From positions 32,918 to 96,917 of the forward strand of contig JAOTOM010002274.1 in the NCBI GenBank assembly GCA_034440615.1: a stretch of DNA of 64,000 nt, written 5' to 3'. Under the pieces are notes generated by a model. The model did no database searches. It saw only the letters and a list, made by a program, of their open reading frames with translations, and was not told the DNA's origin. The DNA comes from Ashinkailepas kermadecensis. Taxonomy: Eukaryota; Arthropoda; Thecostraca; Neolepadidae. Each line of letters begins with the position of its first letter. Within the stretch, counting starts at the first letter, position 1. Shown one piece after another: positions 1-64,000 of the stretch. The translations under genes were made by a program, and so were the position numbers.

Positions 1-720
1 CCGCCTAAGACGCGAGAGGAGGCCCATAATTTGGAAGAGGAAGCACTAAGAAATAAAAGCAGGCCCCCTCACCCAAGAGGTTTCGCTAAGATGGGCAAGT
101 AAACCGTCAGGATGGGGGAGACCGACAAGACGTGAGAGTTGGCATCATATTTGGGAGAAGAGATCTATAGGAGAGGAAAGAAGTCCCCCTAGACGGGTAA
201 GGAAGCTTTCAGGATAAAGGGGGGGGGGGGAAACAAGAAATGAGGCCCCGCCAAAGTCAGATCAGATCCCTAGGAGACGGGGACGGAGATGGCGAGGAGG
301 CCCCAGGATATTGGAGAAGGCTCCCAAGACGAAAAGGATGCCGCCGAGACGGATGAGTCACCAGGTTTGACTAGGATCAAGCTCCAGAACCGTGACAGAA
401 TGCCTCTAGTTGGGAGAGGAGACCCCTAGGGGAGAAGAGCAGTCCACCAGGATGCGAGATCACGCCCCTAAGTGAGGAAAAGAGGCTGCAAACACAGGAG
501 GCCCCCAACACGTGAGAGGATGCACCTATTTTGGGAAAGGAAGCTCCAGGACGCAATAGGAGCCACCCAATGCGGGCAACAAGGCCACCAGCATAGAAAG
601 GTAATCCCCGAAAATGGGTAAGGAGAATCCACCAGGGACGTTGATTTCTGAAAATTATTCCGGGGAATAATATACAGAGGCAATGGGTGAGCGCAAACAG
701 ATTGAGGGGGGGGGGCACAA
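1..720. repeat. degenerate G/A-rich tandem repeat, unit about 28-30 bp
   Basis: Short blocks such as GAGAGGAGGCCC, AGGAGGCCCC and CACCAGGATG recur every roughly 28-30 bases in diverged form. No gene is convincing here; the open frames are by-products of the repeat. A similar diverged stretch lies at about 22730-23110. Confidence 0.4.
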
Positions 721-889
721 TCCATATGGTCCCATGTTAAAAGTAGAAATTATCGGGGAAGACGGGTGAATTTGCGCCTAATACTTTTGGGATCATTTTC
801 ACATTAATCGTATGCTATTCGTATTGTGATATTCATCACGTCTTGCTACCCACTGTATTGTGTTCTATTGTATTGTATTCAGTAGTGCT

Positions 890-962
890 AATCACGAACA
901 TATCAATTGGTTGGTCATTTGGGTTTAGGGGCGCATCGACTGCGTTGGTCATACAGCACCCA
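890..962 (-). repeat. SINE 3'-body fragment (type C)
   Basis: On the - strand this reads as a body with a GCGCATCGACTGCG core and an AACCAACC-type tail. It matches 8078-8135 and 42505-42562, and more loosely the 3' body of the tRNA-headed SINEs in this window. No tRNA-like head is visible. Confidence 0.5.
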
Positions 963-3309
963 GTAACAATGTTAGATGGACAGCTTAAGGAGATTGGTGC
1001 TAACAGTAATACACGAGCCTTCACAATAAAGGCGGATCATTCCGAGCTTCTAGTGCTGTATGTCGGTGGGGTATGTAAATCGCCCCGAAGTCGACATCCG
1101 AGAGAAAGCGAAAACATTGACCTGAAGTTACCATGCACGAGTGTTCACTAATGCACCATGCGCGAGGAACAATATCAAGCATAAACCATGACGGGTATAA
1201 TTATTCTGACTTAAAACCATCCAGCGTGCTGAGCGCATTGTTCTGACAACTGTTGTACTAGATAATTATCGGATGGCTCCAGTTATAATAAGTCTATTAA
1301 GTTTTTCACTATTTCACTGTTCATATTGCTAATCTGGGTTTATACTTTTTCACCATAAAGGTAGAGCAAACTAGGGAAGGTACCAGTTTGAGGTGCCTGG
1401 ATAGTTCAGGGCAAGGTTGCCAAAGCTTTTGTGGCAAGGTTTATTATTTACAATACATACATTTTTATTGATGTGCCGTACTTTGTGTGCGTCCTTGTAC
1501 GCTGTATTTCTCAACATGGTCATATTTCGCGACAAGGTGTAAACTGTAAAATCGCACCATTTAGGCTAATCGTCACCGTGTCCGTCCTTTCGGTACGGTG
1601 TCAAATGGTTCGTGCGATTCTTGGTATGAAAGTTAACCCTATGTCAACCCTTCAATTCACAGAACAGCATAAGACAAAAAATAACAGTAGGAGGCCACCT
1701 TTTGGGTGGGGTGGGGCTTTTGATCCTTGCCTCCCCCCCCCCCATAAAATAGTTTCGTGGCGACGCCACTGCTCACGGAGTCACGAGCAACTTCAAAGGG
1801 AGTCTCACGCTGTAATTGCTGAACTGAGAGCCAGGTCTGCTATTTCCAGTTTCAGAGACCAAATTGAGCCAAAATATTTATATTTACTCAAGCGCCTATT
1901 GTTCGAAGAAATGGGTGCGACGGCACTTCGCGCGCAGCAGCTCACCACGCACACTGCCCCGCTTCTGGCGCTTGTCCGTCCCGGGCGCAGAGGTATTGTG
2001 GTGTGTTTGTGTTCCGGGGTCTCGAATTCACTCCCAAGGAGGGACAGCGCTTTTTATGCCTGCCTTTAGTAATGCAAGTTGGTGAACGCGTCATATCCGG
2101 TGTCATTTCAGTTCTGCATGGATGATTGAAGGCGCGTGACTGCATAAACACTAAAGACAGATGCATTCATGAAATGATTGCAAAAGGATCGCGGGCTGCA
2201 TTGAAACTATTCCACCTCGAAGATTGGAGTGGGCGTGACTGCATTCGCCGATGCGTTGGTCATGTAGGGAAGATTGGACGACTATTTTCTACGCGCAAGA
2301 TATTGTAAATTGGATTGCAATCTTTTTAGAGTACAAAATGACCACCTACATCGACGGTACAATTTAGTCACTCCTAATGCGACAAAATCAGATCTTGTGG
2401 AGGGACTGCCAGCCAAGAAGTGCGTTTTTTTCACTGGGTGAGTCGCTTTGAAATGAAGCCGCTGACGAATTCAAACAAACACCCCTACCATGAAGTTAAA
2501 TTTACCATCACTGGCAGTCCGCAGAGGACCACTGTCCAGACAATTAACGTGCTAGCTTGGCGCATAGCTTAGCATAACATAACATTATTACAGCATACGG
2601 TAGCATTACTTCCTCAGTAAGCGACACGGCGTCCTTAGCTTCAGACAATGACACGTTCAACGGGTTACAAATATATTCAAATCGTATAAAACATGTATGT
2701 TAGGACGCAAATGGTAAGCGTTGAGGCGACCAAGGCGAAAGCGCATTAAAGAGGTTCGCAGTCAGTGGCATACAAGAGACATTACAACATATGTGAAAAC
2801 GTCTCACAACCGTACCATTTGGAATGACATTAGTGTCAGGCGACTGAGGCGACTGACTCTGGCGACTGAGAAACGATTGCTCCCGGCGAGGAATGGTGAG
2901 TCAACTGCCCGACCCCTGCGTCATCGCACAATGCCACGAAAAAAAAACGGCAACACAACTGGGCACTTCAATAACATAGTCACCAACCACAGATGTTTTA
3001 CGACCATCAGTGCGCATAGTGGATGCTGTTGCATCGCTGTCAACTGTCCAATGCTGTAGCTGCACCGAGTCTACACACCTACCACGCCACCTCACACGAT
3101 CTTACTAACACGAGCGCGACATACCTCACAACACCATTGAACCAGCGGCGTTCCATCGACGACCCACACAATTGACTCAACTAGATATGGCAACCCGCAA
3201 GGCATCCAAAGACCCACTGTACATTCCACTTGTGCTTAGGTGAGCAACGATCACTGTGAGTCGTCCCAGTACAAGTGGATGAGCAATTGTTTCGAACGGC
3301 ACCTACATA
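963..3309. other. intergenic, no supported gene
   Basis: Open frames of 60-212 codons occur (the longest at 1431-2069 on +), but none shows a recognisable domain, consistent splice sites or family resemblance. A C-run sits near 1730. Confidence 0.4.
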
Positions 3310-3684
3310 CAGGGGCGGATACAGTGGGCACTGGGGGCATGTGTTCCCCATGTTAAGACGGTGTCCCTCTGGCCGGGAAAGAGCGTCCCTCTGGGAAGGC
3401 TCGAGTGAGCCACCCTAAAACTTTTCAGCCAGAGGCACCCCTCCGAGGGGAAAAGGCGCCCCTGGAAGGAAAGGTCCCCATCCGGGAAGACCAGATTGCA
3501 CCCCCACCCCATCCCCTTTAATTTTTCAACTAGGGGCGTCCCCAAAGAGAAAAAGGCACCCCTCCGCGAAAGCTCGAGCGCACCACTCCCGCCAATTTTT
3601 CAGCCAGAGGTGCCTCTCGCAAAGCAAAGTGGCGCCCCTCTGGACATGCACCCCTCCCGATGACAGTTCCTGGATCCGCCCCTG
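3310..3684. mobile_element. hAT-like MITE, 375 bp
   Basis: The left end reads CAGGGGCGGATAC and the right end GGATCCGCCCCTG, which are imperfect terminal inverted repeats. The flanking 8 bases are CCTACATA (3302-3309) and CCTACATC (3685-3692), a 7/8 target duplication as expected for hAT. The inside is non-coding and built of repeats resembling GGGTGCCCCTCTGG. Decayed relatives occur at 21130-21260 and 57225-57400. Confidence 0.75.
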
Positions 3685-3829
3685 CCTACATCGGCATCAC
3701 GCGGTTCATTGCCTACCGGCAGTTGTGTGTCATCAACTTCGGCGATCCATCACAGCGCAGATTCAGTGCATACACTGCACCTGCCACGGCCGTGCTCGTG
3801 ACCACGCCGAGCACGGCCGGCACCCAATA

Positions 3830-4013
3830 CAGGGGCGCAGCCAGGATTTTCGTACGGGGGAGGGCGGCGAAAACATGACGTTATGAAACAGAGAAACCCT
3901 TCGCACGCCGAGAAATTCCAGTTTTGCGTGGGGAATATTTCAAAATTTTCTCATTAGACCTAGTGTGTTTTTGGTTGCTAAGAGGGGGGGGGGGGCGCTT
4001 GGCTGCGCCTCCT
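3830..4013. mobile_element. hAT-like MITE, about 184 bp
   Basis: The left end CAGGGGCGCAGCCAGG pairs with the right end GGCTGCGCCTCCT. The flanks ACCCAATA and ACCCAGTG give a 6/8 target duplication. There is no coding capacity. Confidence 0.55.
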
Positions 4014-5043
4014 ACCCAGTGGATGGCAGAAAACACGTTTCTGAATGCTGCGGTACATACACACACACAAACACATTATTTTACTGAGGTCTCTTGTACA
4101 AGTTGTAGATGAAGAGCAGTGCAAATAATTTGGCATTAACCGTCTGAAGCTGGACGCCAGCCATCCGGAAAATATTCAGCATTGCATCCAGAACACCCTA
4201 TTCATGTTCGCACTCCCACGTAGCTCAAACGAGGTGGAGCAAGGTGATTAATATCCGTGGTGAGCATGGTTGTCACTTTGTGAAATTGATTGGGGGAGCA
4301 ATGTATGCTTTTGATGCCATTTTTCTCCGAAGAGGTGTCATCGGCTAAACAAAACTCGTTGAGCGGGGAAGGGGGCGGCGGAGTGCACTCGAGCGTTGCA
4401 CGTCACCTCCATAGGCTTAATGGGGGCCAGTTGCCCCCCTCATCGCATATACAATGTGACACCCCTGGTAGTGAGCCTGGAAAGCGCTGTGACTCTTTCT
4501 CACCAACCTTTAGGAACAACACGAATTGGAGGGTGTCTGAAGAGTGTTCTCTAACAAGACCTTATCAATTGGGCAATTTCAAACCGGGGGAAAGGCTTAA
4601 CAAAGTCGCACATTAAGAATTAGAAACATGGAGGAAGAGAAGAGCCAGTCTTTGGGGCTCAGACCTCAACCAACAGTATGCAACTCTACACATACTTATA
4701 GACATGGTCCCAAAGAAACCATTGCGACACGGATAAGTATGATATTAATATCTAGTTGTATCAAAGTATGGCATGTCACCAGTTAAACTGTTGTTAAACT
4801 TCATATAACATACAACAACCATCACACAATCCAATCATTACAGGAAAAGGGAATGCACAATTCTCACCCTTGCATGGCCAGTTCACAGGGAAACGAAGGG
4901 CCAATAAAGATGGCACACTTTTGGTTCGAATGCAGTCATCAGGGAAAATCAGTGCTGGTGTCGCGTGCGGGCCTTCCATCACGCCGGGACCGCATGGTGC
5001 AGCCGCACGGACGTCGAACCACTCACGGCAACCACGAGCTGGC
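4014..5043. other. SWAP70 downstream flank
   Basis: This would hold the 3' UTR of the - strand SWAP70-like gene. I saw no AATAAA on the - strand near the stop codon. No other gene is supported. Confidence 0.35.
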
Positions 5044-6849
5044 TTAGGCAGCGTCCGGCGGCGGCGGCGACTGCTGGTGCTGCTGGCGCTCCTCGCGCTC
5101 CGTCAGGTCGGGCGCGGTCGACTCCGGCGTGACGGTCAGACAGGCGGCGCGCGCTCCGCCGCCCCGCGTGTTGTTGTTCAGTTCGGCCCTGAAGCTGCTG
5201 CTCGGCGCCAGACGACCGAACTCGCGCGGGTCGCGGAAGCTGGCGGAGCGCAGCGGCAGTCGGCTGGCCTCGCCTGGTGTCAGCGCCGAATGTCGCAGCG
5301 ACACCTCGCGCTCGCGCACGCGCAGCTTGGACTCCACTTGACCCTTGGTGCGCTCGGCCGTGATCAGCTTGTAGCGCGCCGCCTTCAGTTCGCGGTCCAG
5401 TTTGACACGGCCCTCCTCCACCTCGCGCAGCCGCAGCTGCGCTTCCTCCAGTTCGCACTGCTTCTGCTTCTGCATCACCTCAAATTCCTCCCGCTTCTGG
5501 CGCTCCTCGTCCAGCATGGCCGTCAGCTCGGCCTGCAGTCGCTCCAGGTCTTCGCGCTTCTCCCACTCGTGCCGCAGCACGCGACTCTGAGCGCTTCGCA
5601 CCAGCTCCTCGTCTCGCTTCGCCTGCTTCTCTTCTTGCAGCAGCCGCTCCAGCTCCGCGCGGGTCTCCTCAAGCTCGGCCAGCTTCCGCGCCTCCTCGGC
5701 CTTCTGCAGCTCGAGCTCGGCGGCCTGCGCCTCGGCGGCGGCACGCGCTAGCCGCTCGGCTTCCAACTCGGCCTTGGTGCTATCCATGATGTTGATCTGG
5801 CTGAGGCGGCGCCGGTCGTCCTCGTGCTGGCGCGCCGCCGTCTGGTGCCAGTCGGCGCGCCGCGTCGCCGCCAAGTGGCGCTGGTAGCCCTGCGGCGCGC
5901 CCGAGAACTGGATGGCCTTGTCCAGCGCCGACAGCCACTGGAACTTGGTCTTGTAGTCGGGCGCGGCCAGCTCGAGCGGCTCGCTGTCGGCCGTCGCGAC
6001 CGAGAACCGGTTCGACCGCACGCCGCTCTGCTCGATCAGGTTGGTGCCGCGCGCGGCCGGCGTCAGCGACAGCTGCGCCACCGGGCGGGCGTCGCCCCGG
6101 CGCCGGAAGCAGCGCAGGTGTCGAGGCGTCAGCACGCACCACAGGCCGCGGTAGCCGCGCACGCAGTCGATGCGCCGATGCAAGCAGCCCTGCTTCAGCA
6201 CGTCGTCGACAACGAGGTCGTACACGTCGCCGACGGCCTCGCGCAGCGCCTCCTGCTCGACGTCCTGCGTGTAGCGCGTCTCCAGGAACGCCAGGAAGAT
6301 GGTGAACTTGAAGTGATGGATGATCTCCGAGAGCTGCCGGAAGTCGGCCGCGTCCCAGACGCGGCCGAGCGCCTGCACGAACCTGCTGGCCACGTAGTCG
6401 ACCTCGCCGGCGTTCATGGCCACCTGGACGGCCAGGTCTGGATCGGACATGACCTCGCCGAGGCAGCAGAACACGCGAAACAGCTGGCGCACGCAGTCCT
6501 CCGGCAGGGTGGGCATGTCACGCTTCAGCGCCGTCGGCCGGTACAGGACCCAACACGTCTCTTCGACCGCCTCATGCAGCGCGCGCAGGTCCTCGACCAC
6601 CAGCTGCTCCGGCAGGCGGGCAAACAGCTCGTGGGTCAGGTAGAACTTGAAGTGCTCGAACGAAAGCGTGCGAGTGCTGCGGAACTCGAAGATGCCAGCC
6701 TCCACGTTCTGCTCGCCACACCCCAGCAAAGTGGCAAGATTTTGCGTGAGCACCTTCAGCTTGGACTTGGTTACAGTACCGCGCTGCTCATTGTCCAGCC
6801 CCGTGAATGCATGCCAGATGCCATTCTCAACCAATTCTAGCAACTCCAT
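5044..6849 (-). CDS. SWAP70: SWAP70/DEF6-like PH-domain protein (601 aa)
   Basis: The protein aligns along its length with the SWAP70/DEF6 family. Its N-terminus (IWHAFTGLD, residues 11-19) matches the family start. A DVLKQG motif near 216-221 opens a PH domain running to about 317, with the characteristic late Trp at 305. A long charged coiled coil (about 340-520) and a low-complexity tail follow. Family members bind phosphoinositides through the PH domain and link receptor signals to Rac and actin. At 601 aa it is close to the usual 585-630. I chose the ATG at 6849 because it matches the family start; an in-frame ATG at 6867 is the alternative, and a stop lies just upstream. The whole coding region is one open frame without introns, unusual for a family whose genes are normally split. 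Codon GC content is high compared with the AT-rich surroundings. Either SWAP70 or DEF6 could be the closer orthologue. Confidence 0.9.
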   Translation of the reverse strand: MELLELVENGIWHAFTGLDNEQRGTVTKSKLKVLTQNLATLLGCGEQNVEAGIFEFRSTRTLSFEHFKFYLTHELFARLPEQLVVEDLRALHEAVEETCWVLYRPTALKRDMPTLPEDCVRQLFRVFCCLGEVMSDPDLAVQVAMNAGEVDYVASRFVQALGRVWDAADFRQLSEIIHHFKFTIFLAFLETRYTQDVEQEALREAVGDVYDLVVDDVLKQGCLHRRIDCVRGYRGLWCVLTPRHLRCFRRRGDARPVAQLSLTPAARGTNLIEQSGVRSNRFSVATADSEPLELAAPDYKTKFQWLSALDKAIQFSGAPQGYQRHLAATRRADWHQTAARQHEDDRRRLSQINIMDSTKAELEAERLARAAAEAQAAELELQKAEEARKLAELEETRAELERLLQEEKQAKRDEELVRSAQSRVLRHEWEKREDLERLQAELTAMLDEERQKREEFEVMQKQKQCELEEAQLRLREVEEGRVKLDRELKAARYKLITAERTKGQVESKLRVREREVSLRHSALTPGEASRLPLRSASFRDPREFGRLAPSSSFRAELNNNTRGGGARAACLTVTPESTAPDLTEREERQQHQQSPPPPDAA

Positions 6850-8077
6850 GTCTGGATGTGCCTGCATCAAATGTTTCAAAGGACAGTTGATTCAGACTTC
6901 AGATGCTCATTAATTGCACTTGCTTCCAGATTCGGGCATGGAATTGTGTACTCTTCATAGATATGTCACCATTTGTCCTGCTCAGTAATCAGCAGTGCTT
7001 CAAGGCCTCACATAAAGAACAACTGCTGTCAATAGGAGGCCAAATCGCAAAAGCATCAAAACGATATCACAGCCATATGTCCATGAATAATATTTCAAGC
7101 ATATATGTATATTTTAATCGTTTCCATCGATCACCTTGGTTGATCATCGTTGACAAAGGTCATTCATCAAGGACAAAGGTCACTAAGATGATTCATGTGA
7201 GAATCACATCACAATTATCACCTTGTTTTGAACAATGTTCATTGTTCAACAAACCATGATTAGCAAATTGCCTTGCATCTTCACTGAAATGCAATGTTTC
7301 TTGTGGAAGAGAAATCATTGCACCTTCTCAAGGAACAATCTTTAAAATCTGAAAGAAATGCACCCAATTAGTGCCCAAGAATCATCATAGTGAGCACATA
7401 ATACTGTGGGCATATTGCTTTTATGGGAAAAAAATTATTCAGAGTTCTAATCTTAATTGCACAGATGAGACAATGATATTGGAATATGAGGACTTGGATA
7501 CTTTTTGTAATCTAAACAATGGACCTTATGGGCATTGCATGGAAATAATCATTTAAATGGCATGGCCCCACTTTTGGGACATATCATGTTACCATTCCTC
7601 ATCATGAACACTAAGGGCAGTTAACTTGTGGCAACTGTGTAGCTAAACATGGGAAAAGCTCGAGATAGCTTGGAATTTAAAAACAAATCAGACACAGTTA
7701 CATGAGATAAGTTCTGAGGAGAATTTCAATAAATGGCCTCAATCTGTACTTGAAGTACATTTAAAGTATTTTAATAAATCAGGTGTCCCAACCCACAGTT
7801 TGATCTGATATTCTGACTTTTATCTGACTGACTTTTATCCGACATTTGACATAATTCATGGCTATATTTCAGATATTGACACATCTGCTTGTTATACAAG
7901 GCTTAACCTACTAGGCTGTCAAAATGAATGACCAAGACACCACACACACCAAGTCAAGCTAATAATATTGGAACTTGACTAATGGTGATATCAGAATTGA
8001 TCAGATTTACTATATCAAAATATTAGGCAACATACTACATACCCATTTCATTAGGGAAAGCATATGGTGCAACAATG

Positions 8078-8135
8078 TGGTTGGTTGGTTATTTGGGTTT
8101 AGAGGCGCATCGATTGCGTTGGTCATACAGCGCCC
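8078..8135 (-). repeat. SINE 3'-body fragment (type C)
   Basis: Near-identical to 890-962 over about 50 bases, including the shared AACCAACC tail on the - strand. Confidence 0.5.
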
Positions 8136-8616
8136 GCAACAATGTGGTAGAAGATTGCCATGTAATTTCTTTTTCAAATGCAATATCTATAAATTTGGTT
8201 AACATGATGTGACCACTAATTTCCTATGCAAATGTACACTTTCAGTTGACAAGCAAAATATGAAAATGGGCCTAATTAAAAGGGGCTTTGGAGTTGGGTA
8301 GCTATTAGTTATTACTACTAGTTATATATATATAAAACAAAAAAGGCCTTTGATTCTCAATCAAGGATGGGACATGCTTTATTATGAGATGCAGCACACA
8401 AGATTATTACACAGACTGATGAATATGTCACAGCCTGAATATCAGTGTATTCTGCCATCAATTAGACTCAGACATATCATGCAGCCATTCCAGACAAAGT
8501 CATGATGTCACACTAGCATGTGTTAACAGGGGGAAGAAGAATGAAAAGACAATTGCCACAGGATAAAAATGTGCATATACCAAACTAATGTGCCAAATAT
8601 TCATCTTAAGACAACT

Positions 8617-8781
8617 GGTGGTTGGTTATTGGTGTTTACGACACGTCGACCGTCGAGTCATATAGCGTCGCAAATCTCTCACGCCGATTGGTCGCGGGCG
8701 AAGAGTAGCGACAGGTGAGACTCAAACCCAAAATCTTTTGATCGTGAGACGAGCATCTTACCCCTACACCACTCGTCCCCT
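8617..8781 (-). mobile_element. tRNA-derived SINE (type A)
   Basis: The - strand has a tRNA-like head with A and B promoter boxes, a body containing GCGACCAATCGGCGTGAGAG and an AATAACCAACC tail. It is flanked by a perfect 17-bp target duplication, TTCATCTTAAGACAACT, at 8600-8616 and 8782-8798. The B box is slightly decayed. Confidence 0.85.
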
Positions 8782-9239
8782 TTCATCTTAAGACAACTAC
8801 TTGCTAAATTAGTCTTATTGCACTTTGAAGTATCCACAAGATACATTTTAAAGCATGTTCTCCTACAGGGAAGGTTAGGCTAGATTACATTAGGTTGCTT
8901 GCCTTGTGGATAGGTAGGTACTTAAAGTGCAATAACACCCATACATTTTTTGGTAAATTTGCAGTTTAAGGTCATTTTTAATTTCTCAGAATTTCTTTTT
9001 CCTATGCAATGCTTGTGAATGTGCTCACCATGATGTGACCACTCATTTTGTCTGCAAATGCATACGTTTCACTTGGGAGGCAAAATAACACTGAAAAAAG
9101 TGGCTTGGAATTGGGTAATGTAGAATAAAAAATACTGTTATTTATTGGGTGGTTCACAATGCACATTATGCATGATCACTACTAATGGTGCCACCCACCC
9201 TGTTTTGCAGGTAGGTAGCCAGGATTGGGAAATGTCCAG

Positions 9240-10865
9240 AGTGCAGCAAGCATTTAGTACTGGATCATGGTATCCTGAGCTCAACTACTGAAACAATGCT
9301 GCAGAGCATTGATATTACTGAAGCTGAGGTGCTCAGAATTTTGAGTCAGGTTGATGGATCCTCCAGCATGGGCTCTGATGGGGTCCACCCCGAGTTAATT
9401 GTATCTTGCTGTGAGGAGCTTGTAAAACCAGTTTTCATTTTTTTTTCACTCTTCTCTTTCTACTGGAAGTCTTCCTGATAGTTGGAAAACTTCACAAGTT
9501 ATTCCCATTTTTAAAAAGGGTTCAAGCCATGATCCACTAAAGTATCGCCCAGTGAGTCTTAATTCCGTCCCATGTAAAATTCTTGAACGTGAAATTGTTG
9601 AGAAGCTTACAGAATATTTGGAGGTCCATCACTTGCTGGACAATTTGGCTTCCGTCATTGACGTTCCGTAGAGGATCAACTACTGCTAACATATGAGACT
9701 GTCTCTACCAGGCTAGATGAGGGCTATATGGTGAATGTAATTTTCTTTGATTTTTCAAAGGCATTTGATGTTGTTAATCATGTGCTGCTACTAACAAAAC
9801 TAAGAGCTCTGGGAATTTCAGAGATAATCCTCACCTGGATCCAAAATTTTATCTGTGGGATGTAAATGAAAGTGCTTGTCTCTGGCTCTTCCAGCAAACC
9901 AAATAATGTTCTAAGTGGAGTACCTCAGGGATCTGTACTAGATCCTGTGTTATTCTTGATTTATGTGAATTATGTACCTCATGGTGTACACTCCCAGTTC
10001 AAGATTTTTGCAGATGACCTAAAGACATACATGACACTGAAGTACAAATCTGTCACAGACCTGCCAGCTGGCATTTCACAGGGCCAAAAAGACATTGATA
10101 CGCTGGTTAGTACTGCCAAGTCATGGGGACTAGCAATGAACTCCCAGAAATGTGCAGTTCTCAAAGCACACAGTGGCTCATATGACTGGAAAAATCTTGG
10201 CCCTTATGCACATTATTACCTAGATGGATTTCAGGTAAGTTTTGTTGAGATGCATACTGACCTAGGCATCACAGTAGGTAAAAACTTGTGTTTTCATCAA
10301 CACATTGCTGGTATAGTACAGAAAGCTGGAAGTCTGGCCAGCAGCCTACTAAGTTCTACTTTATGTCATTCTCCTGAATTTATGAAAACCCTATACATTA
10401 CACATGTCAGGCCTCTTTTGGAGTTTACATAGTGTGTTTGGAATACAGGTTATATAGGTGATTTAAGGCAACTAGAATCAGTACAGAGAAGGTGGACACG
10501 AAACATAGAGGGGATGGAAGGTCTGGATTATGGTGCCAGATTACGGAAACTAGGTCTGTACTCAGTGAAAGGTGAACTGATTCGAGCAGACATTATCAAA
10601 TGTTGGAAGATTTTTTCATGGCCATTCTGCCATTAAGATCTCTGACATGTTTGTGCTGGCACCATTGGTGAACACATGTGGACACTCACTGAAATTGGCT
10701 CACAGGCATGCATCAGTGGATTGTATGAAGATATTTTTTTAGCCTCAGATGCTGTGCCACCTGGAACTAATTGCCTGATGATGTAATAGCCTTAATGGAC
10801 CTGGGTGCATTTAAAGCTGCACTGCACTCAAATATCTGCACATTGTTGTATGAATATACTGAATA
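9240..10865 (+). pseudogene. decayed non-LTR retrotransposon reverse transcriptase
   Basis: Frames at 9296-9478 and 9866-10432, with shifted frames between, encode reverse transcriptase blocks: YRPVSLNS, FDFSKAFD, SGVPQGSVL and FADD, the active-site box. The C-terminal part (LESVQRRWT, then RADIIKCWKIF) continues to about 10865. This pattern fits the CR1/L2/Jockey group. It is distinct from the CR1 family at 14.9-20.6 kb. Frameshifts and stops make it non-functional. No endonuclease or ORF1 is visible, so it is 5' truncated. Confidence 0.8.
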
Positions 10866-11261
10866 GATTAACCATGATAATATAATAATCAAACTTGAAG
10901 AGTAGCTTTACTTTTCTATACTCTCTTCTCTATATATCTCTATATTCAATCTCTGTATTCAATCTCTATATTCAATCTCTATATTCTCTTTTTCAGAAAT
11001 CTTGACTGACCACAAAATATTAGCAGATGTAGTGACTACTCTAAGCATACAAATTCTGCTTAAGGTACACTTTCCAGTTCCTGTGTCTTGCCCTGTCTAT
11101 CTGATAACCATATTTTCTATAATCTGGGGGACTGGCAAAGAAAAATCCAACTGAGATTGATAAATGCATCTGAGAATAAGAACATATAGGTACAAGAACA
11201 TATAGGTACCTATTGGTAAATTTGCAGTAGGAAACACCTACAAGGCATTTTTTTTAATATT

Positions 11262-11800
11262 CAGAATATCATGTTTATGAAGGTGATGATAATGGGACCA
11301 CTTATTTTCAGTGCAAATGCTTACTTTTCAGGTTGTTGGCAAAATCATGCCAAAAAAGGGGCTCTGAGTTAGGTAACAGCATAAAAATAAATGATAAAAA
11401 TGAAACAAAATACAAGATAATCTAACCTAGCCTAGCCTGCCTTTGGATACAAAAAATCAGAAAAATGTCAAGCAATTTATTTTCTGAAAATTCTCAAAAT
11501 TAAAAAGAAACCTAACGCAGACTAACCTAACCTAATCTAAGCTGCTTTTGAAGAAATTGTTTTTGTGAAAAAAAAGGAAACTTTTTGGTGCTATTGTGCT
11601 TTAAGGTGGTAATAAGAAAAGTTTTAAATGCATTTGCCTCCATAAAGCAAACAAATTAGCTAGGTTTTGTTATGTCAGGTTAGTTTTGGTTTGTTAAGTT
11701 TGAAAAATTTTCAATAAAAAATTCATTTGCACAGAAAGCAAGTGGTCCCATCAGCTTAATCACCTTCATAAACATTGTATTCTGAAGAAAAAAAATTACA
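11262..11800. mobile_element. foldback/TIR element with CCTAACC-rich centre
   Basis: Arms of about 65 bp at 11262-11325 and 11727-11795 are inverted copies (TTTATGAAGGTGAT...GGGACCACTTATTTT). The centre holds repeated CCTAACCTAA-like motifs. Related arms occur at 41794-42482, 47095-47220 and 60460-60560. Confidence 0.6.
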
Positions 11801-11920
11801 AAACACCTTATACAGCAAAATTACCAACCAGGGTACCTACCTGCCTCAGCAGCGTGGCGGTTGACTTTCCGCACTAATGTCAAATTCTTAACCTACCTAT
11901 CGTTGCATACCAACTTACCT

Positions 11921-12530
11921 AGGTAGGTAGGGGAAGGGGGGGGATCTGAACACATTCTGTTTCCTGAACACCTACCTTTGGTCGTCTCCCACATCATGTT
12001 CAGTGTATAAATAACAAAAAGATGGTGGCATTCATAAATGATGGACCTGTCTCTACCAAAATCAAAATATGAAAGTCTGATCACATAATTCTACCTATTC
12101 TTTGTGTATGGAGGTTGCAAAGTTCACAGGAACCATTTTAGGCTTCCAAGAGCAGTTGGCTTAAGGAAACCGTAAGGAAGTGACTTTCATTTTTTTTTGC
12201 AATTACACCAGTATTTTTTAGTGGCTACTAATAGCTTGTACCACAAGCTACCTACAGTGAGGTAATCCTGAACAACAACATTTTCATGTTCAGAATACGG
12301 CACACTACTATAAAATAATCATCTGTTTTAAAGTTGCTCTTTGCAAGTGGCTAGAGGATTTTCATTGAAAGGAACTGTTTGAATATGGATAGCTTGTTCA
12401 TTTTTGTGTTCAGTAAACACAGTACAATTAATGGCTCAGCCATACAGAAGCAGCAGTAGAGCTATTTGTTGCATAATGCCTTAAGTGTTCAGAAACATCC
12501 CCCCCCCTCTTCCCCTACCTACCCAAGCTC
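11921..12530. mobile_element. TIR element with GGTAGGGGAAGGGGGGG ends
   Basis: The left end (TAGGGGAAGGGGGGGG, then TGAACAC) and the right end (GTGTTCAG, then CCCCTCTTCCCCTACC) are inverted repeats. The interior is non-coding. The same sequence appears inverted at 14260-14870, with its other end at 13494. Confidence 0.55.
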
Positions 12531-13493
12531 TTAACCATCGTACCAAAGTCAGATAATATCGCACCTTAATCGCACCTTAATTGACGGTACCTACCCCACC
12601 GATATACACTACCACGAACGAAGTGAAGAAGTGAAAGAAGACGCACCTGTGGAAATGAGGGGAAAGGAGATGAAATGTTTTCATGCTGAAGGATACTAAC
12701 GTAGGACACGCGTCAGCTTTCAAGGCATGCTTCTTGGATTCTCATTATTGGTCAGAATGATTGCTATGAATGGATTTGCTTTTTTTAAGTGTAAAGAAAT
12801 GAAAATAATTGCATTTGTATCCTGATTATATTTCAATATTTCCACTCAGTGATTTGTAGGTAGAAAATCGACCATACATACAGGAGTACAGGTATTCCAT
12901 CTATTAGCTGCCGGATTTGGTTTCAATGTCATGCGACGAGTGTAGTCTAATGTAGCGCATTTGAAGAGCAGCATCGGCACATAACTTCTTGAAGGCACAT
13001 AATTTGAGAAGAAACGAGAGAAGTCGGTGTTCCTAGGTAGGAATCTCGATAGAACGGGTGGAGTGATTGCTGATGATTAAGCTACTGAGCTGTTGATAGC
13101 ACTGGTTCTAAGCATCTCAAGATATTCGTACTTCCATTGGCAGTGCCTGCAAACACTGCTATTAAAGTTCAGTATTATAATGATTCCTCAGAGCAAGGTA
13201 GTAATTTACGATGAATCATGGTTACGACAATAACTTCTGTGCTTGTGCCATGCCTTGCCTCCAATTGCATGCCCTGTTCTTATGCAACTGGGTTTTAGTT
13301 TATCCATGTCTCAATGTTGTGTACCTACCTACCTAGGTACCTAGTTAGTTTTGTGTTTTGTTCAACACTATCCCTTGTTTTCTTCCCCTTAACCAAGCTT
13401 CAATTCAACCAATAACCTTCCCATCAATTTCATGCTGCTCCAATTGGTGAATTAAACACTTGTGTGGAGCTTTATAAAGAGCCTTGCCAAAGC
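12531..13493. other. no feature seen
   Basis: AT-rich sequence without a supported gene. A GTACCTACCTACCTAGGTACC cluster near 13320 is a low-complexity palindrome. Confidence 0.3.
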
Positions 13494-14870
13494 CTAGGGG
13501 AAGAGGGGGGGGGATTTCTGAACACTTCAGGCATTAGGCAGTTTTACAGAGGCTTTTTGCTCCCAGGTCATGTGGTCCCAGGAACAAGCTAGAGGTAGAA
13601 GACCTGGCATAATGATCTTCATAAATTAAAAGCTACCACCAAATCTGATTCTCACATCCGTTTTAATAATGAATTAGGTTTTAGTATAGATGCTGCTGAA
13701 ATAAGTACAATTAAACTTATGAACATCAGCAAATTCCAATACTCTTTCTGATTTACATGGAGACTGCACTCATCTCTATGGTATCTGGCAGCTGACAAAT
13801 TGGGGCTATGGTTAAATTAGCGAAGTATGCGGTTATAAGCCAACTTCCTGAGCAACAGTAGAGAAAATGATAAAGGTATACTTAATCGATGTCAACCAAG
13901 TTCATGAACCCATACCTGATACTCCTGACATGCTCAACACACAACTAATAAATATTCACAACACACCCAACGAGTAGGACGCTTGTGCACCAACTGATTT
14001 GCTACTTGCTGTATATTGGGATATGTGTTTCAGAATATAAAATGGTTTAAGGAAAATTATACTAAAAACAATCCTAAGATCTTTTTATTCCCACCACCAA
14101 GCAACAACTTTTGCAAACAAAAAAGCTGAGAATATTGATGGAAGTCAATTCTTATTATTATTAAATGTTCTCCAATATACTTTTTTAGTTCATGTCTGGA
14201 ATGTTTTAGTTGAAGCCAGGAATGACTTGGAAGGATCAAAAGCGACTAGACAAGGGAGCAAATTACTGCTGTAAAACTGCCTATTATGCAACAAATAGCC
14301 CTACTGCTGCTTCTGTATGGCTGAATCATTAATTGTACTGTGTTTACTTAACACAAAAATGAACAAGCTACCCATATTCAAACAGTTCCTTTCTATGAAA
14401 ATTATCTAACCACTTGCAAAGAGCAACTTTAAAACATAATTATTTTGTAGTGGGGTGCTGTATTCTGAACACAAAAATGTTGTTGTGCAGGATTACCTCA
14501 CTGTAGCTGTTGTGGTACAACTTATGGTGGTACTATTGTGTGTCATGTTGTGGTGCAAGCTATTAGTAGCCACTACAAATGCTGGTGTAATTGCCTCCAA
14601 AAATACTGAAAGTCACTTCCTTATGGTTTCCTTAAGCCAACTGCTCTTGGAAGCCTAAAATGGTGCCTGTGAACTTTGCAAGCTTCATACACAAAGAATA
14701 AGTAGAACTATGTGATCAGACCTTCATATTTTGGTAGAGACAGGTCCATCATTTATGAATACCACCATCTTTTGTTATTTATGTGCTGAACATGATGTGG
14801 GAGATGTCCAAATGTAGATGTTCAGGAAACAGAACGTGTGCAGTTACCCCCCCCACCCTCTTCCCCTAAT
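13494..14870. mobile_element. second copy of the GGGGAAGGGGGG TIR element, inverted and enlarged
   Basis: The left end (AGGGGAAGAGGGGGGGG, TGAACAC) and the right part (14260-14870, the reverse complement of 11921-12530) bracket about 700 bp of extra sequence. Short inverted arms flank the extra piece, at 13537-13567 and 14255-14290 (GGCAGTTTTACAG). Confidence 0.5.
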
Positions 14871-15356
14871 TACACAACATCTAACCTGCTTCATAAAGTC
14901 ATAAAGTCATAAAGTGTTAAGGCTTAATAAGAGCCACAGGGGCCCATCTGGGTTAAGCCTATCTAGAAAAGGTACTAGAAATGTACATATTCTCACCCCA
15001 ATCAATCCCTTATCCCAAGATCCTAGGAAGCTATATATCCCAGCCTATCTAGCATCATCCACTTGCTATTGCATAACACCCTCAACAACTGCAAGCTCCT
15101 CCCATCACACCTATTGTGCTACCATAGCCCCTGCTTAAAGGGGTTTGTGCCATGCACATTTAACATAAATATCACCCCATCCATCCAAATTAGAACTCAA
15201 AAACAATATTTTCCTGTCTAAAAAAATTGTCCACCCTACCTTTAAATACATTCAATGAGGAACTCCCCACAACATCAGCAGGCAGCCCATTCCACTGATC
15301 AACAACCCTTTGACTGAAGACCTGCTGTTGTTTAACTGTCCTACACCTCAACTTGT

Positions 15357-17904
15357 CTAACCTGAGTTGGTGACCCTGTGTGATACTTTAAACTGAAGAG
15401 CACCATTTAAATTGACCTGATCTAGTCCTTTAACAATTTTGTACATTTCAATCATGTCCCCCCTTAATCTCCTATACTTGAGTGAGTACATATCTAATGC
15501 CACAAGCCTTTCTCCATATTCTAAGCTACCTAGTCCACTGATGAGTTTAGTTGCTTTGCGTTGCACTCTTTCTAACTTGTCTATATCTTTTTCTAGGTAG
15601 GGGCTCCAAGCTTGCACAGAATATTCCAAGTGGGGTCACACATATGCTAAGTACAGGTTTTTCATGACTTCCTTGCTCTTATACATCACACTTCTATTAA
15701 TGAGTCCCAGCATTCTGAGTGCCCTGTTCCTAGCTGAGCTACATTATTTCTCTGCTTTAAGGTCTTTTGAAACCAACACACCTAAGTCCCTTTCCTCTTC
15801 AATAACATCCAGTTCCCTCCCTCCCATTGTATATCTGAAAGTCTCACCTCCAGACCCCAGATGCATAACCTTACACTTGTCATAGTTGAATGACATCTGC
15901 CATTGATCAGCCCACTTTTTTAGGTCCTCCAAGTCTAGTTCAATATTACTAGATTGATCACAACTGTTTGCCACTCCTACCAGCTTGATGTCATCAGCAA
16001 ATTTGAACACTATTCCTCAGCCCTATCTCAATGTTATTCACAAAGATGATAAAGAGAAGTGGTCCTAGAACAGAGCCCTGTGGTACTCCACTCAGAACAT
16101 CCTTCCAATCAGATTTACATCCATTTAACATTACCCTTTGTTTCCTTCCCCTCAACCATGCTTCAATCCAACCTAGAACTTTTCCAACACTCCCATGTTG
16201 CTGTAGTTGATGAATTAGCCTCCTATGTGGAACTTTATCAAAAGCTTTGCTAAAGTCCAAGTACGCAACATCCATCCTGTTTTGATTGTCTACTTCTTTA
16301 GTAACATACTCCATGAACTCCAAAAGGTTAGTTAAACAAGACCTTCGAGATCGAAATCCATGTTGAGTATCCCTTAAAAGGTTGTGCCAATCAAGATGAA
16401 TTTGAACATTCTGTTTAACCAGATTTTCTAGTACCTTGCAAACTATTGAGGTCAAACTGACTGGCCTGTAGTTCCCTACACACTTCATACTTCCGTTTTT
16501 GAAAATTGGAACTACATTTGCATTTCTCCAATCTTTAGGCACTTCAGAGTATTCCATAGACCACCTGAAAAGTATACCTAGAGGAACTGCTAAAGCTTTA
16601 GCACACTCTACTAAAACCCTAGCATATATATCATCTGGTCCAGAAGCTTTATTAGGCTTTATATTCTGCAACTGCTTTTCTACAGCTTCTGTAGTTATTG
16701 TAAGATACTCCAACCTATCACCTGTCATGGCATATGATTCAGTTGTTTCTATTCTACTAGAATTCTCTTGAGTAAAGACTGATGAGAATTGCTTGCTTAA
16801 GGATTCCACAATATCACAATCATCAACCACTAATTCCCCATCTACCTCCAGTGGTCCTACACCACACTTTTTAGCCTTAAATTTGTAGAAACTAAAGAAT
16901 CTCTTAGCATTACCTGCTGAACATTCCCGAGCTAATTTGATTTCAGCCAGTCTTTTAGATGCCCTAACACACCTCCTAACTTTATTTCTAGCTATTTGAT
17001 ATGATTTGAGGTTTACCTCAGAGTTAGCATATTTTAGTTTCTTGAATGCCTGCTTCTTTGACTCCAGTAAATGCTTTACTTCCCTGGTCAGCCATGAAGG
17101 GTGCTTAACCCTGGTTAATCTAATTTGCCTATTGGGAATGAACCTATCCTGACCTTAAAATAGTTTATATTTTATCATTCTCCACATTTCATAAGCATCT
17201 AAGCCTTTCAATAAGTCTTCCCAATCAATTTCATTCAGGAAGATCCTGAACTCATTGTAATTCCCTTTAGCAAAATTTGGAATCAATGTCTTATTGGTTC
17301 CTACATTTCCAACATACAATGAGAAGCGTATAATGTTGTGATCACTATTACCCAAAGTCTCTCCTATGTTCACATTTTGTACAAAATTTTCCTCATTAGT
17401 AAGCACAAGATCTAATATTTCATTTTCCCTTGTAGGTTCATGTATCATTTGAAAAAAGACATTCTCCTCAAAACAATCCATGAAGCTTCTTCCTGATTTG
17501 TTTAGACCCATAGTTTTGCTTCCCAATCCTGTTATGTTGAAATCCCCCACCAAAGCAGTTCTCTCCTGTACTCTCCTACTTATCTCTTCCTGCATCAACC
17601 TGTCTGTGTTTTCATTCTGGTCTGGAGGTCTATAGAATGCCCCAACCCTAAATTGTGTTCCATTTTTCAGAATGATATCTAACCACAAGGATTCTACACC
17701 TTCATCATGTACACTATCTTCTATGGAATGACATTTCATTACTTGTCTGACATACAACAGTATACCTCCTCCTATCCTTGCCTGCCTTTGATAAGCATGC
17801 ATGTTGTAGCCTGTCAATTCAAATTCTTGCAAGTTGTCTCCAAAAATGCTTTCATTAACCCATGCCTCTGTTATGCATACCAAATCTAGCTTTTCAGACA
17901 ACAT
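15357..17904 (-). pseudogene. CR1 ORF2: APE endonuclease plus reverse transcriptase, broken
   Basis: The upstream part (17155-17904) is an apurinic-type endonuclease, with GDFNITG and GNSDHN as active-site blocks. The reverse transcriptase follows: NYRPVSLTS, YLDFSKAFDKVPH, SGVPQGSVLGPLLF, then FADD in another frame, so a frameshift lies near 16000. A TGA at 15636-15638 replaces a Trp codon that other copies keep. The C-terminal block (KLERVQRKATKLI, then YSLKYRRLRGDMIEMYKI) is the usual CR1 tail. Another shift near 15390 ends the frame early. Confidence 0.85.
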
Positions 17905-18029
17905 ATAAGCATGCAGTTCCCCAATTTTGTTCCTAACACGTCTGGCATTGACGTAAAAACATGATAAACCATTCCTTCCCTTGTTTGCAAGACTTCTCTC
18001 TCTATCAGCTACATCCCCCCATGACCTGC

Positions 18030-18893
18030 CTAGTTTCCCTGTTTCCTATTGAGAGCCTCCTCATGCCTATTGCTGAGCAATTCAACTCCTCTCTTGCTCA
18101 AATGTAACCCATCTAATGCAAACATTTCAGTCTTCCCCCAGAACTCCCCCCACAAATCCAAGAACCCCACCCCAAGTTCCTTACAAATCTTGGCCACCCT
18201 GGTATTCAGCCCAATGGCCCTCGAGTACCACTCTATGCTTGCGTTAACCATAGGGAGGATGGAAGTTACCATTCCTCGTTTCCTACTTACAGCTAGCCTA
18301 CCTTTCAAAGCCCTATACTCTTGTATTGTTTTCTCTGTTTTTGCTTTTCCTACATCATTTACACCAACCTGCACAATTACTGTTGTGCTCTCTCCACTAC
18401 CCTTCATTACTCCTATCCTATCACCAACATCCTTTACCTGGGCCCCTGGGAAGCAAACACGAATCCGTTTGTTGGGGTTCCTGCTACAAAAAGTACGGTC
18501 CATGTACCTCACTCTTGAGTCCCCTATAACTAAAACCTCCCCCTCTCTATCCTCAGCTACCTGGTCATTCCTACCTTCCTCTTTAGCATTACTATCTCTC
18601 TCTTGCAGTACCTCAAACCTATTATTAGTTTCAATGCCTTTGTCCATTTTCCTTAAAGCCAGTCTCGTACTCTGGCGTCTAGCTACTTTCCACTCCCTAC
18701 TATCATGGTCCATACTATCTCCACCCCTATCACTCCTAGGCTCCTGCACCTGGCTTGCCTGGCTGACATTTCCTATGGTGGGCCCTGCCAACAAACACTC
18801 CAGGCGCTCCACCTCCCTTGCTAACATATCTACTTTCTTACTCAAGTCCCCAATTACTTCCATACACTTACACTTCCCACAGTCACCTTGCAT
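18030..18893 (-). CDS. CR1 ORF1 protein with SGNH/GDSL-type esterase domain (287 aa)
   Basis: This is an intact 287-codon frame just upstream of ORF2 within the CR1 element. An N-terminal cysteine pair and coiled coil (residues about 5-35) precede a basic, polar linker. From about residue 120 an SGNH hydrolase fold can be read: VLVIGDSRVRY (block I Ser), VQVGVNDVG (block III Asn) and DGLHLSKRG (block V Asp and His). Esterase-bearing ORF1 proteins are known in CR1-like elements and are thought to help the retrotransposition particle. The frame is open although ORF2 is dead, so this copy could only act in trans. Confidence 0.75.
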   Translation of the reverse strand: MQGDCGKCKCMEVIGDLSKKVDMLAREVERLECLLAGPTIGNVSQASQVQEPRSDRGGDSMDHDSREWKVARRQSTRLALRKMDKGIETNNRFEVLQERDSNAKEEGRNDQVAEDREGEVLVIGDSRVRYMDRTFCSRNPNKRIRVCFPGAQVKDVGDRIGVMKGSGESTTVIVQVGVNDVGKAKTEKTIQEYRALKGRLAVSRKRGMVTSILPMVNASIEWYSRAIGLNTRVAKICKELGVGFLDLWGEFWGKTEMFALDGLHLSKRGVELLSNRHEEALNRKQGN

Positions 18894-19311
18894 TTTTTTT
18901 CTTCTCTAAACTTAAATCTTAAACTTAAACACCAAAAAGACTCTCCCACAAGACTAGAAAATAGAATAACACTCACACTGAATAAACAACAAAATAAATA
19001 TCTGCTTTCGCAAGCTAAACTAAGCAAATATAATCTTAGTTATACCAACTCCCATCAGCTACAAACTCCAACTAAATGAAACTAAATACTAATATAATCC
19101 CAAAAAGCCTATATAGGTACCTCTACGATTACTCCAGTATATGAAGATATAACTAGTGTAATCAAAGCTCACTAGTTTAGTCTTAAACTCTATCTTAAAC
19201 TTAAACACCAAAAATACTATGACACAAGTCTAAATAAATGATGTTGAGAAAGAATTAGTATTATCTAATGTAACTTATAATATCCTCCTATTGTATCCTC
19301 ACTTTATTTCC

Positions 19312-20640
19312 TTAACTTCATAAAGTTCAAAGGTTCATGAAGTGTTAAGGCTTAATAAGAGCTGCAGGACCCTAAACACGCATTTTAAGACAAAAATACC
19401 ACAATTTAGAACTTCTCAAATCATGCCCCATTGTGCAACCATAGCCAACCTCATGAGCACCACATACCCAAAGGTAGGTACTGAATCCACTGCAAGGTAC
19501 ACCCTGTATTGTGTAATATAATAATAATAGTATTATATTACACTAATACACTAATATTAATGGACCATATATAGCTAGTATAATACTCAATTTATTAGCA
19601 TGATCAAAGACTTAAGGGTCTTTATTGTAATGGTGATTGACAATAATTGTCCACCCTATTTTTTTATACATTCAATGTGTGACTCCCAACAACATCAGCA
19701 GGTGAACTATTACACTGATCATTCAGATTGGCCTGATCTAGCCCTTTAATAATTAAAAAAAAAAATAAATCATATCACCCCTTAATCTCCTATACTTGGG
19801 TGATTCGGTACATACCTAATGCCCTAAGTCTGCCCCCATATTCTAAGTTACCTAGTCCACTGATGAGTCTAGTGGCATATCTTTTAGTAGGGGCTCCATG
19901 TCCGTACAGAATATTCTAAGTGGGGTTGCACATAGGCCAAGTACAATATTATCATCACTTCTTTGCTCATATACCTCACACTTATATTAATGATTATCAG
20001 CATTCTGATTACCCTGTTCCTAGCTGAGACATATTGTTTTGTGAAACTAACACACCTAAATCTCTTTCCTCTTCAATAACATCCAATCTCCTACATCCCA
20101 TTATATATCGGAAAGTCTCACCTCCAGACCCAAGATGCATAACCTTACGTTTTTCATAGTTAAAAGACATCTGCCATTGATCAGCCCACCTTTTTATGTC
20201 CTCCAAGTCTAGTTGAATATTACTAGATTGCTCACTACTGTTAGCCACTCCTACCAATTTGATGTCATCAGCAAATTTGAACACCCTATTCCTCAGCCTT
20301 ACATCAATGTTATTCACAAAGATGATAAAGAGAAGTCACCCTAGAACAGAGCCCTGTGGCACTCCTTCCATTCAGATTTACATCCATTTAACACTACCCT
20401 CTGTTTCCTTCCCCTCAACCATGCTTCAATCCAACCTAGAACCTTGCCATCAATCACATGCTGTTCTAGTTGCTGAATTAGACACTCATGTGGAACTTTA
20501 TCAAAGGTTTTGCTAAAGTCCAAGTACACTACATCCATCCTGCTTTGAGTATCTACTGCTTTAGTTACATACTCCATAAACCCCAATAGGTTAACTAAAC
20601 AAGATGTTTTAGATCAAATTCCATGCTGGAGATGCATGAT
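19312..20640 (-). mobile_element. second CR1 copy, 5' truncated and decayed
   Basis: Same family and strand as the previous element, starting right behind its 5' end. The tail region (CATAAAGTTC...AAGTGTTAAGGCTTAATAAGAGC) is at 19312-19365. RT fragments with FADDIKLVGVANS and YLDFSKTFDKVPH lie at 20009-20586 in broken frames. Confidence 0.75.
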
Positions 20641-21129
20641 CAAATGCATGATGCATGATCAAATTCCACCTTCCTTTAGGTTTAATTCAGATGGCTTAAC
20701 TCAGGTGTTCACCTTTGGCAATTATTCAGCTTTAAATGTTGGCTGGCTATAATGACCATACAAATTTAAGGGTATGGTCCCTACATGCTCAGTGTATAGA
20801 CTGTGTGCACTGTATGGTATGTATGGAAAAGGTGCCCCTCCAGGTAGGCTGCATGTGGCTACATTGCTTGTCATGACATGTCTGTAGGGCTTCAAATATC
20901 CATGATGTGGTGATATGTATATCAAGTGGGGAGAGAGTGCAGTTTACTTGGCACCTTACACACTGCAACTGTCCACGTGTCTGAGTGCAGTTCTGCAGCA
21001 GCTACCTGCACACCAGTGCAAATTAGAGCGAGGTCATGGGGGTACTGGCGAGCAGCCAGTTGTCAGGCATCTTGTCTTGCACTGTGCTGTGCGTCGGCTT
21101 GGCCGCATGTTCACCAGAGCTCGAGTCAC

Positions 21130-21600
21130 TACAAGTGCACCCCACCCCCTCAAATTTTTCCACCAGAAGCACCCTACAGGTACTTTTGTGGGGGCACTCC
21201 TCCAAATAAATGGCGTCTCCGAACAAATGCCACCATGACAATTCCTGGATCCACTCCTGATAGCTTGGCCATAATCAAGCTTGGCTTGCTCTGGAAGTCA
21301 AGATGGACATTCATTGCATGACTAGGCTTTAATTGAGTATTTGCCCTCCTTACTTCCATAGACAAATATTAGTACATCAGACAACTTATTTGATAGTGTA
21401 AGATAATCTGAAGTGCAACATTAACCAACAGCCCTGACCATGAACAACTGTGTGATTAGCTTAAAAAATAAACCATGCCAAGATTTGAACCCCCACCACC
21501 AGTACAGAAAGCAAACCCCCCTTAACCAACTACACCAATTCTCCCAGATAGCATCTACTGGAATACATAATGTAGAGCATGCTGACTGGAGAGATATGGC
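21130..21600. repeat. composite repeat: hAT-MITE end, linker and tRNA-SINE-like unit
   Basis: 21130-21260 resembles the right half of the 3310 MITE. 21300-21375 is a linker (GACATTCATTGCATGA, TAGGCTTTAATTGA). On the - strand 21440-21550 has an A-box-like TGGTGTAGTTGG and a B-box-like GGTTCAAATCT. The same order recurs at 57225-60080, where a CR1 interrupts it at AATATTAG/TACATC. Confidence 0.6.
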
Positions 21601-21879
21601 CATTCCACACCACCTTAAATGTTTGGATTGATGTCATTGATGACATCTGTTTATGGACAGGTGGGAGGATAGCTTATATGAAGGACAGCTGTCTTAGTTA
21701 TGCATTTTTTTTGCATTGGTAATAAAATAACTCATCATCATGCTATAGAAGAATCTGTGTAGCAAAGGGATGTTAATGTGAACTGTTATCACCTACTGTT
21801 TATTTTGTTGTCCATAGCTGGTCAATGACAAACACTGTTAAACACTCAGGTGGTAGTGGTTATCCAATGACCAGCAAAG

Positions 21880-21982
21880 ATGACAGCTGACCGAGGCCCT
21901 CAGTCAAGCTCACAAGTGATATCCTGGAGTGTGGAGAATGAGATTCATCTGTTTGATGCAATGACTGGCTACAAACCTGTTG
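21880..21982 (+). CDS. MRGBP: MRGBP exon 1
   Basis: It encodes 34 codons plus one base. The donor is CTGTTG|GTAAGT, a strong match. A short out-of-frame ATG just upstream (21867) ends at a TGA. Confidence 0.88.
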
Positions 21983-23702
21983 GTAAGTATGGTATGCAGG
22001 GCGGTGTGTTCAAGTTGGTGATTTTGGGTGCCAGAGCATTGTGTAAATACATTTACAATTGAGATGGCTTCCAAATCATGAGGAAAACAGTCAATCTTGG
22101 AATTCAGACATATTTTGATGGAAGGAATCAGACGAATTTTGTTCCAATTATATTGTCTGTCACAGGTTATCCAGGGATAATGCTTATTTAAATCCTGATA
22201 CCAAGCTGCGCGAATTTGAACATACTGCTACAAGGTGTTTGCTGCTGATATTGCTCAGAGAGGTATAGATCAATAATGTATAATTATTATAAATTGTCTT
22301 ACTGCTTTGTTTAGAAAGGTTCCTGGAAAGGGACTTGAAGAGGATGCAGTGTTATTGAATCCTTGTGGAGTGTGTGGCCAAATGGTCAAATGGCCTGACC
22401 TGTTCGGATGGAAGCAATGTCGGAGTCACAAGTCTTATTCACATGTCCCTGGAGTATTTCTGGTGGACACATCATGAGAGAAACTGACAACCAATGCTTT
22501 GCTAGTGGTATGCTTAATAAGTGAACTTTCAGTGAGAAAAGATGCAAAGAGGTGATCTAGGATACATGGGCTGGGCTGAGGTTAAACTTATTGTAATCAT
22601 GCTATCTGTGACAACTAACAACAGCTGTAAGCTACGTGTGGGCCACTATGGGCGATGGTGTTGTTGGTTTGGAGGGAGGGGGGGGGGGTAGCAACCCAAT
22701 ATTTCATGACAGGGGAGCCTATCCCTGTCATGGAACATGAGGAAACATCAGTTGCCCTCCCCCCCCCCACCTCCCTCCACTAAATTTTCAGGAGTCCCTA
22801 AGCATAAAGGGATGCCCATCAAGTTCCCTGGGGGTCCATACTGGGGGGACAGGAGAGCCATTAGTTTTGGAAAAACATTGCTAAAGCTCCTGAAAAGACC
22901 CCAACACCCAACAGGAGGCCCATTTATGCTGGCTTGAGGCTTCATGTTAGGAGACCTGACAGGAGGCTGCTGGAGCTGATGAAATGGCCCCAGTACCATC
23001 ATGTCAAGACAGGTCTGCAGGGAGCCTATATAAAACCTGAAATGCAGGGAGATCCAAGCTCAAGAGGAGCTCATGGAGGACCTTTTGCTGCCACTGGAAA
23101 AAAAACATGGTTGCTAATGATCACAAAACTGGTCAAAGCACCCTGAAGCCTAAATAACAAATTAACTTGAAGAAATTGATGATACTGCCCTACTGCCCCG
23201 ATGACTAGCATCATTGCATTGTAATATACTTCATTGTGAATGTCTGCATATTTGTCGTGCTTGAAGCTGTATAGTCACTGATGTGTGCCAAACCCAAATT
23301 ACTGCATTTAAAAGTGAATGTAGTGTGTCTGTGTATCTCCCCGGAATATATCACCAAGATGCTCTCCACCAAATCCGACATGCATCGCTCTATCTGGCAT
23401 CGCATCTAAACTACGTTTGCGTGTGTGTTTCAGGCGTCAATAAACACTTCCAGATGCTGATGATTGTGGAGCGATTCTGCTCGCGCGTGCAGCGGGATGT
23501 GCCGGCCGCCACCATCTGGCAGCGGCTCAACCAGCTGTACGACATGACGGCTCTGGTGAGGATGTCCGGCTGCCACCGCCCAGCCCCGCCGCCCACTCGT
23601 GGGTGGCAGGGGCCCGTGGAAAGTGTGGACTCGTAGTCGGAAAGGATGCCTCTTGAAGTGGTGTTTTGACAGGAGTCTCTTAGCTGAGCGGGCTTTTTAT
23701 CT

Positions 23703-23757
<55 letters not shown>

Positions 23758-23914
23758 GATAGAGATAGAGATAGAGATAGAGATAGAGATAGAGATAGAG
23801 ATAGAGATAGAGATAGAGATAGAGATAGAGATAGAGATAGAGATAGAGATAGAGATAGAGATAGAGATAGAGATAGAGGGAGAGGGAGGAGAGGAGGGAG
23901 AGGGAGGGGGGGGG

Positions 23915-23960
<46 letters not shown>

Positions 23961-25755
23961 GGGGGGGGAGAGGGGGGGGGGGGAGGGGGATGGGGGGGGA
24001 GGACAGGGAACAAAGGTGGTGTCTGCCCTGCCGTCCTTGGATCCGCACCTGTTTTGTGAAGGGTCATGTGGATGTAGATAAGTAAAGGTGGAATGAAATT
24101 TGAATAGTGTGATGGGTGATGAAGTGTTGAGTGTATTGCTGCAGAGATTGTGTTGTGTATTGGGTCTCGGGCATTCCAGAGCAAATGGAAGTCCACAGTA
24201 TGCGAAGTCAGAATGTGTACTAAAGACATAAAATCCTAGGAACAGGAAACGCACGGACATGGTTTTTTGCGCTAAGTTTGGATCATGCTATTGTCGAGCA
24301 GCAGCATTCAAGTATCTCGTGGAATGAAATAATCCGAAGATTATGTAGAGTGCATCATGTTTTAGATGACGAAAATTCAGAATTATGCTGTTTTGTTCAA
24401 ACATGATTGGTGGGGAGTGGGGACGAGTGTAGTTTATCATGGAATATGTATTTTTAAGACAAACAACTGTTCTGCAGTATGCACCCTACCTAGCTGATTT
24501 TTTTCGTGCGAATAAATACTTGATCAATTTAAAATATAACGGGCTTGACTCTCCACTTCTAAAACAAACGAAACAAATAATTCAACCAGGGCTGGAAATC
24601 CTTCAAGAAGCCGGTCAGTTAGAAGTAAAGTTGCTCTCAAAGCTGTATTCTGCTTTTATTTGTCACATAGCCTTACACTCCGATACCATACGTCGATTTC
24701 GAGACCGCGAACTTCGGAACTAGTCCCGTCTTCTCTAGACCCTTGTAGCACTTCTATGACTCTCACAGTTGGTGCAATACCTGCATAGTCTCCCCACAAT
24801 CTGTGCGGTGCGTCTGTAATCTTCGACAGTCTGTGCAGTAGCTTTCTAGACGTCTACAGTATGCGCGAGACCCCTGCGGCATGCCGGCACCTTCGCAACC
24901 TGCCACGCTCCATCCAGCACCTTCGCAACCTGCCACGCTCCACCCGGCACCCCTGTAATCCCCGCGCGGTGCGCGTACACTGGCAGGACGAGTTGGAGGG
25001 GTTGCCGTTCCCGAACTCCGAGTCCGAGTTCGACCTTCCCTCGGACGAGTTCGACAGTCTGATCCAGGAGAAGCTGCGCAGCGACGAGCAACAGCTCGAC
25101 GAGGAATCGCTCACGCCGTCTGAGTCGCGTCGCGCCAAAATCAAGGACGAGCGCGGTAAGCTGCGCCACGCAGGCACTGATGGAGCCGCACTTGAGGCAT
25201 AACATCATGTCCCAGTCGCCTGTTTCCACCCGGACTTATGGTTCCGCCGAAATTGGCCTTGGTACGGCGTTGACTGGAAAGAATCGGGCTAAAAATCGTA
25301 CGGTGCCGTTTCCCTTTCAATTCGGACGTTCCGCCACCTATGGTTCGCATGATACGAACCCACTCCACAGAGACCATGTCACTACTAATACTCATAAAAA
25401 GAGCAGTCTGTCTGCCCGACCCCAGTCCAAGAACCAAGAATCCAAGTCCAATAAGTATTGTCAGTACCTATTTGTCAATATCTCTACAAATTCCTGTATC
25501 GTCGATCACTTATTTGAAATAGCTTCAGAGATCACTCACTCATCTGTACTGTCCTTCGGTCACGCTTCACCTTTCGGATGTTATGCTTAGTTCCCGATCT
25601 TGTCCACAGGTGGCAGCATAACTCGTGAGAAGCGTAAGAGCGAAGCCAGCGACACGTTGCGGCGGGCACCGAAGCGTGGAGCGACCCGGGACAGCACGGG
25701 GAAGGCCGGGAGTCCGGTGACCACCCCGCTGGCAAAGCGCTGCCGACGAATCTGA
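21880..25755 (+). CDS. MRGBP: MRG/MORF4L-binding protein (MRGBP/EAF7 family), four exons, 179 aa
   Basis: Exons are 21880-21982, 23434-23555, 24987-25155 and 25610-25755; all junctions are GT-AG and keep phase (1, 0, 1). Start ATG at 21880, stop TGA at 25753. The N-terminal half is the EAF7/MRGBP domain: WSVENEIHLFDAM and GYKPVGVNKHFQM (residues about 16-42), TIWQRLNQLYDM (61-72), then ELEGLPFPN (76-84). An acidic stretch follows, then a basic tail ending KRCRRI. In animals this protein joins MRG15-type chromodomain proteins to the NuA4/TIP60 histone acetyltransferase complex in the nucleus. Human MRGBP has 204 aa; this one is slightly shorter in the tail. Intron 2 carries a 290-bp simple-repeat tract. 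Exons 3 and 4 are GC-rich compared with the introns. Confidence 0.92.
23434..23555 (+). CDS. MRGBP: MRGBP exon 2
   Basis: The acceptor is GTGTGTTTCAG and the donor CTCTG|GTGAGG. It encodes VNKHFQ to YDMTAL, the core of the EAF7 domain. Confidence 0.9.
23706..24000. repeat. composite simple repeat (GA)n, (GATAGA)n, poly-G
   Basis: (GA)n runs to about 23740, (GATAGA)n to about 23878, then a G tract with rare A interruptions to about 24000, including one uninterrupted run of about 40 G. It lies in MRGBP intron 2. The long frames on both strands are repeat artefacts. Confidence 0.95.
24439..24723 (+). other. unassigned 94-codon open frame in MRGBP intron 2
   Basis: It has an ATG start and a TAG stop, with an amino-acid mix that looks protein-like (several Leu/Ile-rich helices) but matches no family I recognise. 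It could be a retroelement remnant or chance. Confidence 0.15.
24987..25155 (+). CDS. MRGBP: MRGBP exon 3
   Basis: The acceptor is ACACTGGCAG and the donor GCGCG|GTAAGC. It encodes DELEGLPFPN to KIKDER. A duplicated CCTTCGCAACCTGCCACGCT block lies just upstream in the intron (24893-24950). Confidence 0.88.
25610..25755 (+). CDS. MRGBP: MRGBP exon 4 (terminal)
   Basis: The acceptor is CTTGTCCACAG. It encodes the basic tail GSITREKRKS to KRCRRI and the stop codon. Confidence 0.87.
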
Positions 25756-26178
25756 CCTGAGCTCGCCTCCCCCAGTGCTGGTGAACCGCGAACAATCTGC
25801 TGGAGCCGGGATGCCAGAGTACATGACTTTTCGATGCTCTTGTTAATGCTGAAGTGTATGCCCCAAGGGGGCGTTCGAGTCTCCGTGAGGCGTGGCCGCA
25901 CTGTTGGTCATTGTTATCAGCCGGTGTTTTACCTGATATACTTGTGCACCTGCATGTTGTCGACGTTCTCAGTCAACCGTGTAGACGACAGTACGTATAG
26001 ACTCGCCGCCATGGTGACCAAGATGGCGTCGCCCACGTGTCATTGGCAATACACCAGTGTTTGGATTTAGGTTGATTTGGGCAGCGAGCCTGATCCGACA
26101 GCGTTTGGTGTCGAAGTTCAGATGCCGACCATCCATGGATCAAGGGTCGCATTGTATTGTGCTTACTTGACTGAGGTA

Positions 26179-26337
26179 GGGGACGAGTGGTCTAGGGGTA
26201 AGATGCTCGTCTCACAATCGAAAGGTTGTGGGTTCGAGTCTCACCTGTCGCTACTCTTCGCCCGCGACCAATCGGCGTGAGAGATTGGCGACGCTCATGA
26301 CTCAAAGATCGACGTGTCGTAAAAACCAATAACCAAG
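26179..26337 (+). mobile_element. tRNA-derived SINE (type A)
   Basis: Head GGGGACGAGTGGTCTAGGGG with a B box GGTTCGAGTCTC, the shared body GCGACCAATCGGCGTGAGAG, and an AATAACCAA tail. A perfect 14-bp target duplication TACTTGACTGAGGT sits at 26164-26177 and 26338-26351. Confidence 0.92.
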
Positions 26338-26351
26338 TACTTGACTGAGGT

Positions 26352-27023
26352 GAACTGCATAGATAGAAAGTACACAGGCTAGTGTAGTCATTAGTGTTGT
26401 CCACAACAAAAAACATGAAGGGTCAGCGGCCGACTATACATCCCGTTTTTACATACGGGAAGGCAGCCTAAACCAATACGGTAAGAAATTAGCATTTGGG
26501 GAACAGTGCCATCAAGACCGTTGATGGCATGTATGTATTGAATGTATTGAACATATTTCTGCATGTATTGGCACTGCATGCATGTATTGAACATATTTCT
26601 GGAACTCTGCAGAGCAATTCTCGGTTTGTAATATAACATGTTATGTTTGTTTTAATTGTCTGGGAAGCTTACGCATGTTCAGCATACTTTCCTCCGTCGA
26701 GCAGTTTGATTTCTGATCACTGTCTCAACTTGTATTAATTAAATCTCTTGTGCCCGTCCAATCGCTTTGTGTCCGTGTACACCATAAACCCTAGCAGACT
26801 TCACAATTCACCCCAGTAGCCCGAGATAAGACCAGAAGTGGACCTCGACAATGTTTTGTTTTTGCCGCTCCAGACGAACACAAAACAAAAATAGTCATTC
26901 GAGAGCAAGAGCATCTTTTTTTTGCATTTTTGCCGTCAGCTCGCTCCCGGGTAAAAAGGGAACAAGTCGGATGTGCCAGTGCCATAAATCATTCATGTTC
27001 TAGTCCATAATTTCATATGCAAT
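26352..27023. other. intergenic, nothing supported
   Basis: Between MRGBP and the 3' side of SMAP. A short ATGTATTGAACATATTTCTG repeat occurs twice near 26530-26600. Confidence 0.3.
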
Positions 27024-27561
27024 GATTAAGTTATAATTTTACAACATAGTGGATGTCATGGCGTAATTCCTCCATGGCAGCTGATGCGCCTCAAAAGCAA
27101 AAGATAAATTGATAACGTAATTCCAAGGTTTTGTGTTCGCAATCGAATAAAATGTCTTGGATTTGAAATTTGGAAATCTAGTAGCCAATTCTGAATAGCT
27201 CCGCGTGAATTTCAGAAGCTTCGCAACTACAACCCAGAATGGCGCCTTGCATGTTTGTGACGAAGGTAACAGGGAAACAGGCAATTAAAAGGTGTCAAAT
27301 AAGGGGATCAACAAAGGTGGCGACACGAATAGCTTGTTCAATTTCCTGATGTGTCAATAGGGGTTCGCACTCCACAAGAAACAAATATTTTATCTGGCTA
27401 CGTATCAACATGGGTCCACAATCAAGGAAAATTGGTCTTGGATTGCGAGCACAAAACCTTTGAATTACGTTATCCATTTCTCCATTGCGTTTGGGGCACA
27501 TCAGCTGCCATGAAGGAATTACGCCATGGCATCTACTATGTTGCAAAATTATAACTTAATC
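27024..27561. mobile_element. long-TIR element, about 538 bp
   Basis: The left arm starts GATTAAGTTATAATTTTAC and the right arm ends with its inverse, AAAATTATAACTTAATC. The arms match imperfectly over about 125 bp (CATGGCGTAATTCC and ACGTAATTC blocks). The interior is non-coding. Confidence 0.65.
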
Positions 27562-27811
27562 ACTGTCAAAGCTTCACTGGTAGCCGCCCAGGAGATACTT
27601 CAGCATCTCCGATCATAATATTATTTTTTAACGTTTATTGCAAGCTGGAAAGTGGCAAACATCAATGTCATATACGTGCACTGTGGATCTGTTATTCGTG
27701 GCAGCTGTGGCGATAACTGTTGGCCGGTTCAGATTACGGGTCGTGTGCGCGTCAGAGGCGTTGCATCAGCAGCTGTCTTTGTCGTGTGGACATTGGACTA
27801 GAGTGGATGGT

Positions 27812-28215
27812 AGACACATCTCCAGACCGGCAGTGGACACGTCGATACCGGCAGTGGACACATCTCCAGACCGGCCGTGGACACATCTCCAAACCGGCAG
27901 TGGACATCTCCAGACCGGCAGTGGACACATCTCCAGACCGGCAGTGGACACATCTCCAGACCGACAGTGGACACATCTCCAGACCAGCAGTGGACACATC
28001 TCCAGATCGGCCGTGGACACATCCTGACCGGCAGTGGACACGTCCAGACCGGCAGTGGACACATCTCCAGACCGGCAGTGGACACGTCCAGACCGGCAGT
28101 GGACACATCCAGACCGGCAGTGGACACATCTCCAGACTGGCAGTGGACACATCTCCAGACCGGCAGTGGACACATCTCCATACCAGCAATGGACACATCT
28201 CCTGACCGGTGCGGA
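27812..28215. repeat. 23-bp minisatellite, about 18 units
   Basis: The unit CCAGACCGGCAGTGGACAC plus ATCT recurs with 20-21-bp variants ending in GT. It lies downstream of the SMAP stop. The next AATAAA on the - strand is near 27636, so the array may be part of a SMAP 3' UTR, but this is not certain. Confidence 0.9.
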
Positions 28216-29211
28216 CGGCGATCCCAACAGCCCGCCGCGCTTCGCCAGTCTGCGCGCGTGGCGTCAAACCGCGTGGCCGTCCGATCACGCGGCGTCGCAC
28301 CGGTACGGTTCATTATATGCATTATTATTATATATGTATATTTCTTGGGTGCACGTGACAAGCTGGTCCCGGCGGCGCCGCACGACGCCACACAGCCGCC
28401 GGCCCGCTCGGCCGGGTCCGGCAGCACACTGTTGCCCCGTCAAATAAATATCACGACCGAAGCAGGCGGCTGGTGAGGGAAACAAAACGGCCCCGTCCTG
28501 GCACGTGACGAGCTGACGATCGGCGCTGACGCGGCGGCGGCGGTCTCGGGCCCTCGCACCGCCTCGGGTCTGCTGGCGCCGTCACTGTACCCGACACCCC
28601 GATGTCGCCATCGGGCCTCCTGCCGCCGACACGACCTGAAGCCGTCACCGGACCAGACGCCGTTACTGTCACTAGTCTCCTGATGTCACTACGCTTCCTA
28701 ACCAGTCACCGACCCCCTGAACCGCTAAGTGCCTCCTGACCACGCCAGCGGGCTCCAGAACATCGTGACACCGACACGATCGGCGGGTCAGCGAGCGGTT
28801 CGGCGCGAGCGGCATATACCGACCGCGCCGTCTACACACCGCACGCCGATGGCAGCGCCGCGTGGCGGCCGTCCGGTGTAGCTGCCGCAGGCAACAGGGA
28901 TGGACGTTGTACTTCTGAATCGTTCCGGCGGTGGCGCCGTCGTCGGGCGCGGAGAGGACGGTCAGGGTGCAGGCCGTGAGGAGCGGCAGAGACATGTACT
29001 ATGGAATCTGACAGCGCTGGATGCGTTCTCCATGCCCCGGCGAGGTCACCGATGCCCCGCCCACTCGCCGGGTCACAGCCTGCGCGGCACACCCCCGGAA
29101 GAAACCCCGCGCCCGCGCCCGACACATCTACCCATACTCTGTTGATAACGGTCGCCGCACGCGCTGTCGGCTGCGGCGGCGACGGTGAGGATTTCCTAGC
29201 GGCTCGTCGTC
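28216..29211. other. GC-rich SMAP downstream flank or 3' UTR
   Basis: CpG-rich sequence with open frames in several phases but no recognisable protein. It probably includes the SMAP 3' UTR on the - strand. Confidence 0.3.
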
Positions 29212-29340
29212 TCACTGCCACAGCTGGCCATTGACGGCCTGTCCGCTGGTCAGCGCCGGGTACCCCGCGGCCGCGCCGCCGACCGCCCCCACAGGCAGCT
29301 GCTGGGCGCCCAGCGACAGGCCTGCCATCTGCTGGTGCAT
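29212..29340 (-). CDS. SMAP1: SMAP exon 9 (terminal)
   Basis: The acceptor is GAAATTTTCAG, then HQQMAGLSL to QLWQ and TGA at 29214-29212. The C-terminal match to vertebrate SMAP is clear. The acceptor region is duplicated next door (29371-29430). Confidence 0.9.
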   Translation of the reverse strand: MHQQMAGLSLGAQQLPVGAVGGAAAGYPALTSGQAVNGQLWQ

Positions 29341-32300
29341 CTGAAAATTTCGTACGGTTAGGTGCGGTCACAGCGACGGGCCTGCCATCTGCTGGTGCGC
29401 TTGCAAATGGCGTACGGTTAGGCGGGGTCACGTGACTTGATATCTAACACGTGGCCGACGCATGGCTAGTCGCCCTTCATCCAGAGTCGATTGGGTCGCC
29501 ACCGCGCGCACTTCCAGAGACAAATAAAAATATGGTGGTGAAAACCAGATAAAAATAAAACTTAAAATATCTGGTCTGCATCTGGGTGAAGGAACGGACC
29601 TTGAAACGCTGCAACACAGTTATGAAGGTCTAAAAGTATGTGACGGCTGGACCGAGCTGGGACGCTCCGGTGACATTTTCTCATATACGCAAGGGAGAAG
29701 GGATAATCGCTAGGGCATCGCCATCGCTCCTCCCCATAATCGCTAATATATCCCCATAAAACGGGACCAGGACACTCCAGCGGGACCCTTCCCTCCTCAC
29801 TACCCGCGACGAAGATGTCTTTCCTACTCGTGTGTCCGCAAAAACGGGATCAGAAGCAAGGATGTGGTCCTGCTGAAACAGCCATCTAAGAGACGGTCGT
29901 CACAGAACAGTGTTAAAATAATGTCTTTTCGTATCGGTGTGACATATCGAAACGAGTACAGTGGCGTGTCGAAAGTAGCAATGGAGACATGTTTAAAATA
30001 TCGATTCAGCGATTCAAGCTCAATTTTAGGCCAACAGCATACTCATAAATGGATGTTTTTCTTTAATTTATGGAGACACCTAACATAGGGACACCTATAC
30101 TGATAATGATCACAATACCATACCAAATAGCATCAACAAATGGCATTGCATAGTAGATCGCATCATTGGTAATTCCTGTACTTGAATTTCTGTTATAAGA
30201 TGCACATTCATTACACTCTTCAATGGTGAGCATCAAGCATGATACGCAAGATTCTTGGAAGCGAAACATGGATACTTCATAAACAAACACCAAGCACAAT
30301 GTTGATACATATTTGCAAACGGTGTCTATCCAGTGTTCGATAAATGGTATATTCCATCATATTTAACGAACAAACAATATCGCCGTCCGAGCGTCACCAG
30401 CTGGCGTGTGGACTTCTCCAGAGCTGGGTCTTCCGTCGGACATCGCTCACCTGATGTCCCAGCGTCACCAGCTGGAGTGAGGACCTCTCCAGAGCTGGGT
30501 CTTCCGTCGGGCATCGCTCACCTGGTGTCCCAGCGTCACCAGCTGGAGTGAGGACCTCTCCAGAGCTGGGTCTGCCATCAGGCATCGCTCACCTGGTGTC
30601 CCAGCGTCACCAGCTGGAGTGAGGACCTCTCCAGAGCTGGGTCTTCCGTCGGGCATCGCTCACCTGGTGGTGTCCCAGCGTCACCAGCTGGAGTGAGAAC
30701 CTCTCCAGAGCTGGGTCTTCCGTCGGGCATCGCTCACCTGGTGGTGTCCCAGCGTCACCAGCTGGAGTGAGGACCTCTCCAGAGCTGGGTCTTACGTCGG
30801 GCATCGCTCCCCTGGTGGTGTCCCAGCGTCACCAGCTGGTGAGGACCTCTCCAGAGCTGGGTCTTCCGTCGGGCATCGCTCACCTGGTGGTGTCCCAGCG
30901 TCACCAGCTGGAGTGAGGACCTCTCCAGAGCTGGGTCTTCCGTCGGGCATCGCTCACCTGGTGGTGTCCCAGCGTCACCAGCTGGAGTGAGGACCTCTCC
31001 AGAGCTGGGTCTTCCGTCGGGCATCGCTCACCTGGTGGTGTCCCAGCGTCACCAGCTGGAGTGTGAACCTCTCCAGAGCTGGGTCTTCCGTCGGGCATCG
31101 CTCACCTGGTGGTGTCCCAGCGTCACCAGCTGGAGTGAGGACCTCTCCAGAGCTGGGTCTTCCGTCGGGCATCGCTCACCTGGTGGTGCCCCAGCGTCAC
31201 CAGCTGGAGTGAGGACCTCTCCAGAGCTGGGTCTTCCGTCGGGCATCGCTCACCTGGTGGTGTCCCAGCGGCGGCAGACTGGACGGAGCTGATGCCATGT
31301 CGAACGTCTGGCCACCACCAGCCAGCGACGGCTGCTGCTGCTGCCGTCGGGACAGACGCGCACGTCACACGGACAGTCGCCACCTCATTACTGCACAGTC
31401 GGCGGCGCACGCCCAGCACGCGGGGGCGACCGGTCTGGGGGCAAGGCGCCCGTCTCCCAACCGGAAGGTTGTGGGCTCGAGTCCCGCCTGTCGCTGCTCT
31501 TAGCCCGCGACCAATCGGCGTGAGGGACTACCGACGTCATGCGTCCCAGAACGGTCGACGCGTCGTGAAGCCAACAACAACCATCATCGCCGTCCCAGTG
31601 TTCCCACATTAGGCATTGCTTACTGGAGGGTGATCTCACATCAGACATTGATTATTGACAGGTCATCTCATGCTAGGCATTGCTTGCTGGGAAGTGATCT
31701 CACACTAGGCATTGCTTACTGGCGGATGATCTCACATTAGGCACTGCTCACTGGCGGGCGATCTCACATTAGGCACTGCTTGCTGGAAAGTCATCTCACA
31801 TTAGGCATTGCTTGCTGGAGTCATCTCACATCAGGCATTACTGGCGGGTGATCAGACATTGGGCATTGCTTGACGTATGGGAATGCACAACAGCTACACA
31901 CTTTCATGGCGACCATCCCAAATCCTGCCTTTTTGCATCACACATCTGGCGTTATTTATGTATTCACCTAAACACTAGCCTGTAATGCCTGACCAAAAGT
32001 AGAGTCCCCAGTGTGTGCTTCACCGCAGCACTGCACTGACCTGGTACGGCGCCGACTGGTAGCCAGGCATCTGTCGGACGTAGTGCGGCTGCTGGCCGGC
32101 CACGGGGTACAGCGCGCCGAAGCCCTGCTGGCCGGGGAAGCCGGCCGGCATTTGCGGCTGCTGTGGCGGAAAGCCTGCCATCTGCTGGTGCTGCAATTGA
32201 GACGGGAAGCCGGCCGGCTGCTGCTGAGGCGGGAAGCCGGCCGGAGATTGGCCGGGGAAGCCTCCCGGCATTGGCTGTTGGCCAGCGTAGCCGGCGGCAG

Positions 32301-35300
32301 AGCTGACAGCTGGCAAACTTGTGAAGCCTGTCAGACCACCACCTGCCGGTCACGGGTCAGCAGGTCACAGGCCGGCATGTCACGGGTCAGTATGTCACGG
32401 GTCAGCAGGTCACAGGCCGGCATGTCACGGGTCAGTATGTCACGGGTCAGCAGGTCACAGGCCGGCATGTCACGGGTCAGTATGTCACGGGTCAGCAGGT
32501 CACAGGCCGGCATGTCACGGGTCAGTATGCCACGTGCCACGGGCACTGGAAACTGATGTGAAAACACGTTTTGTAAATAGATTATTGACATTTTGACGAG
32601 CTTTTTAATAAATATCCACAATTGCTGTGGAAAGACTCGTGAACGAAATATCACAACACTCGATTTGACAGAGTTTCTTCCTCAGTCTCCAATATAATGT
32701 CGGTGATTTCACGTTATGAAGCGACTGACACCAAGGGTACTTCAAATTTGAATTGATGTTCAAATAACTGATTATACAACAGCGAGATAGAAATGCGTAT
32801 ATAGGCTATGATCACTGGATTGAAAATCGTAACTATGCTACCAACAGCTTCAGCATGTGATGGTGGATTGACGCTTTAGTACGCGCCAACCACTTCGGTC
32901 ATATTGCACCCATAGCATCCCCAGCATCACGCACCACCAAAACTCCGTCATGTGCGTCTTGAACCCCCGTTGGCACCCCCCCCCCCCTCCCCGCCCGAGA
33001 CGGGTGTGCCCAGTCGCGTACCGGCGGGTACGCCACCTCCGCTGCCACCGCCGGCCGGGCTTCCGTACAGCGCCAGGATGGAGTCTCGTGACATAACCTT
33101 GGCGGCGGCTCCGGCCGCCTCGTCAGCCGCCGACTGGCTGAAGAAGCTCGCCTCGTCGGCAGCCAGCACGTCTCCGGCCACCGCCGCCGTCGCTGCCGGC
33201 TACACACAGGGACGATGAGCGCTGGGGCGAGCACGCTACTCGGTGAACAACGAACACGCGCTACAAACACCATCAGGGTGTGTCCAGTGTCGCGTCCTCA
33301 TGTCAATGCGCCAGCAACCAGAACGTTGACGAGCATAACGCCGCAGTATCACAGTATCACGCCGCAGATCAGTAGCATCACGCCGCTCACAACATATCAA
33401 CAGAACAGAACCGAACACTTTGACAGTGGATCGAAGGCAAACACTGAGCCATCCTTTCTTTTCAGTCATGCTGTGCTGTCGACTATCTCGTGCCAGCGGG
33501 CGATCATGGTCGCCATCGGCATCGGGAGATGGCCGGCGCCGGGAGGGAGCACTTACGGCGGGGGACGAGACAGGAGTGGCCGAGAGGAAGTCCCCGAACG
33601 GGTCGGTAGCGGCGGCGCCAGCAGCCGAGGCGGCCGGAGAGGGCGTGTCTGTGGACACGCGCCATAGCGGTCAAGAGGTCAGACCAGCTTGGGTTGGTTG
33701 GTTATTGGTTTTACGACACGTCGACTGTTTAGTCACATAGCGTCGCCAATCTCTCACGCCGATTGGTCGCGGGCGAAGAGTGGCGACAGGTGAGACTCGA
33801 ACCCACAACCTTTCGATTGTGAGACTAGCATCTTACCCCTAGACCACTCGTCCCCCAGACCAGCTTGGGAGTGGCCCTGGATACGCGGCATATACTTCGA
33901 CCTGGGGAGACAAGTCAGCATAAATAGCAGGATAGAAGAGCATATGTTTCATTCATTACCACATTGGAATTCAATAACAGCCAAAAAATATCCCCAAAAC
34001 GGAGTCAGGCAGAGGAGGCTTCCATGAACTAGACATAGGCAGAGACAATGATGTATTCCTCTGCCCATGACTAGTTTATGGTAGCTTCCTCTGCTTGACT
34101 TGGCTCCGAGGATATGTTTGGGGTGTTATTATGTCTACGAGTATGATTTGACATACCACGCCACTCAGAGCACAAGACTGGCTCCAGCTTCTATCGTGAC
34201 AACTAGACACCCGACCGTCGGGGAGCACTGGCGACAGCTCGTACCCAGTTCCAGCAGGTCGGCGGCGGCGGACGGCGACGCCGCAGCCGCCGACACCGCC
34301 GGTGCCGGCGTCTCCTTCGGCTTCCGCTTGACGGTGGCCGAGGTGGACGCCGAGCAGGGCGCCGGCAGCAGCTTGGCCAGAACCGGCGTCGCTGAACTGT
34401 CCGCCCGACTGCGCGCGCTCTTCTTGTGATCCTTGGTCATGGCCTCGATCTCGGCGTCCCAGTTCACCTGCAGCCACAGTCAGCAGCGTTTCCTCTCACG
34501 ACGATCAACCCCCTCAACAGTCTCCTGGATTGTACGCGGGACCAGCGGCGTATCGTATTTTCTAAAATTATGACCGTTACAAATTGTGCACTTCGCAAAA
34601 TACGAACGCCCCCCCCCCCCCACGTGGGACTGTGTGCGGCGAGCTCTCTCAGTGCTGGTGTCCCTCAGTTAATGGATATATTCCACAAAAACAGACGTGA
34701 CTAAGTGCAGACCATGACGGCAAAGGTGGCTGGTGAACGTCAGTGATCTTGCCGTAGCGTCTGGTACGCCACCGCCCACCAGAGCCGTGGACAAGCTTTC
34801 TACCGTCCTCCACCTTGCTCGCGGACATTTTTTACTTCCTCTTTGCCTTGGTAGGTAGTTTAATTCTTTTACGACGCATCCGACTGCTGGGTCGTATAGC
34901 GTTGCCAGCTTCTCACGCAGGTTGGTCGCGGGTGGACTCGGTAATCCCGCCGGTTGTGGGATTCGAACCCACGATCTTACGACAAAGATTCCAACCCCCT
35001 ACCGACTGAGCTACCGCGGCCCCCAGTTCCTCTCTGCCACGCAAAAGCATAGATACATCACACAGCGCTACTCAATCACATTTAATTGCCCTCATTTTCC
35101 ATTAAATGTCACTTTTTTATTTTCAGGGATTTCCAAGATGAGAGAGAGGGAGAGAGAGAGAGAGAGAGCGCACTTGGATCTACATGAAATGCTACTTTTT
35201 AAGATGCAGGGCATCAACTATGTCACAATCCAGCCATGCGAGAGAAAAACTGTCGATGTAGGCAAAGAGCAGAGCCAAACTATTTCACCATGCAAACCAA

Positions 35301-38300
35301 AGGGGTTGTACAGAATGAAACATACCTAAAGCAAACAAACAAACAAACAAACACGAACAGCCCATGGCAACTTCACGAACGAGCTAGCTTGTTCGAGACG
35401 TGGCTGATGCCAAGCGTACCCACATGCCTGCCGCAGGTTGCTGGCTACTCTTCACAGAGCTGACCGTCCCGCCAGCAGCCGACTCGCGCGCGGGGATGGT
35501 GGGGAAGCGGTGCTGACCTCACGAGATGGCTGTCACTTTGAACATTTACAGACCCCAGCACGACCGTAACGACCGCTTCTAATTTAGAAATAATGTGGGG
35601 TCCGGCCAGGTGTGCATTATCCTAAGCAAAGATTATTTTGGCATCCACTTATTGACATCCTACTTCTACAGTAAATCACCTGCAACATATGCAAAAATAA
35701 ACAAACCAGAACATCGTACATCGAAATACCTAATTCTGAAATAACGAAGCAACACGTTCGTGCATATTACATGAGCCTAATCGCTCCTCCAAAAGCGCCA
35801 CCGTCGGATCGATCGGCTCGCTGAAATCGATTTCATGTTGATATTTCAGAGACTCCTTTAGTTTCCTGCATCGCAAGAAAATAACTGAAACCGAGACCCA
35901 ATCAAACGATTGGGACATGCCTCTTGGAGTTATAGGTTCTTCTTTATCACAGTTTTTTTTGCGCATGAACATATGCGTAATACAATGCACTGGAGACAGA
36001 GAGCCAGATCATCAGGGCCAGGTAAGACTGCAAACCTCGGGATATTTCTGACAAAATTTGGGTCAACTTAGGGTGAAGACACATTGAACTCTCCAGTCAG
36101 GAAAAGCAGATTATAATCCTTCGAAGAGCATGATGTTCTTGATTGGAAATATCAAGCGTGAGCTTCAGCCGTGCCCACGGATCACTGGTGGCACCCGATC
36201 ACCTTGGGGTGTCGCGGTGGCACCCACTCACCTTGGGGGTCATGGTGGCACCCACTCACCCTGGACTGCTACTGGTGGCGCCCACTCACCTTGGGCTGCC
36301 ACTGGTGGCGCCCACTTACCTTGGGCTGCCACTGGTGGCGCCTACTCACCTTGGGCTGCCACTGGTGGCGCCCACTTACCTTGGGCGGTCGCGGTGGCAC
36401 CCACTCACCTTGGGCTGCCACACTGGCGGATCTAGCCCACCGGTTTGGGGGGGCCAACTTTCGGTTTTCGGCGTCAGCCCCTCCCCTCCCCCAGTGGCGT
36501 ACCTAGGAATTGCATCAGGGGAGGGTCGAACGGATTTGGAGGGTGCCCATTTTCCCACTATTTTTGCTTAAAAGCACCAGATTTCGACCACTATTTGGCA
36601 AAGGGGCCCATTTTTTAAATAATAAGTAAAATAAAAATAAACTAATCATTGACAATATAATTTCCTGTATAGGGGGCCCAGCCTACCTCCACCTATGGAG
36701 GTTTCTATGTTACCGGATCTTTGTTCTTGTTTACCAAAACGTTCACGTTCACGTTCAACGTCCTGTACCACGTCAACGTTCGTGCACGTGTACACACTGG
36801 CGGATCCGATTTTGTCAACTCTTGCTGTAAGCAGAACTTGAACAGCATGGAACCCTCGATGTGTGTCAGAATCTACTATGCTACCATACTGGCTTCCAAA
36901 CAGTTATTTTTAATTTTGAAGAAAAAAAATCGTTTAAAATTGGAGATTCTTTCATCCAGACGCAATGTTTTAACCTCGGCAAAGGTTACTGCATTTTAAT
37001 TTAGTTGACTTCTGTTGGTTTCGGGGAGCCAAAAGACACCATGCCCCCCCATTTTAAGCGCTTCGGGGGGGCCATGGCCGGAATGGCCCCTCCCTGGATC
37101 CGCCAGTGAACATGCAAACCCACCAGTAATCTCTTATTCAGGATATAAATACATACCTCCTCTTGCTATTCTTCTTGAAAAAAATCAGTCAATGTAGCCT
37201 GTCTCTTCATCTTAGCAACCCCAACACCAACATACGAAGCATGCTGCTCAACTGGGCTCAACTGGTCACTCGCACAAAACATCCAGTTCAAATTCCGCTT
37301 TCGAAATCTGGCTCACTGGGTCCGCTTGTCCGTTACTGGCTAAACAAACTTCATGAACCTATCTGACGAAGGAATAATGAAACTGCTGATTTCGTCATCT
37401 CTTGCTGTAAGCAGAACTTCAACAGCATATAACCCAAGGCTATAGAACACCATAGAACCCTCGATGTGTCCGAATCTACTATGCTACCATATTGTGCTTC
37501 CAAACAATTATAACAAAAATACATTTAAAATTGGAGATTATTTCACCCTGAACGCTATTTCTTAACCTCAGAAAAGGTTACTGCATTTTAATTCAGTTTA
37601 CTTTTGTTGGTTTGGGGCGGGGGGCCAAAAGACACTATACCCCCCCCCCTTTGGGGCGCTTTGGGGGGGGGGGGGGCATGGCCGGAATGGCCCCCCTGGA
37701 TCCGCCAGTGGGCTGCTACTGGTGGCGCCCACTCACCTTGGGCTGCCACTGGTGGCACCCACTCACCTTGGGCTGCCACTGGTGGCACCCACTCACCCTG
37801 GACTGCTACTGGTGACACCCACTCACCTTGGGCTGCCACTGGTGGCGCCCACTTACCTTGGGCTGCCACTGGTGGCACCCACTCACCTCGGGCTGCCACT
37901 GGTGACACCCACTCACCCTGGACTGCTACTGGTGACACCCACTCACCTTGGGCTGCCACTGGTGACACCCACTCACCCTGGACTGCTACTGGTGACACCC
38001 ACTCACCTTGGGCTGCCACTGGTGGCACCCACTCACCTCGGGCTGCCACTGGTGGCACCCACTCACCTTGGGCGGTCGCGGTGGCACCCACTCGCGGGCC
38101 GTGTACTTGTTCTGCTCGTATTTGGCGCGAATGAACGCCTCCAGGGCAGAGTCGGTCTGTGGGCGCCGGAAGTTGTCCGGCAGGTTTGCCTCGTACACGG
38201 CACGTGCCCGGCTGTTGCCCATCTGCTGCAGACTCTGCGGATCACAGGGACACTGGCACATGCACAAACGTCTGTCGAGAACACGGTTGGACTTGAACTT

Positions 38301-41300
38301 TGTAACTATGGACGTGGAGAGTAAAATGATTGGGTAATCAAATATGGAGAGGGTATTTTGGCATGGGTGTGATGCCAAACCCATGACATCACAAGCTTAG
38401 TTTTCATCTTCCAATGAATCTTGAGCACTTTGTCACAGAGCAATTTATTGTTATACAGCACCATTCAACCTTCAGGTAAGAAAATGAGACGAAAATTGTT
38501 TTGAGGATAATGTTCTGGATGCCAAACATCCGGAAAAGTTCAACCCTGGTCGAGGTGGCAGGTAATGCCAGCTCACCCAGTCAGCAGAGAACAGTACCAC
38601 CAATTAGTTAGGTAGGAGCCCGCAACAAACGCCGAACACGTCACTAATCATCTTGGCAATGGATGCTGCAGTCCAGAGGGCAGGTGACGTGTTTCTATTG
38701 CGAATTTTGACATCCTACTGTACTCGTTTCGACATCTCACACCTAACGAAAAAACAATATTTTAACACCATTGCAACGACATATTTGTAATTTCACAAAT
38801 ATCATAAAGACTACCAGAGTAAAACACATTTCTCAATTGCCATGTATTGAACTAACCACTATCCAGAGTAGCCACCAGGGCTTTGTGTAAGTCAGTGGCC
38901 ATTACGGCACATGCGGCGGTTCGTGTGAGCCGAGCTTACCACCGCTTGTTCCGGCTTCCACGTGTCCAGGTTGACAGACTTCACCTTGGATATGTGCACG
39001 CCCAGGTTGCGGTGTATGCCCGCACAGCGGATGCACAGGAAGACGCCAAGGTTCCACGACGCCCATCGCGGACCTGCAACACGAAAGCAGCAATCTGAAG
39101 CAAGTCCTGCACAAAGACGCCACGAAGACGCCAATGTTCCACGACGCCCATCGCGGACCTGCAACACGAAAGCAGCAATCTGAAGCAAGTCCTGCACAAA
39201 GACGCCACAGAGACGCCAGGAAGACGCCAATGTTCCACGACGCCCATCGTGGACCTGCAACACGAAAGCAGCAATCTGAAGCAAGTCCTGCACGCCAATT
39301 GGAAAGCATTCGCAACGGCACCTCATGGTGAGACCGTGGATCAATAGTTATCAACGCATCCACCTTGCAACTATAGGATGCCAGGTGACCCTATTAGCAA
39401 GTTTGTGCAGTGCAAGTGTGTGCAAGTGCAGGTTACCTTTTTTTGCAGCAAACCGTGCAAATTCGACTAGACAGTGGTGACGCCATGCAACATATCAGCT
39501 GACAGCGTCGCGAAAGGCCCGAAAGAAGTTTTGGCACCACCGGTCATTGCAATGGAGAGAACAATCGATTTCCCTCATCTGCATGGTCAGGTCATATGGT
39601 CGAGACGGTCAAGGCGACCGATGAAGTCCCGACCAATAACAGAACATGCCAAACGTGTAGCTCAAGAAAAGCCAATGACATATCCTTGACATACCTTTTG
39701 TAATTAATGCCATGGTTGTGAAAGAAATATGTTCAAATACAACCTGATCAATCAAGAATAAGTCATTTTGCATGCACATAACCACAGTGAAAATGCGTGA
39801 AGTATCAATAATTCCCTATGCACATTGCATATGCTCCACAATTGATGAAAACAGTGAATTACATTTTCTTGGACAGGACACACATGGGTACATTGAAATG
39901 AGAAGCATTAACCTCCATTAGCCCTTCCAGCCAAATAAGGGCTTGATGGAGTGGGCAGATGAAAAGTTGCCAGCATTCTCAGTAGGGAATAACCACAATA
40001 GGACAATAGGCAGACTGTAGCAATAAATTCAGACCAAGCTTACTAAGTTGATGGAAGGAGAAAAGCAATTTGTGATCATCGGGCAAATGATGGCATGGTG
40101 GCATGGGTAGATTTTTATGTTAAATATCATGAAATTCATGAAGATCCTTGAAACCATTTATAGAAGCAGATGATCATTTGCATACAATTATGCAGTTGTT
40201 TAGATATAAGTAAGCAAATTTAGATATAAGTAAGCAAATTTAGATATAAGTAAGCACATTTAGATATAAGTAAGCAAATTTCAATGAATGGCTGCACCAA
40301 TCGCAAATCATTGGGGAGTGCAATAGATCTTGCTCCAGCACATACATTCCTGAATCTGCTTGTGCTTATTGTTAAATGAGTTCATATCACTAATAGGCTG
40401 TCACCCATTAACAGATGAAGTAAGACGTGAATAAAAATATTAAAAAAAAAACACCATGGCCATTACAAAAGATCAGCCACAAAGGATAATACAATACATG
40501 CACAGTAACTAAAACGTGTAATTAATTTTTCTAGAGATACATCACTTCTAATGGAAAGTTGGCAATTCCATCCTGATTGGTCATGGCAAAAAGCAGCAGC
40601 AGATGGGACTCAAGCCCACCTTTGGTTGAGAACCATCCTGCACTCACTCTGCCATGCAAAGTGAAAAGGGTGTAAGAACCATTTTTCAAAAATTGAGCTC
40701 TGAGTGTCATTTCACTTGTCTTGAAGAGGTGGATAATCTAATCCACATATTACTTCAAATTACTATTTAAGATACAATAATACTATTTACTACCGTGAAC
40801 CAGAAAGGAAAAAATGATAGCAGATACATGTCCATTTTGTAGGCATGTGACAAGTAAAACAATACATATATGCAGTAAAAGTGTGTATTCAGCTAAAAAT
40901 GACCCATAAACAGACATAAATTGAGTATTCATCTATATATGCTTTCCTTTCACTTAACCTGTCCCATTGTGGCAATAGTAAAGTGATGTATGTATCAAGA
41001 CATGCTCCTGTCCCCTTGTAGCCCTCATGGAAGGATGCACAAGGTTTTCTTTCGTCATGGGGTGGTACAATATATGAAAGGTGAAAAGGCACATGCTTAA
41101 ATATACTCTTTATTTGCTTGTCAAAGTTAATTTTGGAACATGATCAGAGAGTGCTTGTGCCACATACATCTTTCTTCCCTCACACTGAGCACTTACTCAT
41201 AAGGATGAAACAAAAGCTGGCAGATTCTTTTCTGCATGCCTGTATTCTCTGACTGCAGTACCATGGGCATGAGTTATGCCTTGACACTGTAGGAAGTGCA

Positions 41301-44300
41301 TCGTCATGCTCTAAAAATTAAATATCCTAGTTTCCAGGAGAAAAGAAATACCAGTGTCCTCCAAGCATCCGTCAACAGAAAAGAGAAGCATTGAAACTTC
41401 TGTGACATCTGATTTGATGGTGAGCCCTCTTTTGTATAGGAATAGTGGCAATGAGAAAACCAGGGAACAAATTGGAAGTATCTTGATTTTCTGACATGCA
41501 TAGGTGATATTTAATTCAAGAAGAACCTTGGGTTCTTTTACGATGCATTCAACTGCTAGGTCATATAGTGTAGCCAACCTCTCATGCTGATTGGTTGCGG
41601 GTGGAATCGGTAATGCTGCCGGTTGTGAGATTCGAACCCACAATCTTGCAATCAAGAGTCTGACGCTCTGCCAACTGAGCTACTGTGGCCCCCTGATATT
41701 TAATTGAAAAACAGCATGTTTTAATTAACCCTGGATAGGAATATGTCTCACTACATTTTTTCCCCAAAATAAATAGGGTATTATTCCAGATCTAGGTAAA
41801 ATGCGATTTTTGGGACTTATTTTTAATACAGGGTATTTTAATGTAAAAATCATGATGCGACCACTCATTTTCTCCGCAAATAATTATTTTTCAGTTGGCA
41901 AACAAATACACGACCATAATCTTCACTCTGCAAACATAGCACATCGCGTATAATTATCTGTACCTGGTGTGTCACAGACGTGATAAAGAAGACATTCAAC
42001 ACTTCATGCACTCAATTTAATACTCTTTGTCATCAAAAACCTTATGTTTCTGCCTTAATTCGACATTATCTCTGAGAATGAATACTCGCAACACATCGCG
42101 CCAGCAACCGTTGATAAGGGCCGGAAATTTCTTGCGATGCTGTATTATTCTATTTTCAATATATTTGATGACGTCATGGTGGAAAAATTTGTTTCGGATG
42201 ATTCTGGTTTTCCGGTTAGGTTAGGTTAGGTTAGGTTAGATTATATTATGATATAATATATTTTATATATTATGCCATGTTATCTTAGTCTAGGTTAGGT
42301 TAGGTTAGGTTTTTTTTCTTCCCCCGACTTAATGCATATGACGTCATCAAATCATTATGACGTCATCAACCGTCGCTGACTTAAAAATAATCATTTGCGG
42401 AGAAAATGAGTGGTCGCATCATGATTCTTACGTTAAAATACCCTGTATTCAAAAAAAAAATCCTAAAAATCACATTTTACCTGTTTCTGGACATTTACCA
42501 TAAATAGTTGGTTCTTAGGGTTTTAGGGTGCATCAACTGCATTGGATATACAGCACCCATTTCAAAATAAATAGACACCAGCTAACATTTCTAGTTTGCC
42601 AATATTTTTGCTAGCTTTCATTCATGGAAGCAGGCATTAGGCAAGTATCCACAGGAAAATAGAAGGCACCGAGTATATTTGTGAACATTTGGCCTTCCTT
42701 TTCAGCTATTTGGACAATACAAAGTTTAAAAAATGCATTTCACACATATGCTTTTTGCCACACTCCATTGGTAACCATGACAAGAAAAATGGAGTGCATT
42801 ACTGATATGCTCTCTGGACAACCCCTTTGCATTTGCCTAATGAAAGCAACAAGTTGCAACATATGCTTTTTGCCACATTCACATGAATACATACGCATTT
42901 TCGTTTCATGTACAAATGGCATGTCCTCCATTGCAGCTGCAAAGGTGAGCCCTTAAAAATATATATTGGATAAGTTGCATAGATACAGTGATATACATGC
43001 ATAAGCACAATTAGGCAAACTTTTCAAACCAGATAAGGAAACTCATGAGGCTATGCTCCAATTAGAGAGAAAGCATTGATTAAGAACAACAAAAATATCT
43101 CAAAATGTTAAGCCTTGTGCTTATGCTTTTCTGTCTTTGCAGAACAAAACTCACCCCCTCCAGATTCTTCCGAGGAAGAGGCAAGCCAATGATGAAAAAG
43201 GAGCAAGCTTTGATATCAAGCATCTGTCGCTTGGAAAAAGAAAACAAGGTGGGCTTAAAGTAGGGCTAATTTTCCCATTGCCCAGTCCCTTACACATGCT
43301 ACTGAATCCATAGACTGAAAATGGGGTCACATTTTCATTAGCTTAACCCTTGCCCATATAGGGGTGGGGTTGGTGCAACCCCCCCCCCCCCCCCTAAGGT
43401 TTTTTGTGTATTCCTTCCAAACTGGTGAACGGATCGCTCTGAGATTTTGAGTACCCTCTGGGGCAACCTTTTGACGACTTTTGGAGAAATGTTTTTTGGG
43501 AGGTCATGTCAGGTCACGGAGTTATGAGGTCATAAAGGGGAGCACCTCCAACCAGTTTTCAACAAATACATGATTATCGCACCTAAACATGACATTGTTG
43601 CCTACATCGACTGGTATTATGTGAAAAATACAGATGCCCAGATGGGTTCCCATTGAAAAATAATGTTCCAAAAATCGGTGACCTCGGGTGACCTTTCGAC
43701 CTTTTTTTAGCTGACCTACGGTAATTTTTCGTGCTGAATTCGAATTCAGCGTCCATTTTTACCCTAGGGAAGTTTAAACTTCGAAATTGGAATCACTTTT
43801 CAAAAAGTTGGATATTTGTGGTCATGGCTTTGACCTCATTTGGTGCACGACATATTGGTCCGATCACATCGTGTGACATGTCGTTATGTTCGCAAGGTCC
43901 CAATAAACATATTTCCGGCCATTTCGTGCATATTTAGACGGTAGTTTCGATATAACTGACGATTTTCTTAGGAAAATACAACAAAAAAATATATTTTAGA
44001 CCTTTGACCTGACCTGGAAGATCAACCATTGACCTTAGAAGGTCATACTGAATTGCAATCGCGAGATCTCGGCCAGATCTATAACTTTGGTCTTTGGTTC
44101 CTTTTCGTAACATGCACGGTTTCGAATCGCCAGGGGGGGTCGTACCCCCCCCTATACGACCGAAGGTGGTAAAATGCTGAATACTGGCGAGGGTTAATAT
44201 ATGTGTGTTGTGCATAAAGTAAGCATCTTAAAAACAGCAGGTTGAGAAGCTTTCAACAGCAGATATCTTACCTTTAGCATCACAGTCCACACAGTACTTG

Positions 44301-44395
44301 TTGTCTTCATCCTTTAGCATTGCAGTGAGGATAGCTTGGCATTTCTCCTGCACCAATTTCAGCTTCTCTGTTGCTATTCTACCACCACTGTTCAT
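29212..44395 (-). CDS. SMAP1: SMAP1/2-like ArfGAP, nine exons, 467 aa
   Basis: Exons in transcript order: 44395-44272, 39073-38940, 38234-38067, 34467-34245, 33648-33557, 33199-33022, 32309-32041, 31340-31254, 29340-29212. All joins keep frame with GT-AG borders. The start ATG has an in-frame TAG 18 bases upstream. The N-terminal ArfGAP zinc finger has Cys35, 38, 55 and 58 (C-x2-C-x16-C-x2-C) and a GIHR Arg63, the catalytic arginine finger. [12 protein letters not shown] and NFRRPQTD complete the domain (to about residue 136). Later come short SMAP motifs: [22 protein letters not shown], a Pro/Gln/Gly-rich part, and HQQMAGLSL with QLWQ at the very end. Family members activate GTP hydrolysis by Arf6 or Arf1 and act in clathrin-dependent traffic. 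Human SMAP1 is also about 467 aa; SMAP1 versus SMAP2 cannot be decided. Four exon borders are tandemly amplified. The exon 6 donor is the least certain border. Confidence 0.92.
29311..29430 (-). repeat. 60-bp duplication of the exon 9 acceptor junction
   Basis: 29311-29370 and 29371-29430 are copies. Each carries 30 bases of exon start (CAGCAGATGGCAGGCC) plus 30 bases of intron. The outer copy has TTTGCAAG instead of TTTTCAG, a weaker acceptor that still ends in AG. Confidence 0.85.
29441..30391. other. SMAP1: SMAP intron 8, distal part
   Basis: AT-rich intron sequence without a recognisable element. Confidence 0.4.
30392..31270 (-). repeat. 71/74-bp minisatellite carrying the exon 8 splice donor, 12 units
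   Basis: Every unit on the - strand contains the last 17 exon bases and the donor: CGCTGGGACACCACCAG|GTGAGC. Donor-bearing positions fall near 31245, 31171, 31097, 31023, 30949, 30875, 30801 (mutated), 30727, 30653, 30582, 30511 and 30444. Exon-near units are 74 bp. The farthest four lack one GTG and are 71 bp. Confidence 0.93.
31254..31340 (-). CDS. SMAP1: SMAP exon 8
   Basis: It encodes [16 protein letters not shown] to PPLGHHQ (29 codons), phase 0 at both ends. The acceptor sits in a CAG run after CTGTCCCGACGG, so the exact start could move by whole codons. The donor is CCACCAG|GTGAGC. Confidence 0.75.
31422..31585 (+). mobile_element. GC-rich, older SINE (type A relative)
   Basis: It has the same head-body order (TGGGCTCGAGTCCC B box, GCGACCAATCGGCGTGAG body, TCGTGAAGCC end), with many C/G differences from the AT-richer copies. 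No clear target duplication is seen. It lies in SMAP intron 7. Confidence 0.75.
31600..31875. repeat. 35-bp minisatellite, about 8 diverged units
   Basis: The unit resembles TGATCTCACATTAGGCATTG plus CTTACTGGCGGG. It lies in SMAP intron 7. Confidence 0.85.
32041..32309 (-). CDS. SMAP1: SMAP exon 7
   Basis: It encodes a Pro/Gly/Gln-rich stretch with repeated PAGFP and QQPQ motifs. The acceptor is AAGTTTGCCAG, the donor TACCAG|GTCAGT. It has 89 whole codons; two leading bases complete a split codon. Confidence 0.85.
32345..32535. repeat. 45-bp minisatellite, four units
   Basis: GCCGGCATGTCACGGGTCAG recurs at 32371, 32416, 32461 and 32506, with a 15-16-bp inner repeat (GTCACGGGTCAG). It sits just upstream of the exon 7 acceptor in SMAP intron 6 and does not contain the junction itself. 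Confidence 0.9.
33022..33199 (-). CDS. SMAP1: SMAP exon 6
   Basis: It encodes [10 protein letters not shown], a SMAP hallmark. The acceptor is CCTGTGTGTAG. The donor GCCG|GTACGC was chosen because it gives the phase needed by exon 7; nearby GT sites are alternatives. Confidence 0.8.
33557..33648 (-). CDS. SMAP1: SMAP exon 5
   Basis: The acceptor is GTGTCCACAG, the donor CCGCC|GTAAGT. It joins exon 4 to restore LLELD and adds [16 protein letters not shown]. Confidence 0.88.
33694..33856 (-). mobile_element. tRNA-derived SINE (type A)
   Basis: Full head, body and AACCAACC tail on the - strand. A perfect 13-bp target duplication AGACCAGCTTGGG sits at 33681-33693 and 33857-33869. It lies in SMAP intron 4, about 40 bases from the exon 5 acceptor. 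Confidence 0.92.
34245..34467 (-). CDS. SMAP1: SMAP exon 4
   Basis: The acceptor is GTGGCTGCAG, then [16 protein letters not shown] and a Lys/Ala/Pro-rich linker to AADLLEL. The donor is ACTGG|GTACGA. It is 223 bases, ending in phase 1. Confidence 0.88.
34848..35024 (-). mobile_element. tRNA-derived SINE (type B head)
   Basis: The head on the - strand is GGGGCCGCGGTAGCTCAGTC with B box GGTTCGAATCCC, a different tRNA from type A. The body (CGCGACCAACCTGCGTGAGA) is shared with type A. Flanks CTTCCTCTTTGCC and GTTCCTCTCTGCC form an imperfect duplication. Confidence 0.85.
35140..35170. repeat. (GA)n microsatellite
   Basis: Short (GA)n run inside SMAP intron 3. Confidence 0.9.
35171..36176. other. 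SMAP1: SMAP intron 3, no feature
   Basis: No recognisable repeat or exon apart from a short (AAAC)n run near 35330. Confidence 0.4.
36177..36420 (-). repeat. 30-bp splice-donor minisatellite, distal block (8 units)
   Basis: Same unit as 37711-38095. On the - strand each unit carries CCCAAG|GTGAGT or, in two units, AAG|GTAAGT. The block was cut off from the proximal block by the insertion at 36421-37710. Confidence 0.9.
36421..37710. mobile_element. hAT-like element, internally duplicated, inserted in the minisatellite
   Basis: The left end is CACTGGCGGATC and the right end GATCCGCCAGTG. Flanks GGCTGCCA and GGCTGCTA give a 7/8 target duplication that matches the minisatellite unit. An inner copy of the right end at 37097-37108 shows that the 3' half is duplicated. 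A fragment starting CAGTGGCGTACCTAGG (36493) is nested inside. A sister copy is at 54033-54591. Confidence 0.75.
37711..38095 (-). repeat. 30-bp splice-donor minisatellite, proximal block (12 donors)
   Basis: On the - strand the unit is GTGAGTGGGTGCCACC, AGTGGCAG, CCCAAG. The end of SMAP exon 3 (GCGAGTGGGTGCCACC ... CCCAAG) is the diverged first unit, so the array grew out of the exon end together with its donor. Every junction between units is a consensus 5' splice site. Confidence 0.95.
38067..38234 (-). CDS. SMAP1: SMAP exon 3
   Basis: The acceptor is TGATCCGCAG; it encodes SLQQMGN to [10 protein letters not shown] (56 codons). The donor chosen is the first of the array, CCCAAG|GTGAGT. 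Using the second or third donor would add 10 or 20 codons; later ones meet a TAG. Confidence 0.88.
38940..39073 (-). CDS. SMAP1: SMAP exon 2 (ArfGAP core)
   Basis: The acceptor is TCGTGTTGCAG, the donor GCGGTG|GTAAGC. It encodes [25 protein letters not shown] and KVKSVNLD, the second half of the zinc finger and the arginine finger. Confidence 0.93.
39039..39293 (-). repeat. exon 2 acceptor junction, three tandem copies
   Basis: Units 39039-39123, 39124-39219 and 39220-39293 each hold the first 35 bases of exon 2 with the acceptor TTGCAG|GTCCGCGATGG and its intron. Acceptor positions would start exons at 39073, 39158 and 39254 (spacings 85 and 96). The two outer copies encode [11 protein letters not shown] with Ile for Leu. 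Confidence 0.93.
39294..41516. other. SMAP1: SMAP intron 1, proximal part
   Basis: AT-rich. A 20-bp repeat (TTTAGATATAAGTAAGCAAA) occurs four times at 40199-40281. A possible decayed tRNA-SINE (GGCTTGAGTCCC on -) lies at about 40565-40660. No exon is seen. Confidence 0.4.
41517..41694 (-). mobile_element. tRNA-derived SINE (type B head)
   Basis: On the - strand it has a tRNA head with TAGCTCAGTTGGCAGAG, B box GGTTCGAATCTC, and the shared body. A perfect 12-bp target duplication TGATATTTAATT sits at 41505-41516 and 41695-41706. Confidence 0.9.
41794..42482. mobile_element. foldback element with TTAGG-like centre
   Basis: Arms of about 93 bp at 41794-41888 and 42390-42482 are inverted copies (AGGTAAAATG, ATACAGGGTATTTTAA, GCGACCACTCATTTTCTCCG). 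The centre holds two runs of TTAGG repeats around an AT palindrome. The left half of the centre (TTCTGGTTTTCCGGTTAGG) is shared with 55902-56237. Confidence 0.75.
42505..42562 (-). repeat. SINE 3'-body fragment (type C)
   Basis: Diverged copy of the 890-962 and 8078-8135 sequence. Confidence 0.35.
42706..42944 (+). CDS. candidate exon of an unidentified + strand gene
   Basis: An acceptor-like CCTTCCTTTTCAG opens the segment, and its right border GCTGCAAAG|GTGAGC is a strong donor. One frame is open to the donor, ending [13 protein letters not shown] in phase 0, which fits the next candidate exon. A CTTTTTGCCACA block occurs twice, so part may be duplicated or split by a further intron (a GTAACC donor lies at about 42771). 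I do not recognise the protein. Confidence 0.3.
43143..43248 (+). CDS. candidate exon of an unidentified + strand gene
   Basis: The acceptor TTTCTGTCTTTGCAG and donor AACAAG|GTGGGC flank 35 fully open codons plus one base ([14 protein letters not shown], then [14 protein letters not shown]). Composition is basic and protein-like. The phase agrees with both neighbouring candidates. The SMAP gene runs on the other strand here. No family assigned. Confidence 0.4.
43347..44193. mobile_element. piggyBac-like (TTAA) non-autonomous element, 847 bp
   Basis: TTAA flanks both ends (43343-43346 and 44194-44197). Ends CCCTTGCC and GGCGAGGG are inverted. C-runs mirror each other near both ends. The interior is non-coding but crowded with AGGTCA/TGACCT hexamers. 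A second element of the same style is at 58141-59156. Confidence 0.65.
44272..44395 (-). CDS. SMAP1: SMAP exon 1
   Basis: ATG at 44395; encodes [10 protein letters not shown] to YCVDCDAK and one base of the next codon. The donor is TAAAG|GTAAGA. A 3' splice-like GCTATTTCAG upstream (exon edge about 44422) suggests a separate 5' UTR exon farther away. Confidence 0.9.
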
Positions 44396-45155
44396 TGTTT
44401 CCTTAGGCTTCTATCCAAATGCCTGAAATAGCATTCACTGTGGAAGGACAAAAATAAACAATGATCAAAGAACCATAATTAACAGCATTCCTTGCTGCAG
44501 CAAGGTTCATCACCCAGTCTGCAGAGTATGACACAATGTTTGTCCAGGCACACCAGCCCCAGGAAAAAAAACACACCAAAATGCCCAGGCAGTGGAAAAT
44601 CTGCACCAGGGACATCAGATAGATGCACAGGTTCTATCATGGCAAACATATATTTAAAAAGCAAATGCTTAAGGGAGATACCAAGGCTCACTTGAACAAC
44701 CATTTAAGCAAATGCATTTTTAATGCAATGAATAGTAGAGTGCATGTCTCTCAAGGCAAATGGCTTCCTGCATTCCCACCCTTCTCTGCCATCTCACATA
44801 GCAACAGCATGAAACACTGGGCTGAATTTAGTTGCAGCCAGTTATATTTAGGAATACATAATAAGTAAGGTTTCAGACAAACCAATCCAGACTTTTTTAC
44901 TCCAGCCCTTACTTCTCTTGAAAGGATATGCTTTCTTATCACTACTAACCTGTCTGAGAACTAAAAAATATCACTTAATAGCATGATAACCTTGACATAC
45001 CAACCTGACTAGGCAAGACAATTGCAACATTTCAACATTTCAAGAACATCTGTGTTCATTCAATTCGTCAAGAATTTGGTAGCTACTGCATGATACAAAT
45101 GTGGCAAACTGCTTTAAAAAAAGAAAAGTTTTTCACAATTGATTTTTCTTTCCAG

Positions 45156-45193
45156 CAGGAAGAAAAACAACTCCACAAGCAGCAAGTTCCTGA
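45156..45193 (+). CDS. candidate terminal exon of the unidentified + strand gene
   Basis: The acceptor GATTTTTCTTTCCAG is strong. In the phase left by 43248 it reads AGRKTTPQAASS and a TGA at 45191. The site is a tandem CAGCAG acceptor, so one residue could be left out. Short and unsupported by homology. Confidence 0.3.
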
Positions 45194-45297
45194 GCTGCTT
45201 GTGTATGTTGCCATACTGCCCCAGACATGCTGCACCAGTCACTGCACCAGCCACACCAACTGCACCAGTGGCTGCATACCCTACCTAGAAAAAGATA

Positions 45298-45982
45298 TAG
45301 ACAAGTTAGAAAGAGTGCAACGCAAAGCAACTAAACTCATCAGTGGAATAGGTAGCTTAGAATATGGAGAAAGGCTTGTGGCATTAGATATGTACTCGCT
45401 CAAGTATAGGAGATTAAGGGGGGACATGATTGAAATGTACAAAATTGTTAAAGGACTAGATCAGGTCAATTTAAATAGTGCTCTTCAGTTTAAAGTATCA
45501 CACAGGGGTCACCAATTCAGGTTAGACAAGTTGAGGTGTAGGACAGTTAAGCGACAACAGGTCTTCAGTCAAAGGGTTGTTGATCAGTGGAATGGCTGCC
45601 TGCTGATGTTGTGGGGAGTTCCTCATTGAATGTATTTAAAAGTAGGGTGGACAAATTTTTTAGACAGGAAAATCTTGTTTTTGAGTTCTAATTTGGATGG
45701 ATGGGGTGAGATTTATGTTAAGTGTGCATGGCACAGAACCCTTTAAGCAAGGGCTATGGTAGCACAATGGGTATGATGGGAGGAGCTTGCAATTGTTGAG
45801 GGTGTTATGCAATAGCAAGTGGATGCTGCTAGATAGGCTGGGATACATAGCTTCCTAGGAACTTGGGATAAGGGATTGATTGGGGTGAGAATATGTACAT
45901 TTATAGTACCTTTTCTAGATAGGCTTAACCCAGATGGGCCCCTGTGGCTCTTATTAAGCCTTAACACTTTATGACTTTATGA
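45298..45982 (+). mobile_element. CR1 3' fragment
   Basis: It begins inside the RT C-terminus (DIDKLERVQRKATKLI), continues through the 3' UTR and ends in ACTTTATG repeats. A 7-bp target duplication CTACCTA sits at 45291-45297 and 45983-45989. It is the best preserved 3' end of the family in this window. Confidence 0.88.
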
Positions 45983-46289
45983 CTACCTATATTGGTAGGT
46001 CCTTGCTGGAGTCACCTGGAAACAACTTGAACTCAGATATCATCATACAATTGAAATAGTAGTAATTTGGATGTGCACCAGGCACCTGAGTACGTAAATG
46101 AATGTATCCAAAATGTCTTTGAGGATTATGTAGGTATGCCTGTGAAACCACGCGCCAGAACCAACATGTACCCCACGAAAAGTGCCACACAAACCACATA
46201 AACACAGGCAATTCCTCGCGCAGCTGTGCTGAGACTTTTCACGTCTCAGCACAACATGTCTGTCAAGACAGCTTCATATTCTGATTCAT

Positions 46290-46650
46290 ATTCGGATTTA
46301 GATTCGAACCCGTGCCCCACGATTTGGCTTAAATTTTGCACACATGCAGTACTAATAATGCTAATCACAACGGTAACAGTTACTTTCCATCACATTAAGA
46401 ACTTTCACCTCCAGAGGTCATCGAATTTCAAGGTCGTAAACTCGGACCCTACGATTTCGATGAGAAATTGTACACATATAGTACCAATGGTGCTTACTAC
46501 AGTGTTATCATTTATATTCCATCACATTGAGAAGTTTGACCTCCAGAGGCCATCGAATTCCAAGGTCATTCACCCGGACCCCTACGATTTCGGCGAAAAA
46601 TTGCACACAGATAGTACAAATCTGGGTACTAATACTAAAGGGTACAACGG
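46290..46650 (+). repeat. 132-bp satellite-like repeat, about 2.7 units
   Basis: Blocks ACCTCCAGAGGTCATCGAAT and ACGATTTCG recur with a 132-base period (46407 to 46539). Further pieces lie at 49140-49200, 51342-51480 and 51550-51800. Confidence 0.75.
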
Positions 46651-47500
46651 AATCTAGTATGTATTCTAGTTCCAGCCCTAGTGACGTCAACAGGAATGTG
46701 CGAGATCTCTAGTACAATCTACCAGGATTTTGGTATATACTGTGACGTCGCGTTAACATTCCGAATGCGTTTTAAAACCTGGCTAAGGTTCATCTGTGGC
46801 GCAGCGAAAACATCAGAGTGTTGTTGTGGTTGGGCGCACTGTGTTTCTGTTTGTCGGTACGGGAAATTGAAATATGAGGCTGATGAATATTGTTCGGATT
46901 CCTAGGTTATTGAACATGCTCTTAAGTTCGTGCAGAATGTATTCAGTTCATACGATACAACAACCCTCAACGTTCATAACCCCTAAAGTTTCACCAACTG
47001 AAATTGAAACCATAGCTGGATTTGCCAAATATGAACCTAGGCTTACCGGTAAATGTATGCCTTAATGTGTTTTATGACTCCCTGGAATTAATCATTCCCA
47101 ATGTAATGTTTATGAAGGTGACTAAGATTATGGGATCACTCATTTTATGTGCAAATACTTCAGGTTGTGATCAAAATAACACCAAAAATGGCTTTCATTT
47201 AGGTAGCACAGCATTAAAAATAAATGTAAAAAATGCAGCATAACGAAACCTGACCTATCCTAACCTCCCTTTGGAGAAAAGCTTCGCTAGCCATGTCTTG
47301 GAATATGATAATCTTGAATGTGCCATGAACACCATATGAAATCAACATACATGTTATGACAGATATAACATTGATTCAATACCCATTGCCCAGCATAGGG
47401 AAACCATTAGATTGCACTAAAAAGTAAGCATATTTGGCATGACATGTGCCGCACTATCTGCTCTCTAGCCCTGTGTGAAGTAATATGCATGTATGTATAT
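46651..47500. other. intergenic, diverged foldback arm
   Basis: 47095-47220 matches one arm of the 11262 foldback element (TTTATGAAGGTGACTAAG). No gene is seen. Confidence 0.4.
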
Positions 47501-47502
47501 AA

Positions 47503-47504
<2 letters not shown>

Positions 47505-47570
<66 letters not shown>

Positions 47571-47588
47571 TATGCATATATATATATA

Positions 47589-47660
<72 letters not shown>
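47505..47660. repeat. (TA)n microsatellite
   Basis: Almost pure TA for about 155 bases. The open frames through it are artefacts. Confidence 0.97.
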
Positions 47661-47664
<4 letters not shown>

Positions 47665-47858
47665 GATGGGTGACGTCATGGTCCCGCGCGTCGCCAAGGC
47701 GACGCGTGCCTTCCGATTGGCTTGTTGCTTTCGCGCCAAAAGATCCCGGCCGCGGGGAGTGTGAGAATAAAGCTGGCTGCGGGCGGACGTGCGGTCCGCG
47801 CGTGCGGGTTGGACTCGAATCTGTCATACGTGTTTGCAATTCGGACCCAGCGACTACA
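47661..47858 (+). mobile_element. probable solo LTR, 198 bp, inside (TA)n
   Basis: It starts TGTAG and ends CTACA, the TG...CA form of LTRs. Order inside fits an LTR: a CRE TGACGTCA (47671), a CGCGTCGCC/GGCGACGCG palindrome (47687-47706), an inverted CCAAT (GATTGG), an E2F-like TTTCGCGCCAAA (47729), then AATAAA (47766). It is GC-rich while both flanks are TA repeat, so the target duplication cannot be told from the repeat. A cellular promoter is the alternative. Confidence 0.55.
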
Positions 47859-47888
47859 TATATATCTATATATATACATATATATACA

Positions 47889-47930
<42 letters not shown>
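47859..47930. repeat. (TA)n microsatellite, right part
   Basis: This is the continuation of the TA tract beyond the LTR-like block. Confidence 0.95.
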
Positions 47931-47931
<1 letters not shown>

Positions 47932-48323
47932 TTGAGTGCTTGCTGTATGTAAGCTATACTTATACACAGTAGGTAGTTTCTAATTGACGCTCCTTACAAT
48001 GAATCAGAAGTTTGAAATTACACGTATTATATTTGGGGCACAACCCTTGGTCACATACATTCAGACAAGTGACATTGTACGACGCATTGCAAAATCGCCA
48101 AAGTATGAATATCCTCACACGTGAATGTTACATAAGAGTATTACCATGAATAGCTGACGCACATACAATTTAATATGACAATGCCCGCTACACGTTCACC
48201 TAACTAAACGCCAGGACGAATAGTTCCTATTTATCTTTGGTCTAAACTCGCGAATGCACATCGACAAACTTCTGAATCATTGTAAAGAACGTCAATTAAA
48301 ATATACCTACTGCATATATCCAT
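47931..48323. other. intergenic, nothing supported
   Basis: A GAATCAGAAGTTTG...CAAACTTCTGAATC inverted pair (48001 and 48268) brackets about 270 bp and may mark another small foldback element. Confidence 0.3.
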
Positions 48324-48328
48324 ATATA

Positions 48329-48378
<50 letters not shown>
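48324..48378. repeat. (TA)n microsatellite
   Basis: TA repeat of about 50 bases. Confidence 0.95.
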
Positions 48379-48382
<4 letters not shown>

Positions 48383-49139
48383 CTACAGATTACTGGGGTG
48401 CAAAATACATGAAGTTAATGGGAATCCCCACGTCGATGGGATGCATGCTCCATGGTACCTCATGTTAAAAATCTAAATTATTGTGGGACAGAGCCAACAC
48501 GGAGGGAGTATTTGCCCCTAAAAAATATATCAAAGAACACCCCTGGTCTAGACGCATATGCATGAAAAATGGAAAACAATCTTGAAAACCGGCTGCAGGT
48601 TCCGTATCTGCACATGGGTGATAAGGGCGTGACATTCCAACCAGTATCGGTACCTCCGCCTGTAGCCTAAATATAATGTTGACCCCTTTTCCTGGCCGGA
48701 GGAGTACAAACTTTCTCATGGGAGGCACATGCCGCCTGTGCCGCACCCTTGTTTACGCTCCTGCACCGGATGGGGAGGAATTATGGTGCAACAGTTGTCT
48801 CTTAGTTGCTCCTACCCCTCCTTTCCAGCCGTGATCTTCAGTTGGCCTGTCTCATCATACTGCTACTACCCGTGGCACCACGCGATTCCTGCGGCGCTCG
48901 ACATGAATGAAGTCAGCGTGCGTCCAAGCAAAAAGTCATAGTGTGAGGAGAAAATAAAGCTCATATTCGTGGACAAGATTGTTCAAGCTGTCTAATGAAT
49001 CCGATTTTGTCCCATTTTGATGGTATTTAAGATCGAAAATATCGTGTGGAAAACACGGAAGTTTGGCTGTAGCGCCTACGGGACTGAGCAATTGTCCAGC
49101 CCATGTGATGTCACCGGTTGCCAAACGATATTTGAGGGC
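48379..49139. other. intergenic, repeat-derived
   Basis: 48455-48520 (CATGTTAAAAATCTAAATTA) resembles 733-770 at the window start, pointing to a shared repeat end. No gene is seen. Confidence 0.3.
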
Positions 49140-49200
49140 CCCGAGTACAAATAGTGCTCATCACGGTGGTAGCATTCATTTTCCATCACATTGAACAGTT

Positions 49201-51341
49201 CCCAATAGACATGCCGATATCGGCCCGATGTCGGCATGTGTCGGGGTGAGCTCGGCATCTCGTGAGCGGCATGCCGACATCGGGCCGCTCTCGGCCCGGC
49301 ATCGGCAAACTTATCTGGAATATCGGCACATGTCGGGTTGGGTTCGGCATATTAATGGCGGCCAGCCGACGTCGGGCCGTTGTCGGACCGACAGCGGAAA
49401 ATTCATACCGATAGCGAGGTAACGATATCGGGCTGCCATCGGGTCGACAGGGGTAGGAGCGTATTAAAAAAATAGACATTCACATACATACATACGGGGA
49501 CATACACACGGGGATTAATTCAAAGGGTGTTGGCACACCGTTCTGGTATGGGTCCAAACCGGCCCGAAGTTGGCTCCGACGTCGACCAAAGTACAAAACT
49601 TTGACAGTGTGTACTCTGACCTCTCACCAATTGAACATACCGACAGCAATCGGACGTCTGCCCGATGCTCGGCAATACGTTGGGCCGCTGTCGGGACGCT
49701 AGCGACCCGCCGTTGGCTGGCAGAGGAATGTTCGTCCATGCAGACATGCAGCCGACGTGGGGTCGATGTCGGGCCGCTGTCGGGCCGCTAGTGACTCGCT
49801 GTCGGCTGAACAGTGGATTCGCTCATGCCGACATCAAGCCGACACTGAGTCAGATTCGGCGGAGCTCCTGCCGAGATCCATGTCCACGCCGCTACCCGAC
49901 CGACGTGTCCACGCTATCCGGCGGACGTCCCTGCCATCCAGCAGACGTTCCCCCGCTATCCAGCCGACGTTGAAAATGCTGCTGAAATGAAATTTACTCG
50001 TGGTTGTTTGGCAGGAAGTGCTATAAGTTTATTTAGCTGTTATGAATTGAAATATGAAAGCTGCAGTGTGGGGAAACTGGAGGTAAATGGTGAAATCATT
50101 AACCTACATATATTAACTAGGCCAGTTCTTTTTTACTTCTGACACAATTCCGATGACGGCGCCGCAGAGGGCTCGAGCATTTCCGGCGCTTTATTTCTTG
50201 GAGGTCCCATTTCGTTCTGTCTGTCGGAGAGCTAGAAGCGAAAAAAAGGTGAGATCGTGCTGTGCATGTGGGTGTACCCATTGGGTATGTGGCACCAAAG
50301 CGAATCTGCAAACCAGATTTCGTTCTATTTTTAAGTATTTTAATGGTAAATGTCTCAGAACACTGAGAAATAACATATAAGACGTTTGCGTCGCGATTGT
50401 CTGGTTAATTGTATCTTGCACAGTGTTCTACAGTTTTAATATCAGCACAAGCTGTCGTTATTGAGCCTAAACGAACGCATAGACGATCATCCTGCCCTTT
50501 CGAAGAATTTGTCAACATATTTTCCATAAATTTATGGACTATCTGACACTCTATTTATTTGGAGCTGTCAATCCCACTGATGTGAAGTTTAGCTGGGTAT
50601 GTATTAATTCCGCTTTGTTCTTGTTGGTCATCACCTTTAAATTTGCTTCATAGATGCTGCCCGAGTGAAGTATGGGGCTGAACGGAGAACCTGATGTCAA
50701 CGGAGAACGGACAGCGGAACGGGGAGGCTGATATCAACATGTCACCACAACGCCTCTGACAGAGTACTGGCCACATAAAATATCTGTTTGAAAACAATCG
50801 TGAGTGAGGAGCTTGAGGAGCTGCTTAGTGGTACGGCATCTGTGAAGGACGGCTCTGATTTGACTGATGACAAAATGCAATTGTTTTGCCAGATAGTGAT
50901 AAAATACAGTTGTTCTGAGAATCGGTTGTTGAGATCAAATGCATTCGGCAAAGCGAGGTCGAGCGCCAGCTGGATAACGGGGAAACGTCGGCTGGATAGC
51001 GGGGAAACGTTGGTTGTATGTCGGCATGGACGGACATTCCACTCCCCAGCCGACAGCGGGCCGCGAGCGTCCCGACAGAGCCCCGACATCGGTCCCACGT
51101 CGGCTACATGTCGGCATGGGCGGACATTCCACTCCTCAGACGACAGCGGGCCGCTATCGTTCCGACAGCGGCCCAACATCGGCCCGACATCAGCCCCACG
51201 TCAGCTACCTGTCGGCTGCATGTCGGCACGGGCGGACATTCCACTCCCCAACCGACAGCGGGCTGCTAGCGTCCCGACAGTGGCCCGATGTAGGGCCGAG
51301 CATAGGGCCGATGTCGGACCGCTGTCGGCATATTCACTGGG
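49201..51341. mobile_element. foldback element with CCGACATCGGGCC subrepeats, 2.14 kb
   Basis: The left end CCCAATAGACATGCCGA and the right end TCGGCATATTCACTGGG are inverted. Long arms (about 49201-49980 and 50975-51341) consist of repeated CCGACATCGGGCCGCTGTCGG-like units, themselves nearly palindromic. The centre (50000-50970) is unrelated and non-coding. The element splits a 132-bp satellite unit. Confidence 0.75.
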
Positions 51342-51800
51342 TTCGACCTGCAGAGGTCATCGAATTTCGAAATCGGCGACCCGGACACCTGCGACTCCCC
51401 TAATAAACTTGCACACAGCATGCTGAACACAGTGGTGGAAGTCATTTCTCATCACATTGAAGACTTTGACCTCCAGAGGTTAATGATGATGGTCTTTCAG
51501 CAAGGTCGTGGACCCCGAACCCCTACGATTTGGACTAAGATGTGCTATTTTATGCTCTTCCATGCGCTGATTACAATAGCGAAAGCAGTTTTGCGTCACA
51601 TTAAAAAATAATCCCTACAGAGCCAAATGTATATTCACCACATTTACATTCGACTACTGAGATTCAGATTCGCTAAACACCCGATCCCCTGCGATTCGAC
51701 TGAACCCTTGCACACAAATAATACTCGGCTCGCTGATCACAGTGGTGGCAGTCATTTCCCATCACATTGAAAACTTTGACCTCCAGACTTCATCACGAGC
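51342..51800 (+). repeat. 132-bp satellite-like repeat, right flank
   Basis: GACCTGCAGAGGTCATCGAA (51345), GACCTCCAGAGG (51469) and GACCTCCAGA (51779) continue the family interrupted at 49200. Confidence 0.65.
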
Positions 51801-52512
51801 CTGCGAGACGACTACGCTACAACTGGTGACCGTAGTACCCGGATGAGACTACAGCCACCTTCACATCAGATCAACAAACAGTGAGTCCGGGCAAATATGG
51901 AAATCCTTCCAAAAATACCCGCTCCAGTTTTGAGCACTACTATAGAACTGTTATAAAATTGTATATTGGTGCTGAATGTTCGTTGCATACTGAGTACTGT
52001 ACGTGGGAATTACTGTGAGCTATGGGACTTAATAGAAACTATTTCTCCACAAAACATTAGCGAACCAAAATTTCATAACCCGTGGAAAATTAAGTAAAGT
52101 AAGGAAGCATGTCTGAGATTACATTTGAGAGACTTGCCGGCAGCTTTAATAACATTAGAATGGAAATGAGAGCTCAGGGCATGAGTCAGACATTAAAACC
52201 TTTTTCTGGGGAAAGCCACCATAAACTTTGTGATTGACTAAAACAATTAGACCGTATCAGTTACTCGATGGATGACGAAATAAGAATAATATGCTTGAAA
52301 ACTCTCAGTGTACCTGCAGCGGAATTTTTACAAAGAATGTTTTCGCACCAACCCAACTTGACGTGAGCAGAGATCAAGCAAGTAATGAAAGAAAGATACT
52401 CAAACCTTTCGGACCACAAATGCTCCCAGGAATCATTGCGAAAATTGAAACAGCACGGAGCTGAACTTGTGCAAAACTTTGGTATTGCGGACGCCGTGTT
52501 CAACCGCTGATA
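51795..52512 (+). pseudogene. LTR retrotransposon remnant: LTR end, primer site, gag
   Basis: CTACA at 51817-51821 followed by ACTGGTGACC looks like an LTR end and primer-binding site. From an ATG at 52109 a gag-like frame runs to about 52510, with PFSGE near the start and the EFLQRMF, VMKERYSNLSD and LRKLKQHG blocks typical of Gypsy-type gag. Two in-frame TGA codons (52235, 52364) stand where the family has Trp. No pol follows; simple repeats begin at 52595. Confidence 0.65.
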
Positions 52513-52594
52513 GTGGACTGCATATGTGAGGTGGCGCCCTGCAGCATTGGGTAGAGCGGCCAAGGGGCCTAAAGAGAGGGGTATAGAAGAGCGA

Positions 52595-52850
<256 letters not shown>

Positions 52851-53380
52851 CGGAGAAACAGAAGGACAGAGCGACAGTGGGGGAGAGATCGGGGGTATTC
52901 CCACCTTGTCGGGTCGGTTTGCACATCTTATCCGCTGAGTGACGTGGGGCCCCAGCAGATCTCCTAAGATACTGCAATTCCCCATGGAAAGAAGGGGGTT
53001 ATTTAGCATGTGGTGAGCCAGAAGACCTGCCCTCTTCATTAACGTCTTTCAGGAACCAGGTGGTTCTTCCGTCGTCTAAACTCGCATCAGTAATGTGCGT
53101 GCGTGGTTATGTATTAATTTCTACCATTCATTTCTAAACTATAAACATTCATGTATCATGCACAGCAACCTTGAAACCATGCTCCATAATACCCTTGATC
53201 GTCACACACTTCGCTCCTCCCCTTTACCCTTCCCGGGGCTACCAATACCACCGCTGGCTGGGGCCATCACATACACAAAAAGACCGGTGGCGGACGGGTC
53301 ACATTTTGGGCATGATGGGTGAAGGATACTTCGTCACTCCCTGGTCTGGTTCACTCACATTTCGCGCTATCAGCTTCGTT
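52851..53380. other. intergenic, nothing supported
   Basis: No convincing gene, splice-site pair or known repeat. Confidence 0.3.
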
Positions 53381-53960
53381 TTCGCTGTCTGGCAGGGGTG
53401 GCCCAGTCGACCCGCACGCGAGCGAAATTCACAGTTTAACTCATCATTGTCCACATCCACTGCACTTCACAAAGGTCTCGACGACTCTCTTGGGTGGTGT
53501 GCCTCCGACGACGCTCTTGGGTGGTCTGTCTCCGACGACTGCCTTGGGTGGTGTGTCTCCGACGACTGCCTTGGGTGGTGTGTCCCGACTCCCCCCGGGG
53601 TGGCGCTTATAAATGGCGCCGCCCCTGAGAGCGGCCGGCCCCAGGCGTCAGGCAACGCACGCCATCTCTTTGTGCCCCGTGGCCTGGCTGGTGGCTGATG
53701 GTCCCGGCTGGTGACGCTGGTGACTGGTGACTGGTGACTGCTGGCCGCTGATTGGCGGTTGGCGGTTCCGGCTGTCCAGAGCGGTGGCTGCTTCTAGGCT
53801 GATACCCTGTGACTAGGCGGGCGTCATTGCTTGCTCTGGCAGTAGCAACAAGTGGCCGCTGTTGCCAGTAGGGTGTGGGCGTTTCCGGTCGCGGCGGCTG
53901 GATGTTTCGCGGGTCGGGCCGCTGCATGGCGACCGCATGAAACGCCGTATTGAAAATGTA
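53381..53960. promoter_or_regulatory. GC-rich, promoter-like patch
   Basis: GC-rich island in AT-rich surroundings. A TATAAA at 53609-53614 on the + strand is followed by a GGCGCCGCCCC box, and there is a GATTGG (inverted CCAAT) near 53752. A 33-bp repeat lies just upstream. No exon with donor could be tied to it. Confidence 0.2.
53478..53590. repeat. 33-bp minisatellite, about 3.5 units
   Basis: CTTGGGTGGT plus GTGTCTCCGACGACTGC recurs with a 33-base period. Confidence 0.85.
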
Positions 53961-54032
53961 AGCCGTCTTTCAGTTTCATGGGTTTGACTTCCAAAGGTGG
54001 GTGGGGACTGGTTATCAAGTTGGGGGGGGTGG

Positions 54033-54591
54033 CACTGGCGGATCCAGGGAGGGGCCATTCCGGCCATGGCCCCCCCGAAGCGCTTAAAGGGGGGGGCATA
54101 ATGTCTTTTGGCCCCCCCGAAACCAACAGAAGTAAACTAAATTAAAATGCAGTAACCTTTGCCGAGGTTCAAAAATAGCGTCTGGATGAAAGAATCTCCA
54201 ATTTTAAAGGATTCTTAAAAATAAAAAATAATTGTTTGGAAGTCATTATGGTAGCATAGTAGATTCTGACACACATCGAGGATTCTATGCTGCTCAAGTT
54301 CTGCTTACAGCAAGAGTTGACAAAATCGGATCCGCCAGCGTGTACACGTGCACGAACGTTGACGTGGTACAAGACGTTGAACGTGAACGTGAACGTTTTG
54401 GTAAACAAGACCAAAAATCCGGTAATATAGAAACGGTGGAGGTAGGCTGGGACCCCCACACAGGAAATTATGTTGTCAATTATTACTTAATTTTAATTTT
54501 AATAATTATTTTACCGATATACCAAATTTTAACCGAATAACCGAAAGTTGCCCCCCCCCCACCCTAAACCGGTGGGCTAGATCCGCCAGTG
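54033..54591. mobile_element. hAT-like element, 559 bp
   Basis: The left end CACTGGCGGATCC and right end GATCCGCCAGTG are inverted. Flanks GGGGGTGG and GGGGGGGG give a 7/8 duplication. It is the reverse-orientation sister of the insertion at 36421-37710. Confidence 0.75.
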
Positions 54592-54883
54592 GGGGGGGGG
54601 CTGAGCTGCAACTTGGGGGACTGTAGCCCTCCCAATGAATTGGATCCTACACCCCTGGCCTGGCGGCCTGCACCTTGCCCTAAGCCGTGAACGTGTTACG
54701 TATTTTCTATGGTTGGCTGGTTAGAAAAGTTGTCTACCATAGCACAAGTTGAGGTAGCCGAACACGAGCCCTGCAGAATATCTGCGTGCTTCATTTCCCT
54801 TTATGCGAAGGCTTGTCCCATATAAGGAAAATCATAATATATTGTCACAAAGTTGGAAGGATTTCCCGCAGACACCAACAAAG

Positions 54884-54961
54884 GGTTTGCCCGCTCCGGG
54901 CCTCGAACCCAGCATATCTTGATTATTAAACCGACGCGCCACTAACTGCGCCACCGGTACC
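54884..54961 (-). repeat. tRNA-like sequence, SINE head or tRNA pseudogene
   Basis: The - strand has an A-box-like GTGGCGCAGTTAGTGG and a good T arm CTGGGTTCGAGGCCCGG, but the acceptor stem does not pair well and the anticodon arm is weak. It is probably a SINE head, not a working tRNA. Confidence 0.45.
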
Positions 54962-55199
54962 GAATTCCGACCCTCGCATAGGTTAAATGGTGTCGATAAA
55001 TATGATGTGGGCCTAAATAACACTATTTTACACAATAACAAACACGTTCATATGGAAGACTACCACAATTATCGAAATACCATGGAACAAGCTCTCACAT
55101 GACGTATAATTTATGGATATCGCCTGTCCTTGCTAGTTAGGAATACACTCAGAAAAGTGCTATTTCTTGCTGTCGTGATAACAGGCTGAACCCAAATCA

Positions 55200-55512
55200 G
55201 AGCCTGTAGGACGTACCGACTGCCAATAGATATTGGGCCAATAGCAGGGGCCGCTTACTTCCGCTACATGTTTTCCTACCGCTGCACCCACCAATCGTCT
55301 TCTCGCCGAATCTGCGCCAGATGTGCATTGAGTGTGCGGATATACATCGAGCGCAATTTGATCGTTGTCGAAATGCTTCATTCGCCCAGCGGATATCCAA
55401 AGTGTCATTAGCTCCAATAATTTCGAGGTGTGCGAACATTCTGACTGGCTCAGTGATCAATCTTCTTCAGAAGCATTTCTAAAATACCGGCCTCGCCGAG
55501 ATCGCCTTCAAC
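55200..55512 (+). promoter_or_regulatory. possible promoter and first non-coding exon
   Basis: Two CCAAT boxes (near 55211 and 55240), an ACTTCCGC ETS-like motif and a third CCAAT (near 55291) cluster within 100 bases. A strong donor CTTACTG|GTAAGT follows at 55512-55513 on the + strand. No coding exon can be joined to it. Confidence 0.25.
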
Positions 55513-55901
55513 TCTTACTGGTAAGTATCCTTTTGACTTATTTTGTCATTCTCGCTACTCATGGAGGTGGAAGTAATGTATGGCGCTATTGAGCAATTGT
55601 GTGCGGTTCAAGTAGTTTTAACTTTGCTATGGTAGGTCTGGTGTGCTGCTAGTAAGTGCCTATGTCTCCAATGAGTATTTTCAAAGTTCTATGTTTATTG
55701 TTCAGAATATTGAGACCAAAACAGCAATTGTCTGTGATGGATGTCCTCATGCTGGGGTTACTGTGATTCAAAGTATTGTTCTTGTTTTGTTGAAACTGGG
55801 TGTATATAATGACAACACCTGGAAATTGAGAACAAGGGTGATTTGGGGATAATTTTATTTCTGGCTTGATTTAGCATTTTAGAAAAGGTGGTATTGCAGG
55901 G

Positions 55902-56237
55902 GGTAATCTTTACCTTTTGGCTGACGCATACTGCCAAGGTTAGTGATTTGTAAAGAGGTGTACAGTGGGGAACAGTGATGTCACAGGAGTCAAGGAAGTG
56001 ATGTCACAGGAGTCGGTGTCGGTAAAGATTACCACCTAACCTAGACTAAGATAATGTAGCATAATATACAAAATGTATCATAGCATAATATAATCTAACC
56101 GAACCTAACCGGAAAACCAGAATCCTCCGAAGCGAAATTTTCGGCCATGACATGAAATATATGCGACATTGTATGCGACACCTCTTTACAAATCACTAAC
56201 CTTGGCAGTATGTGTCGGCCAAAAGGTAAAGATTACC
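55902..56237. mobile_element. foldback element, 336 bp, GGTAATCTTTACC arms
   Basis: Arms of about 65-70 bp at 55902-55971 and 56177-56237 are near-perfect inverted copies (TTACCTTTTGGC, CTGCCAAGGTTAGTGATTTG). A GTGATGTCACAGGAGTC repeat and an extra GGTAAAGATTACC lie inside. The centre (CCTAACC, CCGGAAAACCAGAATC) is shared with 41794-42482. Confidence 0.8.
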
Positions 56238-57224
56238 TTGCAGGGTATTATTGTAGTTTAAGGTAACCACAAGACAAGTTTTACATCCATTTTTACCTCT
56301 ATGAAGCACACCAAGGCATTATATTTGGTGCTGGCCATAATGAGCACACCTGTCCATTCTACCGACCGTAACGACAGCACTCAGTCTACAAATGTATGTA
56401 GCGAGCATACATACAAGCAGTCTACCTGCTGTTTGGCAGCAGAATGTGCATGATGTTTATATGTATGGGTGGTGCTGGCTGGGGTGGAGTGGAGGCTGGT
56501 TGTGACCTCATTTGACCCTGAAGACATTGACCTAGGATCATGAAATGTATACTGCAGCAAGTTCACTACAGCCATAATTTCTCAAAATTGTATGCTTCTA
56601 GTATCAGTAGTTTCAGAGATCTTAGGGGACCAGAGACCACTTTCCTAGTGAGACAACCAGGTGAGAGTGAGTGTTATGTGAGAGGCATGTTGACCAGGGA
56701 TCTTCTGCACTTTCTATGGTAGCATTGCTTGCACTTGAAATGTGACAGAATGTTGTGCATACAGAATCTGTCTGTGGGCTGTTGAAATAAACAACTGGAT
56801 ATGGATGCAACGTTTTCATGGTGTCACCAAATCTCACTGAGGTAGGTGTATGGCCACTTTGATTTGAGGATACCAAAAGTTGAATGCCAGCAGAAAGTGA
56901 AACGTTTTACTGCACAGTGATAAATTATTTGCAAAATAGGGTGGAATATACCACTTACTGAACACTGAATCAGCATCCTTCTCAAAGGAGCTGATTCAGC
57001 TGATATGTACACAATTGTTTCAACTGGGTTTGCAGGACTTAACAAGGTTTTAAATAGCATTACTTCCATGACAATTTTGACATCCTGCTGTACTTGTTTC
57101 AACATCTCGCACCTAACGAGAAACCAATATTTTGACACTGTTACTGCAGGGCAGCATGAAGCTATCATGGAACCATCTCATTGGCTCCAGTTCATCAGTA
57201 TTCCTTTCAATTGATTCTGGGACA
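56238..57224. other. intergenic, nothing supported
   Basis: No gene or recognised repeat. Confidence 0.3.
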
Positions 57225-57473
57225 GGGGCAGATACAAGGGGTGCTGGATTAATGTGTCTCCAGTGTCCCCTCAGGTTTTCAGCCAGAGTTGCACCTTGAA
57301 TGAAGTCTGACCTTCAGTGCACTTGAATGCCCCTCTCAAATTTTTCAGTCAGAAGCATGCCTCCAGAGACAAGGTTCCACAATGACAATTCCAGATGGTC
57401 CAATTTGACATTCATTGCATGAGTAGGCTTTAATTGAATATTTCCCCTCCTTGCTTTCATATACATATATTAG
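57225..57473. repeat. left part of the composite repeat seen at 21130-21375
   Basis: A decayed hAT-like MITE (CAGGGGCAGATAC start, AATTTTTCAG inside) and the GACATTCATTGCATGA linker up to TATTAG, where the CR1 is inserted. Confidence 0.6.
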
Positions 57474-57685
57474 AAAAAGATATAGACAAGCTAGAGAGAG
57501 TGCAGCACAAAGCAACTAGACTCATCAGTGGAATAGGTAACCTAGAATATGGAGAAAGGCTTGTGGCATTAGATATGTACTCACTCAAGTATAGGAGATT
57601 AAGGGGGGACATGATTGAAATGTACAAAATTGTTAAAGGACTAGATCAGGTCAATTTTAATGGTGCTCTTCAGTTTAGGGTATCA

Positions 57686-57844
57686 GGGGACGAGTGGTCT
57701 AGGGGTAAGATGCTCGTCTCGCAATCGAAAGATTGTGGGTTCGAATCTCACCTGTCGCTACTCATCGCCCGCGACCAATCGGCGTGAGAGATTGGCGACG
57801 CTATATGACTCAACGGTCGACGTGTCGTAAAACCAATAACCAAC
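57686..57844 (+). mobile_element. tRNA-derived SINE (type A)
   Basis: Head, body and AATAACCAAC tail complete. A perfect 15-bp target duplication CAGTTTAGGGTATCA sits at 57671-57685 and 57845-57859, within CR1 coding sequence. Confidence 0.95.
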
Positions 57845-58140
57845 CAGTTTAGGGTATCACATAGGGGTCATCAATTCAGGTTAGACAAGTTGAGGTGTTA
57901 CAGTTGACAGTTAGGCAGTTACAGTACAGTTGACAGTTAGGCAACAACAGGTCTTCAGTCAAAGGGTTGTTGATCAGTGGAATGGGCTGCCTGCTGATGT
58001 TGTGGGAGTTCCTCATTGAATGTATTTAAAAGCAGGGTGGATACATTTTTTAGATAGGAAAATCTTGTTTTTGAGTTCTAATTTGTGATGGATGGGGTGA
58101 AATGTATGTTAAGAAGTGTGCATGGCACAGACCCCTTTAA

Positions 58141-59156
58141 CCCGCGCACGTCCGGGGGGGCAGATATCTGCCCCCCCCCCCTGCGGGTTTTCCTACTTTG
58201 CCGCCATACTAATCGGGTTAGCAAGGCCAAATCTCGCATGGCTGCTCATTGGTCTTTTGCGCATATCCTCAGAAATTTTTGACCCTGGGTCATCTCAAGT
58301 CAGGTCACCAGGTCAGGCGAAGTGACCTAACGTCCCTCCGAGTTCTAGGTGGCATCACTCCCACAATAATTGGGCGATTTATTTCAAACTTATATCACGT
58401 CATGATCTTATCAGGGTCTATAACATGTATATCACGGTTTTTTCGTAGCGTTGACCTGAGGTCAGGTCGTGGCCATGGCTTACCCATTATAGGTCTATGG
58501 AAAAATATACAAATGTTTCCTGGTTACATATTTGCTCTCGGAATGACCCCCAATCGTTATGGCGTGTAGTTGGAAGCTATTCGCAATGCTATCGCTGACA
58601 TTTTTGCTCAGTGGCCCCACTAAGGTCAGCTGAGGTCACCTGAAATCACTAGCACATTTCTCCGCATTATATCGCAATGCATTGAGCTAGAAGGCTGAAA
58701 TTACCGTCATTGTGCTTGTATCGCCCAGACGTGTCGATTGATATATCACATGACCTCCCTACTCTACCCCATGACCTTGACCTGAGGTCATTGTTTCGGT
58801 GACCCATCTGTTGACCTGACCTTAAATTACACAGCGTATGTCGATAGTACATTTCAAGGGCTGTCGAATAGCATTTGCAGTTTGTTTCTATCTGTTACAG
58901 GTCCTGAGATATGTGCCAATATCTGAGGGTCCCACCCGATCTGGTCGAATTTGACATATGATGACCCAGTGACCTAAATATTGACCTGAGCGAGAAAATG
59001 ACCGAAATACTTTCGATAGAGCTTGTCACCAGCTATCCAAAGCCGTTTTCCGTTTGTCGCTACCTAGCATAGGTCTCGAGATCTTAGGGGGGGGCAGACA
59101 TCTGCCCCCCCCCCCCGGACATGCGAAGTTGGCGCGGACCGCCGGACGTGCGAGTG
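58141..59156. mobile_element. TTAA-flanked (piggyBac-like) element, 1016 bp
   Basis: TTAA at 58137-58140 and 59157-59160. Ends CCCGCGCACGTCCGG and CCGGACGTGCGAGTG are inverted. Near each end a CAGATATCTG or CAGACATCTG palindrome is bordered by G and C runs. The inside is non-coding and dense in TGACCT/AGGTCA motifs. Confidence 0.75.
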
Positions 59157-59856
59157 TTAAGCAGGCATGGATGCAGTTGGAAAATTATTGAAAAGGCATT
59201 CAATCCACATGTGTTAAGAGAGATCAGGGGAATAGGGCTGGAAAGCTAGGGTAGATAGGCATTGATAGGTGTGTGGGATATTGGAGTACTGGTTCTTCAG
59301 GATGTGGGATGGTTGGGGAGGGTCTTTTTATCAGGCTTATATTATCTTCCATTTACAGACTTAACTGGATGGGCCCTTGGGTCTCTTATTAAGTCTAAGT
59401 GCTTTATAACTTTATATAGGGTGTACCTAGCAGTGGACACAGCACCTTCCTTCGGGATGTGATTCTGATGAGATTGTCTATGGTAGCACAATGGGTATGA
59501 TGGGAGGAGTTTGTAATTGTTGAGTGTGTTATGCAATAGCAAGTGAGTCTCTTATTAGGTATAAACGCTTTATAACTTTATATAGGGTGTACCTAGCAGT
59601 GGATTCAGCACCTTCCTTCAGGATGTGACACTGATGAGATTGTCTATGGTAGCACAATGGGAATGTGTTATGCAATAGCAAGTGAATTGGTGCTAGATAG
59701 GCTGCGATATCTAGCTTCCTAGGAACTTGAGGTAAGGGATTGATTGGGGTGAGAGTATGTACATTTCTAGTACCTTTTCCAGATAGGCTTAACCCAGATG
59801 GGCCCCCTGTGGCTCTTATTAAGCCTTAACACTTTATAACTTTATGACTTTATTAG

Positions 59857-60080
59857 TACATCAAGCAACTTATATGATAGTGTAAAATAATCTGAAGTGC
59901 AACATTAACCAACAGCCCTGACCATTAACAACTGTGTGATCAGGTTAAAAATACAGTGACGCTGGGATTTTAACCCATCACCATCAGCAAGGAAAGTGGA
60001 TGCCTCAACCAACAGGGCCAATTGCCAACATGGAGTCAATCAGAATATGTGATGTAAAGCATGCCAACTGGAGATATCTT
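59857..60080. repeat. right part of the composite repeat seen at 21365-21600
   Basis: TACATCAAGCAACTTATATG and ACATTAACCAACAGCCCTGA match 21372 onward. A decayed tRNA-like unit (GGGATTTTAACCC) is included. Confidence 0.65.
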
Positions 60081-62116
60081 TATTGTTTCACTGATCTATG
60101 ACGAAGTCGGGTATGCTCATTATGCACCACCGATATTTCTTCAAGTTAGGTTTGGTTATGCTTTTGTTGTAAGTTAGAAAAAAAATTGTTTAGGAAATAG
60201 AATAGGAAATTATAAAGAAATTGTTAGGTTATGCTTATATTATAAGATAGACAAAAGTCATGTTTTGGAAAACTGAAAAAGCAATTGAGTTTTTCTTAAA
60301 AAACAGTTCAGGCTAGATTAGGTTGGAATTTCAACATTTTTGATAGGAAAAATTGATTTTTTTCATTAAAAAGTACCTGTTTTTGCATGGAAGGTTGGAC
60401 TAGGTTATGTTACATTTTTCTTTATTTTGAGCATTCCTTTTTATGCTATATTACCTAACTCCAAGCCCATTTTGTGTGTTAATTTGCCTCCCAACTGAAA
60501 AGTATGTATTTGCAAAGGAAATAAGGGGGTGTATCATGTTGGGCACCTTCATAAACATTGCATTGTGACGATAAATTCCAAGAAATTAAAAAATACTGAA
60601 ACTGGAAATTTATCCAAAAGGCTACAGAAACAGTTTGAATTATGATTATTTTGGATGTCATTTTTTAAAATAAATTTCTGTTGCAAATGCATACTTTTCA
60701 GTTGGCAACAGACTATTGCATCATTGTTCATCAATGCCAGATACACTGCTATCTGGGTTTTGCATACGTGAAGCTGGAAGCATTTTGCAAATTGCAGTGA
60801 GATGGCCCTGGCTCCAGGCCATTGGTGTCCTTAACACTGCAGTCCTGGATGGCAAACCCTGGCAATGTGCAAACAATATACTGAAACTGAAGTTTGTATA
60901 GCGTGGATGCCTGAATATGGATGATGTGCAATAATTTCAAAAGAGATGAATAATTTAAGAAACAGTAAATAGATCAACCTAACCTGATCTAGCCTGGCCT
61001 AACCTAACCTAATAAACCTAACTGTATACTAACTAAACAACATATGCAATGCAGTAACATGACAGCTGGAGGATATTATTCATTCTAATTGCCATAATAC
61101 GGTATCACCTACTACTACCTGAAATACAGTAAGTATGGATGCTTTTCAACATATCTGATATCAGTCAGTATTTTTGTTCTCCATTTTGTCAATACCTTCC
61201 ATGGATTATGATGTCATATGTCATTCTTTGTTGATTTCTCACAAACTTCATGTCAAGAGTTCATAGGTTCTGAAAGAAATGTACTGACTAATAAGCTGTC
61301 CGTACCCTGTTCTGTGTGGTTTTGTGCAAGATGCAGATACTCATGGGACCTGGTGATCAGATCACAATAGATATGGAAAGTTTGTAGGTAATTTTGTGAT
61401 GACAATGTGATTGGGCTGAGTTGCACAATAATGGGTCAATGTGTATTTTAGGTTGGATATAATATTTGAGAAAACGTGTAACATTTCTTAACATGATTAA
61501 GATGATTGGGCGCTAAATGACCTACCATGGTCGATGTGCCCTAAAACCCAAATCACTCACGATGATGTGGACACTCATTTCCTGTGCTTACCTATGAATG
61601 CTTTCCTTTTGATTGATGGTGGATAATTAAGAAGTGGACTTCTAGTAGTGGTCCCACCCACATGTCTTGTCCGCTCTTATGTTTATATTATTCTTAGGTG
61701 TCTCATATCATGCTTTAAATGTGGTTATTATTGAAGTAGCCACAACAATTATTAAGTGTTTTCTAGTAGTTAATCACTCTGATGGCAAACTAGTTGTCTT
61801 TCAATGTTGTCTGCCAATGATTTAGCTTTGATAGCTTCATGGAATGGCATCTAAGATTATTTGCAAGAATCTGGAAAAATCTAGTTTAGGGAATGTCTTC
61901 ATATCCATTGATTAGTTTGAATATGTCTATCATGTATCTCCTGATTCTTCTGTCCTGTATCATCTAGAGACTTAAGCAGCAGCACCTCATCTGGAGACCT
62001 AGGTGTGGTATTATGATGCCTTTGTCCTTTTTTCCCCTGTGTTGACTTCTGCAGGGTACTCTCCTTCAACTTGCTGATATTTAACTACAATTGAACTGGT
62101 GCACATCCATACTTTT
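60081..62116. other. AT-rich intergenic region
   Basis: 60460-60560 is an inverted arm of the 11262 foldback family (TTCATAAACATTGCATT), and CCTAACC repeats occur near 60975-61020. No gene is seen. Confidence 0.35.
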
Positions 62117-62130
62117 CAGTTGGCAAGCAA

Positions 62131-62298
62131 GGGGTACGAGTGGTCTAGGGGTTAGATGCTCGTCTCACAATCGAAAAATTGTGGGTTCGAATCTCACCTG
62201 TCGCTACTCTTCGCCCGCGACCAATCGGCGTGAGAGATTGGCGACGCTATATGATTCAACGGTCGACGTGTCGTAAAAACCAATAACCAACCAACCAA
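62131..62298 (+). mobile_element. tRNA-derived SINE (type A)
   Basis: Complete element with AATAACCAACCAACCAA tail. A perfect 14-bp target duplication CAGTTGGCAAGCAA sits at 62117-62130 and 62299-62312. It landed in a foldback-family arm. Confidence 0.94.
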
Positions 62299-62312
62299 CA
62301 GTTGGCAAGCAA

Positions 62313-63189
62313 AATAATACCAAATAAGGGAGCTTTGAGTGTGGTAGAATATAATGAAGAATGATGCAAGTTTTATTAATCTAATCAATCTCAGCCTAGC
62401 CTCTTTGTTCGACAATCAAGGTGGAATTTGTGGTGATCAAATGTGGACGAGATGTTTTTTTTTCAAACCTGTCTGATCATATTTTCATTTTGCACATTCC
62501 AGTGGATTTTGAGTACATTGTCACATGATTAATTGTCAAACATAACCATCCAACTTCTGAATGGGAAAAAAGGAGTGGACATTTTCTGGAGAAGATTATG
62601 CTCTGGATGCCAAAAATCCAGGAACGGCCTATTTTTCCAACCCTGCTTGTATCCGAACTAAGCTACAATAATACCCAAAAATGTATATGGGTGTTTAATG
62701 CCACTCGCAGTAAGGGTTTTCCAAGTAGAGTTTGAAGTAAAAAAAAGAGATGCAAATGGCCAACATAATTGACACATCACAAATGCATGTCACACTGCTC
62801 AGCTGCTAGATCCAGCAGAATATGTACCCAACAGTAGCATCACAGCAAAATTTGCAGAATAATTGTAGCAAAAGAATACACCCAAAATGTGATCAAGTAC
62901 ACCCAAGCTTGCTGGCAGCAAGGCTGGCCTAACTGGCACCGGGCCAAAGGATTGGCACAAAGTGATCAGATTAGTCCACCAGCCCTAAAACATCCATGCA
63001 CCACCACTGGAATGGGCACAACATGATCATAGTAGTCGAGGCACCCCAAAGCCCAAATGTCTAACACACAATGCCACTTGGCTGGGGAGGATGTGATGCA
63101 AATATTAAAGCTTCCTTGATAATGAAATGATAATCATTTGTAAGGTTTTTATAAATAAATGGTGATAGTAATATAAAATGAAACAACCC
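62313..63189. other. intergenic, nothing supported
   Basis: No gene or clear element. Confidence 0.3.
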
Positions 63190-63770
63190 TTGAGTTCTGG
63201 TGGTGGTGTTTTTTGTTTGTTTAGTTCTAAGGGGTGGTAGATGGGGTGATATCTATGCTAAGTGCGTGTGCACTGTACTCCACACACTCCACCCATGTCC
63301 CTTTAGGCAGGCATGGATGGTGTCTGATAATCATTGGTAGCGCACAGGTCACATTTTTTTAAACATGAGATCAAGTGAATAGGGCTGGATAGGTAAGGTG
63401 GGAAGACATTGATGAGTGTGGGGATGCTGGTCGCTGTGTTATTGTTGAAGTTTGGACCATTATGTTTTTGATCATGGTAATAAATTGAGTATTCTACCAG
63501 CTATACAGGGTATATTATACTATATAGGGTGTACCTTGCAGTGGATTCAGCACCTTCCTTCATGATGTGATGCTGATGAGATTAGCTATGGTAGCACAAT
63601 GGAGACATGATTGGAACAGGTTGGAATTGTTGAGGTTCCCGTGGAACTTGAGATAATGGATTGATTGGGGTGTCAGCATTTACTTTTCTAGGATCTTCTA
63701 AATAGGCTTAACCTAGATGGGCCCCTGTGACCCTTAGTAAACCTTAACACTTACTTTATGAACCCATTAT
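63190..63770 (+). repeat. diverged CR1 3' UTR fragment
   Basis: TAGGGTGTACCTTGCAGTGG, GGCTTAACCTAGATGGGCCC and CCTTAACACTTACTTTATG follow the order of the CR1 3' end at 59420-59850. Confidence 0.6.
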
Positions 63771-64000
63771 AAGTTATTCAATTATGATATGTCAGTTTAC
63801 TCTAGATTACTGTATGGTTTGCTCCATCCAATATCCTTATGTGCAGGCTTTATGTGACCCAACTTCATGGGTGCCTTCCAAAATTGTTGAGGCTACGTTG
63901 GGTTAGTTTCTTGCAGATTACCATAGTAATAAAGAAACATTGTTGTAACCTTCATGTTGCATCCTCCCTGGTCCAGTGCCAGTCATGAACAATTCGTGCT

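Follow-up and report, generated by a model that had tools for sequence, protein, structure and literature searches.

The window studied here is a stretch of 64,000 nucleotides from the barnacle Ashinkailepas kermadecensis (contig JAOTOM010002274.1). Its minus strand carries a nine-exon gene whose predicted product is a SMAP-type ArfGAP, as judged from the ArfGap domain (Pfam, E 2.4e-41) and from an end-to-end alignment with the SMAP protein of Pollicipes pollicipes. Exons 1, 2 and 3 were placed by tblastn with a SMAP query, and the nine-exon model was drawn from reading frames and splice signals. On the minus strand, it comprises exon 1 (44272..44395, coding part from the ATG), exon 2 (38940..39073), exon 3 (38067..38234), exon 4 (34245..34467), exon 5 (33557..33648), exon 6 (33022..33199), exon 7 (32041..32342), exon 8 (31254..31340) and exon 9 (29212..29340, stop codon included); exons 2, 3, 8 and 9 were further placed by alignment. 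Exon 1 lies outside the range of 29212..39293 that a preliminary description of this DNA had assigned to the gene. Once joined, the exons encode a stop-free protein of 478 amino acids that starts with MNSGG and ends with NGQLWQ. A SWAP-70-type gene is also present in the window.

Among the protein matches listed, the best was Pollicipes pollicipes SMAP (57% identity over 100% of the query), followed by a protein of Amphibalanus amphitrite (67% over 61%), both species being barnacles. No near-identical protein, a candidate transcript of the same species, was found among the best 120 of 929 and the best 120 of 2373 matches, where other barnacles came nearest. The Pollicipes alignment is full length and places joins 1/2, 2/3, 3/4 and 4/5 inside conserved sequence, while join 8/9 is fixed by the residues HQQMAG. 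Joins 5/6, 6/7 and 7/8 fall in weakly conserved sequence and were set by frame and splice signals. That the junctions discussed below were misplaced, and the arrays merely intronic or exonic, is therefore highly improbable: the joined frame is intact, splice signals are present, and the alignment crosses joins 1/2, 3/4 and 8/9, which lie beside arrays.

Tandem arrays across four exon-intron borders

Comparison of tandem repeats (TRF) with the gene model showed that arrays cross 4 of the 16 exon-intron borders of the SMAP gene, which is unusual for a single gene. The four junction-crossing arrays of the preliminary description were all recovered by TRF, in a gene whose model gives the intact 478-residue protein. 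Their head-to-tail units (30, 60, 71-74 and 85-96 bp) lie within the range of about 10-100 bp that characterizes minisatellites, and each array overlaps its exon, by 35 bp at the exon 2 acceptor, 27 bp at the exon 3 donor, 17 bp at the exon 8 donor and 30 bp at the exon 9 acceptor, so that all four are boundary minisatellites. The arrays had been described as centred on the junctions; instead, each has its junction at the exon-proximal edge. In all four, the copy nearest the exon provides the junction that preserves the protein and the remaining copies extend into the intron.

The array across the exon 2 acceptor (39039..39293, minus strand, 85-96 bp x2.8 by TRF) contains three copies of the intron end, with its pyrimidine-rich stretch and AG, followed by 35 nucleotides coding for GPRWASWN(I/L)GVF; the authentic acceptor is at 39073/39074. 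At the exon 3 donor (AAG|GTGAGT, 38066/38067), a single array of 30-bp units is divided into an exon-side part (37709..38093, minus strand, x12.9) and a far part (36184..36418, minus strand, x8.0) by a MITE-like inserted element (36421..37710, listed without strand), which sequence comparison showed to have 15-bp terminal inverted repeats and partial internal copies. This donor had been reported as amplified about twenty times. The array is real, yet split: its exon-side part holds 12 strong donors, among them the authentic one, and its far part another 7, a total of 19 when scored with a donor matrix.

The array across the exon 8 donor (CAG|GTGAGC, 31253/31254) occupies 30385..31270 on the minus strand, with units of 71-74 bp (TRF: 74 bp x12.1). 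The twelve copies previously counted are indeed there, but an intact donor is found in 11 of them, the authentic one included. The exon 9 acceptor lies in the shortest series (29311..29431, minus strand, 60 bp x2.0), where the upstream decoy reads GCAAG and the authentic site TTCAG. A fifth array of 15/45-bp units (32349..32534, minus strand) does not span a junction and stops 6 bp before the exon 7 acceptor; it repeats the motif CTGAC, which is branch-point-like by consensus.

Strong donors are thus a property of the units at exons 3 and 8 (19 and 11, respectively), acceptor arrays falling outside this criterion; the same matrix found none among 11,365 positions lying in neither exons nor masked arrays. 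By this matrix, the two arrayed donors are also the two strongest of the eight donors of the gene, an arrangement with a chance of 1/28.

The intronic copies indicate the direction of copying. At exon 2, two of them encode a 12-residue segment that six aligned SMAP proteins keep, with L for I and with V or I near the end. The far part of the exon 3 array has, at 36380, a perfect repeat of the exon's final 27 nucleotides (EWVPPRPPK), and the decoy copy at exon 9 contains an 18-nucleotide piece of the coding start; at exon 8, the exonic part of the array is short and less conserved. Since intronic copies at exons 2, 3 and 9 hold coding sequence, conserved at exons 2 and 3, and since sequence held by constraint on the protein must be the original, copying at these three sites went from exon to intron. 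When the four units were compared with the window by blastn, no unit matched within another array, which supports independent events, as the preliminary description had proposed from the unrelated units.

The same comparison bears on the Rogers model of intron gain, in which an AGGT-bearing segment is tandemly duplicated and by which the arrays would mark recently born introns. AGGT does occur at the border in three of the four units (exon 2 acceptor, exon 3 donor and exon 8 donor). Every array, however, is found at one intron end, and blastn against the window (E up to 1) gave no copy of a unit at the opposite end; with copies at one end only, this origin was set aside as very improbable.

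Placement of the arrays and choice of splice sites

Chance expectation was estimated for the ten arrays of the SMAP gene with a TRF score of at least 50 and a unit of at least 10 bp. Rows with units below 10 bp were dropped, the exon 3 array was entered once despite its two parts, and a coding array in exon 7 stayed in the set as one that spans no junction; for runs on the shorter region, two arrays of intron 1 were omitted, leaving eight. For each array, a single unit was positioned randomly under eight nulls. Over the whole gene, 0.44 spanning units were expected and 4 observed (P 0.0005); in region 29212-39300, 0.62 were expected against the same 4 (P 0.0016). With local G+C matched and wholly coding placements excluded, expectations rose to 1.60 and 1.68, respectively (P 0.039 and 0.047). 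The four spanning arrays hence exceeded expectation in all eight nulls (0.44-1.68, P 0.0005-0.047), most weakly when G+C and coding were matched, and these P values overstate the case since the gene was chosen by a reader for being striking. A lower TRF threshold reveals additional short arrays in the gene, outside the tested set, and further minisatellites occur in the window outside the modelled genes.

This excess is one argument for a mutational mechanism associated with splice junctions or with transcription (R-loops, or microhomology between the donor and donor-like motifs of the exon) that would seed border duplications in this lineage. Others are the fifth array, which stops 6 bp from a junction, and exon 3, where GCGAGTGGGTGCC lies 29 bp upstream of the donor GTGAGTGGGTGCC and forms a ready slippage pair. 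Against it, no array spans 12 of the 16 junctions and the four that are spanned all flank long introns, the four units share no sequence, and GC skew on the sense strand varies among the arrays (-0.12, 0.02, 0.21 and 0.17), which gives no common R-loop signature. Likewise, the sole minisatellite of an EAF7-type gene in the window (30-bp units) is some 35 bp away from an acceptor, whose border it does not cross; this gene has three exons, read by eye, and the first of its two joins alone is supported by Pfam. A process of this kind, already suggested in the preliminary description, is not needed to account for the arrays and appears unlikely.

Introns 1, 3 and 8, to which all four spanned junctions belong, are the three longest of the gene and still are after subtraction of array copies and insert (5028, 1714 and 1013 bp, against 357-705 bp for the other five). 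The corresponding probability, C(6,4)/C(16,4)=0.008, is post hoc. In human minigenes carrying two identical donors and 365-nucleotide flanking introns, splicing used the upstream, exon-proximal donor and no other (PMC9225289). The same paper reports that exon definition favours the site nearest across the exon, for human intron-length classes that may not be those of barnacles, and that for acceptors under exon definition the preference for the upstream site is merely reduced. Placement at long introns would thus fit a tolerance of decoys through exon definition. In view of the acceptor data, the three near-identical acceptors of exon 2 should be error-prone, and this array is the least comfortable part of the tolerance reading.

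The opposite view would be that the arrays serve regulated alternative splicing, with extra donors lengthening the protein by 10-residue repeats behind exon 3 or giving it a truncated end behind exon 8, in the manner of the donor minisatellite of human IFI6, whose units are reportedly short compared with the 30 and 71-74 bp seen here. The concentration of strong donors in these two arrays speaks for such a role, as do the first two exon 3 decoys, whose use would add 10 or 20 amino acids in frame. The other predicted products argue otherwise. On translation, 9 of the 11 exon-side decoy donors of exon 3 led to an early stop (the 7 far donors being outside the translated set), all 10 intact decoys of exon 8 gave a 454-residue protein with an altered end, and both upstream acceptors of exon 2 and the single decoy acceptor of exon 9 shifted the frame and truncated the protein. 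Added residues of this kind are also absent from the two aligned barnacle proteins, which come from other species.

Nor was extra conservation of decoy donors found by column comparison in the exon 8 or exon 3 array. Among the 12 copies at exon 8, 1 of 17 changes fell in the donor 9-mer, and 34 of 74 nine-column windows had as few or fewer; among the 20 copies at exon 3, the donor 9-mer held 11 of 45 changes, with as few or fewer in 9 of 30 windows (exonic copy left out, and the number of changes being small). Donors that are not better preserved than the remaining columns favour decoys that are tolerated over decoys kept for use, and regulated splicing is accordingly regarded as improbable.

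Probable origin and proposed tolerance of boundary minisatellites

The arrays are probably four independent minisatellites, seeded by short duplications across borders and tolerated as the exon-proximal site still serves. Each would have started when a small stretch of DNA that by chance took in an exon-intron border was duplicated locally in tandem, and would have grown by slippage or unequal exchange. Growth into the exon would be purged by selection, whereas growth towards the intron may be tolerated, since splicing would still pick the site closest across the exon (exon definition beside long introns), leaving the decoys near-neutral. Neither a junction-specific mutator nor a function of the decoys is required, and tolerance of decoy sites is the part of the earlier interpretation that our results favour.

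As for the cause, ordinary minisatellite birth and growth across borders, occurring several times in a minisatellite-rich gene, is likely, and a junction-linked process is a less probable alternative. The rise in expected spanning arrays once G+C and coding were matched supports chance; the excess in every null and the rank of the two arrayed donors count against it.

There is a small chance that barnacle genomes harbour a process, or an unusual tolerance, by which borders are repeatedly amplified into introns, in which case many genes with strings of decoys would offer natural tests of competition in splice choice. If such arrays were common in barnacles, each would be a natural experiment in duplicated splice sites, with up to 19 near-identical donors, and the rules of exon definition could be tested on native genes. 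If they were rare, the SMAP gene would stand as a clear example of ordinary minisatellites that can cross coding borders while the protein shows no obvious damage.

The preliminary description knew of no account of junction-centred repeats four times in one gene. Single cases are in print for human (PMC2812944, and Turri et al. 1995, by its title), so that the kind is known; for several in one gene, no report was found among the open-licence papers listed, and the fourfold occurrence thus stands apart. PMC2812944 describes minisatellites at exon-intron boundaries of human segmental-duplication genes, with units of 30 bp on average, from 162 alignments of which 27 intron modifications were retained after manual inspection. 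Both these and the SMAP arrays are minisatellites at exon-intron boundaries. The human cases concern paralogs of recent origin that are backed by transcripts and vary in copy number, whereas the barnacle arrays lie at four predicted junctions of a conserved gene.

Turri et al. 1995 report, to go by the title, a minisatellite producing multiple splice donor sites in IFI6 (6-16). As in the exon 3 and exon 8 arrays, each unit reportedly carries a splice donor beside an exon. Use of the extra donors in IFI6 is implied by that title, while the SMAP decoys are predicted sites; in the SMAP gene acceptors are amplified as well, unlike in IFI6 as titled.

A third parallel comes from a potato RdRp gene, where a new intron arose from the tandem duplication of genomic DNA spanning an intron-exon border (PMC4974935). 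There, as in the SMAP gene, the duplicated unit spans the border and inherits its splice signals. In potato, one duplication sufficed for a new intron, whereas in the SMAP gene multi-copy arrays have built up at one intron end.

Repeats within the SMAP gene

The 30-bp tandem array lying across the exon 3 donor of the SMAP-type ArfGAP gene was interrupted by a MITE-like element (36421-37710), which displayed 15-bp terminal inverted repeats together with partial internal copies. Inspection of translated frames by eye further pointed to a region around 53800-54500 that seems to resemble this element.

Another array, composed of 15/45-bp units and located in intron 6 (32349-32534), stopped 6 bp short of the exon 7 acceptor. 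Much of the 3' end of this intron corresponded to the last copy of the array, and a CTGAC motif recurred through the array.

Coding sequence common to exons 7 and 9

A segment from the start of SMAP exon 9 (at 29320; coding for HQQMAG) displayed an exact 19-nt match to a stretch within coding exon 7 (32173-32191). This common sequence is a dispersed coding duplication.

Other genes and possible mobile-element traces

Two further genes were recorded in the window. The first is an EAF7/MRGBP-type gene, of which three exons were read by eye (23434-25755, plus strand) and whose joined exons displayed an Eaf7 domain (Pfam, E 1e-10); one of its acceptors was preceded, about 35 bp upstream, by a 30-bp array of 2.2 copies. 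The second is a single open frame of 615 aa (5047-6891, minus strand) coding for a SWAP-70-like protein with an EF-hand_SWAP70_N domain (Pfam, E 3e-18).

Five tRNA-like matches (26179-26254, 33788-33848, 41617-41689, 57686-57761 and 62139-62199) may be parts of a tRNA-derived short interspersed element. Lastly, the long frames found by eye on the minus strand at 15997-18905 read like those of a non-LTR retrotransposon.
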